Assembly: GCA_000467715.1 (NCBI GenBank)
Contig: AJFK01000044.1
Location: 1-61,350 of the forward strand
DNA: 61,350 bases
Direction: 5' to 3'
Source: Hysterium pulicare CBS 123377
Lineage: Eukaryota > Ascomycota > Dothideomycetes > Hysteriales > Hysteriaceae
Shown here: positions 1 through 61,350 of the stretch, piece by piece
Position numbering within the stretch: the stretch's first letter is position 1
How the letters are laid out: every line of letters begins with the position of its first letter
The notes under the pieces: generated by a model
Told to the model about the DNA's origin: nothing
Databases searched by the model: none
The model's input: the letters and a program-made list of their open reading frames with translations, nothing else
Position numbers and translations under genes: made by a program

Positions 1-117
1 ACTAATCTACGGCTAACCATCGGTAGTACTTCAACACTCTTCCGCCTTCAAATCGACAACCTCAAGCAGAGCAGATCCGGCAATCAACTCTGCACCATCC
101 TCTCCATCATCCTCCGC

Positions 118-1545
118 ATGATGAGATCGTCAGCTATCGTCCTTGGCATTGGCCATGTCCTGCTCAGCCAGGTCATGGCCACCGGCTTTGATCCTAACAC
201 CCAGCGTATTGATGTCGGAGGCAGTCATAAGTTCATTCCGCCTGGTCATGGTGATCTCCGTGGGCCGTGTCCGGGTTTGAACGCATTGGCGAATCAGTGG
301 ATGCAAATCCAGCCGAAAGATGTATGCGGCACCAAAAGCTAACTTCAGCAAGTGGGTTTATTCCCCACAACGGATTTGCCACAATCGACCAAATGATTAA
401 TGCCTCGATGGAAGGTGTGTAACTCGGCGTATATCTGAGATCTCTCCTAATGATGACAGTGTTTGGAATGGGCAACGATATGGCCTCTCTGGCGGCCATT
501 TACGGTACTGCTATGTCTGCCTCTGGCGATCTAGTTCATATGTCCATCGGCGAATCACCAAGCCCTAATGTCGCTCCAGTGGACCCAAGCATTCATTTGA
601 TGGTCAATCCTGGAGGTCTAGATGGCACCCACAATACCTTCGAGACTGACGCATCGGCAACCCGACTTGACAAGAATCAACCAGAGTCCTCGGGCGATGC
701 TTCGAATGGCTCGCTTGCTGTGTTTATGCAGCTGTACAATCGCCAAGGCGGGATCCCTAACGACAAAGTGAATTACGACTTCAAGGTCCTTGCAGATCAT
801 CGGTTTCAGCGGAATCAAGACAGTATCGCACAAAACCCTTTGTTCTTCCTCCAGCCATTTGATGGTGCGCTCCTGCAGGGACTAACCTACAACATCATCT
901 ACGCTCTATTCGCAAACCGGAGTGCAGAGCATCCAGAAGGTAGATTAGATCGGGAAACTCTTATGTCATTCTATGCAGTCACGCGCAGTTCTAGTTACGG
1001 TGGGAGTATGACTCTCGTAAGTCTTCTCCCTCGATATCCAGATAATAGCCATAGCCTTAGTTGTTTTGTTACCATCTTCACTAACGGCACTGTAGACTAA
1101 AGGTTGGGAGCGTATACCCGACATTTGGTACCGTCGCCCGGTTAACGATCTGTATACCGCTGAAAAGGCCAACGTTGATCTCCTTGCCGCTGCTGAGCAA
1201 CATCCAGAGTTCATTGACAAGTGGACCATCGGGGTTAACACGGCTGGTGTCAACAGTCATCGTATAGTCGACATCAAGAGCCTCACTGGAGGCGCTTACA
1301 CTCCAGAAAATATCCGCGATGCCAGCAACTTGTCGTGCCTTGGCCTGCTTGGAGGACTTCTGCTGTGTCCACAATGGCTCCAAGGCTTCTACGTCAACTA
1401 TACTAGCAACGTTGTGCCCACGCTGATTGCGCGATTGCCACCTTTGCTCGCCTACTTGGAATGCCCGGCGTGGAGTTCAATCGATCCACGATTCTTTTCC
1501 GATATGTTCGCTGGATACAACGCTTCGTTGCCGAAGACGAGCTAA
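118..1545 (+). CDS. Secreted chloroperoxidase-like heme-thiolate peroxidase
   Basis: Heme-thiolate peroxidase or peroxygenase of the Peroxidase_2 (chloroperoxidase) family, which oxidises or halogenates small organic substrates outside the cell. Four exons fit: 118-296, 353-414, 460-1016 and 1096-1545, with introns of 56, 45 and 79 nt, giving about 415 residues. The N-terminus (about residues 1-20) is hydrophobic and looks like a signal peptide. GPCPGLNALANH at about 49-60 is the family hallmark; its Cys (about 51) is the proximal heme ligand. Exon 3 carries THNTFETDAS, matching the HN..E.D.S segment that supplies the acid-base Glu, and exon 4 begins with the conserved GWERIPD stretch. The splice sites are needed to join the PCP motif to HNGF and to GWERIP in frame. 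A second Met directly follows the first, so the start could be 121. The very C-terminus is the least certain part. The FAD oxidase follows in the same orientation 655 bp downstream. Confidence 0.85.
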
Positions 1546-2199
1546 ACTTCCTGGGTTTTGTCAAGACGCTGGGATTTAGTTTCCTGACGGGCGGCGAGGA
1601 TTTCATTGCTAGGTGAATGCCCTGGCTTGCACTTGTGTTAATAAAACAAATGAGAAAAAAAGGCGAATGAGTCGAGTGGATTCTGAGTATTTGTGGTGTT
1701 GCGGCAAGTTGATTGCAAAACGTGATGCCTCCAAATACTTTTGCATACTAGTCTTGTTGTAACCTACTGTAACCCACGTGAATAAATTGATTACGGTGTG
1801 GTTGGTCAATCATTCAGATGCATTGAAGATGCATGTCAGCGGTATACACAATTCTTTCAACTCCGACCGAACGGCGGAGCGCAATACGGTGTTGATCAAC
1901 TGGTTGAAGATTACTACACTAGGTGCTGATCATTACAACATCAGCGAATAAGGTTCTCTAAATGCACAGCAAAGACTGTAAGATTCTCCGTGCACGAAAT
2001 CTTACGATCAGGAGCGCAACGGCTCGACGTTCAGTTCGAAGTGAAAAGATGATATATTGCGGCACAGTAATGGATTTATACTGTGAGGGGTACCCTGTCA
2101 ATATCCCACAGAGGATTTCATACCTTGATTCTTCAGCTTTTTATGTCAGAGCCCACTTTCTGACACCTCATTCCTCTCATTCACAGCTCGTTCTTCAAA
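1546..2199. other. Intergenic, peroxidase to FAD oxidase
   Basis: No coding sequence is supported here. It contains one copy (about 1718-1790) of a short diverged repeat that also lies twice downstream of the FAD oxidase. A CACGTG E-box-like palindrome is at about 1777. The 60 bp before the 2200 start are pyrimidine-rich, as in many fungal promoters. Confidence 0.5.
1718..1790. repeat. Diverged short repeat, copy A
   Basis: Begins with an acgtgatgcctccaa-type motif and resembles segments at about 3885-3955 and 4015-4090. Identity is moderate by eye (roughly 60 percent) and many differences are transitions. It could be a relic of a small mobile element or of an ancient local duplication. Confidence 0.3.
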
Positions 2200-3824
2200 A
2201 TGACAGCTTCTAGAGCAATCGAGGCCTTGCGACAGCCGTTTCCCAGCTCTCAAATTGTTCTACCCGGAACAGAAAATTTCAAGAGATTGAACGAGTCATA
2301 TGGCTCCGCACTGGAGGCTGACATCAGTCCGGCTGCCATATTCCTACCGAAAACCAAAGAAGAGGTTTCCAAGTTCATACACACTATTAAGCCATTTACT
2401 AAGAGCGGCGAAATTTCCTTCGCTATTCGCGGTGGAGGACAGCAGCCGCTTCCAGGCTGCGCGAATATTGAAGCCGGTATCACGCTAGACCTGAGCAAGT
2501 TGACTGGTATTGAGATAAAAGATGATAGCACGGTGTCCATTGCAGCCGGTGAGAGATGGAGTGCGGTATACGAAGCACTCGATGGAAAGGGATTGGGTAT
2601 TTGTGGAAGTCGGAGCTCGAAGGGTGGGATTGGAGGACTGGCACTGCAAGGTACGTGTATCACTTTAGGAGTGGGATTCTGGAAGCAAGTGTGGATTTTA
2701 AAGCTACATGCTCATACTGATAGGTGGTCTATCCTTCTTCTCCTCACGCGAAGGTTTCGTAAGCGATAACGTTCTCAACTATGAGATCGTTCTAGCATCC
2801 GGCGCTATCACTAACGCCAATGCGAATGAAAACCCCGATCTCTGGCTTGCGCTAAAAGGTGGTGCGAATAACTTTGGAGTTATCACTCGCTACGATATGA
2901 GGACATTTGAACAAGGCCCCTTTTGGGGCGGCAGTGTCTACTACTTTGAGCCAACTTTTCCCAGCCAGATCGAGGCTTTAGTTAACGAGCTTAAGAACCC
3001 CACAACCGACGAGACGCATCTTATGGTCAGCATTGGCTATGCTGCCCAATTCGGTCAGATGATGTGTATGAATCAAGTATATTACACTCGGGAAGTTGAG
3101 AAACCACCCGTGCTCCAGCCGTTCACGAAGATTGAACCTCAAATTGATCAACTGAACTCTATGCGCTTGATGAGTTTGAAAGAAGCTGCTACCGAGCAAG
3201 CTTCAGATGCCAGCTATCACGTGAGGTAAGTTTCTTCCTATTCACTCAGCGATTAGACTGCAGACAAGGCGTACCATCGATCGCCGTGATTCACAATCAC
3301 GATGCTTTTCAGTAGTTCTTTTAGGGTTAACTCAGGCTAGGTATGCCTTGATGAACACTGTGGTGAAGGCAGACATCGCCACTCTTCAGGCCGCATCCGA
3401 CATCTACACTGCAGCTCTAGAACCTGTTAAACCTCTCGAAGGCCTTATATGCTCTCTCACCCTCCAACCTTACGCTACATCTCTCCTAAAGAAATCTGCT
3501 GCGCTCGGCGGCAACTCCTTAGGCTTGGATGCCGCGAATGGCCCTCTTGTCTCGGTCCTCCTCCTGACCTATTGGAAGAATAAGGAAGATGATGACACGA
3601 TACTAAAAGTGATGAGAGAGGCGCTTGAGAAGATTGAGAAGGACTCCATAGAGAGGAAGCAGGCAGTGGATTTTAAATTCATGAATTATGCCTTCAGTTT
3701 CCAAGATCCGATTAGTTCATACGGAGCTGAGAACAAGAAAAAGCTGCAGAGCGTGAGTAAGAAGTATGATCCGGAAGGCTTGTTTCAGAAGGGTGTTCCT
3801 GGTGGATTCAAGCTATTTCCTTGA
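2200..3824 (+). CDS. FAD-linked oxidase, berberine-bridge-like (PCMH fold)
   Basis: FAD-dependent oxidoreductase of the fungal BBE/6-hydroxynicotine-oxidase type, using oxygen to oxidise a small organic substrate. Exons 2200-2650, 2724-3225 and 3341-3824 give 478 residues, the usual family size; introns are 73 and 115 nt. The FAD-binding half contains AIRGGGQQPLPG (about 75-86), SSKGGIGGLALQGG (about 139-152) followed by LSFFSSREGFVSDNV, and DLWLALKGGANNFGVIT. The substrate half ends with a Tyr-Asp-Pro-x-Gly-x-Phe-containing C-terminus (KYDPEGLFQKGVPGG), typical of the BBE C-terminal segment. Two usual covalent FAD anchors appear absent: Gln replaces the His of RxGGH, and Ser sits where the cysteinyl anchor is expected, so FAD is probably held non-covalently. 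No clear signal peptide is seen, unlike many secreted relatives. The second intron is long and has alternative acceptors, so that junction is the weakest part of the model. Confidence 0.85.
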
Positions 3825-4231
3825 TTGACAGATGGGGTGGGAAGACTACCGTAGGGGTGAATTTGGAGGACAAAGTTTCTTGTTAGACTACCTCTACCAA
3901 GGTACTACTAGCCTTCAGCTGCAGAATCAGATCGTAATATTTGATAAAGCAATCATCAAAATCTGGACAATGGATTTCGAATATGCGTGATGTTGCGTGA
4001 GAGTGAACTGCAACACGTGATACCTCTAACCACTGGTCGTGTACTACTGGACTTCAACTATAGAATAACATTGTACTGTGTGTTAAATCAACCTTCGAAA
4101 GTCTCCGAATATCGTTAGAGTTACGTTGATTTGAATGGTAAATAATTCAACACCTCACGTGCGCTGGCGATTCCGTGCCTTGGCGAGATCTCAAAACGCG
4201 TTCCCAACTCTCAACTCACCACCGCATTATC
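3825..4231. other. Intergenic with two repeat copies
   Basis: No ORF is supported. Holds repeat copies B and C (about 3885-3955 and 4015-4090), about 130 bp apart in direct orientation. CACGTG motifs lie at about 4015 and 4155; the latter is in the presumed promoter of the Sld7-like gene. Confidence 0.45.
3885..4090. repeat. Diverged direct repeat, copies B and C
   Basis: The stretch starting gtactact at about 3902 aligns without large gaps to the one starting gtactact at about 4041 for about 55 bp. Preceding cctcta motifs also align. Mismatches are largely a/g or c/t exchanges, compatible with an old duplication altered by RIP-like mutation. Copy A lies upstream of the FAD oxidase. Confidence 0.4.
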
Positions 4232-5856
4232 ATGGCAGATATATGGAGCGGAAGTATCAACTTTCCAAATGAAACAGAAATTAAAGGTAACGTTTATTGA
4301 AAAATCGCATGCGCTTTGCTAAGTCGTCGTAGCAGTAACACTTTCCGCACACGACGCGTCGTGCTCCCCTCAATTCCTCCCCTCCGCGTTTCGCTTCCTA
4401 TCGGTCGTCGATACTTCTAGAATTCCATTATACCTCGCCGCTGGGCCGAATTTTGATGTGTGGACAACTTCACCAGAGACCGAACAATGGTTCAGCTCAG
4501 TACTACTCGGAGAAGATGCGCTCAAGCCTGACGCGTCTGGAGATGTAAACGGAGGCGCGTGGTGGGGAAATGCGAGATCACAATCACCGCTTGGGATACT
4601 GGTGCAAGTGGACAGCGATGCAATCGCTACAAAGAGTCCGAGAATAACAGAGATTCTATTCTACGGCACGGTCACGTCGCAGAAATACTGTGGTTTGCCC
4701 ACACCGCCTACGTCATCTCCAGATGTGCACCAAAATGCTCGAGACACCCCGGAGCTTCGAGTACATGCGCTACCCCTATCTTCAGACCTTCTCCAAGGTC
4801 CCTTCTTATCGCACTTGCCTCCTCTTTCTCCCTCTCTGCCTAGCGATACCGAAATTCTGAATAAAAACGATGCGCAGTTTTTGTCTCCACTGGCATCGAA
4901 CGAACCGACGTCTCCTGGATCCCAGAAACGAAAACACGTCAATGATGTCTTTGAAGAAGCTACTCAGACTAGGAAGAAGGCAAGAAGGAAAGGAGGCGAA
5001 GGTGTTGCAGCTGCAGCTGCCAAGATGGATGAACGCCGACCAGCTTTTGCACATCAGAAATCCCTATCAATGGACAGCAGGGCAGCTATTGAGTTCAAAG
5101 GCGATAATGAAAGCTCTAGCGAACAGACACTGAGCAAAGTAGCACGGCCGCTATCCCGTTCGCCAAGCATCTCCTCTGAGATTCGCCCGTTAAGCAGGAG
5201 AGGACTTCTTGATATGCCAGCCAAGAGATCTTCCTTATCTAGAGTCACCAGCATCGCGGCAGGGCCTGAGGAGCCGACGATAGAATCCAGGAACAAGGAT
5301 GCACTTTCCCGTGTTGTTATGGCGGGCATGCGCATGTACGGTTTGCACCAACGGAAGAAAACGAAATCTAGACGCGGATCTGTTGCACCCTCAGTCGATG
5401 GAGATGGCCAAGTCACAGAAGGGCAAGCTGCTGAGGATGCTGCAAAGGATGAGGAGTATAAACAAATCTATCATCAAGCTTTCAAGGGCGCAGCTCTAGC
5501 GCTGGTATGTGTTTCTTCAACACTGGCCGCAACTAAAACTCGAAGACTGACACAACATTCAGAGAAACCATATTGCAATTTTACCACTTCATTCTCAGCC
5601 GGACTGTCTTCGCGATGTTGTGGACAAGTTACTCGCCATCTTCTGCAGTGACCCGCTTGCCGAATCCTTACCCGACATAGAGCACATGGAACTGATGGCA
5701 ACACCAGGCGGTCGTAAGGGTCTCGGTGTTCCTGGGTCTGCACATGGTCAAGCAAGTCCATTTGATAAGGCCAAGAGTGCCATATCTCCAGCAGTCAACA
5801 CTAGAGGGGTCGTTATGGATATCAAAACTCCAGACACCAGGAAGCAAAAATCATGA
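4232..5856 (+). CDS. Sld7-like DNA replication initiation protein
   Basis: Predicted 505-residue nuclear protein in three exons: 4232-4286, 4336-5504 and 5563-5856 (introns 49 and 58 nt). The C-terminal segment reading IYHQAFKGAALAL, then RNHIAILPLHSQPDCLRD and VVDKLLAIFCSDPL, is what I recognise as the Sld7 C-terminal domain. That family binds Sld3 and helps load Cdc45 at replication origins. The last intron must be spliced to rebuild this domain in one frame, which supports the model. The N-terminal 130 residues look folded (FLSVVDTSRIPLYLAAGP, then GILVQVDSDAIATKSPRITE). The middle (about 150-380) is low-complexity, rich in Ser, Lys, Arg and Ser-Pro or Thr-Pro sites, a plausible phosphorylation region. 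Family assignment rests on pattern recall; the gene model itself is firm. Confidence 0.7.
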
Positions 5857-6493
5857 TATCAATCAAGAGAATACTAATTAGAGTAGCCCCTTTGCAGTGA
5901 GAACCAATTGCAGTGAATGTTTTCCATAAATGAGGGAGCAATTATACATGGATCTACGGGACCATACACCTGACGATTTTGCTCTGCTTCACAAAGCGAG
6001 CGTTCCCTTCCCTTGTTCCACGACTGGCTCTTTCCAGCATGCAGCTGCGTGGCCTAGCACCCTCCTTAGCAGATATTGACCAACACGCGCTGTAATGATG
6101 ACCTTCACCACTCGAAGTGAATGCTAGAGACGTTGCTGTAGTAGCAAACACGTATCTACGTCATAGGCATATAATCAAAACGCGCGCGTCGTCAACAACA
6201 ACACTTTCTTATCGCGAACACCAACATCAAAACAACACGCCTCCGAGCAGTACTGCTTCACCTTACTGTACGCGATGGATACTTCTATGGATGATGACCC
6301 TATGATCTCGGATCAGTCGGCGGGAACGTTTCCCATAGGCTCTGCCATCCCTTAACACTAACCTAATGCTAACACACATCAGCTACTCCTGCCCCTACAG
6401 CTAACCAAATCTTCGCTCAAGGGACAGCTGTTTCGAACCAGTTGCGAGGTAGGCGAACATGCCGAGTACAGTCTAATAACAAATTGGCTGACT
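5857..6493. other. Intergenic with possible 5' exons of the next gene
   Basis: An ATG at 6275 opens an acidic reading frame (MDTSMDDDPMISDQSAG), followed by a branch site and acceptor near 6382, a coding-like stretch (PAPTANQIFAQGTAVSNQL) and a donor near 6449 leading to an acceptor at about 6500. The second and third pieces join in frame to the downstream protein. No gt donor in the first piece has the required phase, so I cannot build a complete 5' end. Confidence 0.35.
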
Positions 6494-7854
6494 ATGACAG
6501 AACAACCGCCCCCTCTACCCGCCCATGGTCAATTGAGTGGTGTTCTACCTGCGCCGAAGTCTTTCGCTCCCACTCAGCTTGGCAAACGAAAAGCGAGGCC
6601 ATTAACTAAGCAGGATTTGGATGCAGATCTTGAAGACATACTCAAGAATCGATCTACGAACATCGGCACGGGTACAAGTACAACTGCCGCCATCACCAAC
6701 ACAGCTCCTGCTTTGGCATCTCATTTGACAAATTCACGCCGACAGAGCGCCTCGCCTTATGTGTCGTCCGGAACTCCTCAGCGCAACATCAGCAATAAGA
6801 GACCCCATCGCTCAAATTCCCACCCACAGCCGCAAAACAAAATGCCGCGTCTTGGACGTTACATCGTTGACTACTCCACTGGAAATTTTGCAGCAAAGCC
6901 ATCAAAGTCCTTCGCCAATCAACAAAAGCAAGTTATTGATATCAGAGAAACGCCTGACTGGCCAACTGAGGGCATTTTGATGCTTCACGAACATGACCGA
7001 CAATGCAAATACTGTACCGGCGAACGCATTTACGTGACACGACGCGATGAGGTTATTGATCTGTTCCATCACGTCAAGGGCAGGCATTTACATGCCGTGA
7101 AGGGGGATTTGAAGGACTTGGATGTAAAGTTGAGCGAGGAAATCATTATGGCTAATGGGACCACGTATGAACCCAGCTCTCCATAACCTCCAACGCATCT
7201 TTAGCTCCTCAGTCTCTTGACGCTAATTGTTCTGCTAGCAAATGGATCCGTACGAGTACCGCCCGCTTCCAAGCCCTCGAACGTCATCTCTCCAACACTA
7301 AAAACCCTAACCAAGCCGAAATCATCAAGCGCCTTTCAGAAATTATTCACAGTGTCTTCAAGGTCACCAAGCTTTCGAAAAACCGCGATACCTACAATCT
7401 GCTCTTAGAAGAGATGTTCAGATGCATGTCCGACCACATACCTGTGGACGAACTCATCGACCTCTCAAATGAAGCTCTATATCGTTGCCGCATAACGCAA
7501 GATGATCGGACGGACCTGGAGATTGAGAATGATGATCTATTGGCAGCTGGTTTGATCGATCTGAAGGGCAAAGCCTTTGGATACGATTTGGAATGGCAGT
7601 TGTCTGAGAATGAATATGCGCAGGAGAGAGTGTGGAACAAGGTTGTTAACGCTAGGGCATCGAAGGCTATTGGTAAAGCTAATTTAAGTAAGTACATTGC
7701 GACGGAGTTTCTTGTGGATGCTATCAATGAGGCCGTTGATGGGGTTGTTGCTAAGGTTATTGGGAATGCTGTGGATGCGAAAGGGGATGTTGAGAGGGGC
7801 GAGAAGGAGGAGAGGGAACAGGAGGATAAGGATGGGGATTGTGATATGAGTTAG
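6494..7854 (+). CDS. Unnamed C2H2-like finger protein, paralogue A
   Basis: Function unknown. The minimal model starts at the ATG at 6494 and joins 6494-7164 to 7239-7854 (intron 74 nt), giving 428 residues; upstream exons may add an acidic N-terminus. The first 130 residues are low-complexity with basic patches. A finger-like motif follows: CKYC, then 18 residues, then H-x4-H (HVKGRH), then KLSEEIIMANGT just before the intron. After the intron the protein is alpha-helical and ends in an acidic tail. The neighbouring convergent gene at 8052-8907 has the same finger, the same K-L-S-x-E-I-x-M-x-x-G-T block and an intron at the same place and phase, so the two are paralogues. DNA- or protein-binding is only suggested by the finger. 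Confidence 0.6.
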
Positions 7855-8051
7855 GTTTGCCGAGGTGTTTTACTGGGTTTGCTGAGGGGTTTTACTGGGT
7901 TTGCTTTGACTAGGATATGTGTAGTTTAGGGTATGATAGTCCTGGATTGGGCCTTTTTGTGGTGTAGTAGCAGAGTACCCAGTTCAATGAAGCATTGTAA
8001 ATCAAACGGGAATTATTTTCCATCTGCAAATGGTTCGGCCAGTCCTCAGCC

Positions 8052-8907
8052 CTACCACCCGAATCTTTCCTTCAACCTCTCGAATTTCTTCAAGGAAAAT
8101 TTCATCGACCTCATCTTTCCCACCCACTTCCTGCTCGGATTGTCCATATCCTCGTTCCGAACATAATCGTTCCAATCAAGCGCCATTTTTCTCATATCAC
8201 AAATCATCAACATGGTCATGTAGTACTCGATCTCTACCAAAGGCTCTCCTTCGTCGAACAGGGCTTCGATCTCCTCATAAGGCGTTCGAAGTGTGTTCCC
8301 CTTGCCGAATTGGATGCGGATGTCGTGCATGTAGTAGAATCTGTCGATGTGTTCGTATAAGGATTTGATTAAAGGGACGAGTGGGTTAATTTGGAAGAAT
8401 CGGGCTGTGGATTTGATGTCTGTGAGGTGGGTTCGAGGTTTGATATCATGGCTTGGGAGCCAGATTGGTCTGCTGATGAATCAATTAGCTACGGTTTTGC
8501 GAAGAGTTCAATCTCTTTCTTCTTAAGGATCCGAGAGGCTGGACTTGATAAAGAGCTCACCTTGTCCCATCCTTCATCTCGATCTCCCTACTCAACTTCA
8601 TATCTTTCCTATCAGCATCATCCCCAAAGATATGTTTCAACCTCAAATGCTTATGCAACTCGTCCGCAGATTGAAATCTACGCCTTGAATAATCTCCCGG
8701 ACAGAAGTGGCAAACACGATCGCGCCAGGTCAATTTGAGTTCTTGAGAAGGATCTTTAACTGAAGGCCATGGTGAAGCTAATACAAAGAAGTCGGGAAAA
8801 GTCGCCGTCGTCGGTGTGGCGGGTATGTCTAATGGCTCCGGATATGGGCTTGAAGCTCGGCGGCGAAGGTTTTCGGGCGGAGGGTTGCTGGATGGTTTGG
8901 GCGGCAT
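8052..8907 (-). CDS. Unnamed C2H2-like finger protein, paralogue B
   Basis: Function unknown; 254 residues from exons 8907-8561 and 8469-8052 (intron 91 nt). The Pro-rich N-terminus leads to CHFC, 17 residues, then H-x4-H (HLRLKH) and KLSREIEMKDGT, immediately followed by a phase-2 intron. Finger spacing, the following block and the intron position match the gene at 6494-7854. The C-terminal half is helical (PYEEIEALFDEGEPLVEIEY, then MRKMALDWNDYVR) and only weakly like its partner. The two genes converge with about 200 bp between their stops, consistent with an inverted duplication that has since diverged strongly. Confidence 0.7.
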
Positions 8908-9719
8908 GGTTGTTTGTATAAGTGAGTAAAGTGCGGGTAGAGGTAGCTAGAGATGAGTTAAAGACAATACGGACTGCATGTATCGGAGCTACCTAGGTAA
9001 GCTACGAAAGCACTAACCAAGTTCATTCACATTCACCTCCGCAATGACCCCGGCTATTCCGACGCACTGGCATTTTCCATCCCACATTCACATTCATCTG
9101 CCAAGCAAGGCTCCTTCCTGTTTTAGAAGGAGTGCATAGCAAGTGTTGATTCCTGGCCAAGACCTTTAAAATGCAGACCAATGAGAAGGCGAGCGCATTC
9201 AGCCCTACATTTCTTACGCTAAGCTTCCCCACGAAGAGTCATAGGGCAGAAAGCTTGGTATGCTTTCACCACTTTTCACCCCAGGAAGTGGTATCCACTC
9301 AATCGAAGCTTTCAGAGTTTGTTTGTTCTTTGTTTGACCATCATATGCCAACCGCATGCCTGAATTTCGAAACGGCTTCTTCTAAAAATCATGAATGGCT
9401 TTCTAGCTAGGTCACATCTCGTTAAATTCACATCTTTCCCTCATTTCAGCTCATTCGATTCATTGATTTCTTCACATCCCTATTGAATTTGGCCTATATA
9501 CGTTCATAAAAGCATTATGTACTATGTTCAGTCTTGCCCCTCGCGACTCATACTCGTCTTCGTGTTCGTGAATAAATCGCCAAAATCTCAGGGGCCCAAT
9601 ATATGTTATGCCTCTTATACTCAGAATCGACTCTCCAAACTCTCAATCCCCATCTTTACCTCGACCACTACACCTAGCTTCCACTACCCACAAGAAAATC
9701 GACAACAGCAACTTCAACC
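8908..9719. other. Intergenic, divergent promoter region
   Basis: Separates paralogue B (minus) from the plus-strand gene at 9720. No ORF with coding character is seen. The last 60 bp before 9720 are C/A-rich, as expected for a fungal 5' leader. Confidence 0.5.
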
Positions 9720-10499
9720 ATGAACCCTCGTCGATCTTTTCTCCCTTTCTCCACACGAAATCTTCCTAGGATCTCAGTTCCGGATGAAGACGAATCTACC
9801 TTCGGGATAACTGGTAGCGACCTCGAAGTGAATATCCCTCCCGGGTCTGCACCACACGTTTGTAGACCTGGCACATTGTCCGAAATCCGTCGGCCCCTTA
9901 CATGGTGCTTTGAAAACACCGCTTGCTGGCCGACCATGGACATGTCTTGGACGTATATTCCATGGGGAGTCTGTCATATCATTTACCCAGATGGTAGGCC
10001 TATTGAAGGCGCAGTCAATGTGCGCCCCACAGGACCTCTGATCTCATGTCATATCGGCGACGGCATAGTCGTGAATGAGGAGGGAAAAGTTGTAGGGTGT
10101 TACAAGACATTCAACTTCAATGCCATCGATGAAGAGAAAGGAAGGCTGATAATGATGAGGAACAATATCCAAGCGAAGAAGATGCAGATCCAGCATTATA
10201 TCGAACGCCCTGAAGCCAATGAGTTCTCCAATAAGTTTATTGGGAAGATGTATAAGGATATCAACGAGCTGCAAGAGGAGCGTGATAAACTTCAAGAACG
10301 CGTTGGCAGCTATCAGAAGTTCATGATCTCAAGGCACCGAGTACCTATATTGGAGCCCGTCGATGGGACCATTGGAGAGAAGAAGATGGCAACGTATGGA
10401 AAGAAATACCGAGAGCATCTCGACCAGTTCAGAGCTGCGGCACAAGGGACGAAATGGAATATCAGAATACCCCAGTTCATGAGCTTGCAAGACGAATAG
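9720..10499 (+). CDS. Hypothetical coiled-coil protein
   Basis: Single-exon ORF of 259 residues; I do not recognise the family. It has no signal peptide or membrane segment. Residues about 60-130 look globular and contain Cys and Trp (ENTACWPTMDMSWTYIPWG, then CHIGDGIVVNEEGKVVGCY). Residues about 145-205 are strongly helical and charged (YKDINELQEERDKLQERV), probably a coiled coil. A basic C-terminal tail follows. The ATG is preceded by a clean leader with no in-frame upstream ATG nearby. The single long frame with natural amino-acid composition makes it a believable gene. Confidence 0.65.
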   Translation: MNPRRSFLPFSTRNLPRISVPDEDESTFGITGSDLEVNIPPGSAPHVCRPGTLSEIRRPLTWCFENTACWPTMDMSWTYIPWGVCHIIYPDGRPIEGAVNVRPTGPLISCHIGDGIVVNEEGKVVGCYKTFNFNAIDEEKGRLIMMRNNIQAKKMQIQHYIERPEANEFSNKFIGKMYKDINELQEERDKLQERVGSYQKFMISRHRVPILEPVDGTIGEKKMATYGKKYREHLDQFRAAAQGTKWNIRIPQFMSLQDE

Positions 10500-10918
10500 G
10501 GATTGGGCTTAGACCAATGGTAGGGAATATTTGGTTGAGTTCGTCTTCTCTGAGAGATCATAATTTGGGGAAGGATTGCTATCTGTAGGTTAAGAATCAT
10601 GGGATTTCAGGAATGACTTGCGTGTACAGATAACAGATTCTTGTGACATCCTCACTAAATGACTAATTGATAAACGTGTGACCTCATCTATAGCTATTCC
10701 AAGAAGTATCGCATCACCTGCAATGAGTTTGAAGCGGCAAACTCCTTCCACACACTCACTTGACCGAAAAACAAACACTTACCTGTGACCCTTGCCACCC
10801 ATAAAGTACCCACCGGCACACTCTCCACCCAAACCCACCACAAACACTCCCCATCTTCCATTACGGCCCACTCCACTCACACCCACATATAAAACCCACC
10901 AAGACCTCAACCTCACCA
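10500..10918. other. Intergenic
   Basis: The 3' flank of the coiled-coil gene and a C/A-rich promoter stretch (about 10790-10918) before the next start. No other signal is seen. Confidence 0.5.
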
Positions 10919-11329
10919 ATGCCTCCCAAGAACCCCAAAACACGAAAATCCCCCGGCTCATCAAAAAGCTCCGAGATCCTCCGCCAGGGCGCAACAAAAC
11001 TTCTCAAAACAATGTCTTCAGCCCAAAACACTTCCACTTCCACTTCCACCTCGACCACTCCATCCACCGCCCCCACCGGCAACACCTCCAGTACTCCAAT
11101 GACCAAAGATGATTCTTCCCGAATCCAGTCTGCCGAGGTACGTTACAACTCTTCCTTGTCCATTGATGATGGTTCGGTGCTGGCTTTTGATGAGAGGAGG
11201 AGAGCGAGGGATGAGTTTGCTGACTGTGAGAAGGATAAATCGGGGAATGACCCGGCTTTTGCGCAGAGGGCGCAGGCGGCGGGGGATAGGAATGCGAATC
11301 AGCAGGGTGAGGGAGAGACTAAGAAGTGA
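10919..11329 (+). CDS. Small SMP-like fungal protein
   Basis: Short hydrophilic protein. The block MTKDDSSRIQSAE followed by FAQRAQAAGDRNAN resembles small fungal proteins with an SMP-type (seed-maturation-like) repeat, in which an SRIQS-A segment is followed by FA-RAQ-A-D-NA. A canonical intron (gtacgt at 11138 to an ag at 11230, 93 nt) would bring the two halves directly together (SAE-KDKSGNDPAF) and give 105 residues. Unspliced, the frame stays open and gives 136 residues. The N-terminus is basic, then Ser/Thr-rich from a ttccac hexamer repeat at about 11029-11056. Role unknown; stress or desiccation roles are family speculation. Confidence 0.55.
   Translation: MPPKNPKTRKSPGSSKSSEILRQGATKLLKTMSSAQNTSTSTSTSTTPSTAPTGNTSSTPMTKDDSSRIQSAEVRYNSSLSIDDGSVLAFDERRRARDEFADCEKDKSGNDPAFAQRAQAAGDRNANQQGEGETKK
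11029..11056 (+). repeat. Hexamer simple repeat in coding sequence
   Basis: Three to four tandem acttcc units, decaying to acctcg, encode alternating Ser-Thr in the SMP-like protein. A candidate for length polymorphism. Confidence 0.6.
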
Positions 11330-12221
11330 CTTGTGAGGGTTGAATGTGTTACACTCGTGAAGAAGCATGGGCGTCGGAGATGAGACATATGACACGGTGA
11401 TTCTTTTTGGGGGGCTTTGGGTTCTGAAGTTTTCTGGCATTGCTTGTTCAACACGGGTGATTTATGGCTAGCTCGCTGTGTTTTGGTAGATATTTGGGGA
11501 TTGCGTTCTAATCAATTTGATCGTGCTGCTTGATGGTGTTCTTAGCTAGTGATCTCCCGTATGGGAAGGCTGCTCGCAAGAGAAATGACGAGGTCGATAT
11601 GCGTATATCACATCACGCAGTCTGACTTTTCCGCGTCGACAAGTTTTGTCCTCAGCGACGCGGGGTTTCTGTCTCTCCGCAAGATATATGTCTCAGAGAT
11701 GAGCAAGTGGATTTGTGGAACATCGTCTCGATGAATGCGATTCCGTCATTTGCTGTGGTTGTTGTTCAGGAATTAGAATTGCGGATAGCGAGCAAACATT
11801 AGCCGTCACCACATCAAGAAGAGCGCGTTCGCCAAATGTCATCATTATCCTATGCTAATCTAATAGGGGAAGGATTGAATAGACATGTCAATAGAGTTAG
11901 GGAATAAGAATACATCTGAACCATCATTTCTGAGGAATCCTAAGAAAGAAGTAATGCCGCCGGCAAATCGCAATCCGCAACCCTGAAAACAGGTAAGAAT
12001 TAGAGAGCCAACCTAAACCTTGTCGGGGTTTGTACCACGACCAATACTTTTCAATCCATCTCCATATGTCGTGAGTCTTCTTGAATGAGGGTTATGATTG
12101 CTGCGTAGAGCATGTAATTAGGATATAGGAAAGATAATGACTTCCGATAAGAAATGTAGTTTGTTAGAGAAGGTGCTCAGGACAACTGCTGTGATCCTAA
12201 ATGTCAACCTGGTCAGCTGTA
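11330..12221. other. Intergenic between convergent genes
   Basis: The 3' flanks of the SMP-like gene (plus) and the small secreted protein gene (minus). No coding sequence or structured element was recognised. Confidence 0.5.
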
Positions 12222-12832
12222 TCACTTTGAAAAAGTGTTGGTTGTGAGAAAATCCATACCGTTGAGCACCTTCGTAACCTGGCCACCTGGTGAGCCGATG
12301 ATCGTCATGTTGATTATTCTAGCCGTGTCCGCATTGGCACCGCACCAATACGAACGAATAGCGTCGTCCATGGGATAATACATGGAGTTGAGCTGAATGG
12401 GACCTTCTACTAGCAGGGCAAAGCTGAGGTCGAGGTCAATGTGAAGGTTGGTGCAGTTCCCGCTCATGAAAAAGGTGCAATTGGTTGGGCCCATGATCTC
12501 GAGAGAGGAGATGGCCGAGTCACTAGGGCGATTATTAGTTATGATCTAATGGATACGTAACGCATATTCTCCTAGATGTGGTTGGCGACCGAGGAGGTAT
12601 ACAAGCACATGAAGCGGAAGTGAACTTACAAGGGATCCTGAACAAGAACACATCGGTTGGTACCGAACAAGGGCAACCAGTCAGGCCCTGTAAGATTTTT
12701 ATCGATGGAAGCAATCCCGACTGTCATGTTCTGGATTTGACGAGTGACAAATTTCTCCGTGTCGAGAGGAGCACTGGAGACATAGGCTGTCAGGCAGCTC
12801 ACGAGGAGCGGCAACTGTGAAAGAAAACGCAT
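12222..12832 (-). CDS. Small secreted protein, putative effector-like
   Basis: Exons 12832-12630 and 12522-12222 with a 107-nt intron (gtaagt donor, ctag acceptor) give 167 residues. Residues 1 to about 20 (MRFLSQLPLLVSCLTAYVSS) are a textbook secretion signal with an Ala-Pro boundary. The mature part is small, with four Cys and five N-x-S/T sites (two NMT, one NLT, two NCT), so a disulfide-bonded glycoprotein is likely. A PGGQ-containing C-terminal segment follows. I recognise no family. Size, signal and cysteines fit the loose class of small secreted proteins that includes effectors, cell-wall and self-recognition proteins; no function is assigned. Confidence 0.7.
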
Positions 12833-13590
12833 AGTAATGGGAGAAGTTGAATTCGAGTTAGAGATTTGGGTAAATTCGGTCGTTTTTAGATGTGGTAGTA
12901 TTCTTTGGTTTCGGGAGGTTGTTAACGTGAGGTAAAGTCGATGGTGGAGGTAGAAATGAGAAATGGTCGGAAATAGTCAGACGTTTTAAAGCAATTGAAA
13001 AATGTTTCTTAGGTCGTGAAAGCGGATAGTGATGGAGTCAAACTTCAATGACTTCATCAAGCGGTGTAATCATCCATTCAACGCTACAGCATGTTACTGT
13101 GTAACGACGTCACTAGTGGAAAGGAAAACGTACAAGCTGGTGAACAAGAAGAGAGAGTGAGGCTGATTCAAGGAAATGTCGATCAGAGTGTGAGAGAACC
13201 GCATACATTCCTTGTATTCAATTCACTATACCGCAATGAGCAAGACTTGGTAACTAGATTCCTATGTGAACGTGACTAATTGGTTCTCTTGCCGTCGCCT
13301 CTGCGTCGTCTTCCATTTCTTCCGTGACCGAAGTAAGTCGGACTATGGAGAGCAAGTTACGATTATGATGCTGCCGATAACAAGGGTGATTGTTGTTGGT
13401 GAGATGAAGCGAGGATCGAGGAATGACGAAATGATGGAATGAGGTCTTATGCAAGACACGTGTTCACGTGACCATTTGCATACATCCATATCTATGCATC
13501 TTGAAGAGCCAGGCTGCGAAAATGAGAACCATTGTATTAGGGTACGAAGGGAACATAGACATTAGATTAACTATTATGGCAAAGCCAACT
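12833..13590. other. Promoter of the small secreted protein gene
   Basis: Lies between two minus-strand genes. A pair of CACGTG palindromes sits at 13457-13462 and 13465-13470, about 625 bp upstream of the secreted-protein start. No ORF is supported. Confidence 0.45.
13457..13470. promoter_or_regulatory. Double CACGTG (E-box) motif
   Basis: Two perfect CACGTG hexamers with centres 8 bp apart inside a 14-bp stretch. In fungi CACGTG is bound by bHLH proteins such as Cbf1 and Pho4-like factors. Spacing suggests cooperative or dimer-of-dimer binding; this is inference. Confidence 0.35.
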
Positions 13591-14589
13591 TCACGAGCGC
13601 TCAACCCTCTCGAATTCCTCCAGAGTATGATTCCAAACCTTCTCTCCCATCCCATTCTCCTGATACTCCTTCAAAATCTTATTTGCTGTGATAATACTCG
13701 AATCTGGATTCATGAGATATACACCACTTCCAATCGTGCCATCACTTCCCTTCGCCAATTCCGTCTCGCCAAGCCTTTCTCCCTTTCTCCCAAACTTTGG
13801 ATTCGTAGCGGCGTAAATAACCCTCTCTCCAGCTTCTTCAGCAGAGGATCCAATTAACCAGAACAAAGCTGGAACGGCCCAATCGACAACAGTTTGCAGG
13901 AACCATCCCAGCCCCGTTATTTTTAACCCAGTGCCATAGACAGCTCCAGGATAGGTATACGCGATGCTGATTTTCGCGTTCTCGGGCTTCTTCGCAAATT
14001 CTTCGAGGAACAAAGTAGTCAAACTACCAGATGCGCCCGCCGCATTACCAATACTGTAGTGATCTTTCAAGCGCCAGTCTTCAGGCCATAGTTGGCCTTC
14101 CATTCCGGCACCTAGGACATTGACGACACGAGGGGAGGGCGCAGCGCGGAGAAGGGGCGCCAATGAGTATAAGAAGCGCATTCGGGAGTAGTATCGAATT
14201 ACTGTAACGCGATCCAATCCTTCAGGCGACTCATCGCGGCCTGCGGAGACGTACCCCGGGCTCATGATTAGCAAATCGATCTTCTTTGCATCTTTAGCGA
14301 TTTGATCTGCTGCTTTTTCGGCGTCCTTGATAAGCGTGAGGTCGGTGGCCTGGATTGGTATGAACTTGGCGGAAGGATTTATCGATGTAAGGGAAGAGAT
14401 GAGTTTTTCGAGAGTTGCGGATGACCGACCGACAAGGTATGTTGTAGATGACCTTCCAATAGTGTGCTTTGTGAACGCTTGGAGGGCTGCGCGACCGATG
14501 CCGTTTGTCGCACCTACGAAGACAGCTGTGAGTGAGGTGGAGCTCTGGAGAACGGAATTGTTCTTGAGTATTTCGGCGTATTTGACCAT
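13591..14589 (-). CDS. Short-chain dehydrogenase/reductase (SDR)
   Basis: NAD(P)-dependent oxidoreductase with a Rossmann fold, single exon, 332 residues from the ATG at 14589. The cofactor motif is VGATNGIG at about 25-32, with LLIMSPGYVS as the NAG-like strand. The usual Ser-Tyr-x3-Lys catalytic site is altered: HYSIGNAAGASG gives Tyr-x3-Asn. That substitution is common in a fungal SDR subgroup that I recall from similar proteins. A PGAVYGTG segment lines the nicotinamide side. One hydrophobic segment (GWFLQTVVDWAVPALFWLIG) may contact membrane. The reading frame extends upstream to 14916, but those residues are not SDR-like and the ATG at 14589 is the natural start. Substrate unknown. Confidence 0.8.
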   Translation of the reverse strand: MVKYAEILKNNSVLQSSTSLTAVFVGATNGIGRAALQAFTKHTIGRSSTTYLVGRSSATLEKLISSLTSINPSAKFIPIQATDLTLIKDAEKAADQIAKDAKKIDLLIMSPGYVSAGRDESPEGLDRVTVIRYYSRMRFLYSLAPLLRAAPSPRVVNVLGAGMEGQLWPEDWRLKDHYSIGNAAGASGSLTTLFLEEFAKKPENAKISIAYTYPGAVYGTGLKITGLGWFLQTVVDWAVPALFWLIGSSAEEAGERVIYAATNPKFGRKGERLGETELAKGSDGTIGSGVYLMNPDSSIITANKILKEYQENGMGEKVWNHTLEEFERVERS

Positions 14590-15908
14590 GATGGAGGGAA
14601 GTTTTATTGATCTTTGTTTAGATGATGCTTTGAATAGTGATGAAGTATGGAGATTGTGAAGAGAACAGATGAAAGGCGACAAAGGCTCTCCTGTGATACT
14701 TAGATGGACGATTGATACGATGCGCAAATGGTTTCCCTTGTTAGATGGTGATGCACACAACAGGAGACTTGGTGTAGATAAAATTAAGACAATGTGAGTA
14801 TGTTGGATGGACAGGAACACACGTCGCTCTATATACCTACCTCCTGCAATGCTTTGCAATTTGTAAAGAAGGTGGATTAGTAGAATTGTTTCTAAGCTCG
14901 CGCAAAAGTTGTCCATGCCGAGTCGGAGTCGGGACGATTTCTTCAGAAGTCGGGGTTGTGCACTGGAAGAAGCCCCGACATGTTTGTCAGCGCCAAGAAG
15001 GCTTACTCAACGCTACGGCGGGTGTCATTACTCATCGTACTGCCCAGGTGCACTCCCTTGGCTGTACAAGTCTAGAGAGTATTTGTTGTATATGATACTT
15101 TCTAAATAACCTCAAGGATGGCGACTTTCTTTTATGTCTTTCTTAGAGTCCAAATTATCTTTATAGGCTGAAGAAACCCCGTGTAGTTGTATACCATCAT
15201 TACTCAACAAAAAAAATATTAGTATTATTACTGCTTCTAGCGCCCTATAAATCATAAGAGCATAAGCGAGCCACCATTAAACGTGTCCTGCAACCCAATG
15301 CATGGCGGTCAACGCCAGCTATGCCTTTGTTCTATTATTCCCATACTCCTGGACGAAAGCGGCAGAGCCCGCCCATACTATCCATTAATGCTGAGTCAAT
15401 TTTGCAGGTGCCGTGCAATCTCATAATCTTATGGAAGAAGTCCCACAAAATGGTAGTGTTGGAAATGCGTAAGTCCGTAGAGGAGATAAAGAGGTGTAGG
15501 GAAGTGAAGCCATGATACAGCGAAGCATCGAGCTTTAGGAAAAGAGGGAAATGGCTTTCTCATATCATTGCCGCTTCTAATCCTGTGCCCAGCTCTCGAA
15601 TGCCTCTGTTGTTACGATAGATGACAAGATCGAGTATGCCCAGAACTCAGTGTTCGTTTCGACGTGCGACGTTCCTGCGGTAACAGGCCCTGTTGACGAG
15701 TTTAGTCAGTAATTATACAGGAGAGAGGAGAGGAAAGAAATAGGGGACGCCGAAATATGGTGCATTGATGTCGTACAGCACGGCAAGTGCCATTATTCGT
15801 CATACTGCGAACTCCCTCGGCTGTACAGGTCTGGAAAGATACAGTTCCATATGCTTCTTTCTGAATGATCTTAAGGATGGCAACTTGCTTTAATGCTTTT
15901 TGCAGAGC
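14590..15908. other. Intergenic with decayed copy of the transcription-factor 3' end
   Basis: No ORF is supported. The stretch at about 15026-15175 is a diverged copy of about 15781-15930, the last exon and 3' flank of the adjacent Zn2Cys6 gene. The remainder shows no clear signal. Confidence 0.45.
15026..15175. repeat. Diverged direct repeat of the downstream gene's 3' end
   Basis: Aligns in the same orientation with about 15781-15930: shared anchors include the ggctgtaca-gtct stretch, the ct-aaggatggc-act stretch and a terminal ggctg or gactg. By eye most mismatches are transitions, the signature expected from repeat-induced point mutation of duplicated DNA. Confidence 0.5.
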
Positions 15909-18255
15909 CTAAAGCGGCTTTGTAGACTGTAATAACGAAGGTGATATGCGCAGACCTACCCTCAGAAAACGACAAATCATGACATCCCGTGTGCAGTGAA
16001 ACATTTAGGGCATTGTGCGGAGGCAAAGGAAAGCTTCGATACTCACAAGCCATATCCAACTTGAGGTGATGGAGCATGTCCCACCAGTTCCACTCCACAG
16101 CTCCATGAATCAGCTCTTCTCTCGACTCAGTGCTCAGGGTTGTATTATTATCAATCATAGCCGAGAAGTTATCCAGATCGAACCACGGTATGTCAAGGTC
16201 AAGCTCAGAGCTTATCGGTGGCATTGGCGATGACTCCCGAGACTGTGAAGAATATGACTGTTCGGCAAACGCGGGTAGTGGGTTGGAGAAGGTTTCTTTA
16301 AATCTTGCAAGCAGTAGTTTGCATAACTCGCGTTCTCCACTACCGGGGGAGGTCACCAAGGCTAGGATTATGATCGGTACCAGAATGTATCTAAGGGCCG
16401 AAGGGTCGAGTGATCCGGAAAGCGTCGACAGCGTAGATGCGAGAGTGGAGAAAGCTTCATTATGTATCCTGTAACGATTATCGTGGAGGTTGGAGATTGA
16501 TGCAGAACCTGATAGGCGGTGTTGAGAGCTCTGCACAGTCAGAGTTGAGCGATCGGCGCTTGGCTCTCTGGAGCTACTCTCGAAAGCGTATTCCGTGGTC
16601 TCGACCTGAGGGTATGGTGAAGGGTACGGAGAAATTTTGGGAAACGTCTCGTCTGGTACTTCGGGGTTTCTGCTGCCAGACTTTTCCAACGTCAGCGTTG
16701 GGATTACAAGAAGTGGAAAGGCGACGTACGGTGTCCGCTCTGCCAAGAAACAGGTGCCGGAGAACAAGTATGATAGTTGCATTCTTCCAAGCTGTAGCGG
16801 CAAGCGTCCAGTTTTGGACCTGCAATGGGGTCCTATATGCGTGTTGATTAGCCTTCATTACCATTTGATAGACAAAGTTCCTTACGCCACGAGCTCTTCA
16901 TAATGTTCACGAAGCTCTTCTATCCAGTCTGCTTCTTGGAATCTGAGAGCCTCCAGGAGAACCGCGTCCCGCCTGACTAAATCCTGTGGAACGTTCTCTA
17001 CTTGACCACTAAGCAGGCTAGCAGCGGTAGACCCCAAATCATAGAAGACAAGAGTAAGCTTGGACGGACAAGGATTGAAGCATTTAGACTTCATGAGAGG
17101 TGCTTCTGTGAGGACCTGTATGGATCTACGAGTCGTCGTTTTCCGCATCGTCAGAGGTAGGTATGAAGACGCCATTAGCAGCGTCTCGAAGTGTGCGTGG
17201 TGGAAGAGGGATAGATGCAGGTACGGATATCGTTCAATGATGGCTTCCGTGCCGCCGAGGAAGGAAATGATTTCTTTGCAGCCATTGAGATGCATTCTCC
17301 ATCTCGTCATGCCGTTTTCGAAAACCTGTGTGATGGTTAGCCTTAAAAGCTCCAGCTTTGATTGTCCGCTGCAGACGTTGTCGATGGACCGAGTCCCACG
17401 TACATCCATAGCGAAAAGCAATAGCGAGTAGCAATACATCATATCGGGGCGCTGTTTCGGAGGGTTTCTTAGCAGGCCGTTCAGGCGGCCATAAACCTCT
17501 GCTTTAGTCTCGAGAGCAAGGCGATAGTACTCCCGAGAATCAGGATTCCGCATAGCCAAATGAACAGCCGAGATTCCAAGAATGCAGTTCAACATCTCCT
17601 TGGGAATTTCTCGCATACTGTCGGGAGACAGCGATGCGACTGGGCGGTCGATGAATGCAGGTTGCCCAGTTTGCGAAGCTTCGGAGCAGATAACGGTGTT
17701 GTCTAGGTGATAGTCAGCTACTGTGGCGGGTAACGTATCTCCCGGAGAACCATACGATACGCCATCAATTCCAATAGTGCCGCCTCGCTCAGAGGGAGAT
17801 CAGGTTGGACGTTCTGGATGCTTGGGGATCCGAAATACTCGCTTTCTCTTATTGGCGATTGTTGTGACGGTTGCGCCTGGGCTTCGAACCTGTTAGTTCT
17901 CCTTATCGAATATAACCTCTTCGTTGGAATGGAGCATTTAGGGAGTCGTGCAGCCAGCCAACTTACCATCAGCCACTGGTTGAGCTTTGCCTTTCAACTT
18001 CCCCCTAACCGCCACACCTTCTGCCCATCTCAATGGTTTTTGATAGCCTAGACACTGGACACCCTTCTTTGCACACTTCGCACATGCAGGCAGACTTCGG
18101 TCGCATTTGACGTGACGACGCCTGCATGTGTAGCATGGCACTTCAGATAGCTCCGATAGATTCTTGGAGGAAATTGGTAGTATCGTGTCGGTGGGAGTGT
18201 TCCCGCGCGAGGAGCGGTCCTTGGATCTAGGAGACCTGGTATTCGGATGCAGCAT
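15909..18255 (-). CDS. Zn2Cys6 fungal-specific transcription factor
   Basis: Nuclear binuclear-zinc-cluster regulator, about 675 residues in six exons: 18255-17963, 17889-17756, 17702-16886, 16832-16730, 16680-16047 and 15955-15909. The DNA-binding cluster is C-x2-C-x6-C-x6-C-x2-C-x6-C at Cys 41, 44, 51, 58, 61 and 68, followed by the linker [17 protein letters not shown]. The middle domain ([20 protein letters not shown], then [19 protein letters not shown]) matches the helical fungal transcription-factor domain of the ACR-2/Fungal_trans_2 type. Introns 2-6 are canonical and phase-consistent. The first junction is not: the best donor (gtaagt at 17966) gives the wrong phase, while a poorer gt at 17962 restores it. 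If the last intron is retained, the protein ends at 15871. A canonical tactaacacag just upstream suggests a 5' leader intron. Targets unknown. Confidence 0.75.
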
Positions 18256-21200
18256 ATTCCAAGCTGTGTTAGTAAAACTCGTAAGGTCGTATAACGTCGA
18301 ATCTTCATGTATTATCCACAAGCGGCCACACTTTGGCCTTTATACGGATATACCTTTGGATGAGGGCGGCCATGGAGTCGGAATAGGGCTGAATGAATAA
18401 AGCTGATAACCGTTTCGAGCTGTAAGGATTTGCTAGACGCATTGAAACATATACCGGGCATTGACGAGACACACGAAGCAGAGCAACTTGTGCCGGCCTG
18501 GTATTCGACGAACTTGGACGTAATTGGACAACTGCTTATCCCCTGGCCTACTCTGTCATTTTTAGATTAAACCCTGCATGCTTGAGCGGCTTACGAAAAA
18601 CGAAGTGGACTAGCTGCATTGGACCTAGTACGCTTTTTCGCTTTTTTTAATAACCTCTTTGGACCTGGCGCTGACAAAAATATCGAGTCCGGCGTGCGCT
18701 TAGAGTACTCCCATGCGCGACTTATTGTGGCAACACGAAGAGGCTCGTGAGATATTGCTGCTTGTTGCTGCCATTGGCATGTTGCAATAAGGCTGGCTTG
18801 TGGCTGGCTACGTAGCATCAAGTCGCCATCGTCCGGGGATAAAAGATACAACTGTGGCCTCGCTCTGGCCGTTTAATTGCCTTTTAACTGAGGCGCAGCG
18901 CTCCTCGACGTCATATTCAGTATTAAGATAGCTGAGCAGACCGACTTTCCCCTAAAACTATAGAAACCCGCGGACATACAAGACTGGTCGACGTCTAAGA
19001 AAAGATAAACAATAAAGAAATACGGCAAGTTGATAGTTCGCTTCTCGATTCGGAGTACTTACAGACCAATCAGCTTAGAACCTCTCCGTTTTCGAGTTGC
19101 GATATACTAAGTTTATACGGCTCAATTGAGTATTGAAGTAGAATCGCGATACGAATGGCAACACGCTGAACGCCAAATGCCCGATAATGCTCGAAGTACG
19201 CCGGCTAATGATCGGTGAGTACCTGGTACGAAGCTGCAGGTCGCGCTGATCGCTCGCTCACGTGACAGAATGAGCATGACCCGCAGCTTCGAGTCATCAG
19301 TATAACGGAAAGCCTGAACGCATGGGTAAAATGAAACAAATACAACTACAACGCTGACATGTTTCCAGATATCACGTCTACTGATCAGCTAGACTCTTCA
19401 ACCTCAGTGAAGCCTGTTATCATCCTTCAATTGCCCAGCTTCTCTGGTATCCCCGAATGCGCGGTGAGGAAGAGTATGCAGAACCCACTGCCACCTCCTG
19501 TACGAAACCCCATGGCGAATGGCAGCAGCCCTGGCGAGGACCGTTATGACGATCCAGAAACTATAAACGATGTCTCAACCGATTGACGATGAGCCTGTTT
19601 CATGGGCCGGACATCACGCTCAAAGAAGGCAAAGCAAAAGGAAGGAGCTGCATACCATATTCTAGGACCAACCAATAAGAGCTCCCACTCACCTTACCTC
19701 TCATAGTGATGGGCATTAAACAAGGACCTCAAAGATATCTTTTTTCGGTGTCGCTTTCTGTAAGTTAACAACGAGCTGCGTCGCGGGGCGTTATACCAAA
19801 TCGGAGGCAGAGTTCTCGATCTCTAAGGACATCTCCTAGCTTTTCGGTCTCGCATGCAGATTACCTCCTATAACCTCCGCTGTTTTCCACTCGTAAAGTC
19901 CCTGTAGCATTTTCACTTTTCCCAGAAATTTTGTCCAAGGGTTGACAAGAACAGAGCCACGTAGCCTAACATATCGCCTTATGGACGATCTAGAACGAGA
20001 AAGCCCGCGAGCGACGAGTTTCACTGAGAGTTCCCAATTGCTTGACTCGTAATTGCACCCAATTTTGCAGCATTTTCTCACGTAACCAAGCCAGTCATAT
20101 CGAATAAAAGGAGATTGCGAGTCAATGTCGGCGCTTGTGTAAGCCTGCTTGTTGACATCGCGGTGTCGGGAATAGGTGACTATTTTGTCAACATGGAAAA
20201 GATTGGTCTGCGTTCTTGGTCTGCACGAGAAATTTGGTCGAACCATTCTTTTCGCACCTTCGGAAACCTTCGGACGACAAGTGGAAAAGCTTTAGAGAAC
20301 CACTGGTAAAAGATACTGTCATGCTCGAAATGACCAAAGGTCGGCGAAGCAGAAGACGGTCATTGCTTGGGCTGGAAAAACGAAGGTGACTACTTTGAAC
20401 TCATCGGAGTGACGCGACCGATGGGGTAGCATCAATTGTACGTTCAGCCAGCCCGTAACATCATCTCAGATCTAAACTCCAGGGGTCTAGTAGATTAACA
20501 GGGCGTTCTGATCAAGAAAACAAACTGAGTCTTACTTGCATGACGGGATTAGTTTTCTTAATCAAGAAAGTAACAATCTACTTGGTGGAACTGCGGGATC
20601 TAATTGATATTTTCAGCATGATGGTGAAGAGCTTATAGGTAAGTTTGAATTTCAAATTCGAAGGTAGTTGGTCGTGTTAAGTTCCTGATTTCTTCGTGCC
20701 TCGGTGTTCTCCACTTCTTCTACGTCTTCATGATCCTCCTCATTGCCATCGTTACTGATTTTGCATCTAGTCTCTTCACCGTTCGCTTTGTCGCTCTCAT
20801 TGCCTCTAGTTCAGCCTCCAATCCAGTCCTTAAGGTCGTCCAGAACATCATCCGATGATTCGCGGCAGCGAAAGGCCTTCCTCTTGTCACTCTTTCCGTC
20901 TCCGTAGCTTTAGGGTAGGACGGTGAGCTAGGGATTCACTAAAACTCTTCTGTCCCTTCACTAATTTCATACCTAATAAGTTGTGTGAGACGTTTTGAAC
21001 GCTGCCAGTTCTGGTGAACAAAGTATGTAGGCTAGCACTTCGGCAAGTCATCGCCTTATCCAAATCCATTGCTGTAAACTGGCGAGAGCTTTGTACTTCC
21101 ACAATATTCGTGCAGATGTGATTGCTCAACGGACTATAGAGGTACAGGGTGCGGGTTTCGGGGCGGGATTGATTTGCTCTATGTCTGAAATATACAGTTA

Positions 21201-21629
21201 GCTGAAGCCCACTCTAAGTACCGAGGAAATGCTTACCTTGAGTTGAGCATCGGCTTGCCAGAGGGCGAGATTTCTGGAGCAAATTCCGATCACATTGTTC
21301 CTGGAAGGTCTGGTTCTTGGTTGGTTTCAACGGAAGCAAGCCAAGACGATCCAAACGAGACCATCTATAGGATAGTATTCGCTTACGATAGAGAATTACA
21401 TGATAAACAGGGCTTACATAATGCTACGCTATTCAGGCTTCCCATGTTAGTTACGAGAAGTGTGAATCCAGAAGATGTTGCGTCGTTGAAGGTGCTGGGA
21501 AACTTTTCGCGAAATCTTGGCCGTTTCGGCGAAATGATTTTGCGCAGCCCGATTCCGATGCGGATCGCAGAGCTCCGTGCGGGGAGAAGGTTTTCTCAAG
21601 CTTCATGCGATAACACAATTGCTCTTGGA
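18256..21629. other. 3.4 kb without a supported gene
   Basis: Head-to-head spacer between the Zn2Cys6 gene (minus) and MSS1 (plus). A 75-codon frame at 19359-19586 has no recognisable features and no good splice partners, so I do not call it. A CACGTG motif lies at about 19259. No tRNA or repeat family was recognised. Confidence 0.4.
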
Positions 21630-23802
21630 ATGAGAGGTTACATTCATCGTTCAAGCCTCTTCAGACTAAGTCTAGCTCATCTATCTACACTCCAACTTTC
21701 TAGAGCGCTCCAACTGTCCATTGGACGATCATTCTCTGCATCGACCCATGATGCATTCACACGACCCATATCAACGCCCCTGAGCCTGGGAAAAAGTCAA
21801 TTGTATCATTCTCAGGCTACCAAGGGCATCTACCATGAAGATCCAACCATATATGCCCTCTCAACGGCTGCTGGTAAAGCTGCTATAGCTGTCATCCGGA
21901 TATCAGGACCAGCCTGTACACATGTATGCATCCGTTCCCCTTCATTCAACCAAGCAATTTGACCAACCTCATTCATCCAGATATACCAAAACCTTTGTCC
22001 CTCCAAACCATTACCAAAACCAAGGCACGCCACATTGCGCACCTTATATGTTCCAGGTCGTCCACCATCTCCTACCACCGTACTTGATTCAGGAGCACTC
22101 ATCTTATATTTTCCCGCTCCCAGTACAGTAACTGGCGAGGACGTCCTCGAGCTTCACGTTCATGGCGGACCAGCCATCGTGCGCGCTGTACTAGCTGGCA
22201 TTCCCGAATGCGCTGCATCTCCTGATGGACGCCAAACTTCTTATCCCATTAGATATGCGGAACCTGGAGAATTTACCCGGCGTGCCTTCTCGAACGGTCG
22301 AATGGATCTTCCACAAATTGAGGCTCTAGGAGATACACTTTCTGCTTCGACCGAACAGCAGCGTAGACTCTCCATTCGAGGCACGACTTCTTCCCTAGCG
22401 ATGCGATATGAAAGCTGGCGGGTGCTGCTACTTCAAGCGCGTGGTGAATTGGAGGCACTGATTGACTTCTCGGAAGATCAACACTTTGATGAGTCGCCAG
22501 CGATGCTCTACGCATCTGTCGCAGAGCAAATTCGGAAGCTGAGGATTCAAATTGAGGCACACCGTGTAAACGCAGTAAGAGGAGAGCTACTCAGAAGCGG
22601 TATCGGCGTAGCTCTGCTCGGCGCTCCAAACGCAGGCAAGAGTAGCCTACTCAACCGGATCGTGGGTCGAGAAGCAGCGATCGTCTCTCAAGAAGCCGGT
22701 ACCACCAGAGACGTAGTCGAAGTCGGAGTGGATCTTGGCGGTTGGTTGGTAAGAATGGGAGACATGGCTGGCCTCAGGAGAGCAGGTGTCCTTGAACCCT
22801 CTTCTCTTGAACAAGGCTTTGTTGGAGCAGTAGAGCAAGAGGGAATAAAGAGAGCAAAACAACGAGCTCTCGAGTCCGATGTCTTGATTGTTGTCCAAGA
22901 CGCTTCCGCCGAAATGGACCCCGAGGTTACGACAACAGCGAAACAGTGCGCTGATCTGGGCATCAATGTTGTTGTTGCAATCAACAAAGTCGATCAAGTG
23001 GCAGACGAAGACAACTCCATATCATACTGGAAGGAGATTGTGCAATGCAATCTCGACATTCCGTCCGACCGCATATACTTCATCTCATGCAAGGAAGCAG
23101 CATCGCCTTCTTCTCACACCCCATCGATGGACCCTGGAAACATTCAATTCTTCCTTCAAGGTCTCATCGCAACTTTCCAAAGCATGACATCAGCCCTAGT
23201 TCCAGACATAGGCGATTCTCCACCTGATCCGTCCGTTTGGCAAGAGTCCCTTGGCGCCACCGAACGCCAGCGCGTTCTCCTATCGGAATGTCTTTCCCAC
23301 CTCAACTCGTTCTTGACAACCGTTCGTGGCATTGGCGGCGTAGACGTGTCAGATACCGACAATGAAGAGATCGACATCGTTGTCGCAGCAGAGGCTCTCC
23401 GTGCTGCGGCAGACAGCATGGCGCGGATTACTGGTCGTGGCGAAAGCGGCGACGTTGAAGAAGTTCTTGGCGTGGTGTTTGAAAAGTGAGTCATCCAATC
23501 TTGTATCCCCTTCCCTGCGTCAACCCGTATCAAGTCGTTCCCGTCATCCATCACCAGGCTATCATCAAATTCGCCTCATCGCTACTCATCAAGCCACCTC
23601 GTACCCCACAACGCCGCCATTACGGCGAAGATGTCTCCCGTGGCTTAGCTGCCGTTATGTCAACGTTGCCACCTACCGCTCCGCGAAATCCTTCCCGTCT
23701 CTCCCGCTGTCAGCCTTCCGTTGTTCCAAGATTTCTCCGTACTAGCAGAAAGACCAATTACTAATCATAGCATCTCCACACAGGTTCTGCGTAGGGAAAT
23801 AG
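21630..23802 (+). CDS. MSS1: Mitochondrial tRNA modification GTPase (MnmE/TrmE family)
   Basis: Mitochondrial GTPase that, with the MTO1/MnmG partner, modifies the wobble uridine of certain mitochondrial tRNAs. Exons 21630-21923, 21981-23485 and 23784-23802 give 605 residues. The N-terminus (about 1-60) is Arg/Ser/Leu-rich without acids, a typical mitochondrial presequence. Next is the folate-binding N-domain (DPTIYALSTAAGKAAIAVIR; EPGEFTRRAFSNGRMDLPQI). The G domain shows G1 GAPNAGKSS, G2 TTRD, G3 DMAG (DTAG in most relatives) and G4 NKVD. The final 19-nt exon encodes FCVGK, the family's C-terminal Cys motif needed for catalysis. It lies behind a 298-nt intron, much longer than the others here. 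Retaining that intron gives an immediate TGA and loses the motif. The frame is open upstream of 21630, but the presequence starts there. Confidence 0.93.
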
Positions 23803-24558
23803 ATTGCGAAAATATGAACTAAGAGCGATGAAAAAGAACGCCTTGGCGGTTTTGTACGATCCTTCCGTGTCTCCCGTCATCCGCTGTTTCATGAAACGTC
23901 CGCAAGTGAAGCGATCTACGATTACTGTGACGAGATCGCAACGATGATAACCATAACAACGAGATGGACAGAGAACGTTTGTATTGAAGAATGGATATAA
24001 TGGTCTAAAACGAATTGGGCAATAGGCCACCGAAGCGACAAGAAAACAGGAGTAAAGAAAAGAACGTGCGGTCTGGTGAAGGACGAATAATAACAACGCC
24101 ATCGCCATCGCCATGCTATCTGCGAACCAGAAAAGGAAATGTGAAGTGAAAAACGCTGCATGATTCCCATCCCAAAGCCCTTACCCAATGCCGTTATCGT
24201 CCGCTCATATGCTGTCGCCAGCAAGTTGTACCGTCTAAAACCCAATGCTCGCTCAAACAAACTCAAGTACAAATACAAACAAGAATGATAGAAAAACAGG
24301 AAAGGAAACAAAGTCAAATAGTAATACAACCTCGAAGCGAAAGAACGAAACGACAAAAGCGAAACCGAAAAAGAAACCGAAATGAAGCCAACAACCCGCC
24401 TCCACCTCTCCACCCTCCTCTTCCTCTCCGCCTTCGCCCCTCCTAAGAGAAATAGAGAAGGCTGCAACGCATGTCGGGTATAAAGATGATTAGGAAGGAG
24501 GAACAAAAACTGAAATGAGCATGCCGCCGTCGCCATATGTACAATACTGTTGTGGGGT
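23803..24558. other. Downstream region of MSS1 and of the mini-ORF unit
   Basis: Convergent 3' region. A long minus-strand frame here (23922-24536) has low-complexity Phe/Ser/Leu composition and no domain. I regard this as 3' untranslated sequence of the mini-ORF transcript and/or spacer. Confidence 0.4.
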
Positions 24559-24645
24559 TTAAGCCGTCGTTATCGTGTCATCGAGACTTGGCGTCGATGC
24601 TGTTTCACCCCTCCGTAGGTGAAGTGGAATGTCGAGGATGGACAT
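24559..24645 (-). CDS. Third ORF of the mini-ORF unit, 28 codons
   Basis: The third AUG downstream on the inferred transcript opens a 28-residue frame (starting MSILDIPLHLRRGETASTPS). It has no recognised family. It follows the second seven-codon ORF by only 26 nt, so it might be translated by reinitiation, or it may be a chance frame. Lower confidence than the two mini-ORFs. Confidence 0.25.
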   Translation of the reverse strand: MSILDIPLHLRRGETASTPSLDDTITTA

Positions 24646-24671
24646 TGCGAGTGCAGTTGCCCGCGAGGAAT

Positions 24672-24695
24672 CTAGTTGTAGCCGCCACGTCCCAT
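24672..24695 (-). CDS. Seven-residue mini-ORF, second copy (MGRGGYN)
   Basis: ATG-to-TAG frame encoding Met-Gly-Arg-Gly-Gly-Tyr-Asn, identical in protein to the ORF at 24853-24876. At the DNA level it differs at the third positions of the Arg codon (CGT here, CGC there) and the first following Gly codon (GGC here, GGA there), and in the stop (TAG versus TAA). The context acacaATGG has A at -3 and G at +4, a good initiation context. No other AUG occurs in the 157 nt between the first copy's stop and this start. Function unknown; a secreted or signalling peptide, or a translation-regulatory element, are all possible. Confidence 0.6.
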   Translation of the reverse strand: MGRGGYN

Positions 24696-24852
24696 TGTGA
24701 CGATGTCGTGTCGGTTCTTTGAATGAATAGGGCGCCTCTTGGCTGAATGGGTTGAGTGTGGGTTTGGAGTTGTCGGTTGCGACTCAAACGGATTTGGATG
24801 GAGAACCGGCGAGAGGAATTAGGTTCCCGGAGTTAGATGGACAGTGGCGAGC

Positions 24853-24876
24853 TTAGTTGTAGCCTCCGCGTCCCAT
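24853..24876 (-). CDS. Seven-residue mini-ORF, first copy (MGRGGYN)
   Basis: ATG-to-TAA frame encoding the same heptapeptide as 24672-24695. On the minus strand it is the first AUG after a TATA-like element at about 25191-25197: the leader of roughly 300 nt contains none, although about five would be expected by chance. Context is ctccATGG (G at +4, no purine at -3), weaker than the second copy. A repeated peptide with only synonymous change inside an otherwise non-repeated transcript is the pattern expected of a translated, selected mini-gene. No signal peptide, CaaX box or precursor is present; the peptide would be made directly. Confidence 0.6.
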   Translation of the reverse strand: MGRGGYN

Positions 24877-25189
24877 GGAGAAAGTTATGGCAGTGAAGAT
24901 GGTTGTCGTTGTTGCGGAAGACAGGATGTTGGTAGATGTAGTCGTTGAATGAGACAGTTTGCTTTGAACTTTGACTGAGACAACGGGCGGTAGAAGGGTG
25001 TCTTATCTGTAGCGCTTTGACTTTGACGATAGCAAGACAGAGAGACAAGTATGAGTGTGGTATAAAGTCCGAGACAAAGGAGTAAGCCAAAGTAGGAGAC
25101 CGAAACAGAGACCAAAGAGTAGTAGTAGTTGAAGTGAAGCGAAGTGAAGATGGACGATGAGACGGATGAACGACTGACTCAAGGAGACC

Positions 25190-25244
25190 TTTATAAATCC
25201 AAATAGAAAGGAAGAGAAGAGACAAGAGAGAGAGGGGAAAGACC
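25190..25244 (-). promoter_or_regulatory. Putative core promoter of the mini-ORF unit
   Basis: On the minus strand a long pyrimidine tract (about 25243-25206, CT-rich) runs into a TATA-like TTTATAA at 25197-25191. This is the arrangement of many fungal core promoters. Transcription would start somewhere near 25150 and reach the first mini-ORF at 24876. Inferred from sequence only. Confidence 0.45.
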
Positions 25245-25287
25245 ACGCAATAGATTATTACCGAATGACTGAACTGAGATACTGGCT

Positions 25288-25310
25288 GTGCCTGGAGTCA
25301 TTCCAGGCAC
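25288..25310. repeat. Perfect inverted repeat, 9-bp arms
   Basis: The arms gtgcctgga and tccaggcac are perfect reverse complements around a 5-nt loop (gtcat). It lies about 90 bp upstream of the TATA-like box of the mini-ORF unit, so it could be an operator for a dimeric regulator rather than an RNA hairpin. Confidence 0.55.
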
Positions 25311-28300
25311 CTTCTTATATCAAATAAGAAACCCTACCCTCCCAGCTTCCTACGCCAGAGGCAGAGGGTGCATGCGCCAGTTTCCGCCTTACGAGCAGGC
25401 AGGGTCCAGCGCGCTGGGTATGGATGTGGGATGCGATCGGACCAAAATGCACCTTGTCTTGTGCGTCCGCGTGCGCTTCGTGGCTGCAGGCATCGAACAC
25501 AGTCTGTGTGTGTGTGTAGGTATGTAACTCCCGGCCAGCAGGCAGGCATCTGAGAGTCATAGCGCCGGCGCCGCACCGCAAGCACCTATTTTCTCTCCGG
25601 GCCGGGGGGCAGCGCAGGGGTCCAAGCCAAGCCTCAGCCGGTATCTCACTCGAGTTAGACTTGAGAAAACGGTTGCATTCCGTGTGAACCAGTCGTGCGT
25701 TTTTAATCGCTGCTCTGCCGCCGGGGGTGTGGCTATGGTGTGGTGAGAAACGACAGCCACATCCGCGGCTGCGCTGAGAGGGGGATCCTGGATTAGCGTT
25801 GCATGAGGGCTTTCGGGGCCCTTGCTGTGCAGCACGAGAGAGCGTGGGAGGCAGGGTTTTCGAGGTGGGCATGGGAATGGGTGAGGTGAGACGGTCTTTG
25901 TGCTCTCTTTCTTGGAGGGTGTGCAACTGGAGATGCGGATTGGAGGGTCGGATTTGTGACTATTTTGCTCCACGGCCACGGAGAGTGGGTTTTGTGTCTC
26001 TTCTATGGAAGAGGCGAGTAACGTCTTGGTGTATAATCTTAGGAATCAGTTTCTTTGAGATGATTCATGCTTCTATCGTCACGGGCGAGATGCTTATACA
26101 GCGCTGCTGGAAGAGTTGCGGATCTGCATCTGATTCCATACCATTAGGTATGTATGTGTATTCTCATAAGGGTCCATTACTAATTAACGTGGGGTGCGCA
26201 AGAGAGACCATCGAAAGAAAGAAAGGCCGCAAAATTCACATTCACCCATTCCTCAAAAGAAGCGCTGAACGCATCGTCATTCGTCGGCGAAAATATACGC
26301 GATACAGTCATACAACATCATCCGTACCCTGCCCCTGTCAGTTGCAGCCATGCAAGAGTCCGCGAATAGGGTACTTTCAGATTTCCGCTACACATATTTC
26401 GCTATGCCACGTTCTTTGTGAATCCGCGAGGAGGGTAAGACCGTTGATCCGCGAACGCCATCGTCCCTCATTCCACGAGCCCTACCCATGCATCGTGTGT
26501 AATCGGAAGACTGGCATGTATTGCAAGGCTCATCGCCAAAGTTATCCGTCGGCGGAAAGTGTCACAATCAAGGAACTTTTCGAGAATGTGGGATCATTGT
26601 GCATCGTTACCAGAAAGGGAATTTGACAGATTTGCTGTGCAGCCAACGCTAAAACAAGAATATCCCGATCGCGACGTTGCAATGAGTTCGGATTGCCGTG
26701 CGGCCTCTCAAAAGCCTGGTCCACCCTATCAGAATGGTATACTCAGCATTCACATGTCAGTCAGGTGGTGCAAATACCAGGCAAAGACGATCTACTGCAA
26801 GTCGGACTCATTGACGAGAATGCAGAGTATAATCATATGCGCAGAGGTTCTGGTCTAGGTCTTTGAACTCGCCAGCCAGTCGCAGTTCATATTCTACTTT
26901 TGTTTCGAGTTCAGCAGACATATGCGCAGTAGCGCAGGCAGAAAAGGTTATCAGCTCGCATGGTCGAGGAGAGTTGCTCGCGTGCGATCAGCTCTCTGAC
27001 AAGACCCAGCTGTCGAGGCATCGTTTCAAAGTGTACGTTTCATACACGGCATAGACAGCTCTCGGTTCGGCTCCAACAGGGGCACCGGTTACTCGCATAA
27101 TCGTTCGTTCCTCCAGTTGCTATCTCGCGAAGGTTCGTCGCACAACACAGCACGTACCTAAAACCCCCCAGCCACTACTGTTCACCGGAGTCGCAAATTG
27201 TTCGGATTGATTTCCGGACTCTCGCTCCAGGCAAGCGAAATGCTCGTACGCTTCCAATTGCCTTTCTATTTCTGCTTTCATCGTTACGAGTTACGAGTAG
27301 TCTCCATTCCGCGCACGGATGCCAATCCTTCAAACACCACGGTGCCACCCAATCGGCTAACAGAACACCCATCCGAAAATACAATCCTCAATCAATGTTC
27401 GGGAACCTATCCCAAGGCAAGCAATACCCAATAAACTGCTTGGCGACCCATTCGGGATACCAATAAACGTTCAATCCCGACATATGAAGACTTTCAACCT
27501 TCCCAGATTAGCAGGTTGACACTTCTCCCCTTACATCGCACAGATCCCACAGTCGGGTTTGCACCCAAGAACTGCACACCAGCCTCGTTTGTGCGACTGG
27601 AGCCACGAGGTTTAGCGATGATGAGGGATGATGAGAGCTTACACGGGGACAAGGCTACCCGATGCCGTGGAACCACACGGTAGCCCTCGATTGGAGATGC
27701 CCCTTTTCCTCTTCTTTATTGTTTCGTTTCATGTCTATCTTTGGGGGCCTGCTTTTCTAGTCTCTGGGCTATGTGGGCAGGTTAAGGCATACTCCATATT
27801 GCTGCTTTCTCTTGTCCAAGCATGCTGGGTAAGTGAACGAGCAGAACGAAAAAGGCATATTCATCCACTTACCCACCCAGCCTCTTCATTCTCGTCCGCC
27901 CGTTATCGTCTGCAGAAACATGAAGCCTTAGTTTATCGACCGAGAACTCCTACCCTATCATCACATTCCAGATTCCCCAATGCGACAACATCAATCCATT
28001 GCAAATCCATTATCGCAACACATTCACCCCATATTTTCTAATCAGTGTCACTCATGCAGCCTACCGCCCAAACCCAACTCACCGGCTCTGATTCTCACCC
28101 GACAGGAAGGGTCATCACCAGCGGGCTGCAGGTACCCCGAACCCACCTCCATCAGCTTGCATTGCGATGGTGGTGTGGACCCGCAGATCCAAAAATACAT
28201 GCCATACGCGATAGACGCGTCTGAACATGGTCACCCTAGATTGGTGGCTTGCTGTAGGGCTGACTGAACGACCAGGGCTGTGCCACAACACATTGTCCCG

Positions 28301-31300
28301 ATATGGCATCGCTGACCTTCTTACCCCCCGTTTCTGGCGTTTCGGGAGATTAATTAGCAGAGTTCCTCGTTCGTCTCTCTGCGGACTTCATTGGTTGTGA
28401 GATGTGGCAAATGCGTTTCGGGCGAGAAGAGCCTGTGGCTGGTGAGAATGTTGGTGATTTATGGTGGATTAGTTATGAGACGGTCTCGATGGGGGCTATT
28501 TTGGGGTCATTATGCATCTGCCCACTTTGATCGACTTGCATCCACCACACCCACAACCCCACCTGCAGGACTTCATCATCTACATGATGGACGCATTATT
28601 TACAGCGGGTGTGATGATCGTACCTGCATCCAACTCCTCCCCTTTCCGCAATTATTCATCCGGAAAGCTCTGGGCAGGGCTGAGATGATCATGACGACGA
28701 CCCCTTCTCCATGTATTCCGTCCATGGACGAAAGCGCAAAAAAGCCTACGCCGCACACGTCTCCTTCACATCCCACCTAATCTGACAATAAGCCGAAACG
28801 CAGAGTCGAGAGAGCCTTGCGAACGCATGTTCTCCGCACGGTTGCCCTTCGTCCTACTTCCACTCTGCTAGAACTATCTTCAAGGTCGGAATGCTTTGCC
28901 GAGTATCTGGGTTTCTGTCGCACCGCATAGAACATTCTTGTGTACTTCTTCAAAAGCCACTCCGGTGCCTTCCATGGCTACGCATTTGTCACTCGTTCCA
29001 CGACATCACCCTCGATTCCTTAATCTGCCGTTCGGTCGGGTCGGTCGGGTCAAGTCGCCAAGAAGACGCTTTTAGAGTCATCTAGCGAAAAAGAAGGTAT
29101 CCGTCGCTTCCCCATCATTGCGACAATTATCTGATCAATTATCGCGATGCTTGCGACTGGTTTTCGATCTGCGCAGTCAAGATGGATGACACATCGTGAT
29201 TAGTACGTATGTAGTCAGAGAGTTGACACCGACTAGAGCACGGCCTCCCCGAAAACGACCTGCAGCCTCGCCTTCGAGTTTTCGTGATCGGCAAGGCTGA
29301 AAGATCCACACACCGTTTCAGAGTCGGGGAATTTTTGGTCGATCGTCTCGCAACATCACATGCCGCCACTTTCACTTCATGATGATGTTCATGGGTCATA
29401 GATACTAGCGGATAGGACGGAACATGTCGGTGTCCCCGAATCATACATTGATTATTGACTCATTATTGCAGATATCTCTCAAGATTCCCTTCTAGCGCAT
29501 GCTGCGGTATTCGATGTTGTGGTAGGCCTTGAAACGGTCTCCATGATGCGAATGAAGGGAAATCAGCGAACCAGGTCCGTGATCACTATCATAAATCATT
29601 GGAGATGGACTTCAAGGCACTAATGCAAATGTCGATTTCGACTCATAATGCTGCGCGGGAATGCCGATTGGGAGAATCTTCTCTATTCTAGTGTGGAGTA
29701 CAGTATTTCATTTGTGGCAATCTCAAAGGACGACGTTTCGCATTGCAACCCGAGTCTTAATTCTCCGCGCGCGGGAAGTATGTTATCGAACATGGTCTGT
29801 CACAATAGGCGACCAGCTCAGCGCCGTGCATCCCATTCCAAACCTCGCCGAACATCTCATCTCACAATACGCGACGTCATCAGGGAGTAAAAAGCGAAGG
29901 CTGAAAAGCACCACTTACAATTATGTCCCCTTCGAAATCTCATTCATGTAGTCACAACGTGAAATCCACTCCTGTACAAGCAGAACGCTTACAAGCTACG
30001 TCGCACTCAGCTAGGACTCATCTTCCCAATCAGCCTCAACACACTCAAGACTTTTCTTTTCCAAGGAAGCAAAAAGCCCCAAATAGGAAACCAGAGCGCC
30101 GACCGAGAGAGCTAGATGCTTCATCAGCTGGCGCCAGTAGTTCGCTCCTCCAAATGCACGTAATCCGCAACACGACACGTTACACGCGCAGAGTCGCAGC
30201 AAAAAGAGTCGCAAGCCAAGTTCGCAAGTCAAGAAAGCCTTAACGCGTCGTACACGCACAAAAGGGCTTCGCCTCTTGAATCAAAGGTCCTGAAAATCTA
30301 TGAATATCCGCCATGCATTTGGAATAATTAACCGCAAAAGAAAAAAGACAGCAAATTAACAAGCATATAAACATGAAATCGCCAAGCATGTTGCGTAATA
30401 TCGAACCTGGAGTTTGGCTGACAAAGCCTCTCAAGGGTCTGTTAGGGCAGTATTTATCCAAGCGCCGGTAAGGCTTACTTCATATCAAACGACCCCGACC
30501 ATGCAACAAATCCTCAAGTTCACGAGCCGTAAGACTGCGCCCGCAGGGACACTAAAGCATCCTCAAGCACGCAACGGCTCGAACCTTAGTAAATGTTCCT
30601 TAGCCTTGGTTTGAGTCTTAGTAGATGGATTTGAAGACTAAGAGTTCGTTCCCGTTTCCGCTCCCGTGCCGGTCCGCTCCGCTGCTTTCTTACGATATCA
30701 TCATCCTCGCCAGATTAGGAATCCTAACAATGACAATTTCATCAGAACCTTCTTCCATTGAAACCCCTCTCGTGACGCCTAAAAAGAGTCAGGCCCGCCA
30801 TATGCCATTCCTTCCCGAAGCCCCCATCACGTCCTACGTCAACAATTCCATAACCAACTCCCCACCACTCCGCGATTCTAAGACAAGAGGTCCCGTGAAG
30901 CGAGGGGGCGGAAAAACGTCTGAAACCCCTCCCACTAGCCTTCCCCAGAAATGCCTCCATCCGTCTGTCTCAGGAGCAGCGTAACGTTACAGCAAGCAGG
31001 CCGCAAGGCATATTCGAGCCGGACGAGCATCCATCCAACGGCAAAGCAAGCGATCATGGGAGCCGCGATCCGGTCCGTCGGATACGTTCGGGATTCAAAG
31101 TCCAAGCCAAAGTCTGGGGGCCGCGGGATTCGAGGAGTCGAAGGAACTCTAACCTTACCGATATCCCAGACCCAAGAGCAGATGCATGCGCATACGCATG
31201 CGCAGGTGCATCACGTTACGAGACCGGCATGGCATAGCGAGCTTATGCGTTCGCTTCATATCGCGTCGTATCTGATTGTGTATGCGGTGTATGCAGATGC

Positions 31301-32117
31301 AGTAAGCCAAATCTCCAGTAAGGCATCCAGCCCGCACTTGAGTTGACATAAGGCGACCCAAGCAACCGGGAAAGGAAGAGTTAAGAGAAAACGTGAGAAA
31401 CGTGGCCTCACGGACAAAGAAGTTCCTGCATGGCTTGCGCCCTGCCATGTGCGTCATAAGTCTTATCCTAACGAGGGGTGAGACAAGGTCGTGCTATCGT
31501 GCTGAGCCGCAGAAGTGAGATGAGTCGAAGAACTGAAAGGGTAATAAAGTCCCAGTAGGATTATTTCTCGGCGGTCCGTGGCGCATTGTGTGGCGTGCAT
31601 GGTTCGGCTCTCTATCAATACATTTGGCCATGTGAGCACCGAGTCAATTGCTGCGGTAGGTACTTCCCGAATCTGTGGTTGAGGTGGTGTAGCAAATTTC
31701 CTTCGGATTCCCTGGATAATTCAAGAGATTGCGGAATAGTGTGGGGGTTGTGCCTTCCCATCATCCTCGCTGTTGTCGGTCGAAAGACTGGAACAATGGT
31801 GATGATTTGGGTGAGGTTGGGGGCTGGAAAGCTTCCGGAGTTTGATCGTCGGGCTTCTAGAAAATTACTTTATTTGGATGATTTGGGGTCCGGTATGTCT
31901 GACAAATGCCATATGAGTGCGGCAAGGTAAGACGGACGTGGCAGACGAAGAAGGATGGATTTCGAGATGCGCGCTGTGCAGATTAGGCTAAGCTTGCAAT
32001 ATTACTCTCATTTCTTGGCATTCGCTTCATACATCTATATTTGTGACCTCATGAGAAATTTTGTATGCAAGATTAAGGGGATATCTTGTAATCATAGGTA
32101 GAACAATTATCGCGCAT
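25311..32117. other. 6.8 kb gene-free region
   Basis: Several frames of 100-275 codons occur on both strands, but they overlap one another, are rich in Cys, Arg, Ser and His, lack domains and do not join through good splice sites. I see no gene. The stretch includes a short tg run at about 25502 and an alternating purine-pyrimidine tract at 31182-31204. It may hold regulatory sequence or non-coding RNAs. Confidence 0.45.
31182..31204. repeat. Alternating purine-pyrimidine tract
   Basis: 23 bp of strictly alternating purine and pyrimidine (atgcatgcgcatacgcatgcgca shortened: atgcatgcgc...atgcgca), nearly palindromic and flanked by gatgca and ggtgcatc. Such tracts favour Z-DNA or cruciform structure. 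No gene lies nearby. Confidence 0.5.
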
Positions 32118-33503
32118 TTACGCGCTGTATGAACTGACGTAGTACTGTGAACGCTTGCGGTCAGGCATACTCTCTAACTTCGGGTTGCGAGAATCAAGTA
32201 ACAAGGGGGAAAGCAGAGCCTCACATACCGTCAACACCGATTCATCCTCGCCATTATCATTCGGCAGGTACACATAGAGAATTAGCGCATGTTCGTGGCA
32301 GAAGCCTAGCAGAGCGTTAGAACAATTGGACGTCGGAGGTTGAATAGAGGTCTCGAAATCGGCCGGCGCCAAACTCTCGATGGCTGTACAAAGAACCTCA
32401 ACTCACATGCGATGACCCTACCACCGAGTCTGCCGACACTCATGACCTTTCCCCAGTCTCTTCCATCTATCCTAACCGTTGCCCATCCCTCTTCGCTGCG
32501 CCCATCTGCACTCCCCAATGCCTTCATTCGGGTACTAGGATGCTCTTGAAGACTTTCTTCTCCCCCAACCATTTGACTGGGGTCCAGTTCGGGATTGCTT
32601 AGATCGGTCCACACCGATGATATGTTCATCGCGTCGGTCCGGATGCTCAATTTGAGGCATCCGTGCATATTCGCCGACATCTCCAACCTTGTCCGTTGAG
32701 ACGAGGCAGACGCAGCAAGACTCGCCTTCGCCCCGACGAGCGCTAATTTATTGAATCGGTCACTGATGCTCTTCAGCTGCATCAATGGTGGAAGTATGAT
32801 GTGTACATCTGGCTCTCGACAATGCGGCTCATGCAAACCAGCCACAGTCTCCGGGGAGAGTACCCTGACTGGTATTTCCTGCGTGACGATTGTCTCGCGC
32901 TCTCGTCCAAATGATGAGTCAAATGTGCTATTATCAAAGCCATCTTCATTATTGGTGCCTGTTGTGGGGAACGCGCCGTACGACGTGCTTGATGATGAGG
33001 TCACGATAGTGAGGGCGAGGAGAGGGGTGTTGTCTCTTTTCGTCAGGCGTATCTGGGCTGAGGTGGCGTTCAGGGCAGACTTCAGAGCTCGATGGAGGGA
33101 GGTAAGAGGAACTTCGAGGTTTATGACGTTATTTGCTGCGGATTGTATATTGTAGGTTTCGAAGATGGTGTCCTACGCGTCGCGGGGCCGGATGAGTACG
33201 AGGGTTGGAGAAGATTGGGAAGGGCTGAGCTCACAATTGACATGACACTACAGCAAGCACTGCTTAGCATTGTTCGGGCCCCGAGGAGGATAACATACTT
33301 ACGCCCATACCTGAGTGCCCTGCTCTGGGATCACGGTGAAGCACGCCTGCTCCTCGCTGAGCTTCACCCATCCTAAAGGTCCCAACGAGTTGAGCGACGC
33401 AGTAAGTTCTGTTCACGATAGTCAGAGCTTGTGTCAATACGACGGAGGGTGTATGCATACTTGTAAAGGTTGTGATGTTCTGGATTGACGCTTTGAAGCG
33501 CAT
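32118..33503 (-). CDS. HUS1: HUS1, 9-1-1 DNA damage checkpoint clamp subunit
   Basis: Nuclear sliding-clamp subunit that, with Rad9 and Rad1, is loaded at damaged DNA to activate the ATR-type checkpoint. Six exons: 33503-33461, 33408-33303, 33247-33235, 33172-32407, 32305-32229 and 32144-32118, giving 343 residues. All phases agree. The start MRFKASIQNITTFTK, then EEQACFTVIPEQGTQVWA, INLEVPLTSLHRALKSA, VHIILPPLMQLKSISD, CFCHEHALILYVYLP and the ending VLTYYVSSYSA follow the Hus1 family from end to end. The third exon is only 13 nt and supplies part of AVMSID, joining QVW to TIFETYNIQ in frame. Skipping it would shift the frame. A 60-residue Ser-rich insertion (about 105-150) is a fungal feature. 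Confidence 0.92.
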
Positions 33504-35669
33504 CCTGGCGAGAGGATCTTGATCGAAAGTGGGATGCGAAGTTTGGGGGAATGTGGGGTGTTGACGCTAAAACTTCAGGAGGCTTCATGCTTCTCACATC
33601 ATGTCCTGTTTCAGGGCAACACAATTCTTATTGAATATCTCCGAAATCTTTTGGATTGTTCTCCGATCATGGTGGACTTCTAATAGGACCTGGACAGGAC
33701 GTCATACCGTGTTTAATTCCCTACCTTTCTGTAGCATTGGAGCAGATGGACGACATGAATTATGAATCGGGATATTGTGCTCGACTCCACCATCTCCGTT
33801 GCCATCAGTCTACAGAGATCATTTGGGCTTTGGGAAAGACTTAAAAGTAAGTTGGCGTCCCCGAATGTATCCAGAGGATGTCATGTTGAGTTCTTCCATT
33901 CTGGTAGGCTTAGGAAAAGATTAACGTTGGAATTGCTGGAATTTAGAAATTCATTTATATATAGAGGCTATCCTCTATGGATCTGGATAAAGGAAACTGG
34001 ATGACACCCGTTCGACGCTGTGGGCTCACCTCCTTGTGGTCTGCTGTCCACCACCCTCCCACACTCCCATCCATGTCCTGTGTATGGCCCTGTGTATCTA
34101 CTCCTTCTGGAAATAATCTGTAATTCGACGCTGTTTTGAGAAATCGATAGGCTTTGGAAGCTTCCACCGAACGAGAAACACCCTGATGTTTCCCTCCAAC
34201 GATAGGATACGCAGGGTATTGCCTGCCTCCCTTCCGAATACGCGATCATATTCCTGGATACCAGCCATATTATCTGCCCAGTATCAGAATCACCTTCATC
34301 GTATGGCCAAGTTCTATGGATGGGGTTTGGAACGCACTGCAGTCAATGTGTATCATCTTGGTCCTCATTACGGGGTCGTACGTCACCCACTGCCTGTCAT
34401 TAGTGAACCGTTCTAAACAAGCAATACTGCCCGGAACTTACAGTCGTCGGCTCCATCTTGGAATTGTTTGTCTCAGGATGCTGAAGAAGATTTGTTCAGG
34501 AATGTTCTGCTTCTTGATGTGTGGAACTGAATGGGTATGATGGTGGTGGAATGTTTGTGTGGGTGAGGGGTTGACTAAAGGGTGGAGCGTTTGGTGAAGA
34601 ACAAGCGGTTGCCACAACATAGAGAGATGAGTGCACCTCACTTCAATCGATACATACCTCCTCCCAAGAGCCAAGACGGCACGCTAACATGGGCCGGACA
34701 CAGGATCTTCCAACGTGACGCTCCAGTACTGCTGACATCCAGCACCCTTAAATACCTTCAACGACGGCCACGGTGCAACCTCTCCCGCAGATGCAAAGCA
34801 CATCGTCTTTCTATTTGCTCGGCAATCCCAGAGTACCAAGACCAAGGCCCAGGTCAATACCTCAGGGATCCAGGCGCTGAGGTGCTGCCAGCAGAGGAGG
34901 AGACGTCCTAGGCCTGCAGCAACGTGAGTGACACCATCTTAGAATACGATGTGGGTGAGGTCTTGAACAAGTTGATACAACCATGCGCTTGCAGATACCC
35001 AGAACTTCGAGCTTTAGACAACCGGCCGCAATGCGATACTGGTGGAGCAGATCGGCATCTGACCGCCGCTTTCATATCCGATCCGCAGGACATATCTCCT
35101 CAGGTGGTCAGAAGAGGTCTTCTGCTGTAGGTAGTATTCATGTCGGGCCGCACTAATAGCTGCTTTCTGCATAGGTATCCGTCACCACTGCGGATTGTGC
35201 CAAGCGAGCATTGCTCTTGACTCCTATTACTACCCACGTCCCATGGCTGGGCGATTCAACTCTGGCAACCAGCTGCTGGCCGTCGGCTTCTCGTGAGCCC
35301 TCGATATTGGGGCCAAGGATGTCTTTAGTCGATCTCCCCTCATTTTTGAGCCCTATGCATTATTAGGCAGCGTACCAACCCCGGGGACCGTATACATACA
35401 GATGATATGTCCCTATTCGTCCACGGAAATTCGAGGCCAAGTTCAGGTAGAAGACTGGCCTATCCGCGGGCACCGTCACCGATAACAACAAGTATCCGAC
35501 GGGTTTCTGCCATTCTGTCAGGGTTTCTTTTGAAAGAGGAGAAACTGTCGGGGGCCATTACTCAAATGCAGCAGAGTATAGACGGGTTCCTCGTAGCACC
35601 GCATAAAGAATCCGCAAGGTCATCCTACCATTTGGATTTCTATCTTTCACACATAATCGGTCGCCTGTC
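33504..35669. other. 2.2 kb without a supported gene
   Basis: Upstream of HUS1 and downstream of the 35670-36460 gene. Short frames on both strands show no domain and no consistent splice pattern. Confidence 0.4.
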
Positions 35670-36460
35670 CTAGGCGAAGGCATTCGTTTCGTTTATAGCT
35701 GCAGCCAACTATCAGTCTCGTACAAGAGGTGTGGATCTCTAGAGCTTCCCTAACTTACCCTCGGTCTGATAATATGCGGAATCGAAATCGCCTAGGATAG
35801 CGCGTTTCAGTTCCTCTGGAGAGCATCGTATGTAACTGTCAAGCGCAGCTGCCAACATTCCTCGGGTTGAAAATTGTAATAGTTGATAATCACGTCCACT
35901 CGGCGGGCCCGAGGGCTAAAAGGGGAAAGACCTTCACATTTACTATCTATAACCTACTCGATACCAAGCGTCCTCATCCGAAATGCACCAACACCTGCAA
36001 CACCGCTCCGGGACATCCAGCAGCAGAGCCACGCATAACCCGAAAGTATATGAGTACCACCTTCGGATTCCGACTGTCTCCGTATCTTGATCTCGGACAG
36101 TCCATATTTTCGCATATCATCTTCCAACACGCCCAGTATACCTCTTTTCTTGCCAAGCGTTCCTGGCGTTGGAAGCGACGAGGCCAAAGGGTGCAAACCA
36201 AAGTCTGCGGATCCTCCGTCAAGAACTACTTGTGACCAATGGCGGCTAGTAAGAGCGACAGGAGTAGTGGTATTGTCATCATGGCTAGAAGCGACAGCAC
36301 TTTCACCCTGACCGGACGATTGTTGCTGACCAGACTGAGTCTTGCCAGACTTGCCATCGGACTGAGTATCCTCCTGGTATTCAGGGTCGGCGTCACTCCT
36401 GTCGGCACTCTTGGGTGATTTCTTGTTGGTGCGCTTCTTGCTGGCTTTTGGGGGCGCCAT
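35670..36460 (-). CDS. Hypothetical nuclear-like protein, splicing uncertain
   Basis: Family not recognised. From the ATG at 36460 the first exon encodes a Lys-rich, low-complexity N-terminus (MAPPKASKKRTNKKSPKS) and then LEDDMRKYGLSEIKIRRQ. Farther on, a stretch around 35870-35760 reads MLAAALDSYIRCSPEELKR and ILGDFDSAYYQTE, ends in a canonical gtaagt donor and joins through a cag acceptor to a short last exon ending at 35670. How the two coding-like parts connect is unclear: no single intron has both good sites and the right phase, and a different frame of the middle piece also stays open. The ATG lies 4 nt after the stop of the PSP1-like gene on the same strand. Confidence 0.4.
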
Positions 36461-36464
36461 GTCG

Positions 36465-37297
36465 TCAAAACATTCTTCGCCTCTTTATCACTTTCATCGC
36501 AACCGAAATCTGCTCATCAGCGGCCTGGGACTTGTACTTCTTCGCATCTTCAAGACTGACATCACAGTGGGTGACTTGACCAAGGTGGCAGCCACGGTCA
36601 CTTTCAGTGATGACCAAATCTCCGACACGAATCTCCAACCCAGTATTTTCGTGTAGGGAGTAGATATCAGCGCGGGAACACCTGAAGGCCACATCAAAGA
36701 GACGACGTCCTGGTCGGGCGATGACATTTTGGAGCTGATAAGGATTCGTAACTGCGTGACTCGTGTCAATCGGCTTCGGCTCGATAGAGGGGTCTGGATG
36801 AGCCGTGGAAATGGTATAGGCGTTGTAAGTCTTCGAGGCCGGTTCAATCCTTCTCTCTGCACTCCTCCTTTCCATCGTAGTTTATTGTCATTGCGGACGC
36901 GCTGGGAACGCCAGTCTGTGGTATGCTGAAAAAACCCAGGAGAGACCGGCCCGCAAGGGGCGCAAGCAGACCATCGAGCAAGCTACCAGATCCCAGAGGA
37001 GCCAAATTACATGCGAAGGTTGTTGAATGCATACGTGAAATCAGGGCCATAGGCGCCTGGTGTGGCCGGGTAGTTGTACGAGCCGCCATCGGAGGCAGCT
37101 GCTGTGTACGCATTGCCGTAGCCGCCAGAAGTGGTGGCCGTGTACGCGTTACCATAGCCGCCTGATGTGGTGGCGGGGTAGTATGATGTGCTAGGATATG
37201 TAGTCGGAGGGTGGTATCCGCCGCCGTAGTTCAACGGAGTTCCGGCTGCACTCACGGCTGGCCGGCAATGGTGGGTCATCTCTTTCTGTCTTTGCAA
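36465..37297 (-). CDS. Truncated-looking PSP1 C-terminal-domain protein
   Basis: The second exon encodes FRCSRADIYSLHENTGLEIR, then VGDLVITESDRGCHLGQV and THCDVSLEDAKKYKSQ. This matches the PSP1 C-terminal domain, a conserved fungal domain of poorly known, RNA-related function. In full-length homologues this domain continues for roughly another 100 residues (through an EILDAEFQ-type segment to a C-terminus near an IWMSA motif); here it stops after KVIKRRRMF. The first exon carries a Tyr/Gly-rich N-terminus with two 12-residue tandem units. A plausible intron joins about 37023 to 36855 (gtaatt donor, gaaag acceptor), which restores frame. Typical relatives are several hundred residues longer, so this is probably a degenerate paralogue or a pseudogene. 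Confidence 0.5.
37104..37175 (-). repeat. Tandem 36-bp repeat, two units, coding
   Basis: Units 37104-37139 and 37140-37175 differ at a few positions and encode a repeated Thr-Ser-Gly-Gly-Tyr-Gly-Asn-Ala-Tyr-Thr-Ala-Thr type segment in the PSP1-like gene. Confidence 0.6.
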
Positions 37298-40200
37298 TGT
37301 TGTGAGCCAACAATGTTGAACTCTGAGAGGGAGCTCTTATAACCTCCCCTCTCTTTCCTATGCCATCGATACAAGTATGTCGTAGTTTCACGTCATTGCG
37401 GACAAACGGGGCCCGTAAATGTCAAGGAAGCCGTCCGGATATTTCTTGATCTCTTCACTATCTTGGCTCTTTGCCCCGTTCTATCTGTTTGACCCTTCAT
37501 ATTAGTTGGTCTGATCATGATTGAAACCGCACAGTCTTCATATTGGGGAGTTGATCATACCGTCACGATGGCGCCCTCATGGTCAAGGGTTGGAGACTCG
37601 GAAAGTTGAAAGCGTAAAGCTGTCGAGTAGCCATACTACCAGCCTTGCTGGCCATCGTACATGCGTCTCTTGCTCTAGCTACAACCTCAAAGAGGTTGCA
37701 TTGCCCGGGCGACACCACGAGGAGGTGCAAGAGTCCGGCTTCGCCAGCCCTTATGCGCGGATATACCGGAAACAACTGTCTTCACTCATCCTGGACGGAT
37801 TCTTTTGGTGGTGCTGGCGCTAGTATGGTGACTGCGCCGTCAATCCGCATAAGGGTACCCTTCTGCTTTCGATATTACATGCAGCAAAGGTAGCATGTCT
37901 TGGTGATTGGTGCTGTGGAATATATTCCAGAATCTCGAGGTACCTCCCAAGACTTATATCTTCAAAACCCGGCCGATTGTTTTCTCCAAGGAGTCGTAAA
38001 TGCCGAAGTGTATAGGATCTGCACGACGATCTCGTAGTGCGTTTGGTTTCTATTCGAGCCGAAGGACCAGGGGGTAGGAAGGTAAGACTCACACCTGCTG
38101 TAGGGTTAGCATGCTTCTCAAGCTCACGTCCATCCTTGATCCAGACCTGTGTGCCATAGAGGACACTGCTCAAATCCTGGCGTTAGATTTGTGAAGGTAA
38201 AAGCTTTATAGGATGATGCCGGTCGGAAAAGTAGTAAGTATACATGTCGTGACGGGATGACTGTTTGTAAGTGATCTTACTCGATCCTGCTCCCCTAGAA
38301 GAACTGTTTTAAGCGATTCGGAAGCTGCGAGACTGACAATCAGCTTAGTGTATACAAAATGATAAGCCTGATTGTCACTTATCGCACCTCGATCCCGAAT
38401 GCTCTGCCGGAAGGGAAGCTTTTACTGCTCACAGCGTATGCCTTGCTGTTGCTGCTCCTGCCGAGGCCTTTGCTCGTTTCGCCAGATATTGTGTACTCAA
38501 AACCTGGGTAGGTTTCAGTCGATTCAACAGGTATTGGCGCTGGTTGCTTATTCGCTTCTGCCTTTAAAGCCGATGAATCCTATTAGCTGCTTGTCTAGAT
38601 GACTCTAGCCCTGTTGACCTCATTGTCAGCACTTGTTTTGTGAGTAGGAGCAGCCGCCTTGTGTTTTCACTGCCATAACGGACCTTGAAGACTCGATTAA
38701 GCTCAAGTCGCTGGTCGGGTCAGTCAAGGTCAGTCGAGGAATCTAACTTACCATCAGGCTAGTAGGACATTTGGCACCCATGGCTCGAACCGAAATTGAC
38801 CGACTCCTGGCGTCTGCCTTACTCTCACCAGAGTCAGATTTGTAAGATCGCAAGAGCAGTGGGAGTCTCAGACTTTGTGCGGGTTGCAAAGCCTCTGGTC
38901 GTCTGCCAGATATGTCCAGGCAAGGGGCGGAAGCAGACCTCCGCTCGGAAGAGTAACGCCCCATTGCGACTGGCGTTTCGCAAAGCAAGCTGATCAGAAA
39001 ATGTCCTCAGCTTCTCAAGAGAGGGATGCAATGAGTCGTGGCTGTTGCAGGTGTTGCAAAATCGAGCGCCCAAAGTCGGAGGAGGTGAAAGTTTTCGAGG
39101 GCCTCCTTTGTTTGCAGCTTGGTGTAGTGAATTGCTGCAAACCTACGACTCTTCTATTCTTTCGCTGTGAATATCTCACAGCGATAGAGGACGAAAGGCG
39201 ATGGCAGATCGAAGATGGTGGAAGATGTTGATGGGGAGGAGAGTCGAGGTTCGAAGGGCGGCGGCCGAGCAGACCTAGAGTGAGGCACCCCTCGAGAGTG
39301 ATCATATGAGGCGAGTATCACAACAACGAAGTTGATGCAATCTGCTCAAGATTACGGGAGGAATGGCTCCCAAAGCTGCAAAGGTTATGCATGATGGTAG
39401 CCTCCATGGCCGCGCTCTCGCTCATTCATATCAAAGCAGCAACTAACGAATGGGGGAGAGACACAACCGATTCAATTTACGGTTTGCATGCTCTTTGCAT
39501 TTATCAGAAAACCTTTTCCTGCTTCCTGCTTGCCATGAGATAAAACTATACTAATTGTACACTGTCAGAGGCATTTGCAGCATGGGATAATCGATGCAGT
39601 GCCATACGAACATTACAAAGTGCCACCAAGCTGCCAAACGCTTTGACATCTGTCAACAGACATAATCACCATGTCAACTGCCAAGAATCCAGCCCTTTCG
39701 CCACAAGGCCGCCTATAAAGTCTTGAATTTCGCCTACCTTCTGCCTCTCTTTTCCTTTCTTTCCGCCCAGGCACCGCCCTTCTCAGCCCGACAACAAAAA
39801 CTGGAAGAGGGAAGCACACCTCACTCCATCGGGAGTTGATGGCCGTGCTCCTAGCTGGGTCATCCCGTCGCGAGTAGCATACACTCACTGTACCTCACTC
39901 TCTTGGTAAGTTTCATCTCACCCTCTTGCATTCCAATCCCGCAACAACAGGGTCATGGCAATGATGACCTTCCCACGTGGAAGCAGATACTTGGTACGAT
40001 ACCCAGGAACTGCCCTGCATGGCCACCGTTGACTTGCCTCTGGTTTTCAATCAGTGATAGCCGGGGTAATGTTGGCGGGAAGGTGTGTGGGTGTCAGACC
40101 TGTGGTCTCTATGAACCATAGCAATACACTACTAGTCTGAGCCACTCGAACAATTTTTTTTTTTTGCCTTGCACAGTCTTTGGAGCATTGGGTCGCTAAT

Positions 40201-41226
40201 GGTGACTGCTTTCCAGGGCTAGCAAGTCGAAAACACCATATGCACTTCAGAGCTCGTCTGTGTCGCTGCCACGCATAAGCACCTCCGGTGTGTTAAAGTC
40301 TCAGTCTATTTGATTTTGCAAAATCTAAGATGTCTCAGTGCCGAAATAGTCCTCCTCTCGTCTCCCTTCAACGAAAACCCCATCCAGCTTAACACTTAGC
40401 CTTCTCACAGAAGTTCCTGGATAGGAGACGAGACCGAACACCGAGCTACTGGCTATAAGTGCCGCAAACAAATCTCAAACACAAAGCCGCCAATTGTCAT
40501 CTTTCAGCGATAAAATTCGAAGGATCTTCTGTTGCAACTTCTCCTCAAGCCTACAATAAGACACACGTTCCCGGAATACGGACAACTGATCAGTCACGCG
40601 GCGATCTGATTCCCTGACAACGACGGCCCGGCACATCAGTCTCGCCAACACCTCTGTTGCTTGAATTTTTGGACAACTCATGCCTCATGCCACTATATTC
40701 TATCGGTGGAGATCAATGCAACAAATCGCTATGACTACACCGCTTGGAATTACTCTTGGAATAACCGCGGAATCCTCTAGACCGAAGCTGAAGAGACGCC
40801 TACGAACTGAAGCTCGTAGGATAGTAGAAAGGGAAAATTCTGCTACATCTAGTGGCTCTATACAGTGACCGCACTCTACGAAACATTATGCAGTTTCTAC
40901 AATATAAGAAAAAGTTCAAGTTAGAGTGATAGTATCATGCAAGCCGCCATTCAGGATGACCGAAGCAGTCCAATACATATGCGGGTATACTCTTGATACC
41001 CGGCAACGAGTTATGGCACGATTCAAGTGACACAGAATCAAGATGAAGAGCTCAATGCTGAACGTGATTAGTTTATCAGGTAATGTTGCAGAGTTGTAGA
41101 ACGTTAGCTGCTGAACGAATCAAATCGCATCTGTTAACTTGCTTTAACCATTCCATACTCCGCACTGAAAACTAAGGTCTATCAAGGCATTGCACATGTC
41201 TTGTATATAGTACCTCCTCTTCCCTC
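37298..41226. other. 3.9 kb without a supported gene
   Basis: Scattered short frames on both strands, with isolated canonical splice-like sites (for instance gtaagt at about 38750 on the minus strand), but no assembled coding unit and no domain. A run of about 13 T lies at 40156-40168. Perhaps decayed coding sequence or regulatory DNA. Confidence 0.4.
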
Positions 41227-44200
41227 TCACCACTCCAGTCGCACGTCAACCCAACGCTCTCGTCTTCTAAGGCCACAGAAATACTCTGATCCGTCCGATT
41301 CGTCGTCAGACCCGGGAGACTCTTCGTTGAGGCTGACGGAATAACCCTTCATAGTCCAGTCATCATTTCGCAGCAGCATTGCCCCCCAAGATCCAGTCTT
41401 CATCATCGCGTCCATCACCGACTTCGAGAACCAAAATGTGACACCAGCGGCGCAGTTCAGCTCCTCCCAATCAACAAACTCAAACACGGTAATAATGACA
41501 ATCCCCTCGTCTCTGAGTCTTTCGAGTCCGGTCTTACGGGTAGAAGGTCTATGATCGAGCAGCACATCACGAAGGAAAGGTTTCTTCCGTGTAATGTCGA
41601 TACTGCAACGCTTCGCAAGATCAAGATTGACGAGCGCAATAAAATAGTGAGGAGTCCCGTCCATGCCCTCTTCTGGCAGATCATTCCAGTCTATGTGGTA
41701 GCGATAGATATCGTCAATTGCTATGAGAGGTTGGGTCGTTGTGAAACCAAAGGGAATAACAGGTGCCCAGATGGATGCTTGGCACCGGAGTTCAGGCGCA
41801 AATGGAAGGATCGACATGTCCATTGCCTGGTTTGCTGCTGGATCATCATCCAGTGGGCGAGGACATGAACGCGGTGGGCGGGCTTTTGTGGTGATGCGAC
41901 CAGAAAGGAGGGATGTGAGCATTGGAGAGATCCAATGAGCCGGATAACCTATCTCATGTAAGTGTATCAAAAGACGGAAAATGAACGTCATGTTCAAGGT
42001 CTGCCAGACTAGGGTCTTTTGTTGCTTCCAGTCGCGGGGAAAGGGGATACCGATGTTGAGGAACATGTCGTAGAACCAGCTTTCGAATTCGTTCTTTTTT
42101 AGAAGTTTCTCAAAAGCGAGCTTTGTTTTGTCCTGTTGGCGCCAATAGTAGTACTTGTGGACATCATATTCTAGGTCTTTGTCTGGGATAAAGGTTTTGT
42201 CTATTTGTATGCAGTTGGTCACGGCGGTGATGAATCCGTTCTCCTTGGGACGCCCAATGTGTTGCTTGAAATAACGATCTAGCCTTTTACTTCTCTCGTA
42301 TGCACCAAATTCCATCATGATATTGAATGTGATGGCCGAGGACAACTCCCCTCTGCTGGCGCGGGCACCATACATCAGAGCAGGAAGGGGCCCCCCAATG
42401 TAGTCACTAACGAATCTTGATGAGCTTTGTGATCCATACAGGACTTGCTGAGAAAACTTACGGGATGTTACTGAGATGAATGCGGTCGTATTTCGAGGGC
42501 AGTTCGCGAACATCTTTGTCGCCTAGCTCTTTCGTTTGCCGATGAGAGAAGGATCCCAGGCGATGCAATGCGTCCATCTGCTCGAAGACATCCGAAATGG
42601 TGAGCTCGATAGACAAATTCTTTTTGAGATTTCCGAGGGCATCCGCGTATGCGCCAAACGTAATGACTGCCCAGTCATAGAGCTGCTTTGGCTCCTTGGG
42701 AACTTCGTGCTTTAGGAATGCCGTTGGAAGAGTCTGAAATGGGTCCCAATGACAAGTCGGGGCAACCGGGCCCCAAGTCTGAAACGCTATCTGATATCCG
42801 TTCGCCTCCATTCCTGCCACGAGGTCCTCGAAGTTTACTATTGAAAGGTTCGGTTGCCATTCTTTATCGATGTGTTTTATAAGGTCCGAGATGGGTCCCT
42901 CAGGACCGTTGGCAAGAGCGTTTCCCAGATTTCGAGCATGTTCAGCAAGCTTCTCGTCGCGCTTCGAAAGTAGCGAAGGCGGTGGAAGAAGGACGGCTGT
43001 TCTTGCCCACAGTTTTCTTTCTTCCAGAATTTCTTCGGGAATCGCGTAACTGGGCTCACGTTCCTCCCAGTCAGTCTTCACTATCATTTCTCTGACATAT
43101 TTGGTAGACCATATGCCGCTTGGTGGCTTTTGCCACTCCCGCAGAACCTCGATGATAGCAGCTGCGTCCCTCCTGTAAACATATAGCCAGGGCGGCATTT
43201 TCATATAACCTGTAATCATACGAATCGCGAAAGTAATATATCGCTGAAACAATTGATAGGCGTATTTTGGCATGATGACACTGAATGATACATAGAAAAG
43301 GGTCGAGATAAGAAGGTGTTTTGCCTCCTCCGAATCGTCCTCATGATCTCCAAAACCCGGAGACTCCGGAATGTCGCCCAAAATGAGCAGCACAACAAAG
43401 AGGCGGGCAATTATCATCGGCTTAATATCGCTGCAAGTGAAATGTAGCTTTCGATGCCGGTAGTACTTTTCCAGAACCCTTTGCTTTTCCGCAGCTGACG
43501 ATTTGTTCGAGGCTTCGACTCGACTCATGAAGGTCTCAGGAGCAAGCAAAGTCGAGAAAAGGTTACGCGCATCGCCGATTCCACCGAAAAGAACAGATAT
43601 GGGCTCTTCTATATTAGACTTATAATAGAACATGTCAGTATCTACTTGCATGTTAGTAGCGATATCATGTCCAAAATTCGGAGCCATGAATGCTGCACGC
43701 CTGGATATCGGCATTAGTAGTGCAGCCAAGGACAACTAGAGCTTGGGAAGGGAATACATGGACGGCAGGTTTCTAGGTAAAACCTTAATGATTCTTTTCC
43801 AATGCTCCTTCAATTGTTGTGTGGTCAATTGACTGGCTTGGGCAATGCTACATTTCTGCAGCGTATGGAACTCCGGAATATCAGACGGTGTTCGACTCAT
43901 AGTCTCTTGGAATATATCCCATTTCCTGAGGTACAAGGAGCACTTTGCGATCCTTAAGCCCAGTCTGGATTTCCTTGGATCTTCTTCTAAATTGCATAAG
44001 ATCATGGACCTTGCTGCATATTCCATCGCTAGCATGTACCTTCCGAGCTCGAAGTAAGCGGCACTGAGATTGGAGAGTGGCCGCAGGTCCTTCGGGGCGG
44101 CATCGCTAGCTTTCTTGTAGAAGTTTACAGCTAAAATGGATAAGGTCAAAGTGAGACTTCTTTGCTAGAGTGACAATACCTTCAGAAATTCTACCGGCTT

Positions 44201-44282
44201 TATAAAGCGCATTGCCTTCCTCGCGAAGAGCCGCTGAATTGGCTTCTGAGGATTTCGACCGTATCGGGAGCTCTGGAGCCAT
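41227..44282 (-). CDS. TPR and DUF4470 domain protein
   Basis: Large fungal protein of unknown biochemical role, 964 residues in four exons: 44282-44180, 44130-43758, 43700-42462 and 42406-41227 (introns 49, 57 and 55 nt, all phase-consistent). The N-terminal 150 residues contain tetratricopeptide repeats (EEGNALYKAGRISEAVNFYK, then LSNLSAAYFELGRYMLAMEY), a protein-interaction platform. Then comes the DUF4470 region with FGHDIATNM and ISVLFGGIGDARNLFSTLL, the same module found at the N-terminus of dynein-assembly factor DNAAF3. The third intron rejoins IHLSNIPDYIGG, a conserved block, which confirms the splice. The C-terminal 390 residues are conserved-looking but unnamed. Related fungal proteins often carry MYND fingers; none is visible here. 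Confidence 0.8.
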
Positions 44283-46243
44283 GGTGTGGATATTAGAGAG
44301 ATCAACCTAGAGCAATAGAAGAGGATGAGATTAACGTCGATGGAAGATCAATCCTAGTTGTCTCCTTCGTACGCTGACTTCGGGGTGTGTGCGTTGTTCT
44401 ACGTAGTCTAAGCTAGCCCCGCACTACTCCGAAATGATTTCGCACATCTCTTCTCTCTCAAGACTCTGAATAAATTCTAACAGCCTTTCTGAAGCATTCC
44501 AAAATATTATTTGTTATCCTTTTTATGTTTTATCTAATGAGATTACAGCGACGTGCAACGCCAAAAACTCTTGTCCTCATGGTATGCGTCTTAAGGGTTC
44601 AGGGATCGGAGGCGACCACGACGTCGTAGGGTGGTTGAGTGAGACAATTGAGATTTGTAAAGTTGAGCTAAGCTTTAGAATACAGGAGATTCAGAACGTC
44701 ACCTCGAACTCCAGCAACTGCGTAGGCTCTACTCCTGATCATCTTACGTTCATGGTGTGGCTGTCGACTGCCTTGTGCCTCCTGAAATATCGCCGCATCA
44801 AGTTATCTCCTCTGAGATTATAAACGTGAGTGACGGGTTTCCAACCACTTTCTGGCCCGCGTTGCATGGACTTGAAGGTTCGGAGCGTCGGGGATGGAAT
44901 AGAATTTTCGCCCACAATGGGTAGAATGATTCGCGGGAGTCTGGTGCTGTGCGACAATCTCGTGAATACTCTTCTCACTGTCCGCGTACAGATATGGGGC
45001 TTTTGAGGCTGACTCCAGTGGAGCAGCTGCCCCTTAGCGATAGGGTTCTGTTGTTGAGCGGGCAGAAAAGTGAAGCATAAATCTGAAGAGTTGGACGCCT
45101 ATGCTGGTCTATGCTGGCTCAAATATCGACCGTGGCGTTGGTGCCGTGTCAGATGTGTGAATTTAAAGTTCTTGGATCTCGGAGATAAATTGCTGACATG
45201 ACGATGCCCTTTCCCCAGATTCGGTAAAGGCCAAGCTTTATAGTCGTTGATCGGACTGCGAGTACTGCGAGTTCATCTTCCGTGGGCAATTGGACACCGT
45301 GGAAACTTATTGTTTGAATATTATGCGGTACAGCGCTCTCTCGGTCTCATCAAACATTTAGATAATGTTCAGGATGAGGGTGAGGGTTACGTTAATACAA
45401 TGATCGAACACGTGAACATCCTTTGGGTCCGAAATACAAAACAACCACCCAATCATCTCGTTCGACGTAATAGGTTTCCGCCTCCCGAACCCGACTTATC
45501 TCCTCCGAATCACACATCTAGCAAACCATCAGCTTGAGCATAATCAAACATCTTACGAGGCTCAGCATTACTATTTCCAGCGAAGTTACCCATCCACCAT
45601 CCTTCTTCTGGCCTGGTGATTTTTGCATGGGGCCAAACTTATTCTCCACAACACATTCACCAGTCTCGACATTCCACTCTCAAGCTTCCACCTAAGCACT
45701 GCCAAGCAATAGAGATGCAGTCTCATGCCCTATCATTACTGGAAACGTACCTCAGCCCCCATGCCACCAACGCTCGAGCGAGGCTTGGCTCCGCTCCGTC
45801 CGCCTTGGCATAATCATTTCCGAGCCACCACGGCAGCGCATTTACCTTTCCCGCCGAAATGAAGGTGAAAATGCTTACGTTTTACTCCCCTAATTGAAGA
45901 AAAGGGTCGAACTTGAAGGGTCTTTTGGCTGCTATGATGGTTTTAGCGTTATACTCAGCCGCACGCATGTCGGTGTTATTTTGATACTGAAGTTCTAGAT
46001 GGCACGTTGGTGCCGTGGTCCTCCAATCAGGGAAAAGATGTTTACCCAAAAGGTAGCCACCTACTGGTATATATTGCTCTTCTCTCAAGATGTTCTCATT
46101 CTATGACACATGGTCGATTTCGTCTTGGATACACTCCCTCGTCTTTTCTTCATAGCGTTGGTAGTGCATGCTCTTTTTCGTTCTGTTAAGCGTCTTTGCA
46201 TTCATCTTTTCAATCGTTCATCACTCGAATCGAAAGATCGAAT
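44283..46243. other. 2.0 kb divergent promoter region
   Basis: Between the DUF4470 gene (minus) and the LtrA-like gene (plus). No supported ORF. A TATA-like gtatatattg lies at about 46066, some 175 bp before the LtrA-like start, followed by a pyrimidine-rich leader. Confidence 0.45.
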
Positions 46244-48085
46244 ATGGCTCACCATGGGCCTCTTACCTTCTTCGCCAGCCCTCTCGCGGGCGGCCACGGA
46301 AATGCAGTCCCCCATGGCCACGGATACAGCAATGCAAGCAACAGTTCTGAGGAAGCAAAACCTTTCACGCCACAGCCCGATGAACCCCTAGCAAAGAAAC
46401 ATACCGACACAGAAGCCGTCCCCTTCGAGCGCGATGGGGGACTTCACGACACACCTCAATTCCACCGACACGTCGAAGCCACGACCGCAGAGCTTTTCTA
46501 CGATCTCTTCTTCGTGGCCAACTTGACGACTTTCACCAGTTTACTTGAGATCAATGACCGCAAGAGTCTCTCGGCGTATATTGGCTTCTTCTCCGTTCTC
46601 TGGTTGACCTGGTATCAAGTCTCTCTTTACGATGTCCGCTTCAGCACCGACTCGATCTTCGAGCGCTGTGCCAAGACCGTTCATTTCGGTACCATGGTGG
46701 GTTTCGCGGTAATGGGACCGCAGTGGAAACCTGGAAGCGAAACTGCAGACTACTCGATCTACAAAGCCATGTCTTTGATTTTGATGGCATCTCGATTGAC
46801 CTTGGTCCTGCAATACGGTGTTACGCTCTGGTTTACTAGGAAGTATAGGAGAACTCGCCTACCCCTGATACTAGTCATGGGAAGCTACACTATCGCCGCA
46901 GTTCTCTATGGCGCGCTCGTGGGAGCCTTCCCAAGTGGCAACGACACCGTGAAATCGAACGTCTACATCGCCTGGTACATCATCGCCATATCCGAAACGC
47001 TCCTTACGACCGCCGTATCGTGCATCTGGCGCGTGATTTCCTTCAAAGGGACACACATGGTCCAGCGGATGTCCCTACTTTCTCTTATCATCCTCGGTGA
47101 AGGCATCATCGTCGTCTGCAAATCAATTTCGAAGATTGTAAAGAACAACTACCTCTTCACGGCTAGCGTAGCCGGACAAATCATCTCTTCAGTCCTAATC
47201 ATCTATTTCCTATACATGCTTTACTTTGACAAGCTCACAGAAGAGCATTTCGGGTCCATCAAGCAGCAGATCTGGTCGTTCCTGCATTTTCCGCTGCATT
47301 TATGCTTGGTGCTCGTTCTGCAAGGCGTCAGCCAGTTCGTCGTCTGGCGTCAAGCCGTCGAAGGCGTCCGTACCGTTGGCAGTCTTCTCACCATCGATTT
47401 CCAAGGCAACTACTCCAGCGCTACAGAATTCGTCGATGCCGTCAATGCAACGGCTTATGGATACGTCTTCAACTATGTTCCCAAGGGCGTTGACGTCTCC
47501 GACGCGATAAACGAGGTCAATACTGCGCTGCAAGAGGTGGCTCTGAACTACGACAATTCGGCCACAAACGATACAGCGGCTGAGGCGGTATACAATGGTC
47601 TTTATAATATCATTTTTGCGTTGTCAAACTCGGTACTCGAGAGTTTGAGTATCGATGCGCCGGGGAAGAAGAAAGGGAAGGCGGATTCGGTTAAGAAAAT
47701 CGATCCTGATCAGCAGTTCGAAAGCTTGTATGCAGTTTTTGAGTTGGTATACGAGTATTTTTTCGTTACGGTATGTTACCCTCCTACCACTTATCAGATT
47801 GGATGGCTGCTCATCAACGACTAGGCTGGCCTCAGCGTCATCGTTATTACGACTCTCTCCGTCCTCTCCCTGACCGAGCACTCTCACCGTCCATCCGAAT
47901 ATATCCGCGCTGCTTTCAACTTTGCCTGTGGTGCTGCGCTTTGCTTATTAAGTCTAATGAAGTTCAACGTCGAGAACCAAGCCAACTACTCGCAGAGTCC
48001 ATGGGTGTTGCCGACGCTTTGCTTGACACTCTTCGCTTGTGTGGTTGCAAATCATTGGAGGTTTGGAAAGGGAAAGAGGCATTGA
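46244..48085 (+). CDS. LtrA-family multi-pass membrane protein
   Basis: Integral membrane protein of the low-temperature-requirement A family, widespread in bacteria and fungi with unknown transport or sensing role. Exons 46244-47770 and 47825-48085 (intron 54 nt) give 595 residues. The hallmark VEATTAELFYDLFFVANLTT lies just before the first membrane span; about nine or ten hydrophobic segments follow, with LLSLIILGEGIIVVCKS as the second family motif. A long soluble loop (about residues 395-490, with N-glycosylation sites) interrupts the spans near the C-terminus. The short second exon encodes the last two or three spans and a basic tail, so splicing is needed for a complete protein. The start was chosen at the ATG giving a His-rich cytosolic N-terminus (MAHHGPLTFF); the frame is open a little further upstream. 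Confidence 0.85.
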
Positions 48086-48783
48086 GACGTCATGCGGAAA
48101 TTGGAAGAGTGCTAGCGGCACAAGTGCGATGTGTAAACAGTTGGACGAGATTGAGATGGCGGTTGAGATGGAGACCGAGATTAGGATGGAGATTGGAAAA
48201 CTAGGCAGTCAGGTGAAAAAAGTGGTCCGTCTAGAGGGTACCATGTTCAGGGAGACTATAATCTGGATTAACGTCAGACTTCTTACAAGATTTACAATTC
48301 TCACTTACTCAAGTTTTAAAATTATATACTATTGAAGCGCGTTTTCAAACTCTCCCTGTGTTCTTGCTGCTTTAGATCCTTTAAGAATTACGATCTCATT
48401 GAAAGGCTGACTGTGAGTTGAGATTTAGCATTCGGCTAGTCTGGGTCACCAGCTCAGGTAAGATTTAAGCTGTGTTGTATTGGCCCATTAGCGGGTGTCG
48501 CTCCCAGCTGAGATCGAGTGGAGGTTGCCGTGCGGGACTGGAGCTCCTATGTTGTAAGTGAGTCAACGCCGACGCAGATTAGTGGAAGATGGATTTGCTT
48601 GTATTCGTACTGGACTTGTGAGGAGACTTTCATAATTGCTCAATTGGGGATGAGATACACGCAGTGTAATGGATAGTGTTTGATCGAACTCGCGCCAGGT
48701 TATGATGGTTTGTCTATCCTCGCCCTCTGTGTCCAGATATTTAATAAGGGTATATGTTTAACTGATTTTTGGCCAAGCCTGGG
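48086..48783. other. Intergenic between convergent genes
   Basis: 3' flanks of the LtrA-like gene and CAX4. No additional feature recognised. Confidence 0.5.
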
Positions 48784-49597
48784 TTACCTCTGCTTCTTGC
48801 CAGATGCACCCCTCCTCTGCAACCTCCGTTGCTCCCATCTCGTCCAGCCGCCATCTGCTAAATCCTCTTCGATAACAAGGTCCCTTACACGTAGTTGCCT
48901 CACCCAATAGTTGTCCAAAGCCCAATCTATCCATCCAGCCCTTCGCAAAAACGTTGTGAATAGAAACCAAAATACAGCAAACATCGCTCCCGCAGCGCAT
49001 CCAACCATGACTTGTTTCGGAGTATGGTAGTTCAGGTATAGCCGGCTCCAAGCAACAACCCCAGCAGATAATAGAGCGGCGATAGAAAGCAATAGACGCT
49101 GAAAGAATGTAAAGGGCGTGTGCGTCTCGGTGGGGTGAGGGACGTGTCGGAAGAGGAGGAAGAGGGTTAGGTTAAGGGAGAAGAATGTAACGAATTGGGC
49201 ATGGGAGGAGGGCATGCCGTAGCCTTTGCCATGCATTTCTGTTCGCAATCCCAATGTTAGCCCAATGCATGATATGACGGATATTATAAAGTCTTGGAGG
49301 ATCCATACCACGCGGTCTCTCCTCCTTGATGTAACGTTTGAGAAGCCAATTGACAGCTTCACACCCCATCTGCCCCGCGAACATGAGTAGAATCTCAATC
49401 TCGCGATTCGACCATATCAATGTCGCGTAGACTATGCATAGTCCTTGTGGGACTAGTGCTAGCCAGGCACATAGGTATGAGATGGGGTCGGCAGGATTCT
49501 ATATCTAGGTCAGATATCGGTTTGAAGGTTCAAGAACGATGCTTACATAATGAACGTGTGTCAACGACAGCGAGGCAAGCGTCGGCGGGTCTTCCAT
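48784..49597 (-). CDS. CAX4: Dolichyl-diphosphatase (PAP2 family)
   Basis: ER membrane phosphatase that dephosphorylates dolichyl diphosphate on the lumenal side so that the lipid carrier can be reused in N-glycosylation. Exons 49597-49547, 49498-49309 and 49238-48784 (introns 48 and 70 nt) give 231 residues, the usual size. The PAP2 signature is complete: KRYIKEERPR, GYGMPSSHAQF and SRLYLNYHTPKQV. The first two motifs are split by the second intron and rejoin in frame. Four to five hydrophobic spans are visible. The first 17 codons form a separate exon (MEDPPTLASLSLTHVHY) as in other filamentous fungi. It shares a 386-bp divergent promoter with the RBR ligase. Confidence 0.92.
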
Positions 49598-49983
49598 AAT
49601 CTTGAAAGGGTGCCGCTGACTATGAAGGTGTTCGAACTTTGAAGCAGAATTGTGAATGAGATTACTCCAAGAACTTGGCGTTGTTTGGCGGGGCGGAGCG
49701 GAAGTGGCGTCCGACTTCCACGCTAAAATCTATCCCTGCAAAAATTTGCCGGAATACAAAGCAGAGTCTCCTTGTACATTCACAATGCCATTCACCTGTG
49801 GCTGAACAGTGAATCACAACGCTTGACTCATTACTAAGCGTACAATACAGAGCTACCATTGACCTGTCTGCTGTCTCATCTTGCTAACGTCCAGCATATT
49901 CCCTTATTATATTCTGTCCGCGCTACCTCTGCGAGAGTACGCTATCATTTTCCTTACCTTATCCTCTCACGCCTCTCTTCCAA
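49598..49983. promoter_or_regulatory. Shared divergent promoter, CAX4 and RBR ligase
   Basis: 386 bp between two start codons on opposite strands, so both promoters must lie here. A pyrimidine-rich stretch precedes the 49984 start. No specific operator was recognised. Confidence 0.5.
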
Positions 49984-51903
49984 ATGGCACAAGCAGCCCC
50001 GGAAGACGAACGCGAAGAAGAACTGTCATCTATCAAAGCCATATATCCTGATGAACTTACTGTAGATTCCGAAAAGCCTTATTACGCATCGATAGACCTC
50101 CTCGTTGCTCCTATCACTCCCCTATCCGTCGTCTTTACGCCACCTCTGGACGACGCACCTCCGAAACCTCTATACAGCCATGTCACTGGCACTACTGCTA
50201 CCTCCCTGAAGCATGATATCCATGCTCTCTCGTATCTCCCACCGCTCCATCTTGACATAACGCTTCCCGAAGGTTATCCAACCGAGAACCCACCGCGCTT
50301 GGAACTGAGCATAACACCCGCATGGCTACCACAACGCATACTACAACGACTTCAGAATGAAGGTCTATCATTATGGGAAGAATATGGGCATGAGCAGGTT
50401 CTGTTCTCATATATCAGCTACCTGCAAGAGGCGTCGGAACGCGGCTTTGACCTCATTGAAACTCATGACGGGACGCTGGAGGTGCCACAAGACATGAAGA
50501 TTGCTCTTCTAGACTTTGATATTCAGACCAAGCGGGAAAAATTTGAGCAGGAGACATTTGACTGTGGCATCTGCTTGGAGCCGAAGAAAGGATCGGTCTG
50601 TTACCGAATGCAGCGATGCGGGCATGTATTCTGTACACCATGCTTGCAGGATTTCTACAATAACTGTATCACGGAAGGCGACGTTAACGGTGTCAAATGC
50701 CTATCACCAGACTGCGGCAAAGACGTGAAGAATGTCCGGCGGAAGAAGAAGTCGGAGCGACTGTTGACTCCCGACGAATTGCTGCAGATACCCTTGGAGC
50801 GATCGATGGTCCAACGATTTGTTGAAATGAAACGCAAAAAGAAGTTGGAGTCCGACAAATCAACAATCTACTGTCCTCGCAAATGGTGCCAGGGTGCTGC
50901 CCGCTCAAAGAAGTATCCCAAAATCGAAGACATCACTCAAATCGTGGAGTCGGATTCGGAGTCCGAAAACGAATCGGCTGCTCCTGAAAAAGAGTCCAAG
51001 CCAGCCGGATCGAAGGACTCCGATCGCCTGGCCATCTGCGAAGACTGCAACTACGCTTTCTGCCGTGTGTGTCTCGCGGGCTGGCACGGTGAAATCGTGC
51101 GCTGCTGGCCCCGCGACGTCTCGGAGCTCACACAAGAAGAACAGTCTTCTCTCAACTACATTCTTGCGCACACATCTCCCTGTCCCACTTGTTCGGTCCC
51201 TTGCCAGAAGTCCCATGGATGTAATCACATGTCTTGCTTTCAGTGCAAAACCCACTTCTGTTACCTCTGCTCGAGCTGGCTGGACCCAGGCAATCCCTAC
51301 GAGCACTTCAACAATTCGAATGAGGGATGTTACATGCGACTTTGGGAGCTGGAAAATGGCGATGATGGAAGTGGTGCCGTCCAATTCAACGGAGTTCGGG
51401 GCGCAGAAGCGGCTGCACAACGTGCAGAGCAGGCAGCGAGGGAATTACAGATACAGGAAATTGAGGCTGCAGATCGGGAAGCCCAAGCTCGACTTCTAGA
51501 GGCTATAGATCGGGAAGCCCAGGCTCGAGCTCAAGAGATTCCGCAGAATGATGTTGAAGTCGTCGTCGTGGCCTTGGCTGAATTAGACGGGAACGGGCCA
51601 CCACCGCCGGCACCTGAACCTCCTGCGCCTGCGCTGCCACCTGCGCGTCGAGAACGGAACATCGCGCCAGCAGCTCCGCAAGCACTGCGTGCACCACGCG
51701 AAAATGTTCGCCGCAATTTTCGAGAGTTGGGTCCTGAGCGAGCTGCTCACGGTGGTGGTGGACGCGCTGCTAGAGTAGCACCGAACCAGATGGGTCTGCA
51801 GCGCTTCTTGCAAATGGTCCGGGATGACGTAGAGGATGAGTGGGATTCTGATGAGTTGGATAATGATGATGAAGACTTTCGGATTCCGGAGCGGGTCAAT
51901 TGA
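49984..51903 (+). CDS. RWD-RBR E3 ubiquitin ligase (RNF14/Itt1-like)
   Basis: Cytosolic RING-between-RING ubiquitin ligase, single exon, 639 residues. Residues about 8-155 form an RWD domain (IKAIYPDEL; ITLPEGYPTENPP). RING1 starts at Cys194 (CGICLEPKKGSVCYRM, with CGHVFCTPC), the IBR lies at about 280-375 (IYCPRKWCQ; CEDCNYAFCRVC) and RING2 begins at Cys400 (CPTCSVPCQKSHGCNHMSC). Cys413 in HGCNHM is in the position of the catalytic Cys that accepts ubiquitin from the E2. An acidic Ser-rich insert (320-345) interrupts the IBR. The C-terminus has a charged helical stretch, a Pro/Ala-rich linker and an acidic tail. The order RWD-RBR is that of RNF14 and yeast Itt1, linked to translation quality control and termination; that link is by homology only. 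Confidence 0.93.
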   Translation: MAQAAPEDEREEELSSIKAIYPDELTVDSEKPYYASIDLLVAPITPLSVVFTPPLDDAPPKPLYSHVTGTTATSLKHDIHALSYLPPLHLDITLPEGYPTENPPRLELSITPAWLPQRILQRLQNEGLSLWEEYGHEQVLFSYISYLQEASERGFDLIETHDGTLEVPQDMKIALLDFDIQTKREKFEQETFDCGICLEPKKGSVCYRMQRCGHVFCTPCLQDFYNNCITEGDVNGVKCLSPDCGKDVKNVRRKKKSERLLTPDELLQIPLERSMVQRFVEMKRKKKLESDKSTIYCPRKWCQGAARSKKYPKIEDITQIVESDSESENESAAPEKESKPAGSKDSDRLAICEDCNYAFCRVCLAGWHGEIVRCWPRDVSELTQEEQSSLNYILAHTSPCPTCSVPCQKSHGCNHMSCFQCKTHFCYLCSSWLDPGNPYEHFNNSNEGCYMRLWELENGDDGSGAVQFNGVRGAEAAAQRAEQAARELQIQEIEAADREAQARLLEAIDREAQARAQEIPQNDVEVVVVALAELDGNGPPPPAPEPPAPALPPARRERNIAPAAPQALRAPRENVRRNFRELGPERAAHGGGGRAARVAPNQMGLQRFLQMVRDDVEDEWDSDELDNDDEDFRIPERVN

Positions 51904-52301
51904 AAAGTTCTCGGCGACGTGGGACTTTTTGCATCCATCAGCTGTCAGGTAGTCGACTAGAACATCATCATAGGCATTTATTGAGCGTTGCCTTTGGTTT
52001 GAGCGAACAATTGCATGTATTGTGCATATCACGAGATATATGAAGTCGGTTATGCTCTCGACTAGGAGGTCTGATGGCCTTAGCTTGGTAGCTATTCAGA
52101 TTTCGATCAATGTCCAGATGGTGAGAATAATGGTTACCTCGCAGCGGTAGTGACATTCTTCATGTTCTTTAAAGCAATGCTAATACAGATATAGAAGATT
52201 TATACGGAAAATACAGCTGGATGATACTGAACCCAAGAATAAGACTTCCCCGGCACCGTCCCACTCAAAATAAATCAAACCTTTCCAAATTCCTCAGCCC
52301 C
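51904..52301. other. Intergenic between convergent genes
   Basis: 3' flanks of the RBR ligase and of the 52302-52817 gene; nothing else is recognised. Confidence 0.5.
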
Positions 52302-52817
52302 CTAACCACAACCTCCAGATTCCGAACCCTCCAATTCACCTTCCGGCGGCGAACTAGCATTTTCTTCCGTCCCAAAGTCCGTTCCATCAGTGGAAAGCTC
52401 AACCTCCTCCCCAACCTCAATCGACCAATAGCCCGAATCGTTCTTTTCCTCCATCTGCCAAATCCTCCACGCCTCTTCTCCTTCCTCCCCAACCCTCCTG
52501 GCTTCCTCCTCATTTTCTCTCAATCTCTTTTTCAATGCCTCCGTCTCCCTCCTATACATGTCGCTTAGGCTGTCCTCACACCCGTAATCCATATCCATTA
52601 ATTCCTTCGACTCGTCTAGAGTGGGCTGGGGCTGCTTCTTGTGTACTCTAGCCAGCATGCGGAGGATTAGGCCTTCGGCGGCGAGTTTCAATGTGGACGG
52701 AGGCTTCTTAAGATGCGAGCATCGTGGCTTCTTAAGGCGGCGTTGTTGAGGTGGGGTCTCTGGGAGGTAGGGCTTTGGAAGGTAGGAGAGGAAATTGGGG
52801 TTTAGTGTAGAGTCCAT
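52302..52817 (-). CDS. Hypothetical acidic coiled-coil protein
   Basis: Single-exon ORF of 171 residues, family not recognised. The N-terminal 50 residues are Pro- and Lys-rich (LPKPYLPETPPQQRRLKKPR). The middle (about 80-120) is a charged helix (YRRETEALKKRLRENEEEAR), probably coiled coil. The tail is very acidic with Ser and Gly. Composition differs from random frames and the ORF occupies its interval cleanly, so it is probably real; function unknown. Confidence 0.55.
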   Translation of the reverse strand: MDSTLNPNFLSYLPKPYLPETPPQQRRLKKPRCSHLKKPPSTLKLAAEGLILRMLARVHKKQPQPTLDESKELMDMDYGCEDSLSDMYRRETEALKKRLRENEEEARRVGEEGEEAWRIWQMEEKNDSGYWSIEVGEEVELSTDGTDFGTEENASSPPEGELEGSESGGCG

Positions 52818-53884
52818 TTCTGAAGATGAGGAAAGAGGATGACCGTAGATGGGTTGAAGTTACGATAAGGCTTTTTAGAAGGCGTGCAGAGGTCAGTTGA
52901 ACTCTGGACAGCGGGTAAACAGTGTGAGAGATTGTTTAGAGATGTGGATATGAAAGCAACAGCAAGAGCGGGGATTCTGCTTCATATACTATCAAGGAGA
53001 CTCTTGGGTGCCTAAAAGATAGGAACTGAGTTCCACGGTTCAATCGAACTTTGAGCATGATAATTTTACAGTACGTGATGGAACCAGAATTGGATTTAAC
53101 TAGTTAGGTCACAGTAGCCCTTACACCTCAACAAGTTACAACAACAAATGTGAATTTGCATTTTACCTCGTCATACAGCCACTATTTGATTGACGATATT
53201 ATAGGTTAGAATGATGCGGCACATATCAACGACAAGTCTATCTTCATATTCGAAGCCTTGCGACTCCTGAGACTGCTTTCGGCGCATCTTGATATTTTCT
53301 TTCTTAATTTTTCCCGTGGATTTAGTGAAGTCGATAGGCATTGACTAGCGTGATATGAGGAACGGTCCGAACGGGAGCTAGATATGTGAGTCAGAAGTGT
53401 AGTGTGTTCCAAGGTTCCGTCGAACTTACTTTTGTTCGCCAAGAAAGATTCCAGAAAACAGCTACTGCGGAAAAGCCGTGGAACTTGGGGCGCTAGTAAG
53501 ATCAGCGAGGTACTCATTCTTGGAGTGGGAGCAATTAGGAGAGCAGCATATCGTGCCCCCTTTCTTAGCGAATGAAAAAGTATGCGTTTCTAAGGGTCGC
53601 AATATCATCATCGCTTCTTAGCGTGGTATTTGAAATACTCATCATCGATTGGAGGCAACCGCCCAAGCCATTAGACTTTTCTGAGATGTAATTCGCGGAA
53701 GAATGCAAATAATCGTACAAAGTCATTGATCTCCATATCCGCCCGCTCTTCAAGGGCTCGCTGCCGACCAACATACACCGCTTCCACGACAGATCCCGGA
53801 TAGTCCTGGGCATCTCTGCCCAAGATTTAGCCAAGGACTCCCGTGCCGGCAACCGACTTCGATTTACTACCCCTCGTAGGGCGA
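52818..53884. other. 1.1 kb without a supported gene
   Basis: Upstream region of the 52302-52817 gene and possible decayed 5' part of the next ORF. Frames on both strands are interrupted. Confidence 0.4.
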
Positions 53885-54319
53885 ATGAGCCAAGTCAATG
53901 CTGGGAGAAAGCGGCCGAAGTACTATCGCCGAGATATCGGTCCACTCGAGTTTCTAACTTCACTGCGCGAGTACCTCCCACCGATTATCGAAAACATGCA
54001 GATCGACTACGTTACTCTGAGCCGGACATGCGATAAGCTGTTCGATATTCTGCGTGGGGTGTGGGAGTCAATGGGATGCCCCATAAGTGATACAAGCAAC
54101 AAATCTAGCGGCTTGATGAATCTTGAGATATTTCAACCTGCGAGGGGATTTAAGGACTTAGAGGAAAAGAAGGAATTACCAGATGAGTTGAAACAAAAGC
54201 CATATGAACAGTTGATGTGTGTGGCTGAAGTGTTGGAGGCATATGTTGGTAAAGGGGCAAAGGGCGTTCCGGGGGAAAATATGTGGAATTCTGCTGATGA
54301 ATCAGATGATCCAGATTGA
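53885..54319 (+). CDS. Hypothetical ORF, possible C-terminal remnant
   Basis: 144 residues from the first in-frame ATG; the frame is also coding-like upstream (VPATDFDLLPLVGR), back to an atttag acceptor-like site at about 53830. That suggests a missing upstream exon. The segment PLEFLTSLREYLPPIIENMQ followed by IDYVTLSRTCDKLFDILRG faintly recalls the C-terminal part of large fungal proteins with a DUF6604-type N-terminus; I cannot confirm this. No intact upstream coding region was found, so this may be a truncated or decaying gene. Confidence 0.4.
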   Translation: MSQVNAGRKRPKYYRRDIGPLEFLTSLREYLPPIIENMQIDYVTLSRTCDKLFDILRGVWESMGCPISDTSNKSSGLMNLEIFQPARGFKDLEEKKELPDELKQKPYEQLMCVAEVLEAYVGKGAKGVPGENMWNSADESDDPD

Positions 54320-54824
54320 GAATGGAGCATTTCGAGAATTTCTAGAGTAATGTATTTTCGAATACTTCTCGCAGTATATAGAGTAAAAAGCCTTTTTTCC
54401 CAATTCTTATCGAAATTGATTGCACACCTGAGTGATGGGCACATGCTTGACGCAAGCTTGATAAACCTAGCGCTTGGTTTTACCTAAGCCGTCTGTGGAT
54501 CTCTGCCCACCGCCCAGAACCATCGTCCCCACCCACCTCGCTACTCCCTCCATACATACGGATAGGGGTGATTATGAACGAGGTTGATGACTTCATCTAG
54601 GGCGTGTTAAATCCACCATCTGCTCGTCTCTTCTATTGCTGCAAGAGGTAGTGGGACATCAATGCGAGAAGCGTAGCCGAAACGCGGAAAGCTCTTAAGG
54701 AAACATATAATGAGGTTTGGTTCTTCATACATGCATAGAAAGTAGAATATTAGAGAAACGAAATGCTAAAATTGATATGCAACGCTAAACCCCCGAAAGT
54801 AGAGTGAGTGCGGTATGCATGCAA
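54320..54824. other. Intergenic between convergent genes
   Basis: 3' flanks of the 53885 ORF and of the NACHT-ankyrin gene. Nothing else is recognised. Confidence 0.5.
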
Positions 54825-57800
54825 TCAAGTGCTAAGAGCGGACTTCACCATCCATGTCTGCGAGAGCACCGCCATTAATATAACCAAAAACACGCTTATC
54901 AAGATGGAGTTGTGGGACAAGATCAGTCGCCGGAGCTGTCCCTTCTCACCAGTCTCAATCCCCAAAGCCGTAGGTTCCGCAACGGATATCTGACTCGGCG
55001 CCATCAGCTCGTTGAACTCCTTCTTAGAGGTAGGCGACCGTCTCGGAGGATGCCCAATTCCATCTTGATCCGTGCCCTCGCTCTTTTGCTCCTCGTTCTG
55101 AAAGGTGTCGATCATCGGTGGTTCGGGACTCGATTGAGACCTCAGCCGTGCCGCTTCCTCGAACAGATATTTCTCCACCTCTTCATGCTCCCATCCCTTC
55201 GCAATCTGAATAGAAGAGACTCCATTCGAGTTCTTGAGTCGTACCGGCGCTCCCGCTTCAACTAATCTCTTACATGCGTCCAGGTTCCCAAGCGCTGCTG
55301 CCCAGCCTAGGGCTTTGTGGAGTTGGTCGCTTTTGCTATTGATATCGGTGTTGGGTTGCGCAATGAGGTAGATTGCGGCTTTTGAACTGCCGGACCTGAG
55401 CGCGATTTCCCAGGGAGAGCGGTCGCTGAACTTAGAGACGTTGACGTCTGCGCCGTGCTTGACGAGAAGCTTGATAATATCTGGGTCGCCGTGTTGACAA
55501 GCGATTGTGAGAGGTGTGCGGAAGAAAGCGTCCATGGGGTCGACAAGAGCGCCAGCTTCTAGGAGCATGCGCACAACTTCAACCCTCTGCCGCTGGCAGG
55601 CAAGATGGAGTGAGGTTTCTTTGGAGTCAGGACTAAATGCGTTGAGTTCTTCTGGCGTGCTTCGAGCAATGCGGGCTCGAAGCGTTTCGATGTCGTCCCT
55701 CTCGACCGCCATTGACAAGGGTCTTTCACTCTTCGTGTTGAACGTGTCTGCTTTGTGGACTGAATGGATTTCTTGCTCCTTATCGCGAGTTCGTTCCTTC
55801 TCGCGAGCCGCACGGAGAACTTCAAGAACGGGCGTCCTACCGGCATCCTTTGCGGCACGAACCGGTGTCCGACCCGCCTTATTCTCGATATCTGTGCGGG
55901 CGCCAAACTCCAATAGGACCTTTGTAGTTTCCAGAAACCCAGAGCGGGCGGCATCATGGAGAGCAGTTTCGCCAAAATCGCCTTGAGCGTTAACATCGAC
56001 ATCTTTGCATGTCTCTAGAAGCAGACGAAGGATCGCGGTGCAGTTGTTGATAGCGGCTGCATGGAAAAGGGTTCGTCCAAGCACGTCCTTAAAATTCCAC
56101 CGGACACGTCGTTGGAGGAGGAGCTTGACTGTGGCATATTCGTCTTCGTCGATGGCTCGCTGGATAGCTCGTCCGCCTCTATCGTCTTGCGCCTCGGCGT
56201 CTGCTCCCCCGTTCAACAAAGCCTCAACGACTCCGACGTATCCTGACGAAGCAGCGTAGTGGAGGGCCGTATATCCTGCACGATCGCCATAATTCTTATC
56301 AATGCCGGGATGTCGTAGTAAGGCCTCAACGCAGTCCTTGCGGTCCATGCTAGCGGCAGTTAGCAGGGCATTCCACTGGCTGGTGTATGAAGATTCTTTG
56401 TTAACTTCGAGGTCAGATCGAGTAAGAATAAGTTTGACCAGTTCGACATGACCGAAATAACAAGCAATCATGAGTGCGGTCCAGTTGCGCCACGAAGTAT
56501 AACCAGCGTTCACAGCAACATCTTTTTCTTGAAGCAACCGCCGTACAACATTAACGTGATTATTTTTCACGGCACGGTGAAGTGCTGTTGACCCACGACT
56601 GTCTACTGTATTTGCGGAGGCGCCTGTCTGGAGAAGAGTGTCTACAACATTAAGGAACCCTTTCGAAGCGGCGTATATGAGCGGCGTGGTCCCTAAAGAA
56701 TCTTGAACATTTGCACTCGCGCCATCAGCCAGAAGAGCTGCAACAATGTCTCTGAGGCCAAAGAAGGCCGCAAGATGGAGAGCATCGACATCGCCTTGGA
56801 CATCCCAACTGTCATATGATTCTGTATCCGTGTACCATAACGCCTGTACTGAAGCTTCTAAAAGGATCTTATTTCGGAGAAACAGGAGTGCTTGAGGCGT
56901 GACGATTTCTGAACTACAGCGTCGAGCATGATTACCCCAATTTAGAGCTGCATACCCGAGGAGAGGGTAATCTTGCCAGCGGGCGTCGAAGTCAACTGCT
57001 TCGTTTGGTCCGGAACATGGTCCATTCTTGAATGCATCCAGTTGAAGGTATGCGATACAACATTCCGCTATTTCGGTATTGCCGCTGGGGAAAAGACTAT
57101 CTCGTCTTTCAGTGAAGTATGTTTCAGCGGTTTTATGTGTCAAGCGCACATTCTCGCTCTCGTCAATAACGACGAGTCCTGCACTTAGGGAGGTTAAAAC
57201 CTTTGCGCTTAGCACGTGGTCGGTTTGGATTTCTCGAGCACCTCTCGATACAGCGGTCGCGTGCTCCAGTTCTTTGATTCTTAACGGCCGTTCTGCATAA
57301 GCAACCCATAGTAAAAGCTTTTTGACAGCCCTTTGTCGGTTTGCACTGAGCTTGCCAATTCGCGCCATGGCTTGGTCATATGTATTGTCAATGCCTTTAG
57401 GCAAATGCTCTAGAGCCTCCACAACCTCGCCAGCTGAAAGGCAATCGGCCAAGGCATCCATGTGGAACCTAGCAAGCAGAAACCTGAAACTATCAGCTAA
57501 GAGAAATTTGGGAATAAAATCAAGGTACACACATGTCCTTCGCATTATCGACAATGGTGTCGAGGATCAGTACTCTCAGTTTAGGCCTCTTGTTAACCCA
57601 CTGACGGAGGTCTTCTTCAACGTCAATCCTTCTGTTGACATAGCTTTCAATATCCTCTGGTTGGGCAGCTATACGTATCTTTATGCTACTGAATCGTTTG
57701 ATAAACGTATGACCGTCTCGTTCGCCTTGCTGACGGCAGTCTTCACAATGGTCGAAATCCTTACACTCATCACAATGAAAGTAAACCTCAAGCTTTTTCT

Positions 57801-58917
57801 TGTCGCAGCCATCACAGTAGATGCCGTCCAAAGGATAGCCAAACCTTGCTGCGATGTTCTCAAGCTTCCGAGATGTGACCATGATCTTGGGTGCTCCTTT
57901 CAGTGAGTGAAGAGTCTCCAGCAGCGTCAACCGCCTTGATTCGTCAGTCAGCTCGTCCAAGGCATCGAGAACGATAGTGCGCTTTTCATATTCAGCAAGA
58001 GCGTTGCCAAGGATGTCGCATATTTCCGTCAATTTCGGTCTCGTATCGTTGGCATGGTGTTTCTGGTACAAATCTTCCAAATGCCCGGGCAAAGACATGC
58101 GGATTTGAACGACTTGTTTGAGAAGGCTAGAGACGAGGAAATCCAGAGATTGAGAGTCGGCCGTATCAAAACTGCAGAAGGCTACCAGAACAATTGCATT
58201 CTGGTTCTTGTGAAGTTGCCTGAGCTCATTAACAGCAGTAGAGGCTAGATATGTCTTCCCCGCTCCGGGAATGCCATAGCACCATAGCCAGCGGTTGTTT
58301 CCAGAATCCCATTGCTCGAATTCCTCTTTCTTGAAGAACCAGCCTCCAGTTCCGGGGGCTGGTGTGATATTCTCTTGCTTTTGCCTGAAATTACAGGGCG
58401 AAAGCCAGTCAATAATTTCTTTAAACTTGCCATCATCAACTGCTTTGCGCACAGAGGAAACATTTTCCTGCATCTCTTGAGCTAGAGCAATGTTGGCCTG
58501 TCCCACGACAAGAGTAACGGAGGTTTTGAGACGATCGATCCTTGCGATGGTGCGATCCACGAAATCTTTGTCGAGAGGCCATCTCAAAGTCTGCTTGACC
58601 TTGCCTCGTTTGGTGTCGCTGGACGTCAACATACCCCAAACCTCCTCCAATGCTTTGCTTATCTGCTCGAATACTCCATCCGGTTCAGCAAGTGAGTCGA
58701 GCGGCTCCATCCATGCACCATTCTGTTCTGCGGAGAGAGGCGCGAATTGAGTCTCCAGATTCCGTAGGGTCATCCATAACAGAGTGATCTCGTCGCATAG
58801 TCCTCGACGCTCCTTGCCGCCTTCTTTGATGGTGTCGAGGAGTTTGATGATCTTGAAGGAGACATCCGCAATTTGCACAACGCTAGACACCAGTCCCACG
58901 GCAGTAATGGGATCCAT
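54825..58917 (-). CDS. NLR-like NACHT-ankyrin STAND protein with membrane tail
   Basis: Fungal NLR-like signalling ATPase of the kind implicated in non-self recognition, 1347 residues in two exons: 58917-57533 and 57483-54825 (intron 49 nt). Residues 1 to about 190 (starting MDPITAVGLVSSVVQIADVS) form the helical N-terminal effector or adaptor domain common in fungal STAND proteins. The NACHT nucleotide-binding domain has Walker A GIPGAGKTY (215-223) and Walker B IVLDALDEL (315-323). A ZZ-like zinc cluster (C-x2-C, C-x2-C, C-x2-C and a His, about 368-403) is inserted after it. The intron rejoins DMFLLARFHMDAL, a block conserved in this family, which fixes the splice. Exon 2 adds a helical linker and about a dozen ankyrin repeats in two groups. 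The last 30 residues hold a hydrophobic span (ISVFLVILMAVLSQTWMV), a likely tail anchor. An in-frame ATG at 59010 adds 31 unlike residues and was not used. Confidence 0.88.
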
Positions 58918-59689
58918 GAATAAGACAGGACCACATGAAGACCAACTTGAGGATGCACCTCGCGTGACGAGATGACGCGGGTCGGCATGGTGTTGACTTT
59001 CGAGTTTCACGCCCGGCCGTGGGGGCTGGTTTTAGTCCGCAGGGATCGGATCACCTTCGGATTCTCGAACTAAGCTTGAATAGGAAACAGGAATGTCTCA
59101 CAGAGCATGAACGAAGTCCAGACATTAAACGGTTGACATTCTTGTGAGCTGTTTAGAAAAGATCTTAGAGAGACAATTCTCTATAGAGAACACACAGGTT
59201 GTCATAATTCGTCGTTTCGGAGGGTGGGGCTGCATCTACCATTTTCTTTCCCACTAGTCTACAAAGCTCGTTCAGCCTGTGTATGAGGCCTGAAAGCAAG
59301 TTGCCATCTTTAAGGTTATCCGGAAGGCATTGCACAGAATAGATTTCCTTCGGGCGTATGCAGCTAATGAGTTCACAATCCAACCAATAATGACACCCGC
59401 GGTGGAAGAGATCTCGCACAGACTCCAATTTCGCCTAACATGACTCCAATATAGTCTATCTCTCAACAGATATTCACGTGATTCTAGAGGTTTCTTTTTG
59501 ATTTGCTAAGAAGTCATTTCCTATAACTTGTATTATAGAGTATACGGAGGCGTAGAGAGACTGGCTACTGTCCTAGGGCGCGCAGACTGTTCATAGGTTT
59601 CCCACAGGCTGATCGTGGTCCTCCCATCCCCTTCACCTCCAAATAAGTCAATACCCTTGGTACTACAGTCCTTCTTACTCCCGTTCACA
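58918..59689. other. Promoter region of the NLR-like gene
   Basis: Contains the short frame described separately at 59165-59428. Otherwise no signal is seen. Confidence 0.4.
59165..59428 (-). CDS. Doubtful 87-codon ORF
   Basis: ATG-initiated frame (beginning MESVRDLFHRGCHYWLDCEL) between the NLR-like gene and the DUF7918-like gene, same strand. Composition is protein-like, with helical potential in LLSGLIHRLNELCRLVGKKM, but no family is recognised. It may be a leader-region frame of the NLR-like gene or a leftover of a duplicated gene. Confidence 0.25.
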   Translation of the reverse strand: MESVRDLFHRGCHYWLDCELISCIRPKEIYSVQCLPDNLKDGNLLSGLIHRLNELCRLVGKKMVDAAPPSETTNYDNLCVLYRELSL

Positions 59690-61350
59690 CTACTCTGCTA
59701 GCCTCAATTCTCTCTCCAATTGATTCCTCTTGCTCCCTAGTCTTCCTATCTCATTGTTCAAGTCTTCCATCTTGAGGGTCACTAGTGCCATCTGCGCGTC
59801 TATCATCTTGATACCGAGTGAGAGGAACTCTTTATCTTTAGTCTCTGGGGTTGAACTTTCGATGCGGTTATGTTCTTGCATCACACACAGTTTTTTCAAC
59901 TCCAAAGTCAGCAGCTCTTTTTGGTCTTCTTGAGTGATGGTGTTTTCCTGCTGAATGTTTTCCTGCTGCTCTTCAAGTCTCTCGATTTCAAGTCTCTTAT
60001 ATGCCTTGAGATATTTCAACTCCGTATTCTGTTGTCGGCTGACCTTATCAGGCTTATCTTGTTCACTCATAGCCCCATGATCAGAACCGGATGCCAAGCT
60101 TAAAGTCATCGAAGGCACAACTAGTGGGGTGCTTTGGACATGTAGTGGTCTTGTAGGCTCCAGTTTTAGCCTTTTGGGCTGACCCCAAGAAGGGGTTCGC
60201 TGTGGACTCTCAGATGCCATCTCTCGTTTGACAGACGAAGGACTGATAACTGCCTTTTTTCCATTTCGTGTTCTCAAATTGTTTTGAATATCCGTTGTAG
60301 GACCAAACCGCTCAGGAACCTCCTCCTTCAGTTCGGGAGTTGGCAAATGGGACCTATGATGCGGCTCAACCTCTGCCTTGTGTGCACCGCCTGATAGAAG
60401 AGTGGGGGGTAAGGGGCCTATTTTAGGAGGGTTCAGAACTCTCTGGATGTAATCTTCAATGGATCGTTAGCAATTTATGCCCAGCCCAAGAGAGATACTT
60501 TAATGGCACTGAGACCAGTCCTTAGCACTCACCATAAGGGCGATACCGGAAGATAAACTTGTAGCTCAATGATTTGTCCGAGGCTACAAAGTCTGCACTA
60601 CAACTGGGTGGCATATTAAATTCTGAGCAGGACGTTAATCTAGGTATCAATGTTAGTATTTCCTCCATCGGATGTTTTCAGGTCGTCGTACTTGAGACAC
60701 TGCTGTAGGCCTTGGTCCCAGTTCGTCTTTGAGACAGCTCGTAGGCGAGAGTTGATGCCCCATGGTGGAGGATTTCTATCAATCTCAGAGCAGTCTCGTT
60801 GTGGTTTAAAACTAGGCTTCGTGGAACCAGGGACTAAGGTGACAACAATGCGACCGACGTTATCAAGCTGTTGCTGAGAGAGCTCTGTTGTCATGTGGAG
60901 TAAAGGATCTGATGATAAAGAATATTAGCATAATTAAATGAGGGGTAAAGGAGATAAGAGATAAGATTTGTTATATTTTGTATCGAAGGGGAAGAGATGG
61001 CCAGATGGTTCAACTTACCAACCGTCAGCTGCGCGAACGAGTAGTCGAAAGCCCGAGTTTGAAGTCCATGAGAGCTGTATGCTCTCATAAACCTGTGCAG
61101 ACACTTTCCATGGCCCGGATTTCTCATCAGGTTCCAATCTTTGATATGCCCACCATCTATATCGAGGCTCACTTTGAGCACTTCCTGTTTATTGGCCCAT
61201 TCGTACTGCTCCCCTACTTTCACGATGACGTGAAAATGAAGACCGGGTTTAGATTCCAGGAAAGTGGTGAGGACATGGCAGTTGATTCCTTGTGTGGCAT
61301 TTGTTGAAAATTCTGGAAGAGCGACGGCCTGCTTAGGTTCTGTGCCGTCG
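59690..61350 (-). CDS. DUF7918-like protein with coiled-coil tail (5' end cut)
   Basis: Runs past the window edge, so the N-terminus is missing. Exons, approximate at two junctions: from 61350 down to 61019, 60908-60692, about 60603-60534 and about 60451-59690. The beginning (LPEFSTNATQGINCHVLTTF, then LESKPGLHFHVIVKVGEQYE) and the block SLSYKFIFRYRPY resemble a fungal family I know as DUF7918, small proteins of unknown function. The last exon adds a basic Ser/Pro linker and a long charged helix (LKAYKRLEIERLEEQQENIQ onward) to the C-terminus, probably a coiled coil for self-association. The 88-nt intron ending near 60604 is supported because it restores the FIFRYR block; its exact acceptor should be rechecked. 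Confidence 0.55.

Follow-up and report, generated by a model that had tools for sequence, protein, structure and literature searches.

The window analysed here, i.e. the whole stretch of 61,350 nucleotides of Hysterium pulicare DNA, encodes the heptapeptide Met-Gly-Arg-Gly-Gly-Tyr-Asn (MGRGGYN) twice on its minus strand. This raises the question of whether the repetition arose by chance, provides a free peptide or belongs to the leader of an mRNA. A preliminary description had favoured the free peptide and saw in the locus a polycistronic micropeptide gene that is organised like insect tarsal-less. From the comparison of two loci within one genome we arrive, with moderate confidence, at another answer: the frames are unlikely to be a product of chance and would form a uORF cassette with a conserved peptide in the leader of an mRNA, embedded in a predicted regulatory RNA stem.

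Three copies of one heptapeptide frame

To characterize the repeat we compared the two frames base by base. Mini-ORF 1 (24876-24853, minus strand, ATGGGACGCGGAGGCTACAACTAA) and mini-ORF 2 (24695-24672, minus strand, ATGGGACGTGGCGGCTACAACTAG) were both recovered to the base, each reading MGRGGYN followed by a stop. The two frames share the codons ATG, GGA, GGC, TAC and AAC for Met, the first and the third Gly, Tyr and Asn. They differ at Arg (CGC in mini-ORF 1, CGT in mini-ORF 2), at the middle Gly (GGA, GGC) and at the stop codon (TAA, TAG). As previously claimed, these differences (3 of 24 bases) all fall on third positions and are all synonymous, and the flanking DNA is unrelated, with 10/40 identical bases upstream and 14/40 downstream. 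The copies are spaced by 181 nt on the same strand, and the 157 nt that separate them do not contain any ATG. At position -3 mini-ORF 1 carries a T, i.e. a weak start context, compared to an A in mini-ORF 2 (a good context) and a G in the third copy introduced below, which would fit a leaky use of the first frame.

That such a pair is unlikely to arise by chance had been asserted before, and shuffles, a census of mini-ORFs and a third copy in the genome agree with it. Scanning the window with a degenerate pattern and up to two mismatches gave two places, both being the mini-ORFs, while the maximum in 100 dinucleotide-preserving shuffles was zero. The window contains 1433 mini-ORFs that start with ATG and span 5-40 aa, and MGRGGYN was the sole peptide repeated among them; as a control, 60 first-order Markov resamples yielded two repeats in total, both of 5 aa. 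When ten further genome stretches (in total 149 kb) were included in the census, the third MGRGGYN appeared, and other repeats were seen only in two stretches that overlap each other.

In the genome of the fungus itself (37.2 Mb, 596 contigs) the pattern was found exactly three times, namely in the window pair and in a frame on contig C580 (39441-39418, minus strand, ATGGGCCGTGGGGGATACAACTGA), which spells MGRGGYN but departs from the pair in its wobble bases and ends in the remaining stop codon. At this base composition 0.001 extra copies were expected, and the reversed pattern used as control gave none. Over the three copies 6 of the 24 columns vary, four of them wobble positions and two positions of the stop codon, such that all three stop codons are in use. 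The flanks of the C580 copy and of the window copies are at background, with 10-15 of 40 bases identical in all comparisons. Since two copies were chosen for their agreeing peptides and the third was found with the peptide pattern, it is in part a consequence of this choice that all differences are synonymous. This bias does not affect how rare the third hit is, nor the evidence from the upstream element and its pairing (see below). Within this one genome, three copies at two loci with synonymous and stop-to-stop changes in background-level flanks support the conservation at the peptide level that had been proposed.

We also searched more widely. With a relaxed genome pattern, in which AGR was allowed for Arg together with up to two mismatches, 6 places were obtained (three exact and three with two mismatches) versus 5 for the reversed control, which places the three degenerate relatives at chance level. 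The degenerate relative MARGAYN* (C596:75788-75765) falls into this class and was rejected, and block A, the upstream element described below, was not found there. The single match in genome_contigs, located in a bacterial MAG (L021), has a frame that runs on through TGG and was taken as chance; exact matches of the pattern in viral_contigs amounted to zero. A string search of one open library of 5.39 million papers did not find 'MGRGGYN', and among the matches listed on fungal micropeptides, uORFs and smORFs no title or abstract start described it.

The C580 copy is positioned in front of a long reading frame of 458 codons, whose ATG lies 68 nt behind the end of the mini-ORF and is the next one to follow. 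In the C580 region an ATG that comes earlier, at L004:7115, opens 12 codons (MYSSLSYLAAQS) and is a candidate leader frame only. As read from its sequence, the 458-codon protein contains two C2H2-type motifs, both close to the C-terminus. Its Pfam matches to zinc-finger-like profiles were weak and below the curated cut-offs, and the best PDB match was a CTCF finger (E 0.011). For the finger region three matches at 46-48% identity were obtained elsewhere in the genome, in addition to weaker ones. Among 5.8 billion proteins no relative was detected, neither for the whole ORF at E 1e-3 (5226 candidates) nor for the finger region at 0.01 (101 candidates). Accordingly, the gene either evolves rapidly, is restricted to its lineage or has relatives that the word-based search overlooked. 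Judged from these sequence features, the C580 mini-ORF is probably the uORF of a C2H2-type zinc-finger ORF, which in turn would encode a probable gene regulator. At C266 and C409, the two closest zinc-finger matches, approximately 1.5 kb of upstream sequence contained no MGRGGYN-like frame. As a side observation, three separate C2H2 finger-region matches lie within 12 kb on contig C547 of the same assembly (G000, 9985-21604, plus strand), one of them with internal stops; they possibly represent a local cluster of finger genes.

The putative transcript of the window pair

Next to the question of conservation stands the one of what the window pair is part of. A TATAAA box (25195-25190, minus strand), which may serve as core promoter, lies 313 nt upstream of mini-ORF 1. 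It is followed by a putative 5' leader of 294 nt (25170-24877, minus strand; start assumed) that holds no ATG, is poor in G (11.6%) and rich in C/T. Mini-ORF 1 and mini-ORF 2 are the first and the second ATG after the TATAAA box. Judged from the sequence, the proposal that both reside on one transcript appears plausible. A consensus splice scan of 25200-23400 (minus strand) returned two donor-like sites (24184 and 23676), both of which are downstream of the mini-ORFs.

Downstream of the pair, ATG frames of 28, 204 and 117 codons follow. The first of them (24645-24559, minus strand, MSILDIPLHLRRGETASTPSLDDTITTA) belongs to the third ATG, starts 26 nt after the stop of mini-ORF 2 and is a possible downstream ORF of purely putative coding status; the frame of 204 codons is opened by the fifth ATG after the TATAAA box. 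For the two larger ORFs we obtained codon-use scores of -0.11 (204 codons) and -0.06. For comparison, MSS1 reached 0.08 and the zinc-finger ORF 0.04; the score was trained on unvetted ORFs and separates weakly even for real genes. The one larger downstream ORF that was scanned had no Pfam match. By codon use and Pfam, no recognised main ORF follows the window pair.

The region is bordered by the MSS1 frame with its MnmE domains, which ends at 23489 (plus strand), and by a Hus1-like ORF (32309-33172, minus strand). The eight best-scoring relatives of MSS1 are dothideomycete proteins of 71-73% identity, which assigns the fungus to the Pleosporales or their vicinity within the Dothideomycetes. 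Pfam at E 0.01 gave no match in four larger ORFs located between MSS1 and the Hus1-like ORF or over the mini-ORFs. The earlier statement that no conventional gene occupies these 8 kb is likely to hold as far as these four ORFs go; the stretch from 26.6 to 32.3 kb also has ORFs of 100-140 aa.

Several further features were seen in the window. A perfect inverted repeat at 25309-25289 (minus strand), TGCCTGGA-ATGAC-TCCAGGCA, contains TGACTC. A TGAGTCA at 25181-25175 and another TGACTC at 25559 are likewise located in the vicinity of the presumed transcript's TATA box. We take these TGACTC/TGAGTCA sequences to be Gcn4/CPC1-type bZIP sites; sites of this type were absent from L004:8200-6790 in the C580 region. 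Just upstream of the leader both putative promoters carry an ATAAA..TCTCC arrangement (ATAAAGGTCTCC at 25194-25183 of the window, minus strand; ATAAAAGATCTCC at 7149-7137 of L004, minus strand), a likeness that may be due to chance. At 17938-18339 (minus strand) an open frame contains a fungal Zn2-Cys6 cluster (Zn_clus, E 1.6e-11), and a 425-codon open frame at 42461-43735 (minus strand) matches DUF4470 (E 2.4e-9).

Two identical peptides on one putative transcript that is devoid of a recognised long ORF and of any ATG before or between them, as well as the presence of the same peptide at three genome places, speak for a polycistronic micropeptide gene. Its window transcript would make free MGRGGYN that acts in trans in a tal/pri/mlpt-like manner, with C580 as a second source. 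Only in its outward arrangement, with several copies of a tiny peptide on a putative single transcript and no recognised long ORF, does the locus resemble insect tarsal-less/polished rice/mille-pattes. However, the peptide is a different one: the core motif of the tal/pri peptides is LDPTGXY, and this core is absent from all three copies, which read MGRGGYN. Furthermore, one copy is found before a long ORF elsewhere, a complementary RNA arm is present, and the organism is a fungus and not an arthropod. The free micropeptide reading loses ground because one copy sits as an ordinary uORF at 68 nt from a long ORF. The upstream element and its predicted pairing, which are described in the following section, point to cis regulation and fit a cis cassette better. 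Of the tarsal-less-like proposal the two copies, the putative transcript and the lack of a recognised long ORF stand, but a free peptide acting in trans is in our view unlikely. Also the length of seven residues lies in the size range of known short uORF peptides, such as the six or eight codons given for the amd motif in PMC5640933.

A shared upstream element and its predicted pairing

Apart from the mini-ORF the two loci have a second element in common. Block A (24853-24838, minus strand, AGCTCGCCACTGTCCA) comprises 16 nt, the first of which is the last base of the mini-ORF 1 stop codon, and is identical in 15 of 16 bases between the window and the C580 zinc-finger leader. Its core AGCTCRCCACTGTCCA lies 142 nt upstream of mini-ORF 2 in the window and 125 nt upstream of the mini-ORF at C580. 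In the 37.2 Mb it occurs in exact form at 2 places, both beside MGRGGYN, where 0.03 would be expected. The same two elements were obtained from a blastn comparison of the window (25700-23401, minus strand) with the C580 region (L004:7600-5000, minus strand), which is blind to the reading frame and was carried out on the transcript strand only. It provided two collinear hits at E 0.005, one for the mini-ORF (21/24 bases) and one for block A (19/21 bases; AACTAAGCTCGCCACTGTCCA in the window and AACAAAGCTCACCACTGTCCA at C580), the next best hit having an E of 0.74. A place on C29 that matches block A with one mismatch (the control also gave 1) was rejected; the 3016 bases inspected there contained no 7-codon frame with at least 4 MGRGGYN residues.

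For the window, block A is predicted to form 13 bp with GGACGTGGCGGCT, which belongs to mini-ORF 2, and two U are bulged out. The duplex energy of -22.4 kcal/mol was attained in 2 of 1000 cases when block A was shuffled and in 29 of 1000 when the peptide was recoded synonymously. It was matched by 0.04% of the 40890 window 16-mers. Among 6000 random pairs with equal spacing one did as well; these pairs have the average and not a matched composition of the window, a choice that flatters G+C-rich arms. Within 25170-24672 block A was the best 16-mer partner of mini-ORF 2. At C580 the corresponding energy of -16.6 kcal/mol was reached by 64 of 1000 shuffles and 250 of 1000 recodings as well as by 15 of 6000 random pairs of the same kind, and a 16-mer that overlaps block A by seven bases paired slightly better (-17.8 kcal/mol).

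In the structural ensemble the core pairs formed with a probability of 0.93-1.0 at both loci, for all three stretch lengths at each. The outermost pair of the window helix reached 0.88-0.90, and both bulged U as well as the final base were mostly unpaired; at C580 block A did not pair with the mini-ORF over its first six bases. When the fold of the whole stretch was compared to shuffles, a z of -2.29 was obtained for the window (4 of 200 as good) and of -0.84 for C580 (33 of 200). The helix at C580 is preserved via a one-base slip, and the sole differing base of block A is not compensated, such that the two loci compared give no covariation. According to these model calculations both loci would carry an arm that folds over the mini-ORF, a prediction that is weakly supported at C580.

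The conservation of block A and its complementarity to the mini-ORF, seen in the window as well as at C580, would also suit an element that acts at the RNA level. Such an element, either a structured motif in the leader or a long hairpin of the small-RNA type, would conserve block A and its complement, with the ORF being incidental. Several results argue against this. ATG, length and stop are kept in three copies despite three stop codons and four wobble changes, although this is partly built in by the way the copies were picked. Mini-ORF 1 has retained the peptide despite its poor pairing with block A: the duplex has -12.8 kcal/mol, 827 of 1000 recodings were as good, and the pairing was not predicted in the ensemble. 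No Rfam family was found at gathering score in the window, L004 or L011. We therefore consider an incidental ORF improbable. Least probable of all is shared ancestry without present function, according to which an old leader-segment duplication left remains that, with the help of chance, spell the same peptide: only two short blocks common to both loci exceed background, and transcription and translation of the frames are presumed, but the flanks are at background while the two blocks are near-identical, and a third copy was expected at a level of 0.001 only.

A proposed leader cassette and its known counterparts

The reading that we favour, a conserved-peptide uORF cassette embedded in an RNA stem, would work as follows. 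MGRGGYN* represents seven codons plus stop at a fixed place, which would be under peptide-level selection and onto which the upstream 16-nt arm is predicted to fold. A fixed length and a fixed residue beside the stop are to be expected of a heptapeptide that acts as a nascent chain while the ribosome terminates, in the manner of the AdoMet decarboxylase hexapeptide and the arginine attenuator peptide; seven codons are near the lower limit for nascent-peptide action. At C580, where the cassette is placed directly before the C2H2-type ORF, it would most likely throttle translation of the zinc finger, with ribosomes that translate MGRGGYN* being held or lost at its stop codon. A stem that covers or abuts the AUG would tune the frequency at which the mini-ORF is used.

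In the window, a ribosome that ends or pauses at the stop of mini-ORF 1 would cover block A, free mini-ORF 2 and couple both frames. We infer this coupling from the geometry, because block A starts on the mini-ORF 1 stop codon. The window pair would then constitute a tandem cassette on a putative transcript that has no recognised main ORF, the nearest candidate target being the 28-codon frame. This transcript may also be an ORF-less regulatory or peptide-making RNA. A more far-reaching and doubtful idea is that the tandem heptapeptide uORFs form a two-step switch, in which the ribosome at the first stop covers the arm that locks the second frame and MGRGGYN* both senses a signal and relays it downstream along the mRNA. 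This cassette would be shared with the zinc-finger regulator, and the window transcript would perhaps be a stand-alone, ORF-less version that acts via the peptide or as a sensor RNA. If the favoured cassette is real, the occurrence of one heptapeptide in two unlinked leaders, in one of them as a tandem, along with a complementary arm would unite control by a nascent peptide and by RNA structure in one cassette. The three copies also allow a locus that has a regulator ORF downstream to be compared with a locus that lacks it.

Ribosome-stalling uORFs of the conserved-peptide type include that of the AdoMet decarboxylase hexapeptide MAGDIS, which acts at termination. The arginine attenuator peptide is longer than seven residues and is encoded by a uORF of the gene for the small subunit of carbamoyl-phosphate synthetase (arginine synthesis). 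MGRGGYN probably shares with both that a short peptide of fixed sequence resides in a leader before an ORF; sequence similarity is lacking, and stalling as well as a ligand are hypothetical here. In contrast to the gene controlled by the attenuator peptide, the C580 ORF has C2H2-type motifs and did not match a carbamoyl-phosphate synthetase domain. For fungi, PMC11550727 presents the arginine attenuator peptide as a conserved-peptide uORF that stalls ribosomes.

A combination of uORF and RNA structure is found in the amd motif of fungi, in which, according to PMC5640933, a uORF of six or eight codons overlaps a conserved structured RNA in the leader. There the peptide ends in A(V/F)(A/V)EL, the RNA forms a two-stem junction, and in more than nine species the gene carries an amidase annotation. 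Measured against this description, MGRGGYN has seven codons and not six or eight, and a different ending than A(V/F)(A/V)EL. It is combined with a long-range stem, whose 16-nt arm is placed 125-142 nt upstream, with a zinc-finger-type ORF and with a tandem copy. Since peptide and structure differ, the cassette is not a member of the amd motif; it would be organised in the same way provided that the pairing exists.

Plant conserved-peptide uORF groups are found preferentially on transcription-factor genes, as stated in PMC2075485. The C580 locus is similar to these groups in that a putative peptide-conserved uORF precedes a transcription-factor-type gene, and differs from them in its mere seven codons, its fungal origin and the antisense arm, with a conservation that is known from within one genome. 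Here, a peptide that is conserved beyond its nucleotides was observed between the paralogous copies of this genome.
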